Assembly (NCBI GenBank): GCA_013821425.1
Contig: JACDGV010000001.1
Span: 62,001 to 126,000, forward strand
From: Nitrosospira sp.
Lineage (GTDB): Bacteria; Pseudomonadota; Gammaproteobacteria; Burkholderiales; Nitrosomonadaceae
Direction: 5' to 3'
DNA: 64,000 nt
Part shown: piece after piece, positions 1 to 64,000 of the stretch
Position numbering within the stretch: the stretch's first letter is position 1
How the letters are laid out: every line of letters starts with the position of its first letter
Position numbers and translations under genes: made by a program
The notes under the pieces: model-generated
What the model saw: the letters and a program-made list of their open reading frames with translations, nothing else
Databases searched by the model: none
What the model was told of the DNA's origin: nothing

Positions 1-1568
1 CACAAGTGGCGGTGGTGCACAACGGCATCATCGAGAATCACGAGGGACTGCGCCAGCGTTTACAACAGGCCGGGTTCGCTTTCGTCTCCGATACCGATAC
101 CGAAGTTATCGCTCACCTTATTTCTTTTCACCTCAAGCAAAACCCCGATTTATTCGAGGCGGTGTGTCGTTCCATAGCGGAATTACAGGGCGCGTATGCC
201 ATTGCAGTCATGGAAGAGGCGCGGCCGGAACGCATTATCGTCTGCCGCAATGGCGCGCCATTGCTGCTGGGATTGGGAGAGGCGGGCAATTATGCAGCTT
301 CGGATGCTTCCGCCCTGCTGCAGGTAACGCGGCGCATGATTTATCTGGAAGAAGGCGATGTGGCCGAACTGCACTACGACGGATACCGCATCGTCAATTG
401 CCTTCATGGTGGGCGCGCGGAAGTATCGCGCATGGTGCAGCAAAGCGAATTGACCAACGAAGCGGTGGAAATGGGGCCGTATGCCCATTTCATGCAGAAG
501 GAGATATTCGAGCAACCGGGGGTGGTGGCGAACACCCTGGAAATGGTTGTAAACGCCCAATCCATTTCGCCGCGGCTGTTTGGCAGCGAGGCCGAGGAGA
601 TTTTCAACAAAACCTCCAGCATACTGATAATCGCCTGTGGGACCAGCTACCATGCCGGTCTGGTTGCGCGCTACTGGCTGGAAACGGTGGCGGGAATACC
701 GTGCAACGTCGAAATTGCCAGCGAGTATCGCTACCGTAACCCTGCGGTCGGTCCCCGCACACTGGTGGTGGGAATCTCCCAGTCGGGAGAAACAGCGGAT
801 ACCCTCGCCGCTCTCAGCTTCGCAAAATCGCTGGGCCACAGCCACAGCCTTGCTATCTGCAATGCGGCCGAAAGTGCTTTGGTGCGTCAGACAAACCTGC
901 GCTTTCTTACACGCGCCGGACCGGAAATTGGCGTGGCCTCCACCAAGGCGTTTACTACCCAGCTCGCGGCGCTGATGTTGCTTACCATGACCCTGGCGAA
1001 AATGCGCGGCAAATTATCCGGAGAGGGCGAGCGCCTGATGATCGCCGCGCTGCGTCACCTTCCCGTTGCCCTCAAGCACGCATTGGAAGTGGAGCCCGAA
1101 GTCAAAGCCTGGGCGGAAGGATTTGCGGAAAAACGCCATGCTCTCTTTCTGGGCCGAGGCATGCACTATCCCATCGCCATGGAAGGGGCACTCAAGCTCA
1201 AGGAAATCTCATACATTCACGCCGAAGCCTACGCTGCGGGGGAACTCAAGCACGGTCCGCTGGCGCTGGTGGACAAGGACATGCCGGTAGTTGCCATCGC
1301 ACCCAACGACGCGCTGCTGGAAAAGCTCAAATCCAACCTGCAGGAAGTGCGTGCGCGTGGCGGTGAGCTCTATGTTTTCGCCGATGCCGATTCCCAAATT
1401 ACCGAAAGCGAAGGCGTGCACATTATTCGCCTGGCGGAACATGCCGGACTGCTGAGTCCTATCCTCCATACTATTCCCCTGCAATTGCTGGCTTATCACG
1501 TTGCATTGCAAAAAGGTACTGACGTCGACAAGCCGAGAAACCTGGCGAAGTCGGTGACAGTGGAGTAG
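1..1568 (+). CDS. glmS: Glutamine--fructose-6-phosphate aminotransferase (isomerizing), 5' truncated by window edge
   Basis: Makes glucosamine-6-phosphate from fructose-6-phosphate and glutamine, the first committed step to UDP-GlcNAc for peptidoglycan and lipopolysaccharide. The first full codon is at 3; about 520 residues are present of a family length near 610, so the N-terminal catalytic Cys lies outside the window. The remaining glutaminase part shows NGIIENH and [10 protein letters not shown]. Two SIS sugar-isomerase domains follow: CGTSYHAG and SQSGETADT in the first, [18 protein letters not shown] in the second. The C-terminus LAKSVTVE is the typical GlmS ending. No convincing terminator follows the TAG stop. 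Confidence 0.97.
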
Positions 1569-1827
1569 TTACTCATTACCGAATTGCAGGGCCTTGGGGA
1601 AAAACCGTGGCCCGCCCCTTGTTATTGATGCCCGACCAGCAGCGATACCGAAGCAAGGGCCGAATATCAAGGATATGATCGTAGCTGCCGGGGCGGCCAT
1701 AGCAGCTAGCGCCCTGAGCACGGCGAAAACCGTTTTCTATGCCTTCCGCCACGACGGGAGATATTCCAGCAAGCTCTTCATTCAAATGTTCTTTGACGCA
1801 CTCGCGGAGACTGTCCGTATTTGTGGT
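1569..1827. other. Intergenic stretch between glmS and higA, no confident gene
   Basis: Roughly 260 bases separate glmS from the convergent higA gene. Both strands carry short open frames of 69 to 81 codons, with no recognisable domain and no good ribosome binding site. On the minus strand the frame stays open past the higA stop codon and would encode a helical-looking SLRECVKEHLNEELAG segment. I cannot tell a decayed gene from chance. Confidence 0.4.
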
Positions 1828-2160
1828 TTAGATTTGTGAACGCGGTGGGTTCCCAGGCTTCGCGTGAAAGGGTGATACCTTTATATCTCCCTCACGCTTA
1901 CGGGCTTGAGCAATTGCAAAGCTGCTCTGCATTCGCATGAGCGTGTCCATCGAAGCACCAAAGGCCTTCTCGATGCGAAGCGCCATTTCTGGCGATAGCG
2001 AAGCACGCTCGTTGAGGAAGGCGGATAGCGCGGGGCGTGTCACCCCTAACGCCTGCGCAGCCTCAGTCACCGAAAGCCCAAGAGGCTCGATGATCTCCGT
2101 TTTAACTAATCCGCCGGGATGAGCCGGGTTCTTCATGCGGACTCCCTGCACTGCGCCCAT
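1828..2160 (-). CDS. higA: HigA-family antitoxin, XRE-type helix-turn-helix
   Basis: Antitoxin of a HigBA module: it should bind and neutralise HigB and repress its own operon through a helix-turn-helix. The protein is 110 residues; the HTH region reads LSVTEAAQALGVTRPALS then FLNERASLSPEMALRIEKAF, typical of the VapI/HigA group. Two starts are possible. The ATG at 2160 has a strong AAGGAGG six bases upstream; the ATG at 2136 (MKNPAHPGGL, the usual family start) also has AGGGAG at suitable distance. It lies 14 bases downstream of the toxin gene, the toxin-first order characteristic of higBA. Confidence 0.93.
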   Translation of the reverse strand: MGAVQGVRMKNPAHPGGLVKTEIIEPLGLSVTEAAQALGVTRPALSAFLNERASLSPEMALRIEKAFGASMDTLMRMQSSFAIAQARKREGDIKVSPFHAKPGNPPRSQI

Positions 2161-2174
2161 GATCCACCTCCTTC

Positions 2175-2465
2175 TTAGTGATAGTCCTCATAATCGAGGT
2201 CGATGATTTCGACCTCGGATTGCTCGATGCGAAACGTCATACGCCAGTTTTTGGTTATGAAGAGGCTCCATGTGCCTTTACGGTCTCCGGTAAGTTGATG
2301 GGCTTTCCAGCCAGGCACCGTCCGTAGCTCATCCTCTCTCTCCATATCTTGGAGAAAGGAAACGATCTTGCGGACCTTCGGCACGACGGCCGGTTGAAGG
2401 CCAGACAAGTCGTCATTTTCGATAAATCGGTGCAATCCTTTATGGATCACGTTCCTGATCTTCAT
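2175..2465 (-). CDS. higB: HigB-family toxin (RelE superfamily mRNA interferase)
   Basis: Predicted ribosome-dependent endoribonuclease toxin of the plasmid-maintenance killer / HigB type. The 96-residue protein shows family landmarks: LRTVPGWKAHQLTGDRKG, then WSLFITKNWRMTFRIE and the acidic end IDLDYEDYH. The basic and aromatic residues in the WRMTFR strand fit the RelE-like active-site side. It is first in the operon, directly downstream of a 26-base palindrome that is probably the HigA operator. Such chromosomal pairs are often horizontally mobile, though no transfer scar is visible here. Confidence 0.93.
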   Translation of the reverse strand: MKIRNVIHKGLHRFIENDDLSGLQPAVVPKVRKIVSFLQDMEREDELRTVPGWKAHQLTGDRKGTWSLFITKNWRMTFRIEQSEVEIIDLDYEDYH

Positions 2466-2486
2466 AGCTGATGCTGCCAGAGCGAG

Positions 2487-2512
2487 TGTATTGTGTCAAG
2501 CCACACATTACA
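2487..2512. promoter_or_regulatory. Imperfect palindrome upstream of higB, candidate HigA operator
   Basis: Two 10-base arms, TGTATTGTGT and ACACATTACA, pair at 9 of 10 positions around a 6-base centre. The site ends about 20 bases ahead of the higB start. A TTGACA hexamer on the minus strand (2499-2494) lies inside it, so a bound repressor would cover a -35 element. The matching -10 is weak, so the promoter assignment is tentative. Confidence 0.65.
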
Positions 2513-2702
2513 TAAAGGATGCTGGGTGGTGCTTATCGGACCGGCGTGGGCGGACACTCGAATTCGCAGGCCTCGCGGCCCTACAGATTTAATACCAGCA
2601 ACAGCTTTCGCTGCCGGCCTGTGGAGGTGCAAATAATGCTTTCACCCTGCCTGGCTAGGTATTGGGCTGGCAGCGACGATTGGAATTGTAATTCGCGGAC
2701 CA

Positions 2703-3926
2703 TTACTCATACCGCAGCGCCTCCACCGGTTTCAGTGCCGCTGCCTTTCTCGCGGGATAAAAACCAAAGAATATCCCTACCGCCGAGGCAAACGCGAACG
2801 CCAGCGCGACCATGCTGAAGGTAATTACGACCACCATATCCGCCGCCCGACTTACTGCCCAGGCGCCGCCAATGCCTATGGCAACACCTATGAGCCCGCC
2901 CAGGATGCAGATTACGAGCGCCTCCAGCAGGAACTGGGCAAGTATGGCGCGGCGGTTGGCGCCGATGGCCATGCGGATGCCAATTTCGCGCGTGCGTTCG
3001 GTCACGGATACCAGCATGATATTCATGATGCCGATGCCTCCCACCAGCAGCGACACCGATGCGATTGCCCCCAGCATAAGCGACATTACCTTGGCTGCTC
3101 CCGTCGCCACCGCCGCAAGCGCCGCCATGTTGCGCACGGTAAAGTCATTTTCGGTGCCTTCGGGGATGCGGTGGCGCTGGCGCAGCAACTGATTCATCTC
3201 AGTCTCGGCTTCATCCATCACCTCCGGCGATTCAGCCTGCGCCATCATGAAACGTATCGTCCCCGGGAACTGGTTGCCAAAAATCTGCCGCTGCCCCGTT
3301 GTGAGCGGGATAAAGACGGCGTCGTCCTGGTCGCGCCCGTCGAGGCTTTGCCCCTTCGCGGTGAGCACACCTGCCACCACAAACGGGCTATTGGTGATTC
3401 GCACGGTTTTCCCCACCGGGTCTTCATCGCCAAACAGGTTCTGAACGGTTTGCTGCCCTAGAATCGCAATACGAGTGGCGGAGCGCAGATCAGCCTCAGT
3501 GAACAAGGTGCCGCTTTCCACACCCCAGTTCCGCACGTTAAAGTAGTCAGGCGTCACGCCGGTGATAACGGTGCTCCAGTTGTTCGCGCCATAGTTCAGT
3601 TGCGCCGTCCCGGATAGGATGGGTGCAGTGGCTTTGATCGAGGGCAAATGGGCAATTGCTTCGGCATCCCCCATTGTCAGGGTTTGCACGGCGCCGCTAC
3701 CGGAGCGCAGGGCGCCTGAGGAGGTCGCGCCAGGCACGACAATGAACAGGTTGCTGCCCATCGAGCTGATCGCTTGATTTACCGTGGTTTGCGCGCCCTG
3801 ACCGACCGCGAGCATCAACACTACCGCGGCCACGCCTATGATCATGCCGAGCATGGTCAAGCCGGTGCGCAGGCGGTTGAGCCGCAATGCCCTTAGCGCT
3901 TCGCCAATAATCGCTAGAAGGCTCAT
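2703..3926 (-). CDS. macB: MacB-like ABC transporter permease (FtsX superfamily)
   Basis: Membrane subunit of a MacAB-TolC-like exporter that uses ATP to drive substrates through a periplasmic adaptor. The 407-residue protein has the classic layout: a first membrane helix near residues 20-45 (LRTGLTMLGMIIGVAAVV), a large periplasmic domain with the usual VDVRNW-like core, then three C-terminal helices from about residue 280 and the ending PVEALRYE. The motif ERTREIGIRMAIGA is typical of MacB/FtsX permeases. Its start overlaps the ATPase stop by four bases (ATGA). In E. coli the two parts form one polypeptide; here they are separate genes. Substrate cannot be read from the sequence. Confidence 0.93.
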   Translation of the reverse strand: MSLLAIIGEALRALRLNRLRTGLTMLGMIIGVAAVVLMLAVGQGAQTTVNQAISSMGSNLFIVVPGATSSGALRSGSGAVQTLTMGDAEAIAHLPSIKATAPILSGTAQLNYGANNWSTVITGVTPDYFNVRNWGVESGTLFTEADLRSATRIAILGQQTVQNLFGDEDPVGKTVRITNSPFVVAGVLTAKGQSLDGRDQDDAVFIPLTTGQRQIFGNQFPGTIRFMMAQAESPEVMDEAETEMNQLLRQRHRIPEGTENDFTVRNMAALAAVATGAAKVMSLMLGAIASVSLLVGGIGIMNIMLVSVTERTREIGIRMAIGANRRAILAQFLLEALVICILGGLIGVAIGIGGAWAVSRAADMVVVITFSMVALAFAFASAVGIFFGFYPARKAAALKPVEALRYE

Positions 3927-4672
3927 GCGTGCGCCCCGTCATCATGCACTACGTGTCCGTCCTGAAAACGGATTACCCGCTGCGTATAGGCAGCGATGTC
4001 GTCTTCATGAGTCACAAGCACAATCGTGATGCCTTGGTCCCGATTGAGTTGTTGAAAAATCGCCATGATTTCACGGCTGGTCTGGGTATCGAGATTGCCG
4101 GTAGGCTCGTCCGCGAGTATGAGCTGCGGATTATTGACCAGCGCCCGGCTAATGGCAACGCGCTGCTGCTGCCCCCCCGAGAGCTGATTCGGCTGATACG
4201 CGGCAAACCTCCTCAAGCCGGTCTGATTTAGCAGTTCCAGCGCCCGCTTGCGGCTGTCCGAGCGGCTCACGCCCGCGTAGAGCAAGGGAGCCGCGACGTT
4301 ATCCAGTGCCGTCATGCGCTTCAGCAGATTGAATCCCTGGAATACAAACCCGATGTTGCGATTGCGCACGCGTGCAAGTTCATCGTCCGAAAGCGACGCG
4401 ATATCGCATCCCTCAAGCCAGTAGTGGCCGCTGGTAGGGGTATCGAGGCAACCCAGTATGTTCATCAGGGTCGATTTGCCCGAACCCGAATGTCCCATGA
4501 TCGCGACGAAATCTCCTCGATCTATTGCGAGGTTCACATCGAAAAGCACCTGGCTATTAACCACCCCGCCCTCGCCCCCTTCGAGACTCCCGTCCAGGCT
4601 ATAGACCTTGCTGAGATTCTCCACCCTGATTAGCGGGTTACCGGAAACGTCATGATGCATGAGCGGCGTCAT
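3923..4672 (-). CDS. MacB/LolD-type ABC transporter ATP-binding protein
   Basis: Nucleotide-binding subunit energising the adjacent permease. The 249-residue protein shows Walker A (GHSGSGKST), the signature LSGGQQQR, Walker B followed by the MacB/LolD hallmark [12 protein letters not shown], and the switch His in VTHEDD. Its start overlaps the adaptor-gene stop by one base (TGATG) and its stop overlaps the permease start by four, so the three genes are translationally coupled. A roughly 20-residue Gly/Glu-rich insertion (residues 27-40) follows the first strand, which is slightly unusual for the family. Confidence 0.94.
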
Positions 4673-5817
4673 CAGAACATTCTGAACCTGAGCTTACTCC
4701 CGGACTTATCCTTTTCGGCTACATCGCGAATGATCAGTTCATGGCCCTTCGTGATCTCCCCCTCCAGGATTTCGGTGAAATTGTTATCGGCAATACCGGT
4801 TTTGACAGTGACCGGAACGGGCTTCCCATCTTCCAGACGGTACACCCGCTGTTTGCCTGGCTCCCGCGCGCCCGGCGGTGGGATGTCCGTATCTTCGGCT
4901 GGCTTGTAGCGTAGCGCGGCATTGGGGACACGCAGTACATCCAGCTTCTGGTTGACGGTGAAACGTACGTTCGCGGTCATGCCCGGCAACAATGCCCCAT
5001 CGTCATTGGATACCGCCACGATTACGTTATACGACACGACATTCAGCTGGATGGTGGGGTTGAGGCGCACCTGCTTTACCGTGCCGGTAAACTCCCGCTC
5101 CTGGTAAGCATCTACGGTGAAGTGCACTGTCTGGCCCAGACGCAGCTGGCCGATATCCGCCTCCGCCACGCTGGTATCGATCTGCATCTGGCCCAAATCC
5201 TTGGCGATCTGGAACAAAATGGGCGTCTGAAAACTCGCCGCAACTGTCTGGCCGATGTCCACGTCGCGCGCGATTACGATGCCGGAGATGGGCGAACGGA
5301 TAACGCTGTAGTCGAGACTGGTTCGGTCGCGTGCCCACTGGGCTTCGCTCACCGCAAGCTGGGCACGGGCCGCTTCCAGCTGCTGTTCTACTGTTTCCAA
5401 AGCATCGGGAGAAATAAATCCCTGCTCCATGAGTGCGCGTTGTCGGGCCATCCTGTTCTCGGCCAGCTTCAGGCTGGTTCGGGCGTTTGTCACATTGGCC
5501 TCCGACTGCCGCAATTGCGCCTCAAACAGCGACGGATCCAGTTCTGCCAGTATCTGCCCCGCCTCGACTTCGTCGTTGAAGTCTGCGTGCAACTTATATA
5601 TCGTGCCCGACACCTGGGTACCGACGTTAACCAGTACCACCGGGTTCAGAGTGCCGTTGGCGGTAATGTTTTGCACGATATCGCCCCGGTCAACACGCTG
5701 CGTTTTGTACCTTTCCTGCATGGAATCCGGTTTTGTTTGCCAGTACCACAAGCCGGCCGCAGCCAATAGCAGTGCCAGGATGATGATGAACGCCTTGCGG
5801 GACGGAGTAAAGGCCAT
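4672..5817 (-). CDS. macA: MacA-like periplasmic adaptor (HlyD / RND membrane-fusion family)
   Basis: Links the inner-membrane MacB-like permease to an outer-membrane TolC-type channel. The 381-residue protein has one N-terminal membrane anchor (residues 9-27), a first half-lipoyl segment with GTQVSGTIYKLHADFNDEVEAGQ, a long helical hairpin around residues 95-155, the second half-lipoyl segment (SPISGIVIARDVDIGQTV) and C-terminal beta-barrel and membrane-proximal domains. It is the first gene of a three-gene minus-strand operon. No outer-membrane channel gene is present next to it, so TolC is presumably encoded elsewhere. Confidence 0.93.
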   Translation of the reverse strand: MAFTPSRKAFIIILALLLAAAGLWYWQTKPDSMQERYKTQRVDRGDIVQNITANGTLNPVVLVNVGTQVSGTIYKLHADFNDEVEAGQILAELDPSLFEAQLRQSEANVTNARTSLKLAENRMARQRALMEQGFISPDALETVEQQLEAARAQLAVSEAQWARDRTSLDYSVIRSPISGIVIARDVDIGQTVAASFQTPILFQIAKDLGQMQIDTSVAEADIGQLRLGQTVHFTVDAYQEREFTGTVKQVRLNPTIQLNVVSYNVIVAVSNDDGALLPGMTANVRFTVNQKLDVLRVPNAALRYKPAEDTDIPPPGAREPGKQRVYRLEDGKPVPVTVKTGIADNNFTEILEGEITKGHELIIRDVAEKDKSGSKLRFRMF

Positions 5818-6043
5818 AGTGACTGAGGAGTATCCGTTGCCAGGCGGGGAAAAGGACGAAAGGCGGGATGTTACCCGAGTATAAGCAGTTTATAAAATAG
5901 ACCTAAGCCAAAGTACCGACGACTATCCTGTCATGGGCAGCAGGGTCAACCGGCAACGCTGGTATGGGGTGGACAGCGGAGGTGAGCCGCTGGGCAGGAC
6001 TGATTGTCCTCGACCGGGACAAAACCGCCCCGTAGCTGGAAGG

Positions 6044-7552
6044 CTATTTTTTTTCCTGATCGGCGGCGAGTTCGCGCAACTCCTTAAGGCGCGCTTCCAT
6101 ACTGGATGCCCGGTAAAAATCCCCGTCGCTATTCTTCAATGCAATCTGCAGCTGTTCAACCGCAGCTGCAAAATTACCCAGTCGCGAATACACTTCCGCC
6201 AGTGCGCGATGCTGCGCCGCGATATTTCCTGCCGCTTCGTGAGCTTGCGCCTGCAATTTGTAGAGACGCACGTCATTTGGGGTGAACTGCAGTTGCTGGC
6301 TAACGAACTTGAGCGCCGCATCAGTATCGCCATTGCGGAGCAGCGCATCTGCGTAGTCGTAGATTAGAGCGCGGTGCTGGGGAAACGTCTGTAGCGCTTC
6401 CGTGTAAATGTCGAAGGCTTCCGTCTTGTGTCCTGCGGCGAGCTTGACACGAGCCGCGAGGGTTTCAATCATGGCGTTGTACTGCGACATGTTGCCTTTA
6501 ACCTGAATCGATTTCCCCAGCCGGTGATTCTCCAATGTTTCATCTGCTTCATCATCTAGCAAGCTTGCATACAGGCGTGCCAGTTCCTTATCTGCTCGGG
6601 TAAAGTTTCGGCTGCGCAATAGTGCATGGATGAGCCCATAGCGTTCCACAGTTTCATTGCTATAGCGCTTTTCCTGCAAAAGTAAGTCGAAGTACCTGAC
6701 TGCGTCCGCGGGCTTTTCCATGGATGCTCGCAGCTTGGCCCGCACCAGCTGAAAATCCATGCTATCGGCAACCTGACGGTAAGGCATGCCTTGGGTGCGG
6801 TTGTCGATATCAGCGATGCGTTCATAAGTAATGGGGTGGGTTCGGAGATACGACGGAGCACCGCTTTCCTGGAATCGCGAGGCTTTTTGCAGGCGCTCGA
6901 AAAAGTCCGACATTCCGTTTGGATCGAGACCAGCGCCGATCAGTATATTCAGGCCAATGCGATCGGCCTCTTTTTCATGGTCCCGGGTGAAGTCAAGTTG
7001 TTTCTGGATCTGGGCCGCCTGTGAGCCAACCAGGACAGCCTGCGCTGCCTGAGGGTTGGAACGTGCCGCCAGGACAGCCAGCGCTACCGCCGCAAGAGAA
7101 GTCATCATGCTGTATTTTTGTCCCGCGATCATGCGCGCAAGATGTTTTTGTGTAACATGCGCAATTTCATGCGCCATTACACCGGCCAACTCCGATTCGG
7201 TTTGTGCCGCCAGAATGAGCCCGCTGTTGAAGCCCATGAATCCTCCGGGCAGCGCAAACGCGTTGACTGCAGGGTCCTGCAGGGCAAAGAACTCGAATTC
7301 CTGATCGGGATGGGCCTCATTCGAGCTGAGAATCAACCTGTTGCCCAGGTTGGTCAGGTACCCGGCTATTTCGGCGTCATCCAGATAGCTGCGGTCTGCA
7401 CGGATCTCAGACATGATTTTCAGGCCGAGTTCGCGTTCCTGGCGTGGCGATATGGTGGTCTGGGATACGTCGCCCAGCTCTGGCAATCCATCAGCCAGAA
7501 CGTTGGCCGCAATTAACATTGGCAAGCTGGCGATTAAGTGACTCAATTTCAT
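6044..7552 (-). CDS. bepA: BepA/YfgC-like periplasmic M48 metalloprotease with TPR repeats
   Basis: Periplasmic zinc protease and chaperone of outer-membrane protein assembly quality control. With the start at 7552 the protein is about 502 residues and begins with a clear signal peptide ending near ANVLA-DG. The zinc site is HEIAHVTQKH, with the third ligand Glu in DHEKEADRIG. The C-terminal half consists of tetratricopeptide repeats (LQTFPQHRALIYDYADALL and similar). A longer in-frame start at 7675 would put 41 unrelated residues ahead of the signal peptide and is rejected. It reads toward the MacA promoter side and is not obviously in an operon. Confidence 0.92.
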   Translation of the reverse strand: MKLSHLIASLPMLIAANVLADGLPELGDVSQTTISPRQERELGLKIMSEIRADRSYLDDAEIAGYLTNLGNRLILSSNEAHPDQEFEFFALQDPAVNAFALPGGFMGFNSGLILAAQTESELAGVMAHEIAHVTQKHLARMIAGQKYSMMTSLAAVALAVLAARSNPQAAQAVLVGSQAAQIQKQLDFTRDHEKEADRIGLNILIGAGLDPNGMSDFFERLQKASRFQESGAPSYLRTHPITYERIADIDNRTQGMPYRQVADSMDFQLVRAKLRASMEKPADAVRYFDLLLQEKRYSNETVERYGLIHALLRSRNFTRADKELARLYASLLDDEADETLENHRLGKSIQVKGNMSQYNAMIETLAARVKLAAGHKTEAFDIYTEALQTFPQHRALIYDYADALLRNGDTDAALKFVSQQLQFTPNDVRLYKLQAQAHEAAGNIAAQHRALAEVYSRLGNFAAAVEQLQIALKNSDGDFYRASSMEARLKELRELAADQEKK

Positions 7553-7796
7553 GTCGATAAGATAGCGCTTCGTCGCCGAAGTTCCGTCCACCCGTTCAAC
7601 GGATTGCTGAGTCAGGATAGGCATGGCGGAACAGGGCACCGATACACGGCTTTGAAGGAAGCAACAATGAAGCATGCGACGTTTCAGCGAGAAAGGAATA
7701 TTTGCATCCTCGAGGCGGTTCGAATTGATAAGATGGAACGCTACCAGTTACCAACCTGGGCGCAGATTATCCACCCGCGGCTGGTAGCGGGGGCGG

Positions 7797-8245
<449 letters not shown>

Positions 8246-8314
8246 TGCAAGTATTACGGACTGATGACAAGAAACGGCAAAATTTCTTTCCCCCGATTCA
8301 ATCCAGGCAGCCCG

Positions 8315-9928
8315 CTAAAACCGATCCTGATACTTAGATGTGGTCGGATAACGCCAATCCTTGCCAAAGGCTCGTTGGGTAACGCGAACTCCCGGCGCAG
8401 CCTGGTGGCGCTTGTACTCATTCTGGCGAATAAGCTGCACGACGCGGCGTACGTCCGCTTCGGCAAAGTCCATGTTTAACATGTCGGCAAGCGATAAATC
8501 ACGTTCTACATAAGCTTCGAGGATGGCATCGAGTACCTCATAAGACGGCAAGCGGTCCTGGTCGGTCTGGTCGGCGCGCAGCTCGGCTGAGGGCGCACGG
8601 GACATAACACGCTGGGGGATGACGTTCCCCAGCGTGTTACGGTAATGGCAAAGGCTGTACACCATGGTTTTGCTCAGGTCCTTCAATATAGCAAAGCCGC
8701 CCGCCATGTCACCGTACAAAGTACAATAGCCGACGGCTGTTTCCGACTTGTTGCCGGTGGTGAGTACGATCGAGCCATATTTGTTGGATAACGCCATCAG
8801 CAAGCTGCCGCGTATTCGCGCCTGCATGTTCTCCTCGGTCAAGTCAGGCTCGTCGTGGGGCAGCGAGGCGAATTCCCTCGCAAGCGAGCCCTTGAATTCA
8901 CCAAATATCGAGTCGATCGAAATTTCGCTGTAGCGAACGCCAAACGTCTCAGCCATTGCGCGCGCGTCCTGCAAACTTATATCGGCGGTGAATTGTGAGG
9001 GCATCATTACCGCCTGCACCTTGTCTGCGCCCAGCGCATCGACTGCGATCGCCAGAGTAAGTGCCGAGTCTACCCCCCCGGATAAACCCAGTAGTACACC
9101 CGGCAAGCCGTTTTTGCCGACATAATCCTCAAGACCAACGCTTAGGGCCCGATATATACTTGCTTCCACGGTTCGCGGCGGTACAATTTTCCCCTCTACG
9201 GGAGTTTTGTTTTCCAGTTCGATCAGGCCAAGGGTTTCCGTGAATTCCTCCAATTGATGAGTCAGCTCGCCTTTGCCATTCATGGCAAAGGAAGCGCCAT
9301 CAAATACCAGTTCATCCTGTCCGCCCACCAGGTTGACATAAACCAGGGGAATGCCTGTTTCACCGATACGTTGGCGTACGAGCTGATGGCGCAGGTCCAG
9401 CTTGCGCATATGATAAGGAGAGGAATTCAGCACCAGTAGTGCGTCCGCTCCGGCCTCCCTTGCGCGAGTGGCTGTGCCTCGTTCCCAAATATCCTGGCAA
9501 ATGTTTACGCCAAATTTCATACCTTCCAGTTCAAATATGCAGGGATCGGAACCGGGCACGAAATAACGCCGCTCGTCGAACACGGAATCGTTGGGAAGGA
9601 GGTTTTTGTAGTATGTCGCTATGATTTTCCCGTCGCATATTACCGAGGCGGCGTTGTAGAGTTTATCTCCCTGGAGATGAGGATGCCCTACCAGTAGTGT
9701 GACGCCACTTACTTCCCTGGCCATATCGGCGAGTGCGCCTGCGCATGCATCGCGGAAACCCCTGCGCAGTAACAGGTCTTCCGGCGGATAACCGGACAAG
9801 GCCATTTCGGGGGTAATAACCAGTCCCGCCCCGGCATTTTTTGCCTTGCTAACGTAATCGAGAATCTTCCGGACGTTACCGCTAAGGTCGCCTACTGTAC
9901 AATTAATTTGGGCAATGGCGAGCTTCAT
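8315..9928 (-). CDS. nadE: Glutamine-dependent NAD(+) synthetase
   Basis: Amidates nicotinic acid adenine dinucleotide to NAD+ using ammonia released from glutamine. The 537-residue protein has an N-terminal nitrilase-type glutaminase domain with the catalytic Glu in EMALSGYPPEDLL, Lys in YKNLLPND and Cys in FGVNICQDIWE. The C-terminal synthetase domain has the PP-loop LGLSGGVDSALT. The start ATG at 9928 is supported by the standard beginning MKLAIAQINCTVGDLSGN. The neighbouring glnB fits reported control of NadE by PII in other proteobacteria. Confidence 0.96.
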   Translation of the reverse strand: MKLAIAQINCTVGDLSGNVRKILDYVSKAKNAGAGLVITPEMALSGYPPEDLLLRRGFRDACAGALADMAREVSGVTLLVGHPHLQGDKLYNAASVICDGKIIATYYKNLLPNDSVFDERRYFVPGSDPCIFELEGMKFGVNICQDIWERGTATRAREAGADALLVLNSSPYHMRKLDLRHQLVRQRIGETGIPLVYVNLVGGQDELVFDGASFAMNGKGELTHQLEEFTETLGLIELENKTPVEGKIVPPRTVEASIYRALSVGLEDYVGKNGLPGVLLGLSGGVDSALTLAIAVDALGADKVQAVMMPSQFTADISLQDARAMAETFGVRYSEISIDSIFGEFKGSLAREFASLPHDEPDLTEENMQARIRGSLLMALSNKYGSIVLTTGNKSETAVGYCTLYGDMAGGFAILKDLSKTMVYSLCHYRNTLGNVIPQRVMSRAPSAELRADQTDQDRLPSYEVLDAILEAYVERDLSLADMLNMDFAEADVRRVVQLIRQNEYKRHQAAPGVRVTQRAFGKDWRYPTTSKYQDRF

Positions 9929-10061
9929 GTTGGAAGGTGCTATTTCGTCATGCTTACGTCGCCCGCTGGGCTTGACAATCTACCGAATAATACCAGAATG
10001 GGGCGTGTTCCGTAGGCTACCGATCGGTTTAGCACAAAGGCCCAAGCGCGAAAAATTCTAT

Positions 10062-11222
10062 ATGGCCCCACAATTTGAACTAAAGATAACGGATTCTCTT
10101 AACGATATTCCGGCTACAGCGTGGAACGCCCTGGCTGGGGACGACCCCTTCTTGCGTTACGAGTTCTTGGCGGCCATGCACGAAACGGGGTGTGCTTCGA
10201 AAGAAACGGGCTGGCTACCGCAATTCGTCACGCTTTGGGAAGGAAGTGTCCTGCGTGGGGCAATGCCGCTTTATCTCAAGAATCACTCTTACGGAGAATA
10301 TGTATTTGACTGGACATGGGCAAATGCGTATCAGCGCTCCGGCTACGCTTACTATCCGAAGCTGCTAAGCGCGATACCTTTCAGTCCGGTGACAGGACGC
10401 CGATTGATGGCGGAGAACGCGGCGCATCGGGCGCTGCTTATAACGGCTGTATTGAAGCTGGCAAAAGATCGAAATGCGGAGTCGGGAGTTTCCTCTTTTC
10501 ACTGCCTGTTCCCGCCCGAGCAAGAAGCGCTCGAAATGGAGCGAGCAGGCATGACGCTGCGCCAGGGTATTCAGTTTCACTGGAGCAACCGGGCCAACGG
10601 AGGATACGAAAGTTTCGACGCCTTTTTGAAGGAAATGAGTCACGACAAACGCAAGAAAATCCGGCAGGAACGAAGCAGGGTACGAGTAGCCGGCGTTCAT
10701 TTTCAATGGCTCTCAGGACGTGAGGTAACGAACGAGCACTGGCGGTTCTTTGCCGGCTGCTACAATAAAACCTATCGCGAGCACGGTTCCCTGCCGTACC
10801 TTAATCTCGAATTTTTCGCGCGGCTGGGTAGAAGCATGCCGGAGAATGTTCTGCTGATTCTGGCGTTGCGGGAAGGCAGACCGGTTGCCGCCGCGCTTAA
10901 CTTGCACAGCGCCCGCGTACTGTACGGACGCTACTGGGGGGCGGCAGAATTCGTTCCGGGGCTGCATTTCGAGACCTGTTACTATCAGGCTATCGAGTAC
11001 TGCATTGAAAATGGCATTACCCTGTTCGAGGGCGGCGCTCAGGGGGAACATAAGCTTGCGCGCGGCTTTCTTCCCGTTCGCACCTGGTCGGCACACTGGC
11101 TCGCGCAACCGGTATTCGCGGCGGCTGTCGGCCGGTACCTGGAGGGGGAAGCACAGGATGTCGATCGTTATCTGAATAAGCTTAACGGGAATTCGCCTTT
11201 CCGGAAAGAATTTAGAGAATAG
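10062..11222 (+). CDS. FemAB-like N-acyltransferase (COG3146 / DUF482 family, GNAT fold)
   Basis: A 386-residue member of the predicted N-acyltransferase family related to FemAB peptidoglycan-bridge enzymes. Recognised by the family landmarks AWNALAGDDPFLRYEFLAA near the N-terminus, SFDAFLKEMSHDKRKKIRQE mid-protein, and the C-terminal ITLFEGGAQGEHKLARGF. The exact substrate of the family is not established. I chose ATG 10062 because the conserved sequence begins directly after it (MAPQFELKITDS); the in-frame extension to 9915 would overlap the nadE start and shows no homology-like pattern. It is divergent from nadE. Confidence 0.88.
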   Translation: MAPQFELKITDSLNDIPATAWNALAGDDPFLRYEFLAAMHETGCASKETGWLPQFVTLWEGSVLRGAMPLYLKNHSYGEYVFDWTWANAYQRSGYAYYPKLLSAIPFSPVTGRRLMAENAAHRALLITAVLKLAKDRNAESGVSSFHCLFPPEQEALEMERAGMTLRQGIQFHWSNRANGGYESFDAFLKEMSHDKRKKIRQERSRVRVAGVHFQWLSGREVTNEHWRFFAGCYNKTYREHGSLPYLNLEFFARLGRSMPENVLLILALREGRPVAAALNLHSARVLYGRYWGAAEFVPGLHFETCYYQAIEYCIENGITLFEGGAQGEHKLARGFLPVRTWSAHWLAQPVFAAAVGRYLEGEAQDVDRYLNKLNGNSPFRKEFRE

Positions 11223-11332
11223 CCGGCACATGCTGCTTCCATTGGCGGGACATCGGCTACTCCATTGCCTGCCTATCGCCCGGAAAAGGCGCCTGAAGAT
11301 GTGAACTTGAATATATATACCATCACTTCCTG

Positions 11333-11872
11333 ATGAAATTCTGCAGTAATTGCGGCACCCTGGTGGAGTTGCGTGTTCCTGAAGGCGATACTTTGCCGCG
11401 CCACGTTTGTGCCGCGTGCGGGGTTATTCATTATCAGAATCCCAAGATCGTGGTGGGGTGTATCCCCGAGTGGAAGGACCAGATACTTTTATGTCGCAGA
11501 GCCATCGAACCCCGTCAGGGCTTGTGGACTCTGCCAGCTGGTTTCATGGAAAATGCCGAGACGCTGGCGCAGGGCGCCGCACGCGAAACCCTGGAAGAAG
11601 CCAATGCCCGGGTGCACATGGGGGATCTTTACGCTATTTACAACCTGCCCCAAATCAATCAGGTGCACGTGTTCTTTCGGGCTCAGTTGCTGAATCTGGA
11701 CTTCGGACCAGGAATCGAAAGCCTGGATGTCCGGCTTTTCACTGAAATGGAAATTCCTTGGGAGACGCTGGCTTTTCGCGTCATACGTGAGCCCCTGAAG
11801 CGCTACTTCGACGAGCGCCGCCAGGGACAACTTGGCTTTCACATCGGTACCATAGAAATGGGCAAAACGTGA
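11333..11872 (+). CDS. Nudix hydrolase with N-terminal zinc ribbon
   Basis: A 179-residue hydrolase of nucleoside-diphosphate-linked substrates. The N-terminus is a zinc ribbon (CSNC at residues 4-7 and CAAC at 26-29), followed by a Nudix domain with the box spanning GFMENAETLAQGAARETLEEAN. In that box the usual Gly after REUXEEX is Asn, as is common in this zinc-ribbon subfamily. Members are annotated as ADP-ribose pyrophosphatase-like or NADH pyrophosphatase-like; the true substrate here is unknown. The ATG at 11333 gives the standard family start MKFCSNCG. Confidence 0.92.
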   Translation: MKFCSNCGTLVELRVPEGDTLPRHVCAACGVIHYQNPKIVVGCIPEWKDQILLCRRAIEPRQGLWTLPAGFMENAETLAQGAARETLEEANARVHMGDLYAIYNLPQINQVHVFFRAQLLNLDFGPGIESLDVRLFTEMEIPWETLAFRVIREPLKRYFDERRQGQLGFHIGTIEMGKT

Positions 11873-12198
11873 AGGGATAAGCCAAGGTTTCGCTGGTGCG
11901 TCGGCGCGTCTCTCGCGGCTCATAACGAGTCCCCGACATCAAGGCGAGAGCCTTTGCTGCTGGCAGAAAGCGGCCGGCAAGAAAACGGGGCGAAAGCCAA
12001 CGCTTCGAGAGTTGCATATTCACTGGTGCGTTCACGCCGTCATCACCATGGTGTTACCGTCAGGATGATGAATATCACCACGAACAAAACGATGCGAACG
12101 CTATCACAATGCTTTGGTCATCGCGACAAAACCCGTGTTGGTCGAAGAGCGTTTTCAGGGCTTCCTTAAAAGACTGTCGTTGCAGAACCGGGAAGAAG
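11873..12198. other. Intergenic gap between the Nudix gene and amiC
   Basis: These 326 bases lie between two convergent genes. Only short frames without recognisable products are seen, and the second copy of the TTCAGGGCTTCCTTAA repeat lies near its right end. No clear terminator was identified. Confidence 0.5.
12153..12170. repeat. Second copy of the 16-base dispersed repeat
   Basis: Identical to the copy at about 8228-8245 over TTCAGGGCTTCCTTAA and in the same orientation. It lies about 30 bases outside the amiC stop codon. Function unknown. Confidence 0.35.
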
Positions 12199-13494
12199 TT
12201 ACTCGAGCGATACCATCTTGGAACGCGCGATCGGGGGATTGTTGGCAAAATAACGCTTGATGCCGGCGAGGATAGCCTCGGCCAGCTTGTCCTGGTATGT
12301 GCTATCTTTCAATTTTCGCTCTTCCTCAGGATTGCTGATGAAGGCGGTTTCTACCAGAATGGAGGGAATATCGGGGGATTTGAGCACGGCGAATCCTGCC
12401 TGCTCGACGTTGCTTTTGTGCAGATGGTTGATGCCGCCGATTTTCATAAGTACTTCCCTGCCAAGCTTGAGGCTGTCATTAATTGTTGCCGTTTGCGATA
12501 AATCAAGTAACGTTTGCTTGAGATAGGGGTCCTTGATGTCCAGATTGACCCCGCCGATCAGGTCGGCTTCGTTTTCCTTTGTTGCCAGCCAGCTGGCGGC
12601 GGCGGAAGTGGCGCCCCGTTCCGACAGCGCATAAACGGAAGAACCCCGCGCATGGGGCTTGATATAGGCATCCGCGTGCACGGATACGAACAGATCGGCA
12701 CTAAATTGGCGCGCCTTTGCCAAGCGCATCGGTAGCGAAATGAAATAATCTCCATCACGCGTTAGTGCGGCGCGCATGTTGGGTTCCTTGTCTATCTTGG
12801 CTTTGAGCTTTCTCGCGATCGCAAGCGTAATAGTTTTCTCATACGTGCCGCTGCGGCTTACTGCACCGGGATCTTCGCCGCCATGCCCGGGGTCGATTGC
12901 GACAGTTATGAGGCGTAACATTTCAGGCTTATTTTTCCCTGGTGCTTCCGCGCTCCGGCCGGATTCTGCGGCGTTCGATTCTGCATCGGAGCCGGCCTTT
13001 AATGTTGCTGCGTGGTTTTGATGCAGAAACGCCATTAGGGGGTCGGGAGGGATGAGCGGATAAAGGTCCACCACCAGCCGGTGGCCATATTCGCCAATCG
13101 GTTTAAGTACGAATGCTTGCGGCAGCGCCTCGGTTTTAAGGTCGAGCACCAGCCGTAGTACGTCCGGTTTGAAACGGCCAATACGCACCCCTCGAATGTA
13201 GGGATCGGCTGCGTCGATCTTGCCCGGAAGTTTTTCGAGCTCCGCTGTCAGCGGGACGTATTCAAGGTCAATCACCACCCGATCCGGATTTTTGACGGTG
13301 GTGAGGGAATACTTTATTGGCAAGGCGGATTCGAGTGTCAGGCGGGTATACTCGGGCGCCGGCCAGACACGGACTGCACTAATCGTCGAAGTAGCGAGCG
13401 CCGCGTTGCCTATTGGCAGAAGCAGCGCGGCCATCGACAGGAAACCGGCTATTGATGAAATACGGGGGCCCTTGCGGCAACCGGAAGGTTGCAT
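12199..13494 (-). CDS. amiC: N-acetylmuramoyl-L-alanine amidase AmiC
   Basis: Zinc amidase that cleaves stem peptides from glycan strands to split septal peptidoglycan. It has a signal peptide ending near GNAALA, an AMIN localisation domain (AVRVWPAPEYTRLTLES) and a C-terminal Amidase_3 domain with AIDPGHGGEDPGA, SGTYEKTITL, FVSVHAD and VETAFISN giving the zinc ligands and catalytic Glu. I prefer the ATG at 13494 because it places the signal peptide at the N-terminus. A GTG at 13710, overlapping the tsaE stop by eight bases, would add 72 residues including an Arg-rich segment and cannot be excluded. Follows tsaE in a conserved order. Confidence 0.92.
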   Translation of the reverse strand: MQPSGCRKGPRISSIAGFLSMAALLLPIGNAALATSTISAVRVWPAPEYTRLTLESALPIKYSLTTVKNPDRVVIDLEYVPLTAELEKLPGKIDAADPYIRGVRIGRFKPDVLRLVLDLKTEALPQAFVLKPIGEYGHRLVVDLYPLIPPDPLMAFLHQNHAATLKAGSDAESNAAESGRSAEAPGKNKPEMLRLITVAIDPGHGGEDPGAVSRSGTYEKTITLAIARKLKAKIDKEPNMRAALTRDGDYFISLPMRLAKARQFSADLFVSVHADAYIKPHARGSSVYALSERGATSAAASWLATKENEADLIGGVNLDIKDPYLKQTLLDLSQTATINDSLKLGREVLMKIGGINHLHKSNVEQAGFAVLKSPDIPSILVETAFISNPEEERKLKDSTYQDKLAEAILAGIKRYFANNPPIARSKMVSLE

Positions 13495-13702
13495 GGCCAG
13501 AATGTTGTCTGGGAATCCCGGAATAAATCCACGGAGCAGCGCACCGCCTTCCGGGGGGCGTTTCGGAGGAGAGAGGTGCCTTGGTGTGGTGTTGGCATCT
13601 AGTTGGAGATTGCCGCCAACGGGGAGGAAAAACCGCTGCCATCTTCGCTTCCATGGCAGGCGCGGAATGATTCCATCTGCCAAAGCCGCGATGCGGAGGA
13701 AG

Positions 13703-14233
13703 TTATTCACCGTTGTTTTGAGCCGCGGTTTGCCAATGTTTCAAACACAGTCTGCCCGCCTCCGTGTCCGCCTTAATTTCGATATTGCGGCCCGTGTCCA
13801 GAATATGGAAGAGGAATGTGATATCCGCCGGGGGCACCAGGCCGTCTGCTTTCTGGGGCCATTCCACCAGACAGATGGAGTCCGCGTTGAAATATTCGCG
13901 GAAACCTGCTTCCTCCCACTCTGTGGGTTCGTTGAAACGATAAAAATCAAAGTGATACAAGTATAACCTAGAAATTTTATAAAGTTCAACCAAATTATAG
14001 GTCGGGCTTTTCACTTTTCCTGTATAACCCATGCCGCGCACGATCCCTCGCGCCAGCGTGGTTTTGCCGGCACCAAGATCGCCGCAAAGGAAAATGACGA
14101 GCCCGGGATGCAATACCTCCGCGATCTTCGCCCCCAACGCCTGCGTTGCTGTTTCATCGGGAAGCGTGCGGACAAAGTAGTCCCGTCCGGGGTGATGTAT
14201 CGCGCCAGAGCCGGTATGATGTGAGTTATGCAA
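13703..14233 (-). CDS. tsaE: tRNA threonylcarbamoyladenosine biosynthesis ATPase TsaE
   Basis: P-loop ATPase that, with TsaB and TsaD, makes the t6A37 modification of ANN-decoding tRNAs. The 176-residue protein contains Walker A (GDLGAGKTTLARGIVRG), the SPTYNLVELY motif and HFDFYRF with the E-W/CLVEWPQKA motif. The start is a TTG at 14233: an ideal GGAGGT lies seven bases upstream on the minus strand and there is no in-frame ATG or GTG before the conserved domain. Its first codons overlap the beginning of the divergent queG gene. Confidence 0.95.
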   Translation of the reverse strand: MHNSHHTGSGAIHHPGRDYFVRTLPDETATQALGAKIAEVLHPGLVIFLCGDLGAGKTTLARGIVRGMGYTGKVKSPTYNLVELYKISRLYLYHFDFYRFNEPTEWEEAGFREYFNADSICLVEWPQKADGLVPPADITFLFHILDTGRNIEIKADTEAGRLCLKHWQTAAQNNGE

Positions 14234-15337
14234 GAAAAGACCTCCAGAAATCCGCTACATCCATCTCCTGACCCGACGGTTGATATAACCCGCCTTCCGG
14301 ATGCCATCAAGGACTGGGCCCGAGAGCTGGGCTTTCAGGAAACGCGCATCGCCGACGCGAAGGCCGATATGGCGCAAGCCGAGTCGGGCTTGCTGCAGTG
14401 GCTGAACAAGGGTTATCACGGCGAAATGGATTATATGGCGAAACACGGCACGCGTCGCACCCGTCCCGCGGAACTTGTACCCGGCACCCTGCGGGTAATC
14501 TCGGCGCGCATGGATTATTTGCCTGTCGCGAAAGATAGCTGGCGGGTGCTGGAGGATGGCGATAAGGCTTTTCTCTCCCGCTATGCTCTTGGGCGCGATT
14601 ACCACAAGGTGTTGCGCTCGCGCCTGAAAAAACTTGTCGAGCGAATCGAAAAGGAAGTGAAACACTTCAATTACCGGGTGTTTACCGATAGCGCACCCAT
14701 AATGGAAGTGGAGTGGGCGCAGAAATCGGGTGTAGGCTGGCGCGGCAAACATACCCTGTTGCTTTCACGCGATGCCGGCTCAATGTTCTTTCTGGGCGAA
14801 ATCTATACGGACCTTCCCCTTGCAGTGGACAGCCCCGTTGGCAATTATTGCGGAAGTTGCACCAGGTGCATTGATATTTGCCCAACGCGCGCGATTGTCG
14901 CCCCCTATCGGCTGGATGCCAGACGCTGCATTTCTTACCTAACCATTGAGCACAAGGGCAGCATCCCTGGATTGCTGCGCCCCCTGATCGGCAATCGCGT
15001 ATACGGTTGTGATGACTGTCAGCTCATCTGCCCCTGGAACAAATTCGCGGCAAAGTCAGGCGAGGACGATTATGCCGTGCGCAACGGGCTTGATGACGTG
15101 TCCCTGGTCGAGCTGTTTGGCTGGAGCAAAGCAGAGTTTGATTCAAAGCTTGCAGGTAGCGCGATCCGCCGCATCGGTCATGAACAATGGTTGCGCAACC
15201 TCGCGGTGGGGTTGGGCAACGCCCCGACGTCTGTGGCGGTGGTCGCCGCATTGCGGGCGCGGATCGATGATCCCTCTCCACTGGTGCGCGAACATGTGCA
15301 GTGGGCGCTGCAAAACCACGATAAGACGTGTGTTTGA
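14228..15337 (+). CDS. queG: Epoxyqueuosine reductase QueG
   Basis: Cobalamin-dependent iron-sulfur enzyme performing the last step of queuosine synthesis in tRNA. At 369 residues it carries two [4Fe-4S] motifs, CGSCTRCIDICP around residue 207 and CDDCQLICPWN around residue 260, plus the conserved FTDSAPIMEVEWAQKSGVGW segment containing the active-site Asp. A HEAT-like C-terminus (RIDDPSPLVREHVQWAL) completes it. The ATG at 14228 overlaps the tsaE start by six bases head-to-head, so both tRNA-modification genes share a very short divergent region. Confidence 0.95.
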   Translation: MQEKTSRNPLHPSPDPTVDITRLPDAIKDWARELGFQETRIADAKADMAQAESGLLQWLNKGYHGEMDYMAKHGTRRTRPAELVPGTLRVISARMDYLPVAKDSWRVLEDGDKAFLSRYALGRDYHKVLRSRLKKLVERIEKEVKHFNYRVFTDSAPIMEVEWAQKSGVGWRGKHTLLLSRDAGSMFFLGEIYTDLPLAVDSPVGNYCGSCTRCIDICPTRAIVAPYRLDARRCISYLTIEHKGSIPGLLRPLIGNRVYGCDDCQLICPWNKFAAKSGEDDYAVRNGLDDVSLVELFGWSKAEFDSKLAGSAIRRIGHEQWLRNLAVGLGNAPTSVAVVAALRARIDDPSPLVREHVQWALQNHDKTCV

Positions 15338-15806
15338 ATACCATTTTGGAAGAAAGGTGCCGTGGGGGCAGGTAAACTACGGAGACCTGTTCGACCGACT
15401 AACCGACGTACTAACGAAGGGTGTGTACTAAAGTACAATGTGCTGCTGCTGCTGAAGTTGATAAGATGCGAAGGTGGAATGCAATATTTTAGGTCGCCGG
15501 GAATTTACCATAAAGGCGTATAGCTGGGGATATGTCTTTCGTGCGCCAGCATACCGGAAGGTATGAGTTGATGAGCGGATTCGAGATTCCAGGTTTGGGT
15601 GTGACCCTCTAGTGGATGCGTAAAATGTTATTATGAAAAAACAAAAACCTACAGTTGCCGATTTCCCTTGTGGATGGAAATACTTCGCCAGGCATTGAAT
15701 TACATTGTCTTGACAGAGACATTGACTTATAGCATCTTTATTTTCCGTTAAAATCAATCCGCCTCCCTGCCTCACTTCATCTTCCATAATCGCAAAGAGG
15801 AATCCC
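15338..15806. other. Leader region upstream of the exopolysaccharide locus
   Basis: These 469 bases lack a convincing gene. A run of GCT repeats occurs near 15443-15454. The last 100 bases are AT-rich and hold two TTGAC hexamers (15710-15715 and 15722-15727), plausible -35 elements for the exopolysaccharide operon, but no good -10 at 17 bases. I saw no sigma54 -24/-12 signature. Confidence 0.45.
15710..15752 (+). promoter_or_regulatory. Candidate promoter for the exopolysaccharide operon
   Basis: TTGACA at 15710-15715 and TTGACT at 15722-15727 lie in an AT-rich patch about 80 to 95 bases before the export-lipoprotein start. Possible -10 elements (TATAGC, TTAAAAT) have non-ideal spacing, so this is only a candidate. 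Confidence 0.3.
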
Positions 15807-16433
15807 GTGAACGTTCTGCATATTCGTACCATGAAATGGCTGGCCTGTTTTGTTATCGCATTTCCCATCCTCTCCCTTGTCGGCTGCAAGTCGTATCCGC
15901 CTCTTACAGGCGTCGACCCATATGTGGGACATGACTACCTGATCGGTCCTGGGGATAGCGTGGATATCATCGTCTGGCGAAACCCGGAAGTGTCCATGGC
16001 CGTGCCAGTTCGGCCGGATGGGAAAATTACGACTCCTCTCGTGGAGGATCTTCCCGCCAGCGGAAAAACATCAACACAACTTGCGCGCGATATCGAAGAG
16101 GCCCTCTCTAAATATATCCAGCAGCCGGTCGTAACAGTAATCGTGACACAGTTTGTGGGGCCGTATACGGAGCAAATAAGGGTTATAGGCGAGGCCGCCG
16201 TACCTCAGGCGCTCCCGTACCGCGAAGAAATGACGCTCATGGATGTTTTGATTGCTGTAGGCGGCATAACGGAGTTTGCGGCAGGCAACAAGGCCAGAAT
16301 CATCCGCATGGTAGACGGGCAACAGCGGCAGTTCAGCGTGCGACTGGATGACCTGATCCGGGACGGGGATATTTCCGCTAACGTGCCGATGCGCCAAGGC
16401 GATGTTCTGGTCATACCCGAAAGCTTTTTTTGA
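15807..16433 (+). CDS. XrtA/PEP-CTERM-type exopolysaccharide export lipoprotein (Wza-like)
   Basis: Outer-membrane polysaccharide secretin-type export protein of the Poly_export/SLBB family. The 208-residue protein begins with a signal peptide ending in the lipobox LVGC, so the mature N-terminus is probably a lipidated Cys. The Poly_export domain follows (DYLIGPGDSVDIIVW, VRPDGKITTPLVEDL), then an SLBB region (IRVIGEAAVPQALPYREEMT). The GTG at 15807 is chosen because AGAGGA precedes it; ATG 15831 is an alternative. It opens the exosortase-linked locus and should pair with the chain-length protein downstream. Confidence 0.92.
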   Translation: MNVLHIRTMKWLACFVIAFPILSLVGCKSYPPLTGVDPYVGHDYLIGPGDSVDIIVWRNPEVSMAVPVRPDGKITTPLVEDLPASGKTSTQLARDIEEALSKYIQQPVVTVIVTQFVGPYTEQIRVIGEAAVPQALPYREEMTLMDVLIAVGGITEFAAGNKARIIRMVDGQQRQFSVRLDDLIRDGDISANVPMRQGDVLVIPESFF

Positions 16434-16465
16434 GTTTTTTGCCAGTTGCCCTTGTTCAACCGGAA

Positions 16466-16480
16466 ATTAGAAAATCTAAT
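16466..16480. repeat. Perfect inverted repeat ATTAGA-AAA-TCTAAT
   Basis: Six-base arms around a three-base loop, 33 bases after the export-lipoprotein stop. Could be a protein-binding palindrome or a weak hairpin; it lacks a T-run, so it is not a standard terminator. Confidence 0.5.
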
Positions 16481-16704
16481 CTGATTGGGCGGTGATAGTG
16501 TTTTTGCTATGACATAGGCGTGTTCACGATATTTTGCTGTGCGAGTTGCTGTCGATCGCTTTGCTGATTTCTTCACTGAAGTGCACAAAACTTTGGGCTT
16601 TGCAACGGCGCGGCTCCTGTTCGGAAGGGTCCGCGATAGGGGCAAGGTTTCTTGCGGTCAATTGATTAAACAATACGTTTACACAATACGCTTTCCAATA
16701 TTTT

Positions 16705-16723
16705 GCCGCCAAGGCATGGCGGC
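16705..16723. repeat. GC-rich hairpin GCCGCC-N7-GGCGGC ahead of the chain-length gene
   Basis: Perfect six-base arms about 29 bases before the ATG at 16752. No T-run follows. It could influence translation initiation or transcript stability. Confidence 0.5.
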
Positions 16724-16751
16724 GGTGGTATCTCTAAGGATCATTTGAGGC

Positions 16752-18278
16752 ATGGAGGAACTGACATCCCAGCTGTTGACGTACCTGAAGGGAGTATGGA
16801 AATATCGCTGGATTGCCGTGGCGGCCGCCTGGATTTTTGCCATTGCGGGCTGGATGGTGGTTTACAAGTTACCGGATGATTACCAAGCGTCAGCGCGAAT
16901 TTATGTTGACACTCAAAACGTCCTGAAGCCACTGATGGCGGGCATGACCATTTCGCCCGATCTGCAACAGCAGGTGTCCATCATGAGCCGGACGTTGATC
17001 AGTCGCCCGAACGTCGAAAGGGTTGTTCGCATGGTCGATCTGGACATCAAGGCCAAGGATATAAAAGACCAGGAAAGGCTTGTCACCGAGCTGATGGAGA
17101 AAATCAAGCTTGGAACAACGGGGCGTGATAACCTCTTTACGATTCACTATAACAATCCAAACCCGAAGCTCGCGAAAGACATAGTTCAATCCTTGTTGAC
17201 GATTTTTGTCGAAGGGGGTCTTGGAGACCAGAGAAAGGATTCTTCCTCTGCACTGCGCTTTATCGATGAGCAGATACAAAGTTACGAGGAGAAACTGAGC
17301 GCGGGAGAGAATAACCTGAAGGCGTTCAAGCAAAAGAATATTGGCTTGATGCCGCAGCAAGGCACGGATTATTACTCGCAGTTATCTCAGGCAACGGAAG
17401 ACCTTAGCAAAACCAGGCTGGATTTACGGGAGGCCGAGGAAGCGCGTGATGCGATCAGGAGGCAAATTACGGGCGATGAACCCATTCTCCTGGTGGATCA
17501 GAATGACACGATTTCATCCATCATCAATGTGGAGCTTGACTCGCGCATTGATGCGCTGAACCGGAACCTGGATACGCTGAGACTGAATTTTACCGATCTG
17601 CATCCAGATATTGTCGCGGCCAAGCGGCTGATCGCCCAGCTTGAGGAGCGAAAGCAGGAAGAAGCCAAGCTGGTAAAGCCCAGCAATGACCCCGGAAAGA
17701 ATTATAGCCCCATGCTGCAACAGCTCAACGTCGCGTTGGCCGAAGCTGAAGCGGATGTGGCTTCGATGAGGGCCCGGGTAGAAGAATATACTTCTCGCTA
17801 CGAGCGGCTGAAATCGCTAAGCAATGCTGTTCCCCAGGTCGAGGCAGAACTCGCTCAACTCAACCGCGATTATCAGGTGAACAAATCAAATTACGAGAAA
17901 CTCCTGGAACGTCGCGAATCGGCAAAGATATCGGGGGAACTGGGGTCTGCCACGGACCTCATGTCGTTTCGGATCATTGATCCGCCAACCGTGCCAGACA
18001 TGCCCACGGGGCCCAATCGGGGCGGGCTTTTTTCTCTGGTTTTTCTTGGAGCCCTGATAGGCGGGGTGGGGATTGCATTTGTCATCAGCCAGGTTCGCCC
18101 GACCTTTCACAGCCAGATGAGCCTGCGTGAAATTACCGGCAGGCCAATATTGGGTTCAATCCCCATGATCTGGACCAGCAAGGAAAAGATTAAGCGCAGA
18201 AAGAGGCTCTATGCATTCGGATTCTCTTTATTATCGTTGCTGGGCGTCTACAGCGGGCTAATGGTAAAGATGGTGTAA
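16752..18278 (+). CDS. XrtA-system polysaccharide chain-length determinant (Wzz-like PCP)
   Basis: Inner-membrane polysaccharide co-polymerase controlling exopolysaccharide chain length and export. The 508-residue protein has an N-terminal Wzz domain with a membrane helix near residues 20-37 (WIAVAAAWIFAIAGWMVV), the motif ASARIYVDTQNVLKPLM, a long central coiled coil (about residues 160-410), the Pro-rich motif IIDPPTVPDMPTGPNRG and a second membrane helix near 425-445, then a short cytoplasmic tail with a possible third helix. It lacks a fused kinase domain; the partner autokinase is encoded just downstream. Confidence 0.94.
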   Translation: MEELTSQLLTYLKGVWKYRWIAVAAAWIFAIAGWMVVYKLPDDYQASARIYVDTQNVLKPLMAGMTISPDLQQQVSIMSRTLISRPNVERVVRMVDLDIKAKDIKDQERLVTELMEKIKLGTTGRDNLFTIHYNNPNPKLAKDIVQSLLTIFVEGGLGDQRKDSSSALRFIDEQIQSYEEKLSAGENNLKAFKQKNIGLMPQQGTDYYSQLSQATEDLSKTRLDLREAEEARDAIRRQITGDEPILLVDQNDTISSIINVELDSRIDALNRNLDTLRLNFTDLHPDIVAAKRLIAQLEERKQEEAKLVKPSNDPGKNYSPMLQQLNVALAEAEADVASMRARVEEYTSRYERLKSLSNAVPQVEAELAQLNRDYQVNKSNYEKLLERRESAKISGELGSATDLMSFRIIDPPTVPDMPTGPNRGGLFSLVFLGALIGGVGIAFVISQVRPTFHSQMSLREITGRPILGSIPMIWTSKEKIKRRKRLYAFGFSLLSLLGVYSGLMVKMV

Positions 18279-18424
18279 GCCGGGACCGCGCTCCCGCGAA
18301 GAGAAGTGACTTGTCGACAGAAAACGTGTGAGGTGAGCGATCTTGCGTCAGTTCATGAAAATCCCGTAGCACCGAGGGCCCATCCTGGCGACGGCCAATT
18401 TGTCACATTGACAGTGGAGAAAGC

Positions 18425-19324
18425 GTGAGCATTATTGAAAAAGCTGCAGTTAAGCTTGAAGCCGAAGGAAAACACAAGGTCAAACCAGTTGCCCCCGATT
18501 TTTCCGTCGGGTCCGGGACGGAGCCGGGCGGCGGGATTGATAATCCAAAGAACGAAACGCGGCGCGGCGTTGCGGCAGGCCCTGCCATAGCGTCGAAGCG
18601 CATTACCCTTAACCTTACGAACATGCGCCAGTACGGGATCGTCACGCCAGACGAGGGAAGAACGCAAATAGCCGAGCAGTTCCGCGTTATCAAGCGTCCC
18701 TTGCTGACCAATGCGTTCAACAAGGGGCCGGGGATGATCAAGAATGGCAATCTGATCATGGTCACCAGCGCTCTTGCGGGAGAAGGAAAAAGCTTTTGTA
18801 CCGTCAATCTGGCCATGAGCATTGCAATGGAAATGGATCGCACGGTGTTGCTAGTGGATGCCGACGTGGCACGCCCGACGTTACCCAAAATTCTTGGCTT
18901 GGGAACGGAGAAAGGTTTGCTGGATATTCTTCTCGAGGAAAACCTCGACCTTGCGGATGTCCTGATCAAAACCGATATCGAGAAGCTGACTCTTCTGACG
19001 GCGGGAAGGCGCCACTCGCATTCGACCGAACTTCTGGCAAGCCAGAGTATGGCTGATTTGTTGAAGGAGCTGGCGCAGCGTTATGCTGATCGCGTCGTTA
19101 TTTTTGATTCCCCCCCTCTTCTCCTGACCAGCGAGGCGCGTGTGCTTGCGAGCCAGATGGGGCAAATCGTCCTGGTGGTAGAGGCTGAAACAACGTCGCA
19201 GGAGGCGGTGAAGGAAACCCTTCGGCAGATCGAATCCTGCGATGTGGTCAATCTGATCTATAACAAGACCAGATCGTTTTCTGGCGGGGAGTATTACGGT
19301 TACTATTACCATGAAAGCGCCTGA
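18425..19324 (+). CDS. XrtA-associated tyrosine autokinase (BY-kinase)
   Basis: Cytoplasmic bacterial tyrosine kinase that with the chain-length protein controls polymer export. The 299-residue protein has Walker A (SALAGEGKSFCTVN), the BY-kinase Walker A' (VLLVDADVARPTLP), Walker B (RVVIFDSPPLLLTSEA) and a C-terminal tyrosine cluster (YYGYYY in the last 13 residues), the usual autophosphorylation tail. The GTG at 18425 has GGAGAA upstream. The N-terminal 80 residues form a probably flexible, Gly/Pro-rich segment. Its end overlaps the next gene by 14 bases. Confidence 0.94.
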   Translation: MSIIEKAAVKLEAEGKHKVKPVAPDFSVGSGTEPGGGIDNPKNETRRGVAAGPAIASKRITLNLTNMRQYGIVTPDEGRTQIAEQFRVIKRPLLTNAFNKGPGMIKNGNLIMVTSALAGEGKSFCTVNLAMSIAMEMDRTVLLVDADVARPTLPKILGLGTEKGLLDILLEENLDLADVLIKTDIEKLTLLTAGRRHSHSTELLASQSMADLLKELAQRYADRVVIFDSPPLLLTSEARVLASQMGQIVLVVEAETTSQEAVKETLRQIESCDVVNLIYNKTRSFSGGEYYGYYYHESA

Positions 19325-20870
19325 GAATAATTGCCGTGGCATCGGGCATCCGCTTGTTTACGCCGTCGCAACGGTGATGCTGGGTCTATCGGCCTACTCC
19401 GAAGCGGCCGAGTGGTTGGTAATTCCCCGGCTGGATTTGAGAGAAACCTATACCGACAATGTTAGATTGGGTTCTGGAGGGAGTGATTTTGTTACCCAGA
19501 TAAATCCAGGCCTCTTGCTGAACGGTACGGGACGCCGCTTCAGGCTCGATGCAGTATACATGATGAACAACCTCATCTATGCGGAGAACAGCAACCTGAC
19601 CAGGATGAGGCATCAACTGAATGCCAATGCAACGGCCGAGTTGATTGAAGATTTTTTTTTCGTGGATGGAAGGGCGACGATCAGCCAGCAGAACACCTCC
19701 CTGGTTGGACCGCAAGCAATTGATAACGTGAATGTGACAGGCAACAGGGCGGACATCAGGACTTTTAGTGTGAGTCCTTATATCCGCCACCGGTTCAAGG
19801 ATCTCGCTTCAGCCGAGGTGCGTTACTCTCGTAATATGGTGAGTTCAAGCGCCAACGCTCTTCGCAACAGCCAGGGAGACAGCTTTCTGGTCGGTGTGAA
19901 CAGCGGCAGCGCTTTTAATACGCTTCAGTGGGGTGCGAACTACAGCAATCAGATGATCCACTTCGACAGGACCGGCCGAACCATCGAACTGGAGCGCTCG
20001 ATAGCAAATCTCCGCTATATGGTTACGCGCCAGTTCGCTTTGACGGCCACTGGAGGATACGAAAGGAATAGTTTTATTTCAATCCGAGGGAATCCATCCA
20101 GCCCTACCTGGACTGCGGGATTTGCGTGGGCGCCCAGCCAAAGAACGAACATTATCGCCAATGCGGGGCAACGGTTTTTTGGCGATACTTATTTTGTCCA
20201 GGCCAACCACCGTACACGCTTGACCGTCTGGGATGTTGGCTATGACGAAAATATCACGACTTTCAACCAACAGGCCATGGGCGGTGCAGGAATGGGCGCT
20301 GGAGGATCCTTCAGCCAACTCCTGGCTGCGCAAAACCCCAGCCTCAATCCAGCGCTTATTCAGCAAAATAGCGACGCGCTTCTGGGTGGCGGGGTTTTTG
20401 GCAGTTTTTTTGACCCCACCAATTTTTTAACAAACCGGCTCTTCCTGCAAAGGCGCTTGCAGGCGTCCGTCGCAATGAACGGATCGAGAAACACGGTGCT
20501 GTTGCGAGGATTCAATATGACGCGCCAGGCATATTCCCCGGATGATACGGATGCCGACCTGATCGGCGCATCAAACGCGGCGTTGTTTGCCAATACACGG
20601 CAGACCGGCGGCAACGCCTTGTGGAGCTACAGGGTTTCCCAGCTCACCCGCGCCAATCTCACTTTTGGATATACACGATTCACCTTTCTCACCACCGACA
20701 GAGTGGATGATTTACGTCTATTCAGGGCAAGCGTCTCTAGGCAGTTGCCGCAGATTCTTCCCAATCTCTTCAGCATGCTGGAATATCGGCATAATAACCG
20801 GAGCTCCAACCAGCCCGGGGGGGATTATCGTGAAAATGCCGTCACCGCCTCCCTGAACATGAGTTTCTGA
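19311..20870 (+). CDS. TIGR03016-type PEP-CTERM-system outer-membrane beta-barrel protein
   Basis: A 519-residue predicted outer-membrane protein with a signal peptide ending near YSEAAEW. The remainder is rich in alternating aromatic and polar residues typical of a large beta-barrel (RLDLRETYTDNV, LRGFNMTRQAY), ending in an aromatic Phe (SLNMSF), the C-terminal signature recognised by the BAM machinery. This family is found almost only in exosortase A exopolysaccharide loci; its precise role is unknown, perhaps a secretion pore. Translation is probably coupled to the kinase through the 14-base overlap. Confidence 0.9.
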   Translation: MKAPENNCRGIGHPLVYAVATVMLGLSAYSEAAEWLVIPRLDLRETYTDNVRLGSGGSDFVTQINPGLLLNGTGRRFRLDAVYMMNNLIYAENSNLTRMRHQLNANATAELIEDFFFVDGRATISQQNTSLVGPQAIDNVNVTGNRADIRTFSVSPYIRHRFKDLASAEVRYSRNMVSSSANALRNSQGDSFLVGVNSGSAFNTLQWGANYSNQMIHFDRTGRTIELERSIANLRYMVTRQFALTATGGYERNSFISIRGNPSSPTWTAGFAWAPSQRTNIIANAGQRFFGDTYFVQANHRTRLTVWDVGYDENITTFNQQAMGGAGMGAGGSFSQLLAAQNPSLNPALIQQNSDALLGGGVFGSFFDPTNFLTNRLFLQRRLQASVAMNGSRNTVLLRGFNMTRQAYSPDDTDADLIGASNAALFANTRQTGGNALWSYRVSQLTRANLTFGYTRFTFLTTDRVDDLRLFRASVSRQLPQILPNLFSMLEYRHNNRSSNQPGGDYRENAVTASLNMSF

Positions 20871-20883
20871 CGGAATCAGCCGC

Positions 20884-21885
20884 ATGTATGCATCCTACTA
20901 TGGCTTCCGGGTCAAGCCGTTCCAACTGAAACCGGATCCCGGTTTTTTCTTTGCCAGCAAGGGCCATAACAGGGCGATGGCCTATCTTGAATATGGGCTT
21001 TCCCAGGGAGAGGGATTTATTGTTATTACCGGCGATGTTGGCGCAGGCAAAACTACACTGGTACGCAATCTTTTTCGCAAGCTGGAGTCCGGAAAAATTC
21101 ATGCTGCGCAGATCGTCAATACCCATCTCGATTCCGACGACACATTGCGGATGGTGGCGGCAGCGTTCGGACTGCCTTACGAAGCTGCGAACAAGGCTGC
21201 GCTCCTGATCGGTCTCGAGCAGTTCTTTCGTCAATGCGACAAGCAGGGGAAGCGCGCCCTTCTGGTCGTCGACGAAGCGCAAAACCTCTCGCGCCGGACC
21301 GTGGAAGAATTAAGGATGCTTTCCAACTTCCAGACGGATGACAAGCCCTTGCTGCAAACTTTTCTGCTGGGGCAGCCAGAGTTCAGGAAGACCCTGCTTA
21401 GCGGCGACATGCAACAACTGCGGCAGAGAGTGACTGCGACATATCATCTCGGGCCAATGGATTTGGCGGAAACCCAATCTTATATAGAGCATAGGCTTAC
21501 TACTGCCGGGTGGAGCGGTAACCCGTCGTTCGACGAAGACGCCTTTGCCGTGATCTACGCGTACACGGAGGGAATTCCAAGGAGGATCAATACCTTGTGC
21601 GACCGTCTACTGCTGATGGGTTGCCTGGAGCAATTAAACCGGTTCGGCGGCCAGGAGGTCAGCGACGTAATCCGGGATATACAACAGGAATTCGAGGTAC
21701 CGATTACAGCGAATGTGGAGGACTTGCAAGGAACCGCGTCTACCCTGGAGACGGAAGAGCCCCTCCTTCACCGGGAGAGCGTAGATCAGCGCCTTGCTGA
21801 GCTGGAGGCTTCCGTCGTTTCTACGCTGGAACTGCTAAAACAGGTTCTTTCCCTCGCCAGTGTCAACAAGAATTTTAAGGAATAG
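20884..21885 (+). CDS. XrtA/PEP-CTERM-system-associated ATPase (ExeA/GspA-like AAA)
   Basis: A 333-residue AAA ATPase of the TIGR03015 type. It begins MYASYYGFRVKPFQLKPDP, the usual start of this family, then Walker A (GDVGAGKTTLV), Walker B (LLVVDEAQNLS), sensor region (TFLLGQPEFRKTL) and a winged region with IPRRINTLCDRLLL. Related ExeA proteins help assemble secretion channels through peptidoglycan; the role in this locus is inferred to be polymer export assembly. A C-terminal 60-residue tail is probably coiled coil. It follows the beta-barrel gene after 13 bases. Confidence 0.93.
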   Translation: MYASYYGFRVKPFQLKPDPGFFFASKGHNRAMAYLEYGLSQGEGFIVITGDVGAGKTTLVRNLFRKLESGKIHAAQIVNTHLDSDDTLRMVAAAFGLPYEAANKAALLIGLEQFFRQCDKQGKRALLVVDEAQNLSRRTVEELRMLSNFQTDDKPLLQTFLLGQPEFRKTLLSGDMQQLRQRVTATYHLGPMDLAETQSYIEHRLTTAGWSGNPSFDEDAFAVIYAYTEGIPRRINTLCDRLLLMGCLEQLNRFGGQEVSDVIRDIQQEFEVPITANVEDLQGTASTLETEEPLLHRESVDQRLAELEASVVSTLELLKQVLSLASVNKNFKE

Positions 21886-22041
21886 GAGAGCTAATGGTCT
21901 CTCCGATGAGATGTGGGATACCGGGACAATGTTTTTCCGGACAGTCCGCGATGCAGCATCTTGCCCGATGCTTTAGGCAAGCAAATAGAGTGCGAGGCCA
22001 TCAACACGAACAGAACGATATTTTATGATGGGGATATCCGA

Positions 22042-22884
22042 ATGAATCCGGCATTCATACGCAATGCAATGACCGTGGACGTAGAGGATTATTTCCAGGT
22101 TTCAGCTTTTGCATCCCATATTCCAAGGGAGGCGTGGATGTCCATATCCTGTCGTATAGAATCCAATATGGACCGCATCATGGCCTTGCTGGATGAGGAA
22201 GGCGCAAAAGCCACTTTCTTTACGTTGGGATGGATTGCCGAGCGTTATCCTTCCATGGTAAAGCGCATTATCGCGAATGGCCATGAGCTTGCCAGCCACG
22301 GATGGGCCCATCATCGTGTTTCTGATCAGCAGCCCAGTGAATTTGGCGAGGATATTACCCGAAGCAAGGCGCTTCTCGAGGATATCAGCGGCCAGGCGGT
22401 GCTAGGTTACCGGGCGCCAAGTTTTTCAATTGGCCGGCATAACCAGTGGGCATTGGATATTCTGGAAGAGGCAGGCTATCGCTACAGTTCCAGTATTTAC
22501 CCTATCCAGCACGATCATTACGGCATTCCCGATGCTCCCCGTTTCGCCTATTACCCCCGCAGCAATGGAAGATTGCTGGAATTGCCTATTACGACGATGC
22601 GTCTTTTCAGGCGGAATATTCCCGCGGGCGGCGGGGGTTATTTCCGGCTTTGGCCTTACCCGGTTTCAAGATGGTTCCTGAAGAGATTGAACCAACGGGA
22701 GCAGCGCTCCGCCATCTTTTATTTCCATCCTTGGGAAATAGACCACGAGCAACCGCGTCAAAAGGGCATCAGCATGAAAACACGCTTCCGCCATTATCAC
22801 AATCTTCACCGTATGGAAGCGCGGGTCAAAGCCCTCACTCGCGATTTCACGTGGGATCGCATGGATCGTATCTTTCTGGAATAA
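22042..22884 (+). CDS. XrtA-system polysaccharide deacetylase (NodB domain)
   Basis: Carbohydrate esterase family 4 enzyme expected to remove acetyl groups from the exopolysaccharide. The 280-residue protein has NodB motifs TVDVEDYFQV (catalytic Asp and metal Asp), HELASHGWAHHRV (metal His pair), YRAPSFSI, and a C-terminal FYFHPWEID motif. The ATG at 22042 is chosen because the family normally starts just before TVDVEDY and a GGGGAT lies upstream; an in-frame ATG at 21913 would add 43 residues without similarity. No signal peptide is evident, as in other members of this family. Confidence 0.93.
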   Translation: MNPAFIRNAMTVDVEDYFQVSAFASHIPREAWMSISCRIESNMDRIMALLDEEGAKATFFTLGWIAERYPSMVKRIIANGHELASHGWAHHRVSDQQPSEFGEDITRSKALLEDISGQAVLGYRAPSFSIGRHNQWALDILEEAGYRYSSSIYPIQHDHYGIPDAPRFAYYPRSNGRLLELPITTMRLFRRNIPAGGGGYFRLWPYPVSRWFLKRLNQREQRSAIFYFHPWEIDHEQPRQKGISMKTRFRHYHNLHRMEARVKALTRDFTWDRMDRIFLE

Positions 22885-22891
22885 GACGGGA

Positions 22892-23980
22892 ATGAGCTGC
22901 AGGATGGATGTGCTCCAGGACGAGTGCGAGGCCCCTTCTCTTCAGGCTGCTTCGCTAGCTGTACACTTGCTTGAACCAAAAGATGCGCAGAAATGGGACA
23001 GGTTCGTTATATCCGACTGCCCCGAAGCCACTTTTTTTCATCGGACCGGCTGGCAAACGATAATTGAACAAGCGCTGGGTCATAAAACATGGTTTCTCTA
23101 CGCGGAATCCGACGGGAAAATTCAAGGCGTGCTGCCCTTGGCCCAGATCAAAAGCCGTCTTTTCGGTCACTCCTTAAGTTCGCTTCCATTTTGTGTATAT
23201 GGCGGTATTGCTGCGATATCCGAACCGGCTCGGGAGATTCTGGACCGCGCTGCCCAGACGCTTGCGTCGCAACTGCACGTAGGCTACCTGGAGTACCGTA
23301 ATTCCACGCTGCACCATCCGGAATGGCCGATGAAGGACCTCTACGTGACATTCCGCAAGGAAATGGCTTCAGAGCCGGAGCAGAATATGCAGGCCATACC
23401 ACGCAAGCAGCGCGCGATGGTGCGCAAAGGTATCAAGGCCGGGCTGGAAAGTGTCGTAGATGAGGATACCGAACGTTTTTTTTCAGCCTATTCTGCAAGC
23501 GTGCACCGCCTTGGCACTCCGGTCTTGTCCAGAAGATATTTCCGGCTGCTCAAGGAAATTTTTGCCGACGATTGCGAACTGATGATCATCACAAAGAAAG
23601 GACGAACCGTCAGCGCGGTCATGAGTTTTTATTTTCGAGAGGAGGTCCTGCCTTATTACGGGGGCGGTACGAGCGAAGCCCGGGAGGTGGCGGGAAACGA
23701 TTTCATGTATTGGGAGCTGATGCGGCGTGCTTGTGAGAAAGGATATCGGACGTTTGATTTTGGGCGAAGCAAGCGCAACACCGGGTCTTTCGATTTCAAG
23801 AAGAATTGGGGATTTGAACCGCAGCCGCTCTACTATGAATATCAGCTGCATGGGGCCAAAGCAATGCCCGACCATAATCCCCTCAATCCCAAATACCGTA
23901 TGTTCATCAAGGCCTGGCAAAAGCTTCCCTTGAGTGTGGCCAATCTCCTTGGCCCCCATATAGTAAGGAATTTGGGTTAG
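22892..23980 (+). CDS. FemAB family XrtA/PEP-CTERM-system-associated protein
   Basis: A 362-residue GNAT-fold protein of the TIGR03019 group related to FemAB aminoacyl transferases. Landmarks include DCPEATFFHRTGWQTIIEQA near residue 45, AIPRKQRAMVRKGIKAGL in the middle and the C-terminal YRTFDFGRSKRNTGSFDFKK. It probably transfers an acyl or aminoacyl group onto the polysaccharide or a lipid-linked intermediate, but no member of the exosortase group is firmly characterised. It follows the deacetylase by seven bases. The start may alternatively be ATG 22904, which has GCAGGA close by. Confidence 0.9.
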   Translation: MSCRMDVLQDECEAPSLQAASLAVHLLEPKDAQKWDRFVISDCPEATFFHRTGWQTIIEQALGHKTWFLYAESDGKIQGVLPLAQIKSRLFGHSLSSLPFCVYGGIAAISEPAREILDRAAQTLASQLHVGYLEYRNSTLHHPEWPMKDLYVTFRKEMASEPEQNMQAIPRKQRAMVRKGIKAGLESVVDEDTERFFSAYSASVHRLGTPVLSRRYFRLLKEIFADDCELMIITKKGRTVSAVMSFYFREEVLPYYGGGTSEAREVAGNDFMYWELMRRACEKGYRTFDFGRSKRNTGSFDFKKNWGFEPQPLYYEYQLHGAKAMPDHNPLNPKYRMFIKAWQKLPLSVANLLGPHIVRNLG

Positions 23981-23984
23981 GGTA

Positions 23985-25262
23985 ATGCAGGAGCTTCTTT
24001 ATCTTGTTCACCGGATCCCCTACCCCCCGAATAAGGGTGACAAAATACGGTCTTATCACTTGCTCAAGTATTTGAGCCGGCACTATCGTATCCATCTCGG
24101 TACCTTTGTCGACGACCAAAATGACCTGAAATACCTCGACACCGTCAGGGATTTTTGCGGCGACACTTTTTTTGCGAATCTCCGCCCAACAGCTGCGCGC
24201 TTGCGCAGTCTGTATGGCCTGGTTTCCCGCGGGCCGCTCACCTTGCACTATTACCAGGACAAAGGATTGCAGGATTGGGTGAATGATGTGCTTCAAAGGA
24301 GGCCGATCAAAAAGGTACTGGTTTTTTCCTCGGCCATGGCACAGTACGTCCGCCGTGCTGGCGGTATCCGTCGCATCATCGATTTTGTCGATATTGATTC
24401 CGATAAATGGATGCAGTACGCAGCTACCACGAAATGGCCAATGAACTGGATATACAGGCGCGAATCCAGATTGCTGCTTGGCTATGAAAGACAAGTGGCG
24501 CAGGAGTTCGACAGCGCAACCTTTGTTTCCGAGAAGGAGGCCGAATTATTCAAGCGACTTGCCCCGGAAGCCGCCGCCAAGGTGAATTATTTCAACAATG
24601 GAGTCGATGCGGACTATTTCTCGCCACAAAATCTCTATCCTGATCCTTATCCGGTTGGCGTTGACCCCGTGGTGTTTGTGGGCGCGATGGATTACTGGGC
24701 GAATATTGACGCGGTCGACTGGTTTGTGCGCACCGTACTACCCGTTGTCCGGGCGTGTTTGCCGAAGGTTCGGTTTTATATTGTCGGCGCACGCCCCACC
24801 GCTGCTGTATTGGCCCTGGCCAGCGTTGAAGGGGTCTGCGTAACTGGTTCGGTGTCGGATGTCCGGCCTTACCTTGCCCATTCAGCCCTCGCAGTAGCAC
24901 CATTAAGGATCGCTCGTGGGGTACAGAACAAGGTGCTGGAGGCAATGGCCATGGAAAAAATCGTTGTTGCTTCACCTCAAGCTGCGGAGGGCATATGCGC
25001 TATTCCGGGTCAGGAACTGGTAGTGGCTAACGATAAGATTACATTTGCCAGTCGGGTCATCGCTACTCTCCAAGCCGGACCTGAACTGAAGCGTGAGATG
25101 TGCCTGGCCGCCAGAGTCCGGGTTCTGGAAAGTTACAGCTGGGAAAAAAACCTGAAACGACTTGGGTCGCTTCTGTCCCGGCCGCAAGGAATTCATGCCG
25201 TTAACGGCTTACGGTCTGATCCGCAACGCCACTTCCTCCCCATCGGAGATGATGCCGCATGA
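23985..25262 (+). CDS. TIGR03087-type PEP-CTERM/XrtA-system glycosyltransferase
   Basis: A 425-residue GT4-like glycosyltransferase. It begins MQELLYLVHRIPYPPNKGDK, the hallmark of this exosortase-linked family. The GT-B C-terminal half has VVFVGAMDYWANIDAVDWF, then the nucleotide-sugar binding region LAPLRIARGVQNKVLEAMAM with the EX7E-like segment. Donor sugar is not predictable. Its stop overlaps the exosortase start in an ATGA arrangement, coupling the two. Confidence 0.93.
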   Translation: MQELLYLVHRIPYPPNKGDKIRSYHLLKYLSRHYRIHLGTFVDDQNDLKYLDTVRDFCGDTFFANLRPTAARLRSLYGLVSRGPLTLHYYQDKGLQDWVNDVLQRRPIKKVLVFSSAMAQYVRRAGGIRRIIDFVDIDSDKWMQYAATTKWPMNWIYRRESRLLLGYERQVAQEFDSATFVSEKEAELFKRLAPEAAAKVNYFNNGVDADYFSPQNLYPDPYPVGVDPVVFVGAMDYWANIDAVDWFVRTVLPVVRACLPKVRFYIVGARPTAAVLALASVEGVCVTGSVSDVRPYLAHSALAVAPLRIARGVQNKVLEAMAMEKIVVASPQAAEGICAIPGQELVVANDKITFASRVIATLQAGPELKREMCLAARVRVLESYSWEKNLKRLGSLLSRPQGIHAVNGLRSDPQRHFLPIGDDAA

Positions 25263-26836
25263 GCGCGCAAGCCCCGCAAGAGGTCACGCACCAAGCTGTA
25301 ACCCGGGATCAGCAAAATGTGAAAGTCGCGGCCTTGCTCACCATTGCTACGATAACGGCAATACTGGCCGGCTACTTCGAAACCACCTGGTCCATGGTAT
25401 CGATATGGGAGCGATCCGAGACATTCGCCCATGGCTTTCTGATCTTTCCCTTCAGCGCATACCTAATTTGGGGACAGCGCAAGTATCTCGGTACGTTTTC
25501 TCCCCAGCCAAGCCCTGTGGGTCTGATTGCGCTGGCCGCACTGGGTTTCAGCTGGCTGCTGGCGACCCTTGCCAGCGTTCAGGTGCTCGAGCAATTTTTT
25601 TTGATAACCATGATTCCGGCCGCCGTATGGGCCATTCTTGGGAATCGGATGGTCTGGGCTCTGGCCTTTCCGTTGGCTTATCTCCTGCTCGCAGTACCGT
25701 TCGGTGAGGCATTTATTCCACCGCTGATCGATTTCACTGCCGACTTTACCATAAAGGCGTTGCAGTTGACCGGTATTCCCGTTTATCGGGAAGGCAGTTT
25801 TTTTACGATTCCGAGCGGGAATTGGTCGGTGGTCGAAGCGTGCAGCGGCTTACGCTATCTGATTGCTTCCTTTACCCTGGGTACTCTATATGCCTACCTG
25901 ACATATCGCAGCCTGACGCGCCGCCTGGTTTTCATCGCACTCTCGGTAGTTGTGCCCATCATTGCGAATGGCATTCGTGCGTATCTGATAGTCATGACAG
26001 GGCATCTGAGCGACATGAGTCTGGCAGTCGGTGTGGATCATCTCATTTATGGCTGGATATTCTTCGGTTTCGTGATGTTATTGTTGTTCTGGATCGGTTC
26101 GTTCTGGCGGGAGGACGACAAGAAGGATGACGTATGCCTAGCAGACCCGCAGCAGGGGGCGCACATTCCCGGCGGCGGCAATTCCCGCCAGCGTACTGTG
26201 CTTGCCGCTGGAACCGTCCTTGCCGTCGCGTTTATATGGCCGTTATTTGCCGCCTACCTGGATGGGGACCTTCCTGTTGACGTGGAGTCCACAATTGAAA
26301 TCGCCGACGTATCTGAAAAATGGCGGAGAGATCCAGGTCATGTCTCCGACTGGAATCCCAGATACGTAGGCGCCACTTCCGAACTACGGAGAAGCTATCG
26401 CCACAGCGGAAATTCCGTGGATCTTTATATCAGTTATTACCGTAATCAGCAGCAGGGCGCCGAATTGGTTAGCTCGGAAAATGTGCTCGTACCCGAATCA
26501 GAGTCTTACTGGCGGAATGTAAGGGAGGACGTGCGCAATGCATCCCTTCGTTCGAGGCAGCTGACCCTCAACCAGAACCAACTGGGCTCACCTTCAACGA
26601 AACTGCTGGTATGGAGATGGTATTGGCTTGGCGACGAAAGCACCGCCAGCCCATACCTCGCCAAATTTGTTCTAGCCAGGAATAAGCTGCTGCGCCGCGG
26701 CGATGAGGGAGCAGAGATTATTATTGCCACCTCTTACGAAGACAAGCCTGATGACGCTGCTTCCGTTCTTCAAGATTTCATTGCCGATATGATGCCAGCG
26801 ATCATGACGGGACTTGAGAATGCGAATGCCCGCTAG
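25259..26836 (+). CDS. xrtA: Exosortase A with fused EpsI domain
   Basis: Polytopic inner-membrane transpeptidase-like enzyme that recognises C-terminal PEP-CTERM signals and processes proteins for export to the surface matrix. The first 285 residues hold about eight membrane helices and the catalytic residues Cys195 (VVEACSGLRY), Arg240 (NGIRAYLIV) and His261 (GVDHLIYGW). After another membrane helix near residue 320, the last 200 residues form a periplasmic EpsI domain, a fusion known for exosortase A. No protein carrying a C-terminal PEP motif was found in this window, so substrates must be elsewhere. Confidence 0.96.
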   Translation: MSAQAPQEVTHQAVTRDQQNVKVAALLTIATITAILAGYFETTWSMVSIWERSETFAHGFLIFPFSAYLIWGQRKYLGTFSPQPSPVGLIALAALGFSWLLATLASVQVLEQFFLITMIPAAVWAILGNRMVWALAFPLAYLLLAVPFGEAFIPPLIDFTADFTIKALQLTGIPVYREGSFFTIPSGNWSVVEACSGLRYLIASFTLGTLYAYLTYRSLTRRLVFIALSVVVPIIANGIRAYLIVMTGHLSDMSLAVGVDHLIYGWIFFGFVMLLLFWIGSFWREDDKKDDVCLADPQQGAHIPGGGNSRQRTVLAAGTVLAVAFIWPLFAAYLDGDLPVDVESTIEIADVSEKWRRDPGHVSDWNPRYVGATSELRRSYRHSGNSVDLYISYYRNQQQGAELVSSENVLVPESESYWRNVREDVRNASLRSRQLTLNQNQLGSPSTKLLVWRWYWLGDESTASPYLAKFVLARNKLLRRGDEGAEIIIATSYEDKPDDAASVLQDFIADMMPAIMTGLENANAR

Positions 26837-28025
26837 CTGCCCGCCCCCCGGCGTAAAAATCGTGAGTAATGCCCAGCGGCCTCCCCTGATTGTCCACGTT
26901 ATTTACCATCTTGGGATCGGCGGCCTCGAAAACGGCCTTGTAAACCTGATCAATCATATTCCGCCTGACCGTTACCGTCACGCCATCGTCTGCTTGAAGG
27001 GTTATTCGGACTTTCGCCTGCGAATCAAGAGAGAGGATGTGGAGATAGTGGCTTTGCATAAGAGCGAGGGGCAAGACTTCGGACTTTATTTCAATCTCTT
27101 CAAGACACTCAGGCGGCTGAAGCCCGATATCGTGCACACTCGCAACCTTGGCACAATTGAGGGTCAATTAATTGCAGCTTTTGCAGGGGCGCGGGTGCGA
27201 GTGCATGGAGAACACGGCCGGGACGTATTCGACCTGTATGGAAAGAGCCGAAAATACAACTTGCTACGGAAAGCGATTCGTCCCTTCATAAATCATTTCA
27301 TTGCTGTCAGCAGGGACCTGGAAAACTGGCTCGCCACTACGGTTGGAGCGACGCCCCATCGCATCAGTCAGATCTACAATGGGGTCGACAGCCAGCGCTT
27401 TTATCCGCGTCTGCGAGAAGGTTCTGCGACCACTGTTTTGCGAAACGTGCCGGACGGATTTTTTACAGAAGATACGTTTGTCATTGGCAGCGTGGGCAGA
27501 ATGACGGACGTGAAAAATTTTCCCAGCCTGATCCAGGCTTTCCTCATGCTGATAAAAGAAGTGCCCGCGGAGCGAGAGAAACTGCGTCTCGTAATCGCCG
27601 GCGATGGAAACTCACGGCAGGCATGTCTCGATATGTTGTCCGAAGCCGGTGCGGCCGGCTTTGCCTGGCTCCCCGGCGAGCGCGCGGATATTCCGGATCT
27701 TATGCGCGCCATGGACCTGTTCGTGCTTCCCTCTCTGGGCGAGGGAATCTCGAATACAATCCTTGAAGCAATGTCCACCGGCTTGCCGGTGGTGGCGACC
27801 CGGGTGGGGGGGAATGCTGAAATCGTTCAGGACGGTGTTACGGGAATACTCATTCCTCCAGCGGAGCCGGAGGCGATGATGAGAGCGTTACTGCACTATT
27901 ACCGGAACCCGGGTTTAGTCGCTGAACACGGCAGAGCGGCGCGACAACAGGTCGAGACCCGCTTCAGCATGGAGGCCATGACGCAAGGCTATATCGGGGT
28001 TTACGACAAGGCCCTGCAATCCTAG
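26820..28025 (+). CDS. TIGR03088-type PEP-CTERM/XrtA-system glycosyltransferase
   Basis: A roughly 400-residue GT4 glycosyltransferase of the exosortase A locus. The N-terminal motif HLGIGGLENGLVNLINHIP and the C-terminal EX7E-type segment LPSLGEGISNTILEAMSTGLPVVATRVGG are diagnostic. The ATG at 26820 overlaps the xrtA end by 17 bases; GTG 26862 (starting just before NAQRPPLIVHVIYHL) is an equally reasonable start. Donor and acceptor are not predictable from sequence. Confidence 0.93.
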   Translation: MRMPASCPPPGVKIVSNAQRPPLIVHVIYHLGIGGLENGLVNLINHIPPDRYRHAIVCLKGYSDFRLRIKREDVEIVALHKSEGQDFGLYFNLFKTLRRLKPDIVHTRNLGTIEGQLIAAFAGARVRVHGEHGRDVFDLYGKSRKYNLLRKAIRPFINHFIAVSRDLENWLATTVGATPHRISQIYNGVDSQRFYPRLREGSATTVLRNVPDGFFTEDTFVIGSVGRMTDVKNFPSLIQAFLMLIKEVPAEREKLRLVIAGDGNSRQACLDMLSEAGAAGFAWLPGERADIPDLMRAMDLFVLPSLGEGISNTILEAMSTGLPVVATRVGGNAEIVQDGVTGILIPPAEPEAMMRALLHYYRNPGLVAEHGRAARQQVETRFSMEAMTQGYIGVYDKALQS

Positions 28026-28048
28026 CCAAGAATAAGGAAAACAATAGC

Positions 28049-29983
28049 ATGTGTGGCATCGTTGGACTGTTTGATACGCGTGGAAAAAAGGAAATCGACC
28101 GGCAGCTGCTTGGGCGCATGAATCAGATCCAGCTTCATCGCGGGCCGGATGAAGGCGAGCTATACACCGAACCAGGCGTCGGCCTGGGCCATCGCCGATT
28201 GTCCATCATGGATGTATCCAGCGGGCAGCAGCCGCTATTCAACGAGGATGGTAGCGTAGTTGTCGTTTTCAATGGCGAAATCTATAACTTTGAGGAACTA
28301 GCCAAGGAGCTCAGTGCCCTGGGTCACGTGTTTCGTACGCATTGCGATACTGAAGTGATTGTGCATGCCTGGGAAGAGTGGGGTGAACGGTGCGTAGATC
28401 GCTTCCGGGGCATGTTCGCTTTTGGTTTATGGGACCGAAACCGCGAAGTTCTGTTTCTAGCCCGTGACCGCCTTGGCATCAAGCCACTCTATTATGGCCT
28501 GCTCAAAGGAGGCATGCTCATCTTTGCGTCAGAACTCAAGGCACTGCTGGCTCACCCCGACTTTGTCCGGGACCTGGATTCCCCCGCGATAGAAGAGTAT
28601 TTTGCTTATGGGTATGTACCCGAGCCCAAAACCATATTCAGGCACGCTTTCAAGCTATCCCCAGCGCATACGCTGACGATCAGGCGCGGGCAACCCCTGC
28701 CGGCCCCTTGCCAATACTGGGATGTGCCGTTTATTCCACATGATCCAATGACGGTGCAAGAGGCGCAGGAAGAATTGATTGCCCGCTTTCGTGAATCGGT
28801 AAAGATACATCTGATGACCGAGGTGCCCCTGGGCGCTTTCCTGTCGGGGGGTGTCGACTCAAGCGCGGTGGTTGCGATGATGGCCAACCTCATGGAAGAA
28901 CCGGTCAATACGTGCTCCATCTCTTTCGGCGACCCCGCGTTCAATGAATCCCAGTACGCGCAAAAGGTTGCTGACCGCTACCGGACCCACCACGATGTGG
29001 AGCAGGTGGGCCAGGATGATTTCGACCTGATAGACAAGCTGGCATTTCTGTACGACGAGCCGTTTGCCGATAGCTCGGCCATGCCGACGTACCGGGTTTG
29101 CGAGCTAGCCAGAAGACGGGTAACGGTTGCCCTGTCGGGAGACGGGGGCGATGAGAATCTTGCTGGATACCGCCGGTATCGCTGGCATCTTTATGAAGAG
29201 CGAATGAGGTCCATGCTGCCGCTGGGATTTCGTAAGCCGTTTTTCGGCTTGCTAGGAAGCCTGTATCCAAAAGCTGACTGGGCACCAAAGCTCTTGCGCG
29301 CAAAATCTACCCTGGAAGCCTTGGGCCGCGATTCCGTCGAAGGGTACTTTCACAGTGTTTCGATCATGAAGGACAGTATGCGCCAGCGCCTGTTCAGTGC
29401 TTCCTTCAAGCGTGATCTTCAGGGGTACGAGGCGGTCGAAGTGCTGCGCTTGCATGCCCGGAAATGCCCGGTGCAGGATGCGCTTTCCCGCGTGCAATAC
29501 CTGGATATGAAAACCTATCTGGTGGGAGATATTCTTACCAAGGTGGACCGTGCCAGCATGGCACACGCGCTGGAGGTGCGCGTGCCGCTCCTGGACCATA
29601 AACTGGTCGAGTGGATGTCGGGCCTTCCAGCTTCGTTAAAGCTTCAAGGTCACGAGGGTAAATATGTTTTCAAGAAGGCGCTGGAGCCTTATCTTCCTGA
29701 CGACATCCTTTATCGCGACAAAATGGGATTTGCGGTACCCCTGGCCAGTTGGTTTCGGGGCCCGCTGCGGCAACGACTGAATAACGCATTAATGGATCCC
29801 GTTCTCGCGGACACTGGCTTGTTCAACAGGAGCTTTATAAAGGAGATGCTGGATCAACACCAGTCGGGAAGACGCGATCATAGCGCTTCGCTGTGGACGT
29901 TATTAATGTTCCAGTCATTCCTGCGCAACGTGCTGTACGGCGAGCAACCACGATCAATCAGGACGGATCTGAAGGTAGCGTAA
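28049..29983 (+). CDS. XrtA/PEP-CTERM-system amidotransferase (asparagine synthase-like)
   Basis: A 644-residue class II amidotransferase of the TIGR03108 type. The Ntn-hydrolase domain starts directly with Cys2 (MCGIVGLFD) and has RGPDEGELY and GHRRLSIMD. The synthase domain has the ATP PP-loop FLSGGVDSSAVVA and the downstream motif ALSGDGGDENLAGYRRYRWH. Related AsnB enzymes make asparagine, but members within exosortase loci are presumed to amidate a carboxyl sugar or another envelope component. It starts 23 bases after the glycosyltransferase. Confidence 0.94.
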   Translation: MCGIVGLFDTRGKKEIDRQLLGRMNQIQLHRGPDEGELYTEPGVGLGHRRLSIMDVSSGQQPLFNEDGSVVVVFNGEIYNFEELAKELSALGHVFRTHCDTEVIVHAWEEWGERCVDRFRGMFAFGLWDRNREVLFLARDRLGIKPLYYGLLKGGMLIFASELKALLAHPDFVRDLDSPAIEEYFAYGYVPEPKTIFRHAFKLSPAHTLTIRRGQPLPAPCQYWDVPFIPHDPMTVQEAQEELIARFRESVKIHLMTEVPLGAFLSGGVDSSAVVAMMANLMEEPVNTCSISFGDPAFNESQYAQKVADRYRTHHDVEQVGQDDFDLIDKLAFLYDEPFADSSAMPTYRVCELARRRVTVALSGDGGDENLAGYRRYRWHLYEERMRSMLPLGFRKPFFGLLGSLYPKADWAPKLLRAKSTLEALGRDSVEGYFHSVSIMKDSMRQRLFSASFKRDLQGYEAVEVLRLHARKCPVQDALSRVQYLDMKTYLVGDILTKVDRASMAHALEVRVPLLDHKLVEWMSGLPASLKLQGHEGKYVFKKALEPYLPDDILYRDKMGFAVPLASWFRGPLRQRLNNALMDPVLADTGLFNRSFIKEMLDQHQSGRRDHSASLWTLLMFQSFLRNVLYGEQPRSIRTDLKVA

Positions 29984-30143
29984 GAATGGATGAGTCTACC
30001 GGAAACAATAAACGTGCCCCGATGGCGATGGAAACACGGTAATCCATCTTGTTCTTTTTCCCGCAGACAGTAAGAGACCGTGCCCTTTAGCGCAACTATT
30101 AACGACCGAGCGGCAGGTAGCGATAGAACGCCAAGGTGACCCA

Positions 30144-31106
30144 ATGCTGGATGTGTTTCTTACGGTTGACGTAGAGGTATGGTGTGACGGCTGGGAGGAT
30201 ATCGATGCCAAGTTTCCTGATGCCTTTAAACGTTATATTTACGGCCCCACCTCCCGAGGGGACTTTGGCTTGCCTTATCAATTACGACAACTTCAGGACC
30301 ACGGCCTGACAGCGGTATTCTTTGTCGAGCCCCTGTTCTCGACCCGATTCGGGCTGGACCCCTTGGCGGAAATCATCAATTTGATTCGCCAAGGAGGCCA
30401 GGAAATACAGCTTCATCTGCACACGGAATGGGTGGATGAGTCCAGGGAACCCCTGCTTGACAATATCGCTGGCAAGAGACAGTTTCTACGCTACTTTTCC
30501 TTGCGGGAGCAAACGATACTGATTCAGGCGGGTGCGGAGTTGATTGAATCTGCGGGCGGGGAGAGCATAAACGCCTTCCGTGCGGGGAGTTTTGGTTTCA
30601 ATCGGGAAACGCTCCAGGCGCTATCCGTAAACTGTATTCCTTTCGATAGCAGCTACAACGCCAGTTTATTCGGTCTTGATAGCGGAATTAGTCCCGAAAT
30701 TCCGCTTGTGGAGCCGGCCGAGTATGAAGGCATTTGCGAGTATCCGATGACAGTATTTAATGGTGGCACCCGTTCCTTGCGCCACGCGCAACTGACTGCA
30801 TGCTCTTATCGCGAGATGGAAGGCTTACTTTGGCAGGCACTCGAGACGGATCGTAAAGCCTTCGTCATTCTCTTGCACAATTTCGAACTGCTCAATAGTG
30901 GAATGACCAGGCCGGATGATATCGTGGTCGCCCGCTTTCGCAAACTCTGCTCCTTTCTGGATCGTCATCGGGATTGTTTTCGGGTCCGTGGTTTTCATGG
31001 TCTGTCTCCCACGCCGGTACCTTTACAGCCCAGCCCGCTTACCTCGCCCATGTGGAAGACCGGGCTGAGAATGCTGGAGCAGGGCTTTCGCAGGAGATTT
31101 GGTTGA
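30144..31106 (+). CDS. Second polysaccharide deacetylase-like protein (NodB-related)
   Basis: A 320-residue protein of the polysaccharide deacetylase superfamily. It starts MLDVFLTVDVEVWCDGW, with the metal and catalytic acidic residues, then LHLHTEWVDE supplying the paired His, and AFRAGSFGFNRETL. Unlike the first deacetylase it has a large segment between motifs and a C-terminal LLHNFELLNSG motif, more like the WalW-type subgroup. No signal peptide is seen. It lies 160 bases after the amidotransferase and opens the less standard part of the locus. Confidence 0.85.
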   Translation: MLDVFLTVDVEVWCDGWEDIDAKFPDAFKRYIYGPTSRGDFGLPYQLRQLQDHGLTAVFFVEPLFSTRFGLDPLAEIINLIRQGGQEIQLHLHTEWVDESREPLLDNIAGKRQFLRYFSLREQTILIQAGAELIESAGGESINAFRAGSFGFNRETLQALSVNCIPFDSSYNASLFGLDSGISPEIPLVEPAEYEGICEYPMTVFNGGTRSLRHAQLTACSYREMEGLLWQALETDRKAFVILLHNFELLNSGMTRPDDIVVARFRKLCSFLDRHRDCFRVRGFHGLSPTPVPLQPSPLTSPMWKTGLRMLEQGFRRRFG

Positions 31107-31129
31107 ACCAGAACTGGAGATACCACCCC

Positions 31130-32044
31130 GTGTCCATGAAGATACGGCTGGGTGACAAGACGCTGCTTGCGCCCAAGTTGTGGTTACAGGTTCGGGAAGT
31201 GGGACTTGATGATGAACTTCCCCCGGTTGTAGAACCGCAGCCGCCATCGGAGCCTCTGCAAGCCGATAGTCAAGGCTTTCTGATCCGTTCGCTGGGTGTT
31301 GTCGGCCAGCAGCCAGTACTGAGAAGACAGCAAGAGTATCTTTGTTATGTACCTTCCCAGTACCCGCGTTATTACATCGACATGAGCCAGTCGTTCGAGG
31401 AATACAAAAGAAAATTTTCGTCGAAGACGCGTTCAACGCTCAGTCGTAAAGTGCGAAAATACGCAGAACATTGCGGCGGAACTATCTCGTGGCGGGTTTA
31501 TCATGCTGTTGAGGAAATGCCGGAGTTCTTCAGACTGGCGCGCGTCGTTTCGAGGATCACCTATCAGGAAAAGTTGCTTGATGCCGGATTGCCCGATTCG
31601 GAAGAGTTTCTGCATGAGATGGAACGGCTAGCCCAACAGGGGCGAGTGCGTGGATTCATCCTCTTTTATCATAACCAGCCCGTCTCGTACCTCTACTGCC
31701 CGGTTGATAATGGAGTACTTATCTATGCGTTTCTCGGATACGATCCTGACTACATGGATTTTTCGGTGGGTACGGTGTTGCAGTGGCTTGCCCTGGAGTA
31801 TCTGTTCGAGGAGCGGTCTTTTCGCTTCTTCGATTTTACTGAAGGCGAATCAGAGCACAAGAAACTGTTTGCGACCCATAGTGTTCAATGCGCAAATGTT
31901 TTTTTTCTGCGTAAAAGCTTGCGCAACATGCTCTTGCTGCATGCGCAAAGAACTGTCGATCGTTTCAGCAAATCAATGGGTGCCGCGCTTTATCAGTTCG
32001 GCCTTAAAACAATGGTGAAAAAACTGATGCGATTCGCCAAATGA
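31130..32044 (+). CDS. GNAT/FemAB-like acetyltransferase (Acetyltransf_6 type)
   Basis: About 304 residues, resembling CelD/BcsL-type GNAT proteins found in polysaccharide loci. The segment YKRKFSSKTRSTLSRKVRK around residue 90 corresponds to the conserved basic region, and YCPVDNGVLIYAFLGYDPDY plus FRFFDFTEGESEHKKLF to the C-terminal GNAT core. The GTG at 31130 has GGAGA nine bases upstream; ATG 31136 is the alternative. Longer frames reaching back into the deacetylase gene lack conserved sequence. It probably acylates a sugar amine of the polymer or its precursor (inference). Confidence 0.85.
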   Translation: MSMKIRLGDKTLLAPKLWLQVREVGLDDELPPVVEPQPPSEPLQADSQGFLIRSLGVVGQQPVLRRQQEYLCYVPSQYPRYYIDMSQSFEEYKRKFSSKTRSTLSRKVRKYAEHCGGTISWRVYHAVEEMPEFFRLARVVSRITYQEKLLDAGLPDSEEFLHEMERLAQQGRVRGFILFYHNQPVSYLYCPVDNGVLIYAFLGYDPDYMDFSVGTVLQWLALEYLFEERSFRFFDFTEGESEHKKLFATHSVQCANVFFLRKSLRNMLLLHAQRTVDRFSKSMGAALYQFGLKTMVKKLMRFAK

Positions 32045-32118
32045 GTGCCTGTTGCCATTAGATTTCCATTAGCTACGCCATTAGATGAAACGCAGGGAGG
32101 TAGTTCACCTCTGTAATA

Positions 32119-32156
32119 CCTTTGAACCATGTTTATACCTTATGCCTTTGAACCAT
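32119..32156 (+). repeat. Direct repeat CCTTTGAACCAT at the start of the methyltransferase gene
   Basis: Two identical 12-base copies at 32119-32130 and 32145-32156, 26 bases apart. It looks like a local tandem duplication spanning the proposed start codon, which makes the exact N-terminus uncertain. Confidence 0.6.
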
Positions 32157-32863
32157 ATTTCCATATGCCTATCAGAAAAATCGTAAAGCGCGTAGTCGAT
32201 GCCGAGTGGGTTGCTCGCATGATCGAGGTGTTGGATCGCCGATCCGACAACCGCATGACTGAGCTTGGAATGTTGAGTCAGGCATTCGAGTTTGTAAAAA
32301 TCAACCAGGTGATTGGAGATTACCTGGAATTTGGACTATGGCGGGGAAAGACTTTCGGCTACGCGCACAGGATGAAGCGCCGCTACCGTCGGAACGACAT
32401 GAAGCTATGGGGCTTTGACTCCTTTCAAGGATTACCTGATACCGGAGAACATCCCGATAATATCTGGCATAAGGGGCAGTTTGCCTGCACGCGCGAGGAA
32501 TTTCAGGTGATACTCGAATCACGCGGGTTTAAACCGTCGGAGTATGAACTGGTCGAAGGCTTCTATAACGAAAGCCTGAATGCTGCTACTCATCGTCGAT
32601 TCGCCGGGCGCAAGGCTGCGGTCATTTATATTGATTGCGATTTGTATGAGTCAACAATCCAGGTACTCGATTTTGTCCAGTCATATCTCGTTGACGGCTC
32701 GATCATCTGCTTCGATGATTTCTACAACTATAAGGGCGATCCCGAGCAGGGCGAGCAGAAAGCGCTGGCAGAATTCAGGCAAAAGCAAACGCGGGTGCGC
32801 GTTATTCCCTACATGGACTACGCGCCCCTTGGTAAATCGTTCATTTGCAGGATGAATGGTTAA
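32129..32863 (+). CDS. TylF/MycF-family O-methyltransferase-like protein
   Basis: A 244-residue class I SAM-dependent methyltransferase related to macrocin O-methyltransferase, an enzyme class that methylates sugar hydroxyls. Motifs: GDYLEFGLWRGKTF (SAM-binding), WGFDSFQGLPD, YIDCDLYEST and ICFDDFYNY (metal-binding Asp residues). The first codons coincide with a 12-base direct repeat CCTTTGAACCAT (32119-32130 and 32145-32156), so ATG 32165 is a possible alternative start. Role inferred: methylation of an exopolysaccharide sugar. Confidence 0.87.
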   Translation: MFIPYAFEPYFHMPIRKIVKRVVDAEWVARMIEVLDRRSDNRMTELGMLSQAFEFVKINQVIGDYLEFGLWRGKTFGYAHRMKRRYRRNDMKLWGFDSFQGLPDTGEHPDNIWHKGQFACTREEFQVILESRGFKPSEYELVEGFYNESLNAATHRRFAGRKAAVIYIDCDLYESTIQVLDFVQSYLVDGSIICFDDFYNYKGDPEQGEQKALAEFRQKQTRVRVIPYMDYAPLGKSFICRMNG

Positions 32864-32916
32864 CGGGATGATAGCCGGTTGTTCCCGCTTGGCACCGTAT
32901 AATCCGGCTGCGTACC

Positions 32917-34752
32917 ATGTTTGAATTCGATAAATACGAGAAGCACCTACATATTGATCGCGGACTTGCTCCGTTATCCCCTTATGTTCCCATACATGAC
33001 ATTGCAAGGATATCTTTGCTGATGTGGGGTGAGCATTGCGTGGAGTGTGCGGCGCCGAGCTGTTTTACCACCTGCGATCTCTACCAAAGCAGGCCGGATA
33101 GCCGATGCAGGCGCCTTACCTACGGCATGTATCGCAACCGCAGCTTTCCCTCCGCTCGGGGATATGGAGCGGAGATTGCATTCAAGAAGTGGGGCAAGAT
33201 CGAGGCTCGCGGGAATACGCTGATGCTACCCGCGGCCGTGACGCTGTTAATGGAAAGGGTAATTGGCTTGTCCGCACCGCTGGTTAACGCTGCCGGATCA
33301 TTTGCATACCGCCTGACCCGCGACGCTCGCTGGTCATACCTGGAGCAAGCCATTCTGGAACGCTTTACCCGCTGGCTTCATCGCCAGAGTAATGCAAATT
33401 CCAGACTGCAACCGGATGCCTTCTTGCTCGAAGTCTACAATCCAATGGATGTTCCGGTGCGGATGCACCTGAACATGGCGGTTGCTGCCGGGATGAACAA
33501 GGCTCCCCACTCCACCGGTCATCCGCCTCCATTCCGGTCGTCGGTAATCCTGCCGGCAGGGTACTCGTGCCATAAGTTCGGGCGCGAACAATTTTCAAAG
33601 GTCACGGATTGCGGTCTCCCGTTTGACGTCAGCATTATCCCTGACGGCGAGGACGTGGCCCGAATCGTTTTTCTCACCGCCGATTTTGTCGTTCGCCGCA
33701 ATGCTGCCGCGAGCGTCGAGGGTCCGGGCCAGCCAAAGATAAAGTGCGTGGTTTGGGATTTGGACAATACGATGTGGAATGGCATATTGCTTGAGAACGA
33801 AGCAGTGGCTTTGCGGCCGAAAGTGCTTGAGTTATTGCGTTTCTTTGATGAACGGGGAATCTTGCTGAGCGTCGCAAGCAAGAATGACGAGCCGAGCGCG
33901 TTGCGCCGTATGGAAGAATTGGGCATAGCGGATTTTTTCCTGTATCCCCAGATCAGTTGGCTGCCGAAGAGCGAGAGCATCAGGACAATAGCAGAGCAAC
34001 TTAACATAGGTTTGGATACCTTTGCTTTTATTGACGACAATCCATTCGAACTGGAAGAGGTATCACGAGCACTGAACGGAGTTTCTTGCGTGAACGCAGC
34101 CCATATTGATCAGCTATTCTCCAATCCTCGCTATCAAGGCACAGTCAGTGACGAGGCCAGGAAACGCAGCCGGTTTTATCGGGAAGAATTCGTACGTAAA
34201 AGGAGCGCGTCACAGTTCGGTTCGGATTACCTTGGGTTCCTGGCGTCTTGTGGAATAAAGTTGTATGTCGATCTTTATACGGATGACGATCTGGACCGCG
34301 TGTCTGAACTTGTTCAGCGTACCAACCAATTAAACTTTTCCGGGCGCAAATATCTCAGGAGCGAGATACTTCCGATACTTGCGGATAAAAAAGTCAGTAA
34401 ATATGTTCTCCGTTGTGCTGACAATTATGGCTCTTATGGCGCCGTGGGGTTCTGCATTGTAAGTTTCGCAGAGGATGAGATACGTGTTGAGGATTTCATG
34501 CTTTCATGCCGGGTTCAAGGGAGATTTATCGAACAGGCTTTCTTCAATTATCTCCTAAACGCTTACGAGGGCCCGAGGCCGCAGGGCCTATGGGTCAACT
34601 TCGAACCCACCGGCCGTAATATCCCGGCCCAGCAAGTGCTCGAAAGCCTGAATTTCCTCCCCTGCTCATCAGGTAAAGGCCTGCGTATCGACCTTAACTC
34701 TCACACGCTCGATTGCAATTTTATCTCGGTGCAGTCCTCGCCTGTGCAGTGA
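32917..34752 (+). CDS. FkbH-like HAD-IIIC family protein with unusual Cys-rich N-terminus
   Basis: A 611-residue protein. The FkbH core begins near residue 275 with the HAD motif VVWDLDNTMWNG, then LLSVASKNDEPSALRRM and FAFIDDNPFELEEV, and ends in a GNAT-like domain (LVQRTNQLNFSGRKY, MLSCRVQGRFIEQAFF). FkbH enzymes dephosphorylate a glycerate precursor and load it onto an acyl carrier protein. The first 270 residues differ from classical FkbH and contain Cys41, Cys44, Cys49, Cys53 and Cys64, a possible metal or Fe-S site. No acyl carrier protein gene lies in the window. Last plus-strand gene of the locus. Confidence 0.85.
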   Translation: MFEFDKYEKHLHIDRGLAPLSPYVPIHDIARISLLMWGEHCVECAAPSCFTTCDLYQSRPDSRCRRLTYGMYRNRSFPSARGYGAEIAFKKWGKIEARGNTLMLPAAVTLLMERVIGLSAPLVNAAGSFAYRLTRDARWSYLEQAILERFTRWLHRQSNANSRLQPDAFLLEVYNPMDVPVRMHLNMAVAAGMNKAPHSTGHPPPFRSSVILPAGYSCHKFGREQFSKVTDCGLPFDVSIIPDGEDVARIVFLTADFVVRRNAAASVEGPGQPKIKCVVWDLDNTMWNGILLENEAVALRPKVLELLRFFDERGILLSVASKNDEPSALRRMEELGIADFFLYPQISWLPKSESIRTIAEQLNIGLDTFAFIDDNPFELEEVSRALNGVSCVNAAHIDQLFSNPRYQGTVSDEARKRSRFYREEFVRKRSASQFGSDYLGFLASCGIKLYVDLYTDDDLDRVSELVQRTNQLNFSGRKYLRSEILPILADKKVSKYVLRCADNYGSYGAVGFCIVSFAEDEIRVEDFMLSCRVQGRFIEQAFFNYLLNAYEGPRPQGLWVNFEPTGRNIPAQQVLESLNFLPCSSGKGLRIDLNSHTLDCNFISVQSSPVQ

Positions 34753-34880
34753 GCCGGGTGACTTTCGCGATAGTGCCGGCAAGAGTCGCAACTCAAGCAA
34801 TGTTGGAACTGCGGTGTAACGCTCCCTTGAATGCTGGAATGGGTAGCATGCTAAAGCCAGGAATAAATGCGACGAGATAT

Positions 34881-37800
34881 TCATGAGCGACCGGAAATGA
34901 TTGCATGATCTGGGGTGGTGGGAACAAAGCGCGCATCGGCAGTTAATCCCGCTATTAGCAACAGATAAAAGAAGAAACTGAGGCGAGGCTCGTCGGCCCA
35001 GCTATTGAGCATACCTACGACGAGAAAGGCCGTGAATGACGCGCATAACACCAGACTGAGCGGGTCGTTTCGTAGCGCACGGGACAACCAGCGTACCATC
35101 GCGTAGGTGATGAGTGCGAGGAAACAGAAAAGCCCCAGCCAGCCTTGCTCGAAAAAAACGTTCAAGTACAGGTTTTCCACGTGCCACGGCAAATAGTTAT
35201 CGGTCGAAAAAAACCAATAGTGCATGCCACTGGAAAAATCGCCATTTCGAACCAGATTGGCGCCTGCCGCGTCAAACAGTGCGACGTTATCCACATCCAC
35301 TACTGTGCCGGGCTGACCATTGTAAATCGATAGCTTTATTGGCCGTGCGAACCGGCTTCCGGGGGGGCCAAAATCCTTGGCGTGAATTTGCGTTTCGTGA
35401 CGGGCCCAATCCCCATCAGGTGTATCGATTTGTAGCAGAGCGCTGGTACATGTATATGAATCAAGCAACGCTTTTTCGCACACAATCGCAGTCAAGGTTG
35501 CGTTCCTGGCATTGGTACGTAAATCCATCGTTAGCATGTATCGTTGCTCTGGCACAATTGCTACCGTCTGTTCGAAATATAGCGGGTCCCCGCTCCCGAG
35601 TCGCAGCACGCGGTTTTCCTTCTCGGTGACAAACGAGTAGGTTGCCGGACGAGAGGTCGTGCTTGAATTCCAGAAATAGGCTGATGGAAACGAGCCCAGG
35701 CCCATACCGAAGAACGATGCGTTCTGCATTCGAACAATATCCAGCACCTCTGCCCAATGGTCCACCCGTGTGCCCAGATCGCGTTCAGTTGATGCCCAAC
35801 GCGACTGGCTATATTCTCCGCTGAGAACAGGCCATGCGACGACTGCCGCGACTCCTGCGAACAGGATTACAGCGGTTATGTTGGAAAAGCGTTGCGCTTG
35901 CTCACGTAGCGCCAGCCGCGAAAAGCCCAGCAATACGACCAGTGTTGCCAATGCAAAGGCCGCCTGTCCTCCGCGCGAAAACGTCACCATCACACTATAC
36001 GCCCCCAGACTGTACAGCCCCACCGCCAGCACTGTAGCCCAGGCACGCCGTCGCTGCCAGGCAAACAGCGCCACGAATGGCAGCGCAGCAGTTAAATAAG
36101 CCTCTATATAGGCGCCTCCAACATGCATGCCCGGAAAAGGTCCAGTGATGCGATAATCGTTTTCGAAATTGAGAAGTCCCGGAAATGTCACGCGCTCCCA
36201 CAAGATATACCCTACCGTTCCTGCCAGACCCACTGTTATACCAGCAGCTAGTCGATACGCGGCGCGGTCCGGTTCTTCCCACTCAAGCGCCAAAAGTGGC
36301 ACGAACGCTAGAATAAATGCCAAGCCCTTCGCAACCCTTAGGGCATTGTAAGAACTGGTGTATTGGGAAAATGCATTATGATCCGGTGTAGACAGGGGCA
36401 ATATGCCTATGACCAAGCTGATTGCCGCCGATAGTACAAAAAGCGAAAGCAAAAGACGACCCGCTCCTCGTAGCGCGCGTTGGGCAGGCACCCGGGAAAT
36501 CCTGAGATAAGTTACGCCTACGGTAACCAGGAGCGCGGTATCGAATTCGGTCCAGAATAAACGGCCGCTCCATTGCGTCAAATCCAGCAGGGGCAACATG
36601 GCCGGTACGCACGCGAGCCAGAGTCCGGGTTGCCACCAGAGCAGTGCCGCATAAGTGAGGAGGGCTGCCAGAACCCAACTTGTATCAAGCGGAGAAGTCA
36701 ACGCAGCTACCGTCGCCGCACATATCACCGGTATACCAATAGCCACTGCCCAGGCAGGAGGGCGCTCGGTTGGAGTCAACGCAATCTGGGGCCGGGCAGA
36801 CAGCGGAGGTGAGCCGGGCTGAATCGTCGACAGTAAGTTCAGAAGCCAGTATGACGTCGTCGCTGCCCCTGCTGCTATCAAGATATTTGTTGGGTCAGGG
36901 TGCTTGCCGGCAACGAAGAGCTTTCCCGCTTCAATAACGCTTGCCAGTACTCCAGCAGCGACCGCGGGCCACCAGTAATTTGCTTTTGGCTTACCGGAGA
37001 GGCCAGCCCAACCCCATATCCATAGGCCAGCCCCGATGGGTAAATACAGTATAGCCTGAGACAATAGGCTTATTAGCGCCACTGTTTCCGTACTGAAGTA
37101 GTGGTAATAAAACGGTAGAAAGTTTACATTCTCAAGCCGCGTCCATCCCTCGGTTGTGCCCAGCCAACGGCCCGAAAACCAGCCGTTTAACCATATGACC
37201 GCACCGAGATAGGGAAAGGCGCCAAGTGCCAGCGCGGGACGAGCATGCTGCCGCAGCGAGCGCCAGTTTATACTGGGGGCCAGTTGTATCAGTCCAGCGC
37301 CTAGCATCATCCCTGCGGCCCGCGAAACGACCGACGCTCCCTGGCTGATGCCGGATGCAAGTGTCAGTTGCAAACCTTCAATCATTACGCCCAACATGGC
37401 TCCCGCTACCGCCGCTCCAAAGAGCGGAACATGCCGGCGCATGGGTCCAGAAACCAGCATGGCCAGCGGCGCCACCAGCAATGCTTCGGGAATCAGCCGT
37501 AAGATGCAATTTCCCCCGCATTGCGGCACAAATAGCCACCCAACGTTAGCTGACCCCAGTTTTGCCTTCCATTCGTCGTAAGACATTAAAAAATCGTAGG
37601 GAAATATACTGAGCACTGCATAGGCCAGCGCATATGCAATCAATACTGCATGCCGTGCCTGCGCCCCTCCATGAGATATCGTTTGTGCCAAATGCATGAG
37701 ACGAGCGCCAATTAGGGGCCAGAGCAAGATGCCCAACGCCGAGCCGACCAATTCGGCAAAGAGGTCATTCAGGGAGACAGTTCGTGGAGCAAAAAACTGC

Positions 37801-38132
37801 TGGGTAAATTCCACAGCCAGCGCAACCCCGGTCGCCAACACCAGCGACAGGAGCATACCGGTTACTACTACCAGAAGCCGCCGGCTTTCTCCCACCAACC
37901 ATCCGCAGACTAGTAGTCCGAAAGGGATATACAGGAGCAAGTTGGCCACCAGGTCGGCACGACTGCCCACGCCCAACTGCAGTAGGGGGATGTGCTGAAA
38001 ATTTGTCCAGGCTATGGAAAACGGAAGGTCATTCCAATGGAATGGAAGCAAGCTTCCATACACGATAAGTAACGCATAGCCCAGGGCCATCCGTGCCATC
38101 GTAGTCCTAACGAACTGTTTGTCCCCAGACAT
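34881..38132 (-). CDS. Giant VanZ-repeat / Wzy-type polymerase fusion membrane protein
   Basis: About 1083 residues with roughly 25 membrane helices. Residues 15-150, 165-290 and 320-440 look like three VanZ-like repeats sharing an IPFG/APLA/LPIG turn, an Ile/Val-Glu helix and a final Gly-rich helix. Residues 475-830 resemble the O-antigen ligase/polymerase (Wzy/WaaL) family, with MVTFSRGGQAAFAL. The large periplasmic loop holds a soluble insert of about 150 residues (840-985) that looks like a carbohydrate-binding jelly-roll (LVRNGDFSSGMHYW) before HVENLYLNVFFEQGWLGLF and the last helices. Likely polymerase or ligase for the neighbouring exopolysaccharide. The ATG at 38132 is preferred to the TTG at 38150. 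Confidence 0.85.
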   Translation of the reverse strand: MSGDKQFVRTTMARMALGYALLIVYGSLLPFHWNDLPFSIAWTNFQHIPLLQLGVGSRADLVANLLLYIPFGLLVCGWLVGESRRLLVVVTGMLLSLVLATGVALAVEFTQQFFAPRTVSLNDLFAELVGSALGILLWPLIGARLMHLAQTISHGGAQARHAVLIAYALAYAVLSIFPYDFLMSYDEWKAKLGSANVGWLFVPQCGGNCILRLIPEALLVAPLAMLVSGPMRRHVPLFGAAVAGAMLGVMIEGLQLTLASGISQGASVVSRAAGMMLGAGLIQLAPSINWRSLRQHARPALALGAFPYLGAVIWLNGWFSGRWLGTTEGWTRLENVNFLPFYYHYFSTETVALISLLSQAILYLPIGAGLWIWGWAGLSGKPKANYWWPAVAAGVLASVIEAGKLFVAGKHPDPTNILIAAGAATTSYWLLNLLSTIQPGSPPLSARPQIALTPTERPPAWAVAIGIPVICAATVAALTSPLDTSWVLAALLTYAALLWWQPGLWLACVPAMLPLLDLTQWSGRLFWTEFDTALLVTVGVTYLRISRVPAQRALRGAGRLLLSLFVLSAAISLVIGILPLSTPDHNAFSQYTSSYNALRVAKGLAFILAFVPLLALEWEEPDRAAYRLAAGITVGLAGTVGYILWERVTFPGLLNFENDYRITGPFPGMHVGGAYIEAYLTAALPFVALFAWQRRRAWATVLAVGLYSLGAYSVMVTFSRGGQAAFALATLVVLLGFSRLALREQAQRFSNITAVILFAGVAAVVAWPVLSGEYSQSRWASTERDLGTRVDHWAEVLDIVRMQNASFFGMGLGSFPSAYFWNSSTTSRPATYSFVTEKENRVLRLGSGDPLYFEQTVAIVPEQRYMLTMDLRTNARNATLTAIVCEKALLDSYTCTSALLQIDTPDGDWARHETQIHAKDFGPPGSRFARPIKLSIYNGQPGTVVDVDNVALFDAAGANLVRNGDFSSGMHYWFFSTDNYLPWHVENLYLNVFFEQGWLGLFCFLALITYAMVRWLSRALRNDPLSLVLCASFTAFLVVGMLNSWADEPRLSFFFYLLLIAGLTADARFVPTTPDHAIISGRS

Positions 38133-38522
38133 GTCCGTCGGGTTAGTCAATGATATAAATCGCAGGGAAAGACTGTCATACCGGGATTGCTTTGAGAGGT
38201 TTATCTTTAAAGTGGCTAATTTTGAACAAAGTCCGTGGTAGTAGGACGACGGTGGTTATTCTAACGTCGGTGCTAACGGAAAAGATTGCATTAGATAGGG
38301 CCCCTGCGAGTGTATCCCGGTTTACCGCAAAAATGGTTTTCTCATCCAGTTGGGCACCCATCGGACCATATGCGGGAAGGGGCTGGGGTAATAGAGCGAA
38401 ATTTGTGTACCCAAGGTCCCCGGATAGAGTGGTCCATAAATAATCAGTTGCGATAACGGATACCACACGCATTTGTTATCGGATATACCCCGTAAGAGAC
38501 CGCGAATTTAATGACATTTACA
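38133..38522. other. Intergenic gap between beta-helix and polymerase genes
   Basis: About 390 bases between two minus-strand genes. A 98-codon minus-strand frame (38472-38176) has no recognised domain and no good ribosome binding site. The length suggests a separate promoter for the polymerase gene, but I could not assign one. Confidence 0.4.
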
Positions 38523-39866
38523 TTATTTCTTGCCAGCTAACGGCTTGATTGCCAATTCGGGTAGGCGGTTGGGCCGCTGCTTATCGAGCGCATAGGCGCC
38601 TAGCCGGCTTGCGCCATGTAAATCACCGTCGAAATCCAGGCCTGATTCGGGATAGGCGTGAAAGAAGGGGACATCGGCTGCATGTTTTCTCACTTTAACG
38701 GCCGGCATCAGGTTCATCTCGCCCAAAGGCGCAAACGGCCGAGCCAGGAAATCCCTGGCCTCGCCGAGTGTGCCCGTCAGGTTGCCCTCTGGGGGAGCGC
38801 CGCGCATGGGCGACTGGGCGAATACGATATTGGCAGTAACAACTTGTCGATCAGCCGGATCGTGCCTGCGCCGCAAAATCGTTATGCCGGACTTTTTTGC
38901 TATCACCGTATTGTTGAATATGCTTATTCTGCCCGGGCTGCCGTTATGTGGCTGGATGCGCACCGCGTCGCCGGAGTGGTTTACCAATAAATTATTGTAC
39001 AACGCGATATTTCCTTCGCCCTGGAACAACGATTCGTGCAGGTTCTGATGAAACAAATTACCGTAGACAAGGTGCCGGTCATTTGCACCCGGCCCCGTCA
39101 GCGGCCAATGCCCTACAAGCATATTGGGCCTCGCCATTTTTCTGGATCCGGCGCTTGCCTTGCTGAAAACGTTGTGCCTGACAATCGTTGCGCTGCCATC
39201 AGGCGGCATTTCGGGGAGAGCGGGCCGAGGCTGCTGGTGCTTGATCTGCACGTTATAGCCAATTGTGCCGACAATCAGATTGTGCTCGATCAACCCGGCA
39301 ATAAATGGTGCGCGCCCATCGGAATTACCAAGGTAGAGACCGGTTCCGGCGCGTTCAATCACATTGTTGCGAATTACCCAGCCCCATGCCGGGCATTTGG
39401 TTGAAATACCCGCAATATGTTGATTGTTGCCATGACCCCATATGCGTAGCCCGTCGAGCGTAATATGATGCGCCCAGTCAGCATGCCCTTCGCATTTCAC
39501 CCCATCGACCGGCAGATTCCGGCCATCCAGATCCAGATCGCGTATCGTGACGTAACTTGAATTAAGGATGCTAACCGTATTATGCCCCGGTCGTGCCACG
39601 AAAACCGCCCGGGGTTCCGAGTCCGGCCCGCGGATTACAATGGGTGCCTGTGCGGTGCCGCAAAGATGCCGGACCGGGAGCCCATCCTTGTATTCGCCCG
39701 GCATTAGTAGCAGGTTGCCCCCTGGTTCCAACGCCCTTAATCTCGCGAGATAGTTATCGGGGGTCGCCGTATAGGCCGGGTTGGCAAAAGAAGATGGGAT
39801 GCAAAATAGAACGCCTGCCACCGGCATGATCAATCGCAAAAAAAGAATACGAGTTAGTTTGATCAT
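38523..39866 (-). CDS. Secreted right-handed parallel beta-helix protein
   Basis: A 447-residue protein with a signal peptide ending near PSSFA-NP and a chain of short turns typical of a pectate-lyase-like parallel beta-helix: VTIRDLDLDG, ITLDGLRIWGHG, WVIRNNVIERAGTG, IALYNNLLVN, ISIFNNTVIAKKSG. Such folds occur in polysaccharide lyases, epimerases and hydrolases. It ends without a PEP-CTERM anchor. Its position beside the polymerase suggests action on the exopolysaccharide, but no catalytic residues can be assigned with confidence. Confidence 0.8.
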   Translation of the reverse strand: MIKLTRILFLRLIMPVAGVLFCIPSSFANPAYTATPDNYLARLRALEPGGNLLLMPGEYKDGLPVRHLCGTAQAPIVIRGPDSEPRAVFVARPGHNTVSILNSSYVTIRDLDLDGRNLPVDGVKCEGHADWAHHITLDGLRIWGHGNNQHIAGISTKCPAWGWVIRNNVIERAGTGLYLGNSDGRAPFIAGLIEHNLIVGTIGYNVQIKHQQPRPALPEMPPDGSATIVRHNVFSKASAGSRKMARPNMLVGHWPLTGPGANDRHLVYGNLFHQNLHESLFQGEGNIALYNNLLVNHSGDAVRIQPHNGSPGRISIFNNTVIAKKSGITILRRRHDPADRQVVTANIVFAQSPMRGAPPEGNLTGTLGEARDFLARPFAPLGEMNLMPAVKVRKHAADVPFFHAYPESGLDFDGDLHGASRLGAYALDKQRPNRLPELAIKPLAGKK

Positions 39867-40025
39867 GGATATCGGCCGTGTCTACAAACTGTAGGTCTTC
39901 AATCCTTTTGAAGGATGCTCGAATCGCCTTGCCGCTCAACAACTATAAGTACGGATGTTAGCAGTAAATAGAGATGCCAAAGCAAATAGAGATTGCGCAT
40001 GTTCGGTTACCCGGTTATAGTTAAA

Positions 40026-40040
40026 TGCAACTTAGTTGCA
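40026..40040. promoter_or_regulatory. Perfect palindrome TGCAACT-T-AGTTGCA ahead of the Fur-family gene
   Basis: Seven-base arms around one central base, ending 12 bases before the ATG at 40053. Fur-family regulators bind such short palindromes and commonly repress their own genes, so this is a strong candidate operator. Its position would block transcription or initiation at the gene start. Confidence 0.65.
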
Positions 40041-40052
40041 ATAGGCATCAAT

Positions 40053-40472
40053 ATGCTCGAGTTTCATAAACAGGCAGAAGAAATGATCCGCAACCAGGGT
40101 GAGCGAGTAACGCCTGGCAGAGTTCGAGTTCTTGCCGCGCTATTGGCGGAAAAACGCGCTGTAACGCATCACGAAATAGAAGAGCGTGTACGGGATGATC
40201 ACAAGTTGGACCGGGTCACTCTTTACCGCGTGCTCGACTGGTTGACCGAAAAATGCCTGGCGCACAGAGTAGTGAGCAAAGACCGGGTCTGGCGGTTCCG
40301 CGCCAGTGCCGATGCTCAGACGCACCAGCACGCCCATTTTGAATGTACCCGCTGCACTGGGGTATTTTGCCTTGGCGACCTCAAGGCCGAGTATGATTAC
40401 CTGCTGCCGACGGGGTATCGATCTCAGGAAATCGAGCTGACTGTCAAAGGAATATGTGCCGAGTGTCCGTGA
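40053..40472 (+). CDS. Fur-family transcriptional regulator, probably Zur-like
   Basis: A 139-residue metal-responsive repressor. The winged-helix DNA-binding part includes RVTPGRVRVLAALLAEKRAVTHHEI and LDRVTLYRVLDWLTEKCLAHRV; the metal-binding dimerisation part has HQHAHFECTRCTGVFCL and the closing Cys pair ICAEC, the two CxxC zinc-site motifs of the family. The ATG at 40053 is chosen because homology begins there (MLEFHKQAEEMIRNQG); a longer frame from 39993 would translate the palindrome. Linkage to a ZnuD-like receptor favours zinc sensing (Zur), though Fur cannot be excluded. Confidence 0.87.
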   Translation: MLEFHKQAEEMIRNQGERVTPGRVRVLAALLAEKRAVTHHEIEERVRDDHKLDRVTLYRVLDWLTEKCLAHRVVSKDRVWRFRASADAQTHQHAHFECTRCTGVFCLGDLKAEYDYLLPTGYRSQEIELTVKGICAECP

Positions 40473-40500
40473 GCGTTCCACTCGATGGGATGGGGCAATA

Positions 40501-40887
40501 ATGACGATTGGTAAAAAACTTCCAATGATGTGTTTCAAAGGAAGTGCGGTACTGTTCCTGATTTTGGTGCTGACGTTGTCGCTCGTTCCAGTTCTCCAGG
40601 CGGCGCATGCTTTCACGCACTATGGCGATGCGGAAACCTCTGGCCCGGCAAAGGCAGCCGGTAGCCACGTAGACACCGACAGCGGTGACGACGCTGATTC
40701 CGGTCTTGATGGGGACAGAATGTGTCTTGACTGCCTGGCCGTGGCAGCGTTGAGCATTATCCTCCCTGTTCTGATTGTTTATTTCTTCGATCCAGCGAAG
40801 CGCCGGTCTCTGCCTCATCTTGGATCCGCGCTCGTCCTCTTCAATTTCCCCACCCCCTATCTTACCCGCGCTCCTCCGCCCGCGTAA
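40501..40887 (+). CDS. Small CxxC membrane protein (DUF2946-like)
   Basis: A 128-residue protein with an N-terminal hydrophobic segment (SAVLFLILVLTLSLVPVLQAAHA) that may be a signal peptide, a short acidic and His-containing stretch (HAFTHYGDAE, DTDSGDDADSG), a CLDC motif and a second hydrophobic helix, ending RAPPPA. This layout resembles DUF2946-type proteins often encoded beside metal-uptake TonB receptors, a family of unknown function. It starts 28 bases after the regulator and 144 bases before the receptor, so it is probably part of the same metal regulon. Confidence 0.65.
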   Translation: MTIGKKLPMMCFKGSAVLFLILVLTLSLVPVLQAAHAFTHYGDAETSGPAKAAGSHVDTDSGDDADSGLDGDRMCLDCLAVAALSIILPVLIVYFFDPAKRRSLPHLGSALVLFNFPTPYLTRAPPPA

Positions 40888-41030
40888 TTCTTCTGCCTAA
40901 CCGCTGACCTGATCTGCGCTCGTGGTTTGAGCCTGCCGATAATTGGGTCCCCGCTCATTACTGTTTACCGTTGTGACGCGAGTCGAGATGTATTTACGTA
41001 CAGCTCACCGGTTGATATTAAAGAACCACT

Positions 41031-43133
41031 ATGAAATGGTCAGGTTGTAATCCGGTGGGTACGTACTACCCCCATACGGAAAGGATATTTGCAAAGCCTC
41101 AATGTACGTCGCATGCGGACGGAAATTTTATCCGCGAGTTGCTTGTCGGAATTGCACTTGTTCTATTCCAGTTGCCGGCTCAAGCCCAGAGTGCCAGTGC
41201 GGATAAAGTGTTGCCGTCAGTGGTAGTGACAGCTACGCCCTTCGTGAACCGAAGTGAACTGGATCTGGTTCAGCCTGTTTCCGTATTGCGAGGTGATGAT
41301 TTGCGACGTAAGCGGGAATCGAGTCTGGGCGACACACTTTCCCGCGAGCTGGGCGTGGCGTCAAGTTCGTTCGGGCCGGGTGCGGGACGTCCCATTATCC
41401 GCGGCCTTGATGGTCCTCGCATCCGGGTACTCGAAAACGGCATAGGCACGCTGGATATCTCCTCCATCAGCCCCGACCATGCTGTAACTGCGGAATCGCT
41501 CAATGCTTCCCAAATCGAAATCCTGCGAGGTCCGGCAACATTACTTTATGGCAGCGGAGCGTCGGGCGGGGTGGTCAATGTCGTCAACAACCGAATTCCG
41601 GATCAACTGTTCAAATCAGCAGAAGGCGATATCGAAGTTCGTGGAAGCACTGCGACGAAGGAACGGACTGGTGCTTTCAATGCCGCCGGCAGCATCGGGC
41701 AGGTATCGTGGAGTGCCGGGGGCTTCAGGCGCAAGACCAATGACTATCATATTCCGGGGCGAGCGAACGAGGCGGATCCAACCAGTAGAAAAGGGATTGT
41801 CGAAAACAGCGCAGTCGATTCGGGGGGTGTGTCCCTGGGCGGGTCATTCATTGGCGAGCGGGGTTTTTTGGGCTTATCGGTGGCGCGACTGGCCAGCGAG
41901 TACGGAATACCCGGGCCCGAAGGGGCGAAGATCGATCTCAAGCAGACCCGATATGATTTATCGGGTCAACTGGACAAGCCAATGGCTGGCTTCGAGAAGC
42001 TGAAAATGCGCATGGGATACAACGATTACAAACATGCTGAAATTGAGAGCACCGGGGAAATCGCAACTCGATTTAAAAACAGAGGCTTGGAAGGCCGTGC
42101 CGAACTTTTGCATGCTCCCGTCGCGGACTGGAAGGGGGTAATGGGGATGCAGTTCCGGGATCGGCATTTTTCAGCCTTGGGTGAGGAGACGATCGTGCCT
42201 GTTACCAGATCGCGTTCGATCGGCCTGTTCCTGGTTGAAGAACGCAACTGGAACCGATGGCGCATCGAATTCGGGGGGCGGGGCGAGTACGCTACACAAG
42301 ACCCCCGGGAGGGCCGCCCATCACGCTCATTCGGCCTCTACAATGCCTCTGCGGGCGCGTTATGGAAGTTTATGGAGGGCTACGGGCTGGCGGTAACAGC
42401 CATACGCGGGCAGCGAGCGCCAGCCACGGAAGAACTCTATATAGAAGGCGCACATCACGGTACGGCAACCTTCCAGACTGGCAATAGTACTTTAGCCAGC
42501 GAAACCACCAGCAATATCGATCTGGCGCTGCGCAAGACCGCCGGTCCGTTAAGCTGGAAAGTCAACGTATTCCATAACTGGATCGAAAATTATATTTTCG
42601 TACGCAGCGCCGATGTTGACGCCGACGGGTTCGCTGATCGTTCCGACGATACGGGAGCCCTGGACCCGAACGGAGAGTTTCTTGTGCAGAATTTTGCCCA
42701 GGCAGGCGCGAGATTTTATGGTGCGGAAGCCGAACTTATCTTTACTTTGAAGCCTGACCACCTTGATGTACGCCTATATGGCGACTATGTGCGCGGAAAA
42801 CTGAATACGGGAGGTAACATACCGCGCATCACTCCCCTGCGCTTCGGTCTGGAGATCAATTACAGTATGGGCCCTTGGGCGGCTAACGCAAATGCAACTC
42901 GTGTAATGCGTCAAAACCGCTTGGCGGAACTGGAAACCGCCACGCCCGGGTATACTCTTCTAAACCTCGAAATAAGCTATCGGATCAAGCAAACCAGATC
43001 AAACGGCATAAAAATCTTTCTTCAAGGGAGAAATCTTCTTAACGAAGAGATGCGTGTGCATACCTCTTTTCTGAAGAATTTTGCTCCGTTACCAGGAAGA
43101 GCGCTAGTTGCAGGCTTGAGAGCCGATTTTTGA
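41031..43133 (+). CDS. TonB-dependent receptor, ZnuD-like
   Basis: A 700-residue outer-membrane receptor for energy-dependent uptake, probably of zinc. An N-terminal signal peptide (VGIALVLFQLPAQAQS) is preceded by about 34 extra residues. The plug domain shows LGDTLSRELGVASSSFGPGAGR, PIIRGLDGPRIRVLENGIG and VEILRGPATLLYGSGA-like segments (here QIEILRGPATLLYG). The phrase ISSISPDHAV matches the ZnuD subgroup. The 22-strand barrel ends in Phe (LRADF). Alternative substrates such as another metal complex cannot be excluded. Linked to the upstream Fur-family gene. Confidence 0.9.
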   Translation: MKWSGCNPVGTYYPHTERIFAKPQCTSHADGNFIRELLVGIALVLFQLPAQAQSASADKVLPSVVVTATPFVNRSELDLVQPVSVLRGDDLRRKRESSLGDTLSRELGVASSSFGPGAGRPIIRGLDGPRIRVLENGIGTLDISSISPDHAVTAESLNASQIEILRGPATLLYGSGASGGVVNVVNNRIPDQLFKSAEGDIEVRGSTATKERTGAFNAAGSIGQVSWSAGGFRRKTNDYHIPGRANEADPTSRKGIVENSAVDSGGVSLGGSFIGERGFLGLSVARLASEYGIPGPEGAKIDLKQTRYDLSGQLDKPMAGFEKLKMRMGYNDYKHAEIESTGEIATRFKNRGLEGRAELLHAPVADWKGVMGMQFRDRHFSALGEETIVPVTRSRSIGLFLVEERNWNRWRIEFGGRGEYATQDPREGRPSRSFGLYNASAGALWKFMEGYGLAVTAIRGQRAPATEELYIEGAHHGTATFQTGNSTLASETTSNIDLALRKTAGPLSWKVNVFHNWIENYIFVRSADVDADGFADRSDDTGALDPNGEFLVQNFAQAGARFYGAEAELIFTLKPDHLDVRLYGDYVRGKLNTGGNIPRITPLRFGLEINYSMGPWAANANATRVMRQNRLAELETATPGYTLLNLEISYRIKQTRSNGIKIFLQGRNLLNEEMRVHTSFLKNFAPLPGRALVAGLRADF

Positions 43134-43556
43134 CGTTGGTGAGTTTTACCTGGATGCGAAACAGCTACAATGGCAACGGATACTCCAGGTATCCGGGGTG
43201 CGCTGGCCGTTGAATTATTACAGCTCCAAGCGAGAGTCTGACGAAGTATACCGGCCCAAAAACCCGCAGGCCCTTCACGTTGCCCATGGGTTTGGCGCTT
43301 CGCCACCGCAGTCCAGGCTAGCCGAAGCGATAGGCGTGAAGCAAGCGGGAACTCCTGCCCCACCGTATACCCGACGTCGGGGCTCATTCGTCGCCCAGTG
43401 CGAACCCGGCGCCCTGGGGGAGCTTCTCTAAGTGTTTTTGTGGGCGTTGTTTCCACCGAACATGCGCACTTGCGGCGGGTTCATGCTCAGCCGTCTGTTA
43501 AGCCTTGACGTAATATGGCAAACTCCGGGATTACATCTTATCCAGGTATTAGAATA
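43134..43556. other. Gap between TonB receptor and lolC
   Basis: About 420 bases with no recognisable gene; a 77-codon frame at 43198 has no known features. A perfect hairpin sits 44 bases after the receptor stop (43177-43195). The remaining sequence presumably holds the lolCD promoter, which I could not place. Confidence 0.45.
43177..43195. repeat. Perfect hairpin CGGATAC-TCCAG-GTATCCG
   Basis: Seven-base arms with a five-base loop downstream of the TonB receptor gene. No T-run follows, so it is not a clear intrinsic terminator; it may protect the 3' end of the transcript or be a binding site. Confidence 0.55.
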
Positions 43557-44804
43557 GTGTCATCCTATGAGCTCTTTATTGGTTTGCGGTATACCCGCGC
43601 CAAGCGCCGTAATCACTTCATCTCTTTTATTTCCCTCATTTCCCTGCTCGGTATCACGCTCGGGATGACTGCGCTCATTACCGTCATGTCGGTTATGAAC
43701 GGATTTCAAAAGGAAGTCCGTACACGTATCCTCGGTGTCGCCTCCCACATCCAGGTAAACGGCGTCGACGGCAGATTAACCGATTGGCGCCAGGTGGCGG
43801 AGGAAGCGCTCAGGCATCCCGAGGTGGAGGCCGCCGCCCCTTATATCAGCGCACAGGGCATGGTGTCTTACGATCAAATCGTCAGCGGAGTGGCTGTAAG
43901 GGGAATTCTGCCAGCCATGGAGGATAACGTCGCCGATCTCGGCAGCATGATGGTGGACGGGAAGCTGGAGGATCTCGCGCCGGGAGAATTCGGCATGGTT
44001 ATCGGCCGCGAGTTGTCTCGTGCTCTCGGTGTGTTTACGGGGGACAAGATCGTGCTGATTTCACCGCAGGGGCAGGTGACGCCGGCAGGTATATTGCCGC
44101 GCCTCAAGCAATTCACCATCATTGGCATTTTTCAGGCGGGGCATTTCGAATATGACTCGAGCCTGGTGCTCATCCACTTGGCGGACGCGCAAAAGCTGTA
44201 CCGCATGGGCGATGCTCAGGTGTCGGGTGTGCGATTGAAGCTGAGTGACCTGTTCCATGCTCCGCAGGTTGCGTGGGAGCTTGTCCCAATGGTTTCCGCG
44301 GATGTCTACATCAGCGACTGGAGCCGCCAGCATGCCAATTATTTTCGCGCGATCCAAATCGAGAAACGCATGCTGTCGCTCATCCTTGCCCTCATTATCG
44401 CGGTTGCGGCATTCAACATCGTTTCCACCCTGGTGATGGCGGTAACCGACAAGCAATCGGATATCGCCATATTGCGTACCCTTGGCGCAAGTCCACGCAG
44501 CATCATGAAGGTTTTCATCGTCCAGGGCACGCTGATCGGCGTGATTGGCACCACCCTGGGCGTGGTGGGCGGCGTGCTGCTGGCATATAACATAGAGTCG
44601 GTGATCGGGGCGATCGAACGCCTGTTCAGCGTCCAATTTCTTTCACGGGAAGTTTATTACATTAGCGAAATTCCGTCCGACCTCCAGTTGCCCGATGTGG
44701 TAACCGTGGCGGTGGTATCGTTTGCGTTGACCTTGCTCGCAACCCTTTATCCGAGCTATCGAGCTTCCAGGGTCAATCCCGCAGAGGCGCTTCGGTATGA
44801 ATAG
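43557..44804 (+). CDS. lolC: Lipoprotein-releasing ABC transporter permease LolC/E
   Basis: Membrane subunit of the LolCDE-type complex that extracts lipoproteins from the inner membrane for transfer to LolA. The protein begins with the classic [31 protein letters not shown] and has a first membrane helix, a large periplasmic domain and three C-terminal helices ending [12 protein letters not shown] 43557 gives 415 residues, the usual family length; the in-frame ATG at 43515 would add 14 residues without similarity. Only one permease gene is present, so it probably works as a homodimer (LolF-like), as in many betaproteobacteria. Confidence 0.94.
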
Positions 44805-45474
44805 TGCCGTCATATCCTGCCGCACCCTGCGCAAGAGTTATTATCAGGGCAAGCTCGAAGTGCCTGTGCTGATGGGTATAGACTTGAATGTCGAGACTGG
44901 GGATAAGCTGGCTATTGTCGGTGCATCGGGCTCTGGAAAAAGCACGCTGCTGCACCTGCTCGGCGGATTGGACGCGCCTACAGGCGGCGACATTCGTATC
45001 ATGGGACAGGATATTGCCGCCATCCGCGAAGAAGAAAGATGCCAGCTGCGTAACAGGTCGCTCGGTTTCATCTACCAGTTTCATCATCTGCTGCCCGAGT
45101 TCAGCGCATTGGAGAACGTGGCGATGCCGCTGCTGATTCGACGCATGAGCGATGCGGAAGCGTACGACAGCGCGGCGGAAGTATTGAAGCAGGTGGGACT
45201 GGGACACCGCCTCACTCACACGCCGGGAGAACTATCTGGCGGCGAGCGTCAGCGCGCAGCGATAGCCCGTGCGCTGGTCACAAGGCCGGCCTGTGTGCTC
45301 GCGGATGAACCGACCGGCAATCTCGACCGCCGTACCGCGGGAGAGGTATTCGATTTAATGCTCGAACTGAATCGGAACGTCGGCGCGAGTCTCATCATTG
45401 TTACCCACGATCCGGAATTAGCCCGAAGGGCGGGGCGAATATTACAACTGGAAGACGGCGTGCTGTCCGGGTAA
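44797..45474 (+). CDS. lolD: Lipoprotein-releasing system ATP-binding protein LolD
   Basis: ATPase of the lipoprotein release complex. The 225-residue protein has Walker A ([18 protein letters not shown]), the Q-loop region, the signature [15 protein letters not shown] and Walker B followed by [31 protein letters not shown] is the LolD-specific segment. It overlaps lolC by eight bases, so the two subunits are translated together. Confidence 0.96.
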
Positions 45475-45486
45475 GTGCATGACAAC

Positions 45487-45507
45487 CGTGCAAAGCAGGC
45501 ACGTTTT
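45487..45507 (+). terminator. Weak candidate terminator after lolD
   Basis: A five-base stem CGTGC/GCACG with a seven-base loop is followed by TTTT, 13 bases after the lolD stop. The stem is short, so activity is doubtful. Confidence 0.3.
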
Positions 45508-45566
45508 GATCCACGCTTGCTTATTCATCGCCGCCTTATGGTATTGACGGTCCTCCTTTGTTTCTC

Positions 45567-46163
45567 TCATGCCACGCGCTGATGACGTTTCGCCCGTTTA
45601 CGCCATTCATAAATCGTGTACAGCCGCCATCCACCACGTACCACAAAATAACCCCCCGCAGAAAGCAGCAGCGCCAGCAGAAACATTCCCAAGAGTAGAG
45701 GTTTGCCAAGCGAGACCACCCACGCTATCAATGCCGGTATCCATTCGCCGATGCTTTTATCCATCAGGTGCAGTTCCGATTGGGGAATGGTGCCGGTGCT
45801 ATTACCCATCACTAGCGAGCCGATCCCGTACGCAATGACATAAATCGGGAGGATGGTAAAGGGATTGGAATAAAGCGTCGTAATTACCGCTACCGGTAGA
45901 TTCACCTTGAAGACGACGGCAAACAAAGCAGCAAAAAAAAACTGAACCGGGTTGCTGCCCGGGACCAGACCCGCAAACAGGCCTGCTGCCACGCCGCCTG
46001 CCACAGATCGGCGATGCAGGTGCCACAGGTTGTGATGTTGCAACCGTTCCCCAAATAGCCCGACAAAGCGGTTTTGCCGCACGGTCTCATGAGAGGGTAG
46101 ATATTTTTTGAAATATTTACGAAACACAGGAAGAGTGTACGGAAATTCCGGCGCAATGTGCAA
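45567..46163 (-). CDS. DUF2062 domain membrane protein
   Basis: A 198-residue membrane protein of unknown function, conserved in proteobacteria next to comEC and lol genes. Diagnostic segments are LWHLHRRSVAGGVAAGLFAGL and TTLYSNPFTILPIYVIAYGIG. Two or three membrane helices are visible (about 65-85, 90-120, 155-180). The GTG at 46127 (starting VFRKYFKKYLPSHETVRQNR) is the more usual family start; the longer ATG at 46163 is given here. Expressed opposite to its neighbours. Confidence 0.88.
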   Translation of the reverse strand: MHIAPEFPYTLPVFRKYFKKYLPSHETVRQNRFVGLFGERLQHHNLWHLHRRSVAGGVAAGLFAGLVPGSNPVQFFFAALFAVVFKVNLPVAVITTLYSNPFTILPIYVIAYGIGSLVMGNSTGTIPQSELHLMDKSIGEWIPALIAWVVSLGKPLLLGMFLLALLLSAGGYFVVRGGWRLYTIYEWRKRAKRHQRVA

Positions 46164-46238
46164 ATCTGATCACCTGTCTGTTAGACATAGACAGGAATAT
46201 GAACATAGTCATATCCAGCGGCCATTCGAGGGAAGCAG

Positions 46239-48659
46239 ATGATGCCGGCCTACATCCTGGCGTTTGCCCTTGGCGTGGTATTGCTCCAGCAGCAGGCGAT
46301 GCTTCCGGACCTAGCATGGGCGTGGGCATTCGTGCCTGCTGCCGTGCCCGTAGCCATGCTCCTTCGCTGCCGGACTCCCGTTTATGGCGTCATCGGCAGA
46401 ACTCTGCTTGCCGCTGTTTTCCTGAGCGGAGGGTTTTTCTGGGCAGCCGCATTCGCCCAGTGGCGCATGGCCGATTTGCTTCCACATGAATGGGAAGGGC
46501 GTGATATCCAGCTGATCGGTGTTGTCGCGGAACTTCCGCAAATCAATGTAAATAATGTTCGTTTTTCGTTCGACGTGGAACAAGTGTTGACGACGGATGC
46601 CGTCGTTCCCGCGCGCATTTCGCTCGCCTGGTACCAGGAACGCGGGAAGCCCGGCAAGGCCGCGGCTGCGCCCCCGCAACTCAATGCCGGCGAGCGCTGG
46701 CGAATTACCGCGCGGCTCAAGCGTCCGCATGGAAGCGTTAACCCGCACGGATTCGACTTCGAGCGTTGGGCCCTCGAGCGAAATATTCGAGCCAGCGGCT
46801 ATGTGCGGAAAAGTGACGGGAACGCGCGTCTCGCGCATAAGGTCGATCGGCCCGTTTACCACGTGGAACGTTTGCGCCAGGACGTTCGGGCGCGTTTTAT
46901 CAAGTCGTTGCCGGGCCATGCCTATACCGGTATTCTGGTCGCGCTCGCGGTGGGCGATCAGCGCGCCATTCCACGCGAGCAGTGGCAAATATTTACTCGC
47001 ACCGGCATAAACCATCTTATGAGTATCTCCGGGCTGCACGTGACGATGGTAGCGGGCCTGATCTTTGCGTTAATTTACTGGTTGTGGCGCAGGAGCTACC
47101 ATTTAACGCTGTGGCTGCCCGCCCGCAAAGCGGCGGCCGCCGCTGGCCTGGTGGTCGCGCTTGCCTACGCGCTGCTCGCGGGCTTCGCGATACCGGCACA
47201 ACGCACGGTCTATATGCTCGCAGCGGTAGCCATCGCATTATGGATGGGGCGTTCCACGCCAATGACGGCTGTGCTGGCCTGGGCATTACTGGCGGTAGTC
47301 GTCCTCGATCCGTGGGCGGTGCTTTCCCCAGGCTTCTGGTTATCGTTCGGCGCAATAGCCGTCATCATGCTCGTATCCGCCGGGCGCATCGGCCGAACGC
47401 ACTGGTTACTCGGGTGGGGGCGGGTGCAGTGGGCGATTACCCTTGGCCTGATACCGCCCTTGCTGGCGATGTTTCAGCAAGTATCGCTGGTTTCGCCCAT
47501 TGCTAACGCCATAGCGGTTCCCTTGGTCAGCCTGGTTGTGGTTCCCTTAACCCTTCTGGCAGTCTTGCCGCCTCTTGATTTCATGTTGTTGCCTGCCCAC
47601 TGGGTGCTGAGCGGATGCATGGCAGCGATGCGATGGATGAGCGATGTCCCGCAGGCAGCCTGGAGCCAGCATGCCCCACCCCCGTGGACGGTGGCAGCGG
47701 GGCTGGCAGGAATTGTCTGGATGTTGTTGCCCGGAGGGTTGGGACTGGGGTCGGGACCGCGGCTTAGCACGGGTTTTCCCGCCCGCTGGTTGGGAGCAGT
47801 TGCATTGCTGCCCATATTCTTCATGCTTCCATCGAAACCGCGGTCAGGAGAATTGTGGCTGACGGTCCTGGACGTTGGGCAGGGATTGGCAGTAGTGGCA
47901 CGTACGGAAAAACATGCCTTGCTCTACGATACCGGGCCGGGTTTCAGTTCGGAATCGGATAGCGGCCAACGTACAATTGTTCCTTTTTTGAGAGGAGAAG
48001 GGGTGCGTCATCTTGATGCCATGATCGTAACCCATGCGGATCTGGACCACAGCGGCGGCGCACTGTCGGTGCTCCAGGCAATACCGGTGGAATGGCTGGT
48101 GTCATCCCTGAAACGGGATCACCCTATACAACTCGCCGCTTCCAACCGGCGGCAGTGCAGCTCCGGGGATTCGTGGGAGTGGGATGGGGTCCGGTTCGAC
48201 ATGCTGCATCCGTTGGAACAGAGTTACAGTAATCCGAAGATTAAAACCAATGCATTAAGTTGTGTGTTGAAAATTACCACTGCGCACGGCAGTGTGCTGT
48301 TGCCTGCGGACATTGGAAAGAAATCCGAATATCAGCTGGTAGCGGATAATCATGACGCGCTCCCCTCAACGGCGCTGATAGCCCCCCATCACGGCAGCAA
48401 AACCTCATCTACCACCGAGTTTGTAAACCGGGTGAACCCTCGGCTGGTAATATTCACTGTTGGTTATCGCAATCGCTTCGGGCACCCCAGGGACGAAGTG
48501 GTTGAGCGTTATCGTGCCGTAGGCAGCGAGTTGCTACGTAGCGATATCGACGGTGCGGTAATGCTGCGCTTCGCGGATAACGACCTTGCGGTGGAAACCG
48601 CGCGCGCGCAGCGCCGCCGCTACTGGCAAGCCCTGCCCGACATTCCGGCTTGGAGATAA
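46239..48659 (+). CDS. comEC: DNA internalization-related competence protein ComEC/Rec2
   Basis: Inner-membrane channel for single-stranded DNA during natural transformation. At 806 residues it has an N-terminal DUF4131/OB-like domain with flanking helices (residues 1-190), the Competence domain with many helices (HLMSISGLHVTMVAGLIFAL) and a C-terminal metallo-beta-lactamase domain with VTHADLDHSGG near residue 600 and APHHGSKTSS, probably a nuclease. All three parts are present and uninterrupted, so the gene looks functional. It starts 75 bases beyond the divergent DUF2062 gene and lies just before relA. Confidence 0.95.
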   Translation: MMPAYILAFALGVVLLQQQAMLPDLAWAWAFVPAAVPVAMLLRCRTPVYGVIGRTLLAAVFLSGGFFWAAAFAQWRMADLLPHEWEGRDIQLIGVVAELPQINVNNVRFSFDVEQVLTTDAVVPARISLAWYQERGKPGKAAAAPPQLNAGERWRITARLKRPHGSVNPHGFDFERWALERNIRASGYVRKSDGNARLAHKVDRPVYHVERLRQDVRARFIKSLPGHAYTGILVALAVGDQRAIPREQWQIFTRTGINHLMSISGLHVTMVAGLIFALIYWLWRRSYHLTLWLPARKAAAAAGLVVALAYALLAGFAIPAQRTVYMLAAVAIALWMGRSTPMTAVLAWALLAVVVLDPWAVLSPGFWLSFGAIAVIMLVSAGRIGRTHWLLGWGRVQWAITLGLIPPLLAMFQQVSLVSPIANAIAVPLVSLVVVPLTLLAVLPPLDFMLLPAHWVLSGCMAAMRWMSDVPQAAWSQHAPPPWTVAAGLAGIVWMLLPGGLGLGSGPRLSTGFPARWLGAVALLPIFFMLPSKPRSGELWLTVLDVGQGLAVVARTEKHALLYDTGPGFSSESDSGQRTIVPFLRGEGVRHLDAMIVTHADLDHSGGALSVLQAIPVEWLVSSLKRDHPIQLAASNRRQCSSGDSWEWDGVRFDMLHPLEQSYSNPKIKTNALSCVLKITTAHGSVLLPADIGKKSEYQLVADNHDALPSTALIAPHHGSKTSSTTEFVNRVNPRLVIFTVGYRNRFGHPRDEVVERYRAVGSELLRSDIDGAVMLRFADNDLAVETARAQRRRYWQALPDIPAWR

Positions 48660-48668
48660 AATCGAGTG

Positions 48669-50897
48669 ATGAGCAACAAGCTGAGTGGCCCGGGTGCTTC
48701 GGGCAATTCTTCCGTAATGCAAAAAGGGTATGTTCCCTCATGGCTGGAAAGCCTGGCTCCCGTCTTTTCTCCTGGTGAAATTGAAATGCTTGGGCATGCG
48801 CTGGATTTCTCCGAAGCGCTTTATGCCGGCAAGTTCCTTCCCACTGGCGAGTCCATTATCCAGCACACGTACGGAACAGCATTGATCCTGACAATGTTGC
48901 GCGCGGATAGCGATACCCTGGCTGCGGGCATTCTTCGGGCCGTGCCGGATTACCTGGACGAGTACAAAGAAAAGCTGCAGGCAGATTTTGGCCTGACCGT
49001 GGCTCATCTGGTTGAAGGAGCCGCGCGCATGGCCCGTATCCGGACAATGGGAGCAGCGGGTAGTGCGAATGTCGCGGATCGTGGCGCACAAGTCGAGGCA
49101 TTACGCAAAATGCTGCTGGCAATGGCGGAAGATATCCGGGTAGTCATCATCGCCCTGGCCGATCGTGTGCAAACGATGCGGCATATCGTTGCCACCGAAC
49201 TTTCGCAAAAAACAGAAATTGCGCATGAGACTCTGGACATATTCGCACCGCTGGCAAATCGCCTGGGGCTCTGGCAGGTAAAGTGGGAACTCGAAGATTT
49301 TTCGTTCCGGATCATTCAGCCCGAACGCTATAAAAAAATCGCCAGTTTGCTCGAGGATACGCGCCGCACGCGGGAATATTATATTGCCCAGGTGGTGGAA
49401 AAATTGCGGCACGAATTGCAGCGAACGGGAATCGACGCCGAAGTCACGGGCCGCCCCAAGCACATTTACAGCATCCACAAGAAAATGAAACGCAAGGAAG
49501 TGGATTTTAAGGAAATCCACGATGCGCGTGCAGTGCGCATCCTCGTGGATAACGTGAAGGATTGCTATGCCGCGCTGGGCGTGGTGCATAACTTGTGGAT
49601 GCCTATCCCGAAGGAGTTTGACGACTACATTGCCAAGCCCAAAGGTAATGAATACCGGTCGCTGCATACGGCCGTCGTCGGCCCGGAGGAAAAGGTGATA
49701 GAAGTGCAGATCCGTACTTACGAGATGCATCGTCATTCCGAGATGGGTGTTGCGGCGCACTGGCGTTATAAGGAAGGCGCTAGGCGGGATGCGCGGTATG
49801 AAGAAAAAATTGCCTGGTTGCGGCAGATCCTGGAATGGAAGAACGACGTAGCGGATGCGGGTGAGCTGGCCGAGCATTTCAAGGTGGGGCTGTTCGAGGA
49901 TTCCATCTATGTCCTGACCCCGCAGGGCCGGGTGATTGCCTTACCCAAAGGCTCGACACCAGTGGACTTTGCCTACCATGTACACAGTGATCTTGGCCAT
50001 CATTGCCGTGGCGCAAAAGTGGATGGAACGATGGTGCCGCTTGACTATGTGCTGCAAAATGCTCAACGGGTGGAAATCATTTCCGTAAGACAGGGTGGGC
50101 CGAGCCGCGACTGGCTAAATCCAGCTCTCGGTTATATCAAAAGTCAGCGTGCCCGGTCGAAGGTCAGGCAATGGTTTAGCGGTCAGGAGCGCGAAGTTGC
50201 GTTGGCGCAGGGCCGGGCGGTGGTGGAAAAAGAATTGCAACGCCATGGCATGACGGCGCTGGGGTTGGAGAGCCTCGCCAGCGAGTTTAAGTTCGCGAAA
50301 CTTGATGCCTTCCTGCTGGCAGTGTCACGGGGGGACGTTACGAGTCGCCAGTTAGGCGCGTTTTTAGATGGAGAGAGAGACGGAGAGAGCGGGACGACAA
50401 TCTCCCGTCCGGAGTTGCCGGTTAGCGCCACGCCCGTTTCCCCATCCGGCGGCGGTATTCTCATCGCAGGTGTCGACAAACTGCTCACCGTCCTGGCGAA
50501 ATGCTGCAAGCCGGCTCCACCCGACCCTATCGTTGGATTTGTCACGCGGGGGCGGGGCATTACGGTCCACCGTCAGGGGTGCTCCAACCTGTCTCGATTA
50601 CGGGAAGAAAGTGCCGCGCATCTCATCGCGGCCGAGTGGGCGGTGCCGGATTTGTCTAAAGGAACCAGTTATGAGGTCGATATCGAGGTGGAGGCGCAGG
50701 ACAGGCAGGGATTGCTGCGGGATATCTCGGATATTTTATCGCGTGAAAAAATAGATGTTACTGCCACCCGCGCGCAGAGCCGGAATGTTATCGCAAATAT
50801 GCGATTCACACTGAAAATTACTGGCGTGCGACAACTGAGCCGGGTTCTCGGATTGATACGAAGCGCGCCTGGCGTGATCTCCGCCTCTCGCAGATGA
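48669..50897 (+). CDS. relA: RelA-type (p)ppGpp synthetase
   Basis: Stringent-response alarmone synthetase, 742 residues. The N-terminal HD domain is degenerate: where hydrolases carry an HD pair within LLHDVVED, this protein has GILRAVPDY, so hydrolase activity is probably lost. The synthetase domain has GRPKHIYSIHKKMKRK and the RelA-specific acidic EFDD motif (EFDDYIAKPKGNEYRSLHT) rather than the RxKD of bifunctional SpoT enzymes. TGS (VYVLTPQGRVIALPKGSTPV) and C-terminal ACT domains follow. A GTG directly precedes the ATG; ATG 48669 is chosen. It follows comEC by nine bases and is closed by a terminator. Confidence 0.95.
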   Translation: MSNKLSGPGASGNSSVMQKGYVPSWLESLAPVFSPGEIEMLGHALDFSEALYAGKFLPTGESIIQHTYGTALILTMLRADSDTLAAGILRAVPDYLDEYKEKLQADFGLTVAHLVEGAARMARIRTMGAAGSANVADRGAQVEALRKMLLAMAEDIRVVIIALADRVQTMRHIVATELSQKTEIAHETLDIFAPLANRLGLWQVKWELEDFSFRIIQPERYKKIASLLEDTRRTREYYIAQVVEKLRHELQRTGIDAEVTGRPKHIYSIHKKMKRKEVDFKEIHDARAVRILVDNVKDCYAALGVVHNLWMPIPKEFDDYIAKPKGNEYRSLHTAVVGPEEKVIEVQIRTYEMHRHSEMGVAAHWRYKEGARRDARYEEKIAWLRQILEWKNDVADAGELAEHFKVGLFEDSIYVLTPQGRVIALPKGSTPVDFAYHVHSDLGHHCRGAKVDGTMVPLDYVLQNAQRVEIISVRQGGPSRDWLNPALGYIKSQRARSKVRQWFSGQEREVALAQGRAVVEKELQRHGMTALGLESLASEFKFAKLDAFLLAVSRGDVTSRQLGAFLDGERDGESGTTISRPELPVSATPVSPSGGGILIAGVDKLLTVLAKCCKPAPPDPIVGFVTRGRGITVHRQGCSNLSRLREESAAHLIAAEWAVPDLSKGTSYEVDIEVEAQDRQGLLRDISDILSREKIDVTATRAQSRNVIANMRFTLKITGVRQLSRVLGLIRSAPGVISASRR

Positions 50898-50913
50898 CAT
50901 CGCCCAATGCCTG

Positions 50914-50943
50914 AATCGGCGACCGTTCGGGCGCCGATTTTTC
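50914..50943 (+). terminator. Strong intrinsic terminator after relA
   Basis: AATCGGCG pairs perfectly with CGCCGATT, with an inner CCG/CGG stem across one mismatch and a small TT loop, followed by a T-run (TTTTT counted with the stem end). It lies 17 bases after the relA stop and separates relA from the dcw cluster. Confidence 0.85.
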
Positions 50944-51212
50944 TATCCCGCCGGTCCGGCTTGCTACCCGGTTCCCTTTCTGAACACACCCGCCTAACCT
51001 GCCGGCGCGTGTCGATCCGAATCTCATCTTTACATCGAAAATCGTTTTTCCCTGAAACCACGGAGACCGGCGGGATGCTTCTCGAACACCCTGATTACTC
51101 ATGGTTTGTTCCATTCACGGCTCAGTGGCCCGGATCTTTCGCTTAAAGCCGCCCCGGTGATTGGACAAGTTTAAGTCTTTGTCGCATAACCAAAAAACCG
51201 TTGCTTTTTCCC
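50944..51212. other. Gap between the relA terminator and the mraZ promoter
   Basis: No gene is recognised here. The sequence becomes AT-rich toward its right end, before the promoter of the division and cell-wall cluster. Confidence 0.5.
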
Positions 51213-51241
51213 TTGACTTTGCTGTTTTTTTTAACTACAGT
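51213..51241 (+). promoter_or_regulatory. Sigma70-type promoter of the dcw cluster
   Basis: TTGACT (51213-51218) and TACAGT (51236-51241) are separated by exactly 17 bases, within a T-rich spacer. The predicted transcription start is near 51248, upstream of the mraZ gene and adjoining the MraZ boxes. Confidence 0.75.
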
Positions 51242-51265
51242 GGATGAAAGTGGGGAAAAGTGGGG
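51241..51265 (+). promoter_or_regulatory. MraZ-box operator: three TGGNN repeats with 10-base period
   Basis: TGGAT (51241-51245), TGGGG (51251-51255) and TGGGG (51261-51265) are spaced by five bases (GAAAG, AAAAG). In E. coli MraZ binds TGGGN repeats separated by five bases to repress its own cluster. The boxes start at the -10 element, so binding would block the promoter. Confidence 0.8.
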
Positions 51266-51302
51266 AATGTTCCCGGCATCCCTTTCTCAAAAATAAAGGG
51301 GC

Positions 51303-51749
51303 ATGATGTTTCGCGGTGGCACACCCATCAGTCTGGACAACAAGGGTAGGCTCGCGGTGCCTGCTAAATACCGCGAAGATCTTTTATCCCTGTGCGCAGG
51401 ACATCTGGTTATTACTACTGATCCTTCCAGGTGCCTGCTGGTTTATCCCCAGCCCGTATGGGAGCCGATAGAGCAAAAGCTCAACGGGCTTTCCAGTTTT
51501 AATCCACACACGCGGAGTTTGCAACGCCTTCTGGTCGGCAACGCAAGCGACGTGGAGATGGATGGCGCGGGCCGGATTTTGGTGCCGCCTCCCTTGCGCC
51601 AGTTCGCAGGCCTGACCAAAGACGTGGTTTTGGTGGGACAAGGTACGAAATTCGAGTTGTGGGATGACGAAAAATGGAGTCTGCAAATCGAGAATGCCCT
51701 CTCATTCAAAGATGGCATTCCGCCGGAACTCGACGGTTTTTCACTGTAA
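51303..51749 (+). CDS. mraZ: Transcriptional regulator MraZ
   Basis: AbrB-like DNA-binding regulator that forms a ring and controls the dcw cluster. The 148-residue protein shows two MraZ repeats: FRGGTPISLDNKGRLAVPAKY and VEMDGAGRILVPPPLRQFAG, each containing the conserved DxxGR motif, plus LVGQGTKFELWDDEKW. Start ATG 51303 is followed immediately by another ATG at 51306; AAAGGGG precedes both. First gene of the cluster, directly behind its own probable operator. Confidence 0.96.
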   Translation: MMFRGGTPISLDNKGRLAVPAKYREDLLSLCAGHLVITTDPSRCLLVYPQPVWEPIEQKLNGLSSFNPHTRSLQRLLVGNASDVEMDGAGRILVPPPLRQFAGLTKDVVLVGQGTKFELWDDEKWSLQIENALSFKDGIPPELDGFSL

Positions 51750-51768
51750 TGCTGTGGTTGATACGCTC

Positions 51769-52704
51769 ATGCATACCACTGTATTGCTGCGGGAAGCCGT
51801 GGATGCTCTGGCGGTCAAGCCATGTGGAATATATGTTGACGGCACGTATGGCCGCGGAGGCCACAGCCGGCTCATTTTGGAGCGGCTGGACGAAAGGGGG
51901 AAGCTGATAGCGTTTGACAGGGACCCGGCTGCATGGGCGGAGGGACAGGACGTGGACGATGTGCGTTTTTGCATGATTCATGCCAGTTATTCGCATATCC
52001 GGGAGGTCCTGGGGCAATTAGGCGTGGACCAGGTGGACGGGATATTGCTGGATCTGGGGGTGTCTTCGCCCCAACTTGAAGAAGCCGGGCGTGGCTTTAG
52101 TTTTCGGCTGGATGGCCCACTCGACATGCGCATGGACACGACCCAGGGACAGACAGCCGCGGAGTGGATTTCTTCCGCATCAGAAGCTCATTTGGAAGAG
52201 GTGATAAGAAATTATGGCGAGGAGCGGTTTGCTAAACAGATTGCAAGGTCGATTGTTGCGCTTAGAGCGCGCGAGCCCATCGTCACTACGCATCAGCTTG
52301 CCTCGATTGTGGCATCGGCCGTGCCCTGGCGCAAGCGGGAAAGTAAACAGAACCCGGCGACGCGCACTTTTCAGGCTATCAGGATTTATATCAATCAGGA
52401 GCTTGAGAAGTTGTCGCTGGCCCTGCCGGAATGCGTGGAAGTATTAAACTGTGGCGGGCGGTTCGTTGCTATCAGCTTTCACTCTTTGGAGGATCGTATA
52501 GTGAAGCGTTTCATGCGGGAATTATCAAACCCTGACAGGTTGCCGAAGGAGTTGCCTTTGAGAGCGAGGGAAGTCCAGCGTTTGAGCCGCCAAAAGTTGC
52601 GTTTGGTTGGCAAGGCAATACGTCCCAGTGCAGAGGAGATCGGGATAAACCCCCGCGCCCGGAGCGCAATAATGCGCGTGGCGGAACGAGTAGACACCAC
52701 ATAG
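51769..52704 (+). CDS. rsmH: 16S rRNA (cytosine-1402-N4)-methyltransferase RsmH
   Basis: Methylates C1402 of 16S rRNA. The 311-residue protein has the SAM-binding VDGTYGRGGHSRLIL, the insert domain, and LLDLGVSSPQLEEAGRGFSF, ISFHSLEDRIVKRFM and the C-terminal NPRARSAIMRVAER. The ATG at 51769 is used because homology starts at MHTTVLLREAVDAL; a longer frame would overlap mraZ. It follows mraZ by 19 bases. Confidence 0.97.
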   Translation: MHTTVLLREAVDALAVKPCGIYVDGTYGRGGHSRLILERLDERGKLIAFDRDPAAWAEGQDVDDVRFCMIHASYSHIREVLGQLGVDQVDGILLDLGVSSPQLEEAGRGFSFRLDGPLDMRMDTTQGQTAAEWISSASEAHLEEVIRNYGEERFAKQIARSIVALRAREPIVTTHQLASIVASAVPWRKRESKQNPATRTFQAIRIYINQELEKLSLALPECVEVLNCGGRFVAISFHSLEDRIVKRFMRELSNPDRLPKELPLRAREVQRLSRQKLRLVGKAIRPSAEEIGINPRARSAIMRVAERVDTT

Positions 52705-52752
52705 ACGGGTAACGAGCATCATGGCGGCGTTCCTAATTAATGAGAGACCGGT

Positions 52753-53058
52753 GTGACCAGGATAAACATTCTGTTGACTTTGATCCTCATCGCCTGCGCG
52801 CTGAGTGTTGTGACTTCTCAACACAAGGCGCGCAAGATCTTTGTAGAACTGGAGGAGGAGCAGGAGCAGGCAAGACAGCTGGCAGTAGAGTGGGGCCAGT
52901 TGCAGCTTGAGCAGAGCACTTGGGCGATGCATGCACGCATTGAAAAAATCGCGGCCGGGCAGTTGCTTATGCGGGTGCCGGATGCATCCCGCATTCAGAT
53001 TGTTCCGTTGACGATTGCTTCTGATGCAGCAACTCCTGTGGAAATGCCGAAACCATGA
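52753..53058 (+). CDS. ftsL: Cell division protein FtsL
   Basis: Small bitopic division protein linking FtsQB to FtsWI. The 101-residue product has one N-terminal membrane helix (residues 4-19, ILLTLILIACALSVV) followed by a charged coiled coil (FVELEEEQEQARQLAVEWGQ) and a short periplasmic tail. Sequence conservation is low in this family; assignment rests on topology, length and position between rsmH and ftsI. The GTG at 52753 is preceded by GAGAG. Its stop overlaps ftsI by four bases. Confidence 0.92.
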   Translation: MTRINILLTLILIACALSVVTSQHKARKIFVELEEEQEQARQLAVEWGQLQLEQSTWAMHARIEKIAAGQLLMRVPDASRIQIVPLTIASDAATPVEMPKP

Positions 53059-54797
53059 AGCCCCCTCTTCCGCCCCATCTGATCCTGCCTGCCCTACGGT
53101 CACGCCTGTTAGCGGCGTTGTTGTTGCTGGGCTTTGCCGGTCTCGCTGGCCGCGCCGCCTACCTGCAGGGAATGCACAACGGTTTCTTGCAAGAGAAGGG
53201 TGAGTCGCGCTACACACGCGTGCTTGAGATGAGTGCGCACCGCGGAATGATTACAGATCGGCATGGGGAACCGCTTGCGATCAGCACCCCGGTGGAATCG
53301 GTATGGTCTAGTCCCCAGGATATGCGTGCAACCCCGGAGCAGACAAAAAAACTCGCAATTCTGATCGGATTGGAGGCCGAGGAGATCAACAGGCGCATCA
53401 AAGGGACAACTGGTGACCAGCAGCGCGGGGCGCGTCGAGATTTTGTGTACCTGAAGCGACACTTGTCACCAGACGTCGCTGCGAAGGTAGTGGAACTCAA
53501 TATACCGGGAGTATTTCTCAAGCGTGAGTACCGCCGCTTTTATCCCGCAGGCGAGCTGACTGCGCATGTACTTGGTTTCACCGATGTGGACGATAAAGGA
53601 CAGGAGGGAATAGAGCTGGCATGGCAGGATGAGCTTGCCGGCAAGCCCGGGAGCCGCCGCGTCATCCGGGACCGGAAAGGCCGTGTCGTCGAGGATATCG
53701 AAAGTATCCGGGCGCCCAGGCCGGGGCAGAATATTGCTTTGTCCATGGACGGCAAGATTCAGTATCTTGCTTACCGCGAGTTGAAGCAGGCAGTGGAAGT
53801 CAACAAGGCAAAAGCAGGTGGAATCGTGGTCCTTGATGCGGAAACAGGCGAGATCCTCGCGCTCGTGAATCTGCCGGCGTACAACCCGAATAACCGGAGG
53901 AGCATGAGTGGCGGGCAAGCGCGCAACAGGGCCTTGACGGACATGTTCGAACCAGGTTCGACACTGAAACCATTTACCGTAGCGGCAGCTCTTGAAAAAG
54001 GGGAAATAAAAGCCGACACAGTGTTCGAAACGTCCCCGGGCACATTTTCCATAGGTAGGGCGACGATACGTGATACGCGCAGGGAAGGCGCATTGACGGT
54101 CGCACAGGTAATCCAGAAATCAAGCAACGTCGGCTCGGCGAAAATTGCCTTGTCACTGCCGCCGCAAACATTATGGGGAATACTGAACGATGTGGGGTTT
54201 GGTACTCCCACCGGCTCAGGATTTCCCGGCGAAGCCAGCGGTACGCTCCGCCCCTACCGCAGCTGGCGGCCAATCGAGCAGGCAACGATGTCGTACGGGC
54301 ACGGAATAGCGGTGAGCCTGCTGCAGTTGGCGCGTGCCTATACCCTGTTCTCCTCAGAAGGCGAACTGAAGCCGGTTTCCCTGTTGCGGCTCGACGCGGT
54401 GCCGCCAGGCAAGCGCGTAGTGTCGCGGGATACTGCGGAGGCGGTGAGTGAAATGCTCGAAATGGCGGCGCAACCGGGAGGCACGGCGCCACAAGCAAGG
54501 ATCAACGGTTATCGGGTGGCGGGGAAAACGGGTACCGCGCACAAACTTGAGGGAAAGGGCTATGCGAAAAACCGCTATCTGTCGACGTTTGTGGGCTACG
54601 CCCCTGTTTCCAGTCCGCGGTTTATCATCGCGGTGATGCTGGATGAACCGTCCGCTGGACAATATTTTGGCGGCGCGGTGGCAGCGCCGGTGTTCAGCCG
54701 TGTGATGAGCGGCGCCTTGAGGATGCGGGGCGTGCCGCAAGATGCGCCTGCAACCAACGTAAATGTTGTTTACGGGCGTGCGGGGGCCCAAGGGTAA
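53055..54797 (+). CDS. ftsI: Peptidoglycan transpeptidase FtsI (penicillin-binding protein 3)
   Basis: Septal transpeptidase, 580 residues. One N-terminal membrane helix (about 17-38) is followed by the PBP dimer domain (SAHRGMITDRHGEPLAIS) and the transpeptidase domain. The active-site motifs are STLK near residue 302, SSN near 356 and KTGT near 490 (VAGKTGTAHK). It overlaps ftsL at the start and murE at the end, consistent with one polycistronic message. Confidence 0.97.
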   Translation: MKPPLPPHLILPALRSRLLAALLLLGFAGLAGRAAYLQGMHNGFLQEKGESRYTRVLEMSAHRGMITDRHGEPLAISTPVESVWSSPQDMRATPEQTKKLAILIGLEAEEINRRIKGTTGDQQRGARRDFVYLKRHLSPDVAAKVVELNIPGVFLKREYRRFYPAGELTAHVLGFTDVDDKGQEGIELAWQDELAGKPGSRRVIRDRKGRVVEDIESIRAPRPGQNIALSMDGKIQYLAYRELKQAVEVNKAKAGGIVVLDAETGEILALVNLPAYNPNNRRSMSGGQARNRALTDMFEPGSTLKPFTVAAALEKGEIKADTVFETSPGTFSIGRATIRDTRREGALTVAQVIQKSSNVGSAKIALSLPPQTLWGILNDVGFGTPTGSGFPGEASGTLRPYRSWRPIEQATMSYGHGIAVSLLQLARAYTLFSSEGELKPVSLLRLDAVPPGKRVVSRDTAEAVSEMLEMAAQPGGTAPQARINGYRVAGKTGTAHKLEGKGYAKNRYLSTFVGYAPVSSPRFIIAVMLDEPSAGQYFGGAVAAPVFSRVMSGALRMRGVPQDAPATNVNVVYGRAGAQG

Positions 54798-54829
54798 TGC
54801 ATGGCTTGCAAGCCGGTAGTGGAGACATG

Positions 54830-56371
54830 ATGCTTTCGGACATATCAGAGGGCTATTTTGATTTTCGCGCCCTTGACCGCATGGGCGTCAGGATTAGCAA
54901 CCTAGTCACGGATAGTCGCGCGGTAAAGCCTGGAGATACTTTTTTAGCTTATGCCGGAGAACGTGATGATGGACGCCAGTTTATCCCTCAGGCTCTCGCA
55001 GCCGGCGCTAATGCTGTCCTGTGGGAAAGCCATGGTTTTGTATGGGACCCGGCATGGAAAACGCCCAACTTGCCCATAGGAGGGCTGCGGAACTTGGCAG
55101 GTGTCATTGCCGATCACGTGTTTGGTCATCCATCCAAAAAATTGTGGCTCATCGGGATTACAGGAACAAATGGCAAGACTTCCTGCAGCCACTGGATTGC
55201 CCAGGCCATGGACGCGCTGGGGACTAAGACCGCTGTCATCGGCACGATAGGGACCGGTTTTTTGGGACAGCTTGAATCCACTGCTAACACCACGCCCGAT
55301 TCAGTGTTATTGCAGCGTAAAATGGCGGATTTTTTGGCTCAGGGTGCGCGTTGCGTGGCAATGGAAGTGTCGTCGCATGGAATTGTCCAGGAGCGCCTGA
55401 ATGGCTCGACATTTGCGCTTGCCCTGTTCACAAACCTGTCCCGCGATCACCTGGATTATCACGGAAACATGGAAACGTACGCCGCGGCCAAGGCGAGGTT
55501 GTTCCGGTGGCCTGGACTCAAGTATGCGGTAGTCAATGTTGATGATGCGTTCGGCGCCAAGTTGGCGCAGCAGCTTGAGGATACGCCCACACAGATAATC
55601 GGCTACGGATTTTCTGAACCGGGAGAACGGAACTGCGAGTCGGAGAAGTTCCGGTTACTGCGCGGGCTTAATCTCAGGACGGACCTGCGGGGCCTGGTGT
55701 TCGACATCGAGTTTGGCGCGGACCATGCGGAGTTCAGTACGGGCCTCATAGGTAGCTTCAATGCTTTGAATTTATTAGGCGTGCTGGCGGTCTTGCTGGC
55801 GAGCGGCACCGCGCTGGAAAATGCCGTTCGTGCAATGCAGGAAGCAAGGCCGGTAGCGGGCAGAATGCAGCGGATTGGAGGTGGCGAGCAGCCTCTTGTC
55901 GTGGTTGACTACGCTCATACACCGGATGCAATGGAAAAAGTTTTGACCACGCTGCGCGAAGTTCTCGATGCGAGTGCAGGGACGGAAACGGAAACAACCC
56001 GCAAGCCGAGGTTGATCTGTGTATTTGGTTGCGGTGGCGAGCGCGATCGCGGCAAAAGGGCCCTCATGGGTGAAGTGGCGACACGGCTCTCCGATGATGT
56101 TGTTATCACCAGCGACAATCCCCGGAGAGAGGATCCGAACGCGATTATCCGCCAAATAACGTCGGGCACAGCCGGGAATTTTCGTGTTGAAAGGGACAGA
56201 ACGAGGGCCATTTCCGCTGCAATTCGGGGCGCGCAGAAGGGCGACATCGTATTGATCGCGGGGAAAGGGCACGAAGCGTATCAGGAAATAGACGGCCAAA
56301 AGCTGCCATTTACCGATACCGAGGTGGCTAGGCAGGTCCTGATGGATGGTTGCGTGACGGAACAGACATGA
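54830..56371 (+). CDS. murE: UDP-MurNAc-L-Ala-D-Glu:meso-diaminopimelate ligase
   Basis: Adds meso-diaminopimelate to the nucleotide-linked dipeptide. Signature P-loop GITGTNGKTSCSHW, YAHTPDAMEKVL and the meso-DAP selectivity motif DNPR (SDNPRREDPNAI, around residue 430). About 513 residues from ATG 54830, which has GGAGA five bases upstream; ATG 54797, overlapping the ftsI stop, would add 11 residues and is the alternative. The stop overlaps the murF start (ATGA). Confidence 0.96.
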   Translation: MLSDISEGYFDFRALDRMGVRISNLVTDSRAVKPGDTFLAYAGERDDGRQFIPQALAAGANAVLWESHGFVWDPAWKTPNLPIGGLRNLAGVIADHVFGHPSKKLWLIGITGTNGKTSCSHWIAQAMDALGTKTAVIGTIGTGFLGQLESTANTTPDSVLLQRKMADFLAQGARCVAMEVSSHGIVQERLNGSTFALALFTNLSRDHLDYHGNMETYAAAKARLFRWPGLKYAVVNVDDAFGAKLAQQLEDTPTQIIGYGFSEPGERNCESEKFRLLRGLNLRTDLRGLVFDIEFGADHAEFSTGLIGSFNALNLLGVLAVLLASGTALENAVRAMQEARPVAGRMQRIGGGEQPLVVVDYAHTPDAMEKVLTTLREVLDASAGTETETTRKPRLICVFGCGGERDRGKRALMGEVATRLSDDVVITSDNPRREDPNAIIRQITSGTAGNFRVERDRTRAISAAIRGAQKGDIVLIAGKGHEAYQEIDGQKLPFTDTEVARQVLMDGCVTEQT

Positions 56372-57744
56372 TGAATCTTCAGGCGGCGGCGCGTGCTCTG
56401 GACGAAGAATGGTGGGGTGAAGACGTCCGGTTTTCCGGGGTTAGCACGGATAGCCGCACGGTTGCCCGCGGCGATTTATTCGTCGCGCTGACGGGAGAAA
56501 AGTTCGACGGGCATGACTTTATTGCCGAGGTGAAGGAAAAAGGCGCAGCAGCCGCGATGATTCAACGCGGACCAGGGGTCAGGAACCGGGAGCCGGGAAT
56601 TCCCCTGCTACTGGTGGAGAATACACGCTTGGCGCTGGGGCAGCTGGCGGCCCACTGGCGCAGGCGTTTCAGCATACCGGTGGTGGCGGTAACGGGCAGT
56701 AATGGCAAGACTACGGTGAAGGAGATGATTGCTTCTATCTTGCGATATGCGTCCGGCGAGTGGGACGCAACGGGTGGCCCGGGCAAGGTACTGGCGACGG
56801 AAGGCAATCTCAACAATGACATCGGCGTACCACTGACGCTCCTGAGATTGCGCGAACGGCATGAATTCGCGGTAATAGAAATGGGCATGAATCATTCCGG
56901 CGAGATCTCTTATCTGACCAGGCTGGTAAAACCCGGCGTCGCATTGATCACCAATGCGGGAACGGCGCATATGGAGGAGCTTGGGTCGGTGGAGGCAGTG
57001 GCCGGCGCCAAGGGTGAAATCTTTGAGGGACTCGACCAGCACGGTACGGCTGTTATCAATGCCGACGATCTGCACGCTCCACTATGGCGCCGGCTTGCCG
57101 GTACCCGAAAGGTTATGGAATTTGGCCTTGAAGCCGAGCCCGCAGTGTCCGCTCGCTTCCACCTTGATCTTTTTAGCAGCAATATCTCCCTGCTTCTGCC
57201 TGATGGGGTCCAGCAAGTGGAATTACAAGTTCCCGGCGAACACAACGTGCGAAATGCGATTGCCGCAGCTGCGGTGGCAGTGGTCATGGGTGTTGGCCCC
57301 AATGCGATAGCGTCAGGACTTGGCGCATTTCGGGGGGTGAAGGGACGCATGCAAAGAAAACGTGGTTTGCATGGGGCTACCGTGATCGACGACACGTATA
57401 ACGCCAACCCGGATTCGGTACGAGCCGCTCTTGCAGTGCTGGCAAATGGCGGGGGACACAAGATTCTGGTGTTGGGCGACATGGGTGAGTTGGGCGCCAG
57501 GGCAAGAGAACTTCATGAGAGCATTGGAATGGAAGCGCGCAGGGCTGGCGTGGATACGTTGCTGGCTTTGGGCGACTTCAGCGCGTACGCCGCGGCAAAG
57601 TTTGGCGCCGGCGCGCAACATTTCAGGAAAGTTGAGGAATTGGTGGCCGAATTGGAAGGTTTGCTGGCGCCCGGCGTAACGTTGTTGATAAAGGGATCAC
57701 GCTTCATGCAACTGGAGCGCGTCGTCAAGAGCATCGAATTATGA
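56368..57744 (+). CDS. murF: UDP-MurNAc-tripeptide--D-alanyl-D-alanine ligase
   Basis: Adds D-Ala-D-Ala to the UDP-MurNAc-tripeptide, completing the pentapeptide. The 458-residue protein has the N-terminal STDSRTVARGDLFVAL, the P-loop [28 protein letters not shown] and the C-terminal IDDTYNANPDSVRAAL and LLIKGSRFMQLERVV motifs. The ATG at 56368 forms an ATGA overlap with murE. Confidence 0.97.
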   Translation: MMNLQAAARALDEEWWGEDVRFSGVSTDSRTVARGDLFVALTGEKFDGHDFIAEVKEKGAAAAMIQRGPGVRNREPGIPLLLVENTRLALGQLAAHWRRRFSIPVVAVTGSNGKTTVKEMIASILRYASGEWDATGGPGKVLATEGNLNNDIGVPLTLLRLRERHEFAVIEMGMNHSGEISYLTRLVKPGVALITNAGTAHMEELGSVEAVAGAKGEIFEGLDQHGTAVINADDLHAPLWRRLAGTRKVMEFGLEAEPAVSARFHLDLFSSNISLLLPDGVQQVELQVPGEHNVRNAIAAAAVAVVMGVGPNAIASGLGAFRGVKGRMQRKRGLHGATVIDDTYNANPDSVRAALAVLANGGGHKILVLGDMGELGARARELHESIGMEARRAGVDTLLALGDFSAYAAAKFGAGAQHFRKVEELVAELEGLLAPGVTLLIKGSRFMQLERVVKSIEL

Positions 57745-57839
57745 CCAAAAAAATAACGAGTTTGAGCCCTGGAAATAATGAATAAGCTGAGTGAATTCAT
57801 ATCCGTCCCGCATAGCAGCGTTTTGTTCCGGCGGCCGCC

Positions 57840-58925
57840 ATGCTGTTAGAGCTTGCCCAATGGCTTGCGAAGGATATCCGCGTATTCAACGTATTCAACT
57901 ATATAACGCTGCGCACGGTTCTGGCAGCGCTTACCGCCCTTGCGATTTCATTCATAGTCGGTCCAGCCATGATACGCAAGCTCACTGCTTATAAAATCGG
58001 GCAGTCGGTACGGGATGACGGACCACAAACGCATCTTGTCAAGGCTGGCACGCCAACGATGGGCGGTGCGCTGATCCTGGTTTCCATCGCCATCACCACC
58101 CTGCTGTGGGCGGACCTGGGCAATCGCTACGTCTGGGTAGTGCTCCTCACCACTCTGGGGTTTGGAATAATCGGCTGGGTTGACGATTACCGCAAGGTGG
58201 TCTATCGCAATCCAAAGGGACTTTCTGCCAGATCCAAGCTCTTCTGGCAGTCGGCAATCGCAATCTCCGTGGCCCTGTATCTTGCTTTGACGGCCGAGCT
58301 GCCCGCCCAGACGACCATGATCGTGCCCTTTTTCAAGCAAGTGGCCATACCACTTGGGGTAGCCGGGTTCGTGGCGCTTGCCTATTTCGTTATTGTGGGA
58401 ACCAGCAACGCGGTGAACCTGACCGACGGCCTAGATGGGTTGGCGATCCTGCCGACAGTCATGATAAGCAGTGCCCTTGCAATCTTTGCTTATGTAGCGG
58501 GGCACGCGGTTTTTGCCAAATATCTCGGTATTCCCCATATCCCCCATGCCGGTGAGCTTGCCGTCTTCTGCGGCGCGATGGCGGGTGCCGGGCTCGCCTT
58601 TCTCTGGTTCAACGCTTATCCGGCGGAAGTATTCATGGGCGACGTCGGCGCCCTTGCCCTTGGCGCCGCCCTTGGGGTCGTCACAGTGATAGTCCGCCAG
58701 GAAATCGTTCTGGTCATCATGGGCGGTGTATTTGTAGTGGAGACGTTATCGGTGATGTTACAGGTTGCTTCGTTCAAGCTGATGGGTAAACGTATTTTTC
58801 GCATGGCGCCATTGCATCATCACTACGAATTGAAGGGCTGGAAGGAAAACCAGGTGGTAGTAAGGTTCTGGATTATCACCATGATGCTGGTTTTGTTCGG
58901 ACTTTCAACGTTGAAGCTAAGGTGA
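57840..58925 (+). CDS. mraY: Phospho-MurNAc-pentapeptide transferase
   Basis: Integral membrane enzyme that attaches phospho-MurNAc-pentapeptide to undecaprenyl phosphate, giving lipid I. The 361-residue protein has about ten membrane helices and the family motifs [50 protein letters not shown] and [20 protein letters not shown] 95-base gap after murF is the longest within this run of mur genes. Confidence 0.97.
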
Positions 58926-58935
58926 GAAGTCCCAT

Positions 58936-60357
58936 ATGACCTTTCGAGATAAAAAGGTATTGGTATTGGGGATGGGGGAGTCCGGGCTCTCCATGGCCAA
59001 ATGGTTGGTGCGCAGGGGGGGCGCTATACGCGTGGCGGACAGCCGCACCACTCCGCCCTGTTTAACGGCATTTGAACAGGCTCTGCCTCAAGCCAGGATA
59101 TCGATGGGGGCCTTTTCGGCTGAAGCCTTTGCTGGCGTGGATATGATCGCTATCAGCCCCGGAGTACCTCTCGCCGAGCCACTTGTTCAGCAGGCATTGC
59201 AGGACGGTATACCGGTGGTGGGCGACATGGAATTGTATGCGTTGGCAATAAGCAAGCCCGGCAGTTCGAGCCCGCCAATACTTGGCATTACGGGTTCCAA
59301 TGGCAAGACCACGGTGACTGCGATGGTGGGAGCGATGATGAAGGAAGCCGGCTGGGATGCAGAAGTTGCGGGAAATATCGGTCCTGCGGTCCTGGATGCA
59401 AGGATGCAACGCGACGATTCAGGAAGGCAGCCCCAGGCATGGGTATTGGAGATTTCCAGTTTCCAGCTGGAAACGACGCGGAACCTCGTTCTCGATGCGG
59501 CTGCGGTGCTGAATCTAAGTGAAGACCATTTAGACCGTTATGCCGGCATGCGGGATTACGCTGCTGCGAAAGCACGAATATTCATGAGTAGCGAGGGGCA
59601 AAGCGGAGCGAGAGATGGTGTACAGATTTTGAATCGCGATGATCCGGTCGTGCGCGCAATGGCGTTGGATGGAAGAAAGCAGATAACTTTCGGCCTTGGT
59701 CCGCCCGTTGGCGAGAACGATTTTGGCCTGCTTCGCCAGTCTGAAGACATATGGCTGGTACAAGGAAACGCTCGCTTGATGAAGGCCAGCGAGCTTGGCG
59801 TCCGCGGCCTGCACAATGCAGCCAACGCTCTCGCTGCGTTGGCACTTTGTCGCGCTGTGGCACTGCCATTTGAACCGTTGCTTCACGCCTTGCGCGAATT
59901 CAGGGGCCTGCCGCATCGCATGGAGGAAGTAGCGGCCTTCCGTGGGATTACATTCTACGACGATTCGAAAGGCACCAACGTAGGAGCGACGGCCGCAGCT
60001 TTGAACGGCATGACGCAAACCGTGGTATTGATCGCCGGGGGAGACGGAAAAGGCCAGGACTTTTCGCCTCTGGCGCGGCCTGTTGCGGAACATGCGCGCG
60101 CGGTGGTTTTGATCGGGCGTGACGCGGAGAAAATTGCGACCGCGCTGGACGATTGCGCTATTCCCCTGCACCGGGCAAAAACAATGGACGAAGCAGTGGA
60201 AAAAAGTTATCGACTGGCACGCAGGGGTGACGCCGTACTGATGTCGCCGGCATGTGCCAGTTTCGACATGTTCAGGAATTACGCTCATCGGGCCGAGGCA
60301 TTCAAGGCGGCGGTACTGCGCGTGGAGAACGAATTTTCGAGCATGACCTTTAACTGA
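58936..60357 (+). CDS. murD: UDP-MurNAc-L-alanine--D-glutamate ligase
   Basis: Adds D-glutamate to UDP-MurNAc-L-Ala in the cytoplasm. The 473-residue protein opens with the Rossmann segment [18 protein letters not shown], then the P-loop [36 protein letters not shown] and the C-terminal [16 protein letters not shown]. It starts ten bases after mraY; its last base is the first base of the ftsW start codon. Confidence 0.97.
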
Positions 60358-61520
60358 TGATCTATCAGCACGATATAGGGAATCAGAAAACCCTGCCTGA
60401 CATTGATCAGTCGCTGATCTGGTCCGTAATCCTGCTGCTGAGCCTGGGGCTCGTGATGGTTTATTCGGCTTCCATCGCCATCGCCGAGGCCGGAAGGGGG
60501 ACCAATGGCTATCCGGCTTATTTCCTGGTGCGGCATGGTACCTATCTTATGGTGGGCTTGCTGATAGGCTTGATCGCATTCCAGATACCCATGCGGCTTT
60601 GGCAGAAATATTCATTTCCGCTATTTTTGCTGGGCACGGCGCTACTGGTGCTGGTGTTGATTCCAGGTATTGGACATGAAGTCAACGGCAGCCGCCGCTG
60701 GGTATCGCTGCTCGTCGTGAACCTGCAACCATCAGAGTTCATGAAATTGTTCGTCGTGATTTACGTGGCCAACTATACCGTTCGCAAGGCACTCCACCTG
60801 GGAAGTTTCCGCCAAGGGCTTCTTCCCATGCTGATCCTGATACTGATGGTCGGTGGACTGCTGCTGCTCGAACCCGACTTCGGCTCATTTGTCGTTATTG
60901 CCGCCGTCATGATAGCCATATTGTTTTTGGGAGGAATGAGTTTGAAGCTCTTTGTCGGGCAGATCGGCTTCCTGATGATCGGTCTACTGGCGTTGATCTG
61001 GATCGAGCCTTACCGCATGCAGCGTTTTTTCGGCTTCATGGATCCATGGGACGATCCCTATGGAAAAGGCTACCAGTTGAGTCACGCGCTGATCGCGTTT
61101 GGGCGTGGTGAATGGCTGGGTGTCGGTTTGGGCGGCAGCGTGGAGAAGCTTTTTTATCTGCCCGAAGCCCACACCGACTTCCTGCTCGCGGTGATCGCGG
61201 AAGAACTCGGCTTTGCCGGTGTCATCACCGTGGTTTCGCTGTTCGCCTGGGTGGTGATACGGGCTTTTGTCATTGGCCGACAGGCGGTACTCAGAGAACG
61301 CTATTTTTCCGCGTTAGTTGCCCAAGGTATTGGAGTTTGGCTGGGAGTGCAGGCTCTCATCAATATGGGCGTGAACATGGGTGTGTTGCCTACCAAGGGG
61401 TTGACGCTGCCGCTGATGAGTTTTGGTGGCAGTAGCATTGTCGCCAGCTGCCTTACGCTCGCGGTGCTTCTACGCGTGGATTGGGAAAACCGGCAGCTGA
61501 TGAAGGGGTACGCGGTATGA
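60357..61520 (+). CDS. ftsW: Peptidoglycan glycosyltransferase FtsW (SEDS family)
   Basis: Septal SEDS glycosyltransferase that polymerises lipid II together with FtsI. The 387-residue protein has about ten membrane helices. SEDS landmarks: [37 protein letters not shown], the [21 protein letters not shown] loop and [19 protein letters not shown]. Starts at the last base of murD (TGATG). Confidence 0.97.
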
Positions 61521-61590
61521 AAAATGGGCAAAGCCTGAAACGAAGACTTGACAAATCCCCGGACAAATCCCGGGTGCGGCATGTTCAGAA

Positions 61591-62703
61591 ATGTCATGCA
61601 GCGACGGCGACGTGAACCATACCATTCTCATCATGGCGGGCGGAACCGGCGGGCATGTGTTTCCCGGGCTGGCGGTGGCTGACCATATGAGGACCGCGGG
61701 GTGGCGCGTGGTATGGCTGGGAACCAAGGGAGGAATGGAAACAACATTGGCGCCTCGGCAGGGGTACGACCTGGAAATTATCAGTTTTTCCGGTTTGCGC
61801 GGGAAAAATGCCAGGACCTGGCTATTGCTGCCGCTGCGTCTGCTATTTGCGCTATGGCAGAGCGCCAGGGTGATACGGAGGGTGCGTCCGGATGTTGTGC
61901 TTGGCATGGGCGGTTACCCCGCGTTTCCTGGTGGGATGATGGCCTCTTTGCTGGATAAGCCATTGCTGATCCATGAACAGAACTCAATCCCGGGCCTCGC
62001 CAACAGAATACTGGCGAAAGTGGCTGACAAAGTGTTGCTGGGATTTCCCGATTCGATCAGGAACGGCGACAAGGTGATGTTTTCCGGTAATCCGGTGCGT
62101 AGTGAAATCACTCGGGTGGAAGTGCCCGAAAAGAGGTACGGGTTGCGGAGTGGCAAGTTGCGGTTGCTGGTGGTGGGTGGCAGCCTGGGCGCCCAGGCGC
62201 TGAACACTATCGTGCCCCAGGCGCTGAAGTACATTCCCCAAAAGCTCCGCCCGCTGGTAACGCATCAGGCAGGAGCAAGGCACCTTGAAGCGTTGAGAAA
62301 GAATTACGCCGAAGCGGAAGTCGAAGGGGACCTGGTCACATTCATTCACGACATGGCAGCCACTTATGCTAATTGCGATCTGGTGATCTGCCGTGCCGGT
62401 GCGCTGACTATCGCGGAACTGAGCGCAGCTGGCATCGCGAGCATCCTGGTGCCTTTTCCCTATGCCGTAGACGATCATCAGACAAGCAACGCGAGATTTC
62501 TTAGTGACCGGAAAGCGGCGGTGCTGGTTCCCCAAAATAAACTCACGCCTCAAGGCCTGGCGGATTTACTGATGGGATTCAGCCGCAACGATCTCATGGA
62601 AATGGCGATAAAAGCACGTGGCGTGGCGAAACCAGATGCGACCAGCTTAGTGGCAACCGCCTGTATGGAAATGACAAAAAAAACCGGCGGATGTGCTGTA
62701 TGA
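61591..62703 (+). CDS. murG: UDP-GlcNAc:lipid I N-acetylglucosaminyltransferase
   Basis: Converts lipid I to lipid II on the inner face of the membrane. The 370-residue GT-B protein has the Gly-rich MAGGTGGHVFPGLAVAD, LGMGGYPAFPGG, HEQNSIPGLANRILA, VVGGSLGAQALN, CRAGALTIAELSAAG and the closing DDHQTSNA. The GTG at 61612 (immediately ahead of NHTILIMAGG) is a plausible alternative start; the ATG at 61591 is given. It overlaps a 24-codon frame leading into murC. Confidence 0.96.
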   Translation: MSCSDGDVNHTILIMAGGTGGHVFPGLAVADHMRTAGWRVVWLGTKGGMETTLAPRQGYDLEIISFSGLRGKNARTWLLLPLRLLFALWQSARVIRRVRPDVVLGMGGYPAFPGGMMASLLDKPLLIHEQNSIPGLANRILAKVADKVLLGFPDSIRNGDKVMFSGNPVRSEITRVEVPEKRYGLRSGKLRLLVVGGSLGAQALNTIVPQALKYIPQKLRPLVTHQAGARHLEALRKNYAEAEVEGDLVTFIHDMAATYANCDLVICRAGALTIAELSAAGIASILVPFPYAVDDHQTSNARFLSDRKAAVLVPQNKLTPQGLADLLMGFSRNDLMEMAIKARGVAKPDATSLVATACMEMTKKTGGCAV

Positions 62704-62774
62704 ATCAGATCACCATCGATCAGGTGTATGGGGCGCCGACCCCTTGGCTAACAGGTCGTGAAAATGAAACATAA
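62700..62774 (+). CDS. Possible 24-codon leader frame between murG and murC
   Basis: An ATG overlaps the murG stop (ATGA) and opens a frame of 24 codons that ends 11 bases inside murC. It could couple murC translation to murG. There is no similarity to any protein that I recognise, so a real product is doubtful. Confidence 0.25.
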
Positions 62775-64000
62775 GGTCAAACATGTCCATTTTGTCGGTA
62801 TCGCGGGTTCGGGCATGAGCGGGATCGCGGAGGTATTGCTCAATCTGGGATACCAGGTCAGCGGCTCGGATCTATCGGAGAATGTGACCACCCGGCGCTT
62901 GAGAAAGCTGGGGGCAAGCGTGCACATCGGTCATGCTGGCAAGCATATAGCGCTAGCCGACGCGGTAGTGACGTCAACGGCAATTACCCCGGACAACCCG
63001 GAAGTTGTTGCGGCGCGAGAGCGCAACGTACCTGTCGTTCCCCGCGCAATTATGCTGGCTGAATTGTTGAGATTGCGGCAGGGAATCGCCATCGCGGGAA
63101 CGCACGGCAAGACCACTACCACGAGCCTGATCGCCAGCATTCTGGCAGAAGCGGGAATGGATCCAACATTCGTTATCGGCGGCAGGCTGGAAGCGGCAGG
63201 TTCTCACGCAAAGCTGGGGCGGGGCGAATTCATCGTGGTAGAGGCCGACGAATCCGATGCTTCGTTTCTCTATCTGCAACCTGTACTGGCGGTAGTAACC
63301 AATATAGATGCCGACCACATGGAGACGTACGGCCACGACTTCAGCAAGCTCAAGCAAGCCTTCGTCGAGTTTGTGCAGCACCTGCCTTTTTACGGCATGG
63401 CGGTTTTGTGTGTGGACGACGCGAGGGTGAGGGAAATCATGCCTGCCATTACAAAGCCTGTTACGACTTACGGCTTATCGGACACCGCCCAGGTTCGTGC
63501 CACCGCTATCCAGCATAGTAATGGCCAAATGCGTTTTACGGCGATGGTGGGAGTGAACGGCAAAACCCGCAAGCTGAATATCATGCTTAATTTGCCGGGG
63601 CTGCACAACGTGCAAAATGCGCTTGCGGCAATTGCTGTATGCAACGAAGTGGGTTTGCCTGATTCCGCGATTGTCAGGGCTTTAGCGAGTTTCAGGGGTG
63701 TGGACCGTCGTTTTCAGCGTTACGGCGAAATCAGGCTGGGAGTCAACGCGCCCGAGGCAGTCAATGCAGCCAATACAGGCAACAGGGACGGCAGTTTTAC
63801 GCTCATCGATGATTACGGCCATCACCCCGCAGAGATGGCGGCCACCATCGCAGCAGCGCGCGGCGCCTTTCCCGGCCGGCGGCTGTTGCTGGCGTTTCAA
63901 CCGCATCGCTACACCCGAACCCGCGACTTGTTCGAGGATTTCGTCAAGGTGTTGTCAACGGTTGATGTGCTGTTGTTGACTGAGGTCTATCCCGCAGGCG
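62764..64000 (+). CDS. murC: UDP-N-acetylmuramate--L-alanine ligase, 3' truncated by window edge
   Basis: Adds L-alanine to UDP-MurNAc, the first cytoplasmic amino-acid ligation. The frame runs from ATG 62764 to the window end, about 412 codons of a usual 460-490. Motifs: [20 protein letters not shown], the P-loop [39 protein letters not shown] and [18 protein letters not shown] lies eight bases ahead of the start. The first ligase step thus comes after the last membrane step in gene order, as in other dcw clusters. Confidence 0.96.

Follow-up and report, generated by a model that had tools for sequence, protein, structure and literature searches.

A triple VanZ-type tandem joined in one predicted membrane protein to a WaaL/Wzy-type domain with a CBM4-like insert, in Nitrosospira and related bacteria

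First encountered in glycopeptide resistance, VanZ proteins have a wide distribution. According to the sections of PMC12419801 covered here, the Lipocone fold is defined by a four-helix core with a helical handle in the H1-H2 linker; VanZ-1 members have been proposed to act on the head groups of polyprenols (phospho-linked lipids), are tied by neighbourhood or fusion to genes including WaaL-like ones, and include a betaproteobacterial duplication in which the C-terminal copy is inactive. A triple-VanZ fusion with a carbohydrate-binding module (CBM) was not found in those sections. Among the papers listed by full-text literature searches, this one alone treated VanZ together with O-antigen ligases. 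As far as the portions covered go, PMC12323305 places a VanZ family gene and an O-antigen ligase gene in one Vibrio parahaemolyticus capsule locus, the mentions of VanZ and of O-antigen ligase in PMC9484755 are unrelated, and the word overlap in PMC4971617 is an author's name.

The gene described here lies in a stretch of 64,000 nucleotides from Nitrosospira sp. (the window). It is an uninterrupted reading frame beginning with ATG (Table 1); the mechanically called frame, 34881-38150, begins with TTG. As predicted from sequence and model, the product is a single large membrane protein in which residues 15-440 form three VanZ copies and residues 460-1070 a WaaL/Wzy-type GT-C polymerase/ligase. 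Sequence and model show this order: three tandem VanZ/Lipocone-type domains come first, followed by a domain of WaaL/Wzy fold, and a CBM4-like domain interrupts the large loop of the latter. The parts are already known, and their combination in one polypeptide is common to many related bacteria. The repeat motifs quoted in the original prediction are all present in the translation (IPFG at 69-72, APLA at 221-224 and LPIG at 364-367; VEFTQQ at 107-112, IEGLQL at 251-256 and IEAGKL at 400-405).

Table 1. Features of the window, with positions counted from its first nucleotide and residues numbered in the fusion protein.
Feature	Position	Strand	Evidence
XrtA/PEP-CTERM exopolysaccharide cluster	15807..29983	+	profiles
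Deacetylase-like, GNAT, TylF methyltransferase and FkbH genes, between cluster and fusion	30144..34752	+	profiles
Whole fusion gene, three VanZ copies plus Wzy/WaaL with CBM4-like insert, 1083 aa	34881..38132	-	ORF; end-to-end alignment with 66 relatives
Wzy/WaaL-type domain, last three helices, residues 988-1067	34932..35171	-	genome profile, model, fold match
CBM4-like beta-sandwich insert, residues ~822-985, strands 832-977; C885 and C895 invariant; H984 at end	35178..35669	-	model, folds, HMM
Wzy/WaaL-type domain, first part, residues 460-820; R661 and R720 in 67/67	35673..36755	-	profile, fold match, alignment
VanZ copy 3, residues 300-440	36813..37235	-	genome profile search, alignment, profile-profile, single-copy scan
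VanZ copy 2, residues 160-295	37248..37655	-	genome profile search, alignment, profile-profile, single-copy scan
VanZ copy 1, residues 15-150	37683..38090	-	profile, alignment, profile-profile, model
Right-handed beta-helix protein (Pfam Beta_helix), upstream of fusion, same strand	38523..39866	-	Pfam

The whole protein scored 52.9 bits (E 7e-14) against the Pfam VanZ family (PF04892), over the cut-off of 30.1, and a genome profile search recovered three separate VanZ places in the gene, one above the cut-off (E 3e-12) and two below it (1e-3 and 0.037). Scanned alone, the second and third copies in the window protein stayed under the cut-off (21.8 bits, E 3e-4, and 16.1 bits, E 0.018, respectively); among the 34 of 67 aligned rows covered by the single-copy scans, copy 2 matched VanZ at E <= 0.1 in all 34 and copy 3 in 25. 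Their own scores being below the cut-off, copies 2 and 3 are therefore assigned to VanZ on the matches of their relatives and on profile-profile similarity, which was E 1.1e-8 (probability 95%) between copies 1 and 2, 4.5e-7 (87%) between copies 1 and 3, and 1.8e-4 (23%) between copies 2 and 3. Nine control comparisons, in which the VanZ copies were set against Wzy segments of the same protein, had probabilities of 0.4% or less, which rules out a chance repeat of membrane helices. The VanZ similarity proposed for the three segments is thus present by profile search, and Pfam score, genome search, single-copy scans and profile-profile comparison agree on it. In the model of residues 2-442 (pLDDT 91.6) secondary structure gives H1, handle, H2, H3 and H4 in each copy, 12 helices in total, which is the four-helix plan with helical H1-H2 handle of the VanZ-1/VanZ-Skillet clade (Lipocone, PF04892). 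Foldseek comparison of the VanZ part with the PDB returned nothing meaningful, with neither PTDSS nor TelC among the 50 matches listed, and bears neither for nor against a Lipocone fold.

Each copy has its own invariant pocket, and the Asn / Glu-x-x-Gln / Asp set that copy 1 shares with VanZ-1/VanZ-Skillet is found in copy 1 only: N64 in H2 (66 of 67 rows), E108-x-x-Q111 in H3 and D123 in H4, the last three invariant together with R117, T118 and N122. The copy 1 sequence reads SLND-xxx-E where the strict VanZ-1 motif is DxDDxxxN. Copy 2 has E216, E252, Q255 and S267 in all 67 rows, and copy 3 has E401 and D413 in all, N416 in 66 and a basic residue at 404 (64 Lys, 3 Arg). At the position of the canonical H4 Asp stand S267 in copy 2 and N416 in copy 3. 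The fusion differs from the clade in its three tandem copies, their different pockets and the missing Asp of copies 2 and 3. Together with the proposals in the covered sections of PMC12419801, this copy-specific conservation favours the view that the VanZ part may handle, or catalyse on, polyprenyl-phosphate head groups.

The Wzy/WaaL domain expected after the VanZ repeats is supported by fold comparison, the match to WaaL of Cupriavidus metallidurans (7TPG_B) extending over residues 499-1071 (Z 24.8, rmsd 4.7, 351 residues aligned); the other 49 of the 50 fold matches listed had Z of 12.4 or less, chiefly over the insert. Wzy_C (PF04932) scored 28.5 bits in the protein scan, below the cut-off of 31.7, and 36.1 bits in the genome profile search, above it. 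The insert splits this profile between positions 117 and 126, and the last 24 profile positions form a separate weak piece after it (14.1 bits, E 0.066; genome search). With 7TPG the fusion shares the fold over this region and, it appears, both a set of invariant arginines and a large-loop Trp-His motif; it adds to these an insert of ~160 residues and an N-terminal VanZ extension of 450 residues. H984 occurs in 60 of the 67 sequences and is replaced by R, D or N in the other seven. From motif position, R661, R720 and H984 are the putative counterparts of the WaaL catalytic residues, and given these seven replacements the catalytic assignment, or the activity itself, may vary. Roles of Arg and His in WaaL/PglS are mentioned in the part of PMC12800693 covered here.

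The segment of the large loop that had been read as a carbohydrate-binding jelly-roll is indeed folded, its strands being modelled at high pLDDT as a beta-sandwich. Its best Foldseek matches were CBM16/CBM4 (E 4e-3, probability 1.0; none at E <= 0.001), the CBM of PbXyn10C (4MGQ) matched with Z 12.4 over 132 residues, and an HMM of the insert found the same module in the PDB at E 5.9e-6. In Pfam, the window's own insert matched 0 families at E <= 0.01; among the 67 members, nine matched CBM_4_9 (weakly) and eight CBM_4_9_1, the window copy being in neither group. A disordered segment or a standard Wzy loop is ruled out by the high-pLDDT strands and the split of the Wzy_C profile. Unlike the CBM4, CBM16 and CBM22 modules, this sandwich sits within the loop of a membrane glycosyltransferase and carries an invariant cysteine pair, C885-C895, placed on neighbouring strands in the model.

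The best 80 of 108 matched relatives were kept and gave 76 loci, 66 of which make up the alignment together with the window protein (67 rows, in one of which over a fifth of VanZ copy 1 is missing). The whole architecture aligns end to end in these 66 Beta- and Gammaproteobacteria loci, and by record titles and alignment the fused form occurs in Nitrosomonadales, Rhodocyclales, Burkholderiales and some Gammaproteobacteria. Left out were L025 and L032 (judged from table rows to be near-duplicates of kept loci), L036, L071, L078, L084, L085 and L087 (truncated by the ends of their contigs), L060 (a frame of 958 residues without the N-terminal motif) and L091 (a 667-residue frame without the VanZ part). 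The halves also exist apart. In Nitrosospira a triple-VanZ with another tail occurs as a separate protein, its copy 1 Glu being mostly Gln, and the slot beside the XrtA cluster holds either the fusion or this standalone form; a hidden Wzy in its unrelated C-terminal half is ruled out (probability 0.4%). The protein of L110 is a Wzy with the insert and without VanZ, and frames of 650-907 residues hold further candidate paralogues of this kind. A neighbour census covered 109 reading frames of 240-750 residues at 42 loci, chosen by a greedy length rule with close Nitrosospira loci left out and a residue limit that cut off the later loci. A plasmid search gave no match.

The cluster on the opposite strand encodes an export protein, a chain-length determinant, a Tyr kinase, a TIGR03016 outer membrane protein and an ATPase, followed by a deacetylase, FemAB, two glycosyltransferases, XrtA (25259-26836) and an amidotransferase; a Wzx-type flippase and a TIGR03097 ligase are encoded on the same contig as the fusion. 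The slot beside the XrtA cluster is taken by a VanZ-bearing protein in the window and in 19/19 Nitrosospira genomes compared, although three of these proteins are only weakly similar and one is broken. Just two VanZ genes were found in the genome, and their distances from an exosortase gene are ~9 kb and ~200 bases. XrtA was above its cut-off in 44 of 50 carrier genomes, co-occurrence having been counted in 50 of the 76 carrier loci. The suggestion that homologues might always sit next to xrtA fails outside Nitrosospira: only four of the 76 loci, all Nitrosospira (L019, L029, L032 and L037), have xrtA within flanks of 10 kb or less, many of which end at contig ends, and constant adjacency is thereby ruled out. 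Elsewhere xrtA is 13-73 kb from the fusion in the 16 of 44 genomes having both on one contig, and in the other 28 the two are on different contigs; in G076 the fusion is > 230 kb from both contig ends with xrtA on another contig, so they are unlinked there. Outside the genus the full fusion was found in 2/7 genomes with XrtA and 0/31 without (p 0.03, relatedness ignored).

TIGR03097 (PEP_O_lig_1), the XrtA-associated ligase family, is among the closest described counterparts, belongs to the same system and is likewise ligase-like. The fusion is ruled out as a member, scoring 26.5 bits over 81 residues against a cut-off of 188.1; the true TIGR03097 protein of the genome reaches 526 bits, is 445 residues long and has Pfam Wzy_C and DUF5935 only (searched against the PDB with phmmer, it hit nothing beyond an antibody, by chance). 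This family was present in 23/23 Nitrosospira genomes searched and the fusion in 6/23, which does not support the dedicated exopolysaccharide polymerase/ligase of the original prediction; the fusion is optional or alternative rather than the system's only such enzyme, and as a transferase it may be redundant. The genome also encodes a normal UppP/BacA, hence VanZ is not required for Und-PP recycling.

Mean net loop charge alternates along the modelled helices, being positive in 1/13 loops on one side and 11/13 on the other (some helix ends were trimmed manually). By this pattern one face, here taken as periplasmic, carries the insert together with the handle loops of VanZ and its H3-H4 loops (R117, D123 and D413). 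With slightly better than an even chance, in our judgement, the protein is a periplasm-facing GT-C glycan polymerase/ligase of the inner membrane with two accessory modules (a VanZ lipid-carrier module and a CBM), optional in or beside the XrtA system. The WaaL/Wzy domain would take a flipped undecaprenyl-PP-linked glycan and pass it, by way of R661, R720 and H984, to another glycan (as a polymerase) or to a terminal acceptor (as a ligase), while the CBM, next to the putative catalytic His, may hold the polysaccharide that is growing or that serves as acceptor. In the same membrane and with its polar pockets facing the same side, the VanZ tandem would bind an undecaprenyl-(pyro)phosphate head group, either that of the substrate or that of the Und-PP leaving group. 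As sole holder of the complete pocket, copy 1 is the likely catalytic one and could cleave or transesterify a head group, so as to release the chain, recycle the carrier or bring about transfer; the other two copies would have been re-specialised into conserved binding sites that do not catalyse. The fusion would act in or beside the XrtA/PEP-CTERM system, additional to the TIGR03097 ligase.

It is rather unlikely that the protein is a complete polysaccharide assembly machine in a single polypeptide, in which the GT-C domain polymerises or ligates an Und-PP-linked glycan gripped by the CBM, copies 2 and 3 are dedicated docking sites for the lipid or its head group, and copy 1, within the same molecule, enzymatically cleaves or transesterifies the carrier head group of the released Und-PP or of the finished chain. 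If true, this would pair VanZ with a concrete reaction and give it a substrate in nature. The tandem might instead consist of catalytically dead VanZ copies and serve only as a membrane scaffold or lipid-binding platform, by which a Wzy/WaaL enzyme of the ordinary kind is localised or regulated. The Ser and Asn in place of the canonical Asp, the inactive C-terminal copy of the betaproteobacterial duplications (in the sections of PMC12419801 covered) and the Gln of most standalone Nitrosospira proteins all fit such a platform; the near-complete conservation of N64, E108, Q111, N122 and D123 is unlike a decaying site, and we consider the platform somewhat unlikely.

Attachment of a glycan or lipid-glycan to an XrtA-processed PEP-CTERM protein or anchor, with VanZ supplying a lipid-linked acceptor, would make the protein mainly a ligase/transferase. 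Its place beside the XrtA cluster throughout the Nitrosospira genomes compared, the nearness of both VanZ genes to an exosortase gene and the co-occurrence with XrtA inside and outside the genus speak for such a role. That role, however, is already suited to TIGR03097, a putative O-glycosylation ligase that occurs in the same 30/61 genomes as XrtA, and the fusion is missing from 22 of those 30, which leaves attachment quite doubtful. That two independently working neighbour genes were merged into one with no joint mechanism is improbable: the separate existence of the halves agrees with it, but retention of the fused form across the orders named above suggests that the coupling is useful.

The VanZ reaction has so far only been proposed (in PMC12419801, as far as its covered sections go), and the fusion, in many genera, to an enzyme with an expected undecaprenyl-PP leaving group would connect VanZ with the lipid on which surface polysaccharides are carried. 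The occurrence of the fusion in an ammonia-oxidising bacterium and its relatives is a hint that this carrier lipid is what VanZ acts on, a role we infer for it within the fusion. As a single protein it allows E108/D123 (VanZ), R720/H984 (GT-C) and the CBM to be mutated separately. It would also be an added component of the XrtA/PEP-CTERM exopolysaccharide system; in the parts of PMC9850573 and PMC9012009 covered here, floc formation is associated with PEP-CTERM proteins and exopolysaccharide. The beta-helix gene upstream of the fusion keeps the same neighbour position in 19/19 Nitrosospira genomes compared.

The gene joining three VanZ copies to a Wzy/WaaL-type domain is a single open frame of 1083 residues. 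Pfam VanZ scored 52.9 bits against the whole fusion protein (cut-off 30.1), and the genome profile search placed three distinct VanZ matches inside the gene (E 3e-12, 1e-3 and 0.037), the latter two under the cut-off. When VanZ alone was run against the excised copies in 34 of the 67 aligned rows, copy 2 matched in 34/34 members and copy 3 in 25/34 (E <= 0.1). Profile-profile comparisons among the three segments gave E 1.1e-8, 4.5e-7 and 1.8e-4 (probabilities of 95, 87 and 23%), copies 2 and 3 being the least alike, whereas nine comparisons of VanZ segments with the protein's own Wzy segments gave no similarity above 0.4% probability. The three VanZ-like repeats of the original prediction are therefore upheld by profile search, by profile-profile comparison with Wzy controls and by the scans of single copies. 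In a model of residues 2-442 (pLDDT 91.6, pTM 0.87), each copy runs from one helix through a short 'handle' helix to three further helices, the order described for the VanZ-Skillet clade (PMC12419801). The triple-VanZ observation is real and well conserved and goes beyond what a first reading of the DNA could show, every part of the protein being of a known kind.

Coordinates of the fusion gene and related features
Feature	Location	Strand	Remark
Triple-VanZ/Wzy fusion gene	window 34881-38132	minus	
XrtA/PEP-CTERM exopolysaccharide cluster	window 15.8-30 kb		
Wzy_C match, profile positions 5-117	C24:97673-98008		36.1 bits
Wzy_C match, profile positions 126-149	C24:97118-97189		14.1 bits, weak
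Standalone triple-VanZ gene	L111:9179-11599	minus	equivalent slot in other Nitrosospira loci (L118-L134)
Standalone triple-VanZ gene in pieces	L131, G004:C20:75000-93000		
Wzy-insert-only frame and fused gene	G098:C354:14816-19947	same strand	
Sole other VanZ match of the window's genome	C45:79625-79849		
Second exosortase match	C45:80049-80831		under XrtA cut-off
Locus around second VanZ match	L113, G000:C45:74000-92000		

The full-length model (pLDDT 89.5, pTM 0.74) matched the ligase WaaL (7TPG) over residues 499-1071 (Z 24.8, rmsd 4.7, 351 residues), bearing out the WaaL/Wzy-type domain claimed earlier. None of the other 49 among the matches listed exceeded Z 12.4; most were beta-sandwich chains, carbohydrate-binding modules among them, whose alignments fell chiefly on the insert. 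Both arginines, R661 and R720, are conserved in every sequence and H984 is present in 60/67 sequences, being otherwise R, D or N; from their position in Wzy_C motifs, these three residues are the putative catalytic ones.

The two Wzy_C pieces flank a stretch of about 160 residues (158-165 including borders in 67 rows), modelled as a beta-sandwich with strands at 832-977. Its nearest Foldseek neighbours were CBM16 and CBM4 modules (E 4e-3, prob 1.0), none reaching E 0.001, and the PbXyn10C CBM matched it by structure (Z 12.4) and by profile (E 5.9e-6). Pfam assigned no family to the window's own insert at E <= 0.01; CBM_4_9 matched in 9/67 members. The carbohydrate-binding jelly-roll predicted in the large loop corresponds in the model to a folded beta-sandwich with CBM16/CBM4-like neighbours, separate from the Wzy_C profile. 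C885 and C895, invariant across 67 rows, are expected from the model's strand borders to face one another across a hairpin and would suit a periplasmic disulphide. Mean net loop charge alternates along the modelled helices (helix ends partly hand-trimmed), being positive in 1/13 loops on one side and 11/13 on the other. By this alternation, the insert, the handle and H3-H4 loops of VanZ and the Arg/His loops come to lie on one face, presumably the periplasmic one.

With each species represented by a single genome, the scan for homologues matched 108 relatives, of which the best 80 were kept, giving 76 loci. Sixty-six of these and the window align across the entire architecture, one row lacking part of copy 1. 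By record titles, the hosts are Nitrosomonadales, Rhodocyclales, Burkholderiales and some Gammaproteobacteria; one full-length fusion (L079) lies on a short contig whose record title reads Limnochordia, remote from the other hosts, and may reflect contamination or misbinning. Among 61 genomes (the window's own and 60 relatives), the complete fusion was found in eight, the Wzy-insert part alone in G051 and the VanZ part alone in G014. The G051 protein (845 aa) aligns to the Wzy-insert part and has a weak Wzy_C match (22.1 bits), with no VanZ match in the Pfam scan. The G014 protein (806 aa), the one standalone protein scanned for the three stretches, matches VanZ over all of them (E 2e-37) and ends in a membrane tail unrelated to Wzy. 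A further match limited to the Wzy-insert part occurs in 8/50 carrier genomes, as seven open frames and one with stops. Since both parts also occur separately, the fusion may have joined two modules or may have been split. In one genome (G098) a Wzy-insert-only frame directly adjoins the fused gene, a possible tandem duplication.

Copy 1 is clearly homologous between fusion and standalone proteins (E 1.2e-28) and copy 3 best matches copy 3 of the other kind (E 9e-7); the correspondence of copy 2 is ambiguous. At the C-terminal end of the standalone proteins is a membrane domain of several helices, about 320 residues long, in which PYNxRE, TDNLxEL and KYxxxFSxxQFLL motifs are conserved. It has no similarity to the Wzy part, and in the L111 protein nothing in Pfam matches it at E <= 0.05.

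A Wzx-type flippase and TIGR03097, the putative O-glycosylation ligase associated with the exosortase XrtA, share the contig with the fusion. In the window and in 19 Nitrosospira genomes compared, a gene for a VanZ-bearing protein occupies, on the opposite strand, the slot between the end of the XrtA cluster and a beta-helix gene: the fusion in the window, G005 and G008, fusion and standalone side by side in G013, and otherwise the standalone protein or, in G009, G010 and G020, a candidate with a weak match. In G004 the standalone gene is broken into multiple fragments, an internal stop interrupting one of them. Homologues do not always sit beside xrtA: in flanks of up to 10 kb, many of them truncated by contig ends, it was found in only 4/76 loci, all Nitrosospira. 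Elsewhere the distance is 13-73 kb where both share a contig (16/44 genomes); they are on separate contigs in 28/44, and for G076 the length of the contig rules out that the two are closely linked.

Across genomes, XrtA and TIGR03097 exceed their cut-offs in exactly the same 30/61, a co-occurrence that speaks for TIGR03097 being the XrtA system's core ligase. The fusion occurs in 8/30 of these genomes against 0/31 others and, outside the genus, in 2/7 against 0/31 (p 0.03, a statistic that ignores relatedness). Among carrier genomes, covering 50 of the 76 carrier loci, 44/50 have XrtA over the cut-off and 47/50 any exosortase. From both co-occurrence surveys, the fusion accompanies the XrtA system, whose constant ligase is TIGR03097. 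About 200 bases separate the only other VanZ match in the window's genome from a second exosortase match; a further Wzy_C match and a flippase match are no more than 7 kb away.

In 42 loci between L020 and L072, 109 ORFs near the fusion were assigned to Pfam families, the commonest of which were asparagine synthase (11), beta-helix (6) and two flippase models (5 each), followed by GATase_7 (5), glycosyltransferase 4 (4), VanZ (4) and PEP-CTERM (3). From these families, the setting is one of surface polysaccharide. Outside the close Nitrosospira loci, asparagine-synthase-type proteins are the most frequent neighbours.

Over 67 sequences, the invariant polar residues of the VanZ pockets differ from copy to copy. 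Copy 1 has E108, Q111, R117, T118, N122 and D123 in 67/67 and N64 in 66/67, and alone bears the complete Asn / Glu-x-x-Gln / Asp set, although a strict DxDDxxxN motif was not found in it. Copy 2 has E216, E252, Q255 and S267 in 67/67, S267 occupying the position of D123. In copy 3, E401 and D413 are invariant, K404 is K in 64 and R in three, N416 is present in 66/67 and the H2 site has no conserved polar residue. That these differences are fixed suggests that copies 2 and 3 may have taken new roles rather than decayed.

What sequence and models show is the anatomy and the conservation; a likely order of events is that the lipid-linked glycan would be flipped and then transferred by the GT-C domain, the CBM would keep the chain in place, and the VanZ tandem would grip the lipid head group, with copy 1 acting on it. 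VanZ has been proposed to cleave or exchange polyprenol-linked head groups, and VanZ-1 is linked by neighbourhood or fusion to genes including WaaL-like ones (PMC12419801); a VanZ family gene also occurs together with an O-antigen ligase gene in a Vibrio parahaemolyticus capsule locus (PMC12323305). No description of the triple-VanZ, CBM-split architecture was found in the full texts searched, although the supplementary lists of PMC12419801 may contain one. The fusion provides a concrete, conserved case of the VanZ-1/WaaL-like link described in that paper. A normal UppP/BacA is present in the window's genome, which speaks against a recycling-only role for VanZ.
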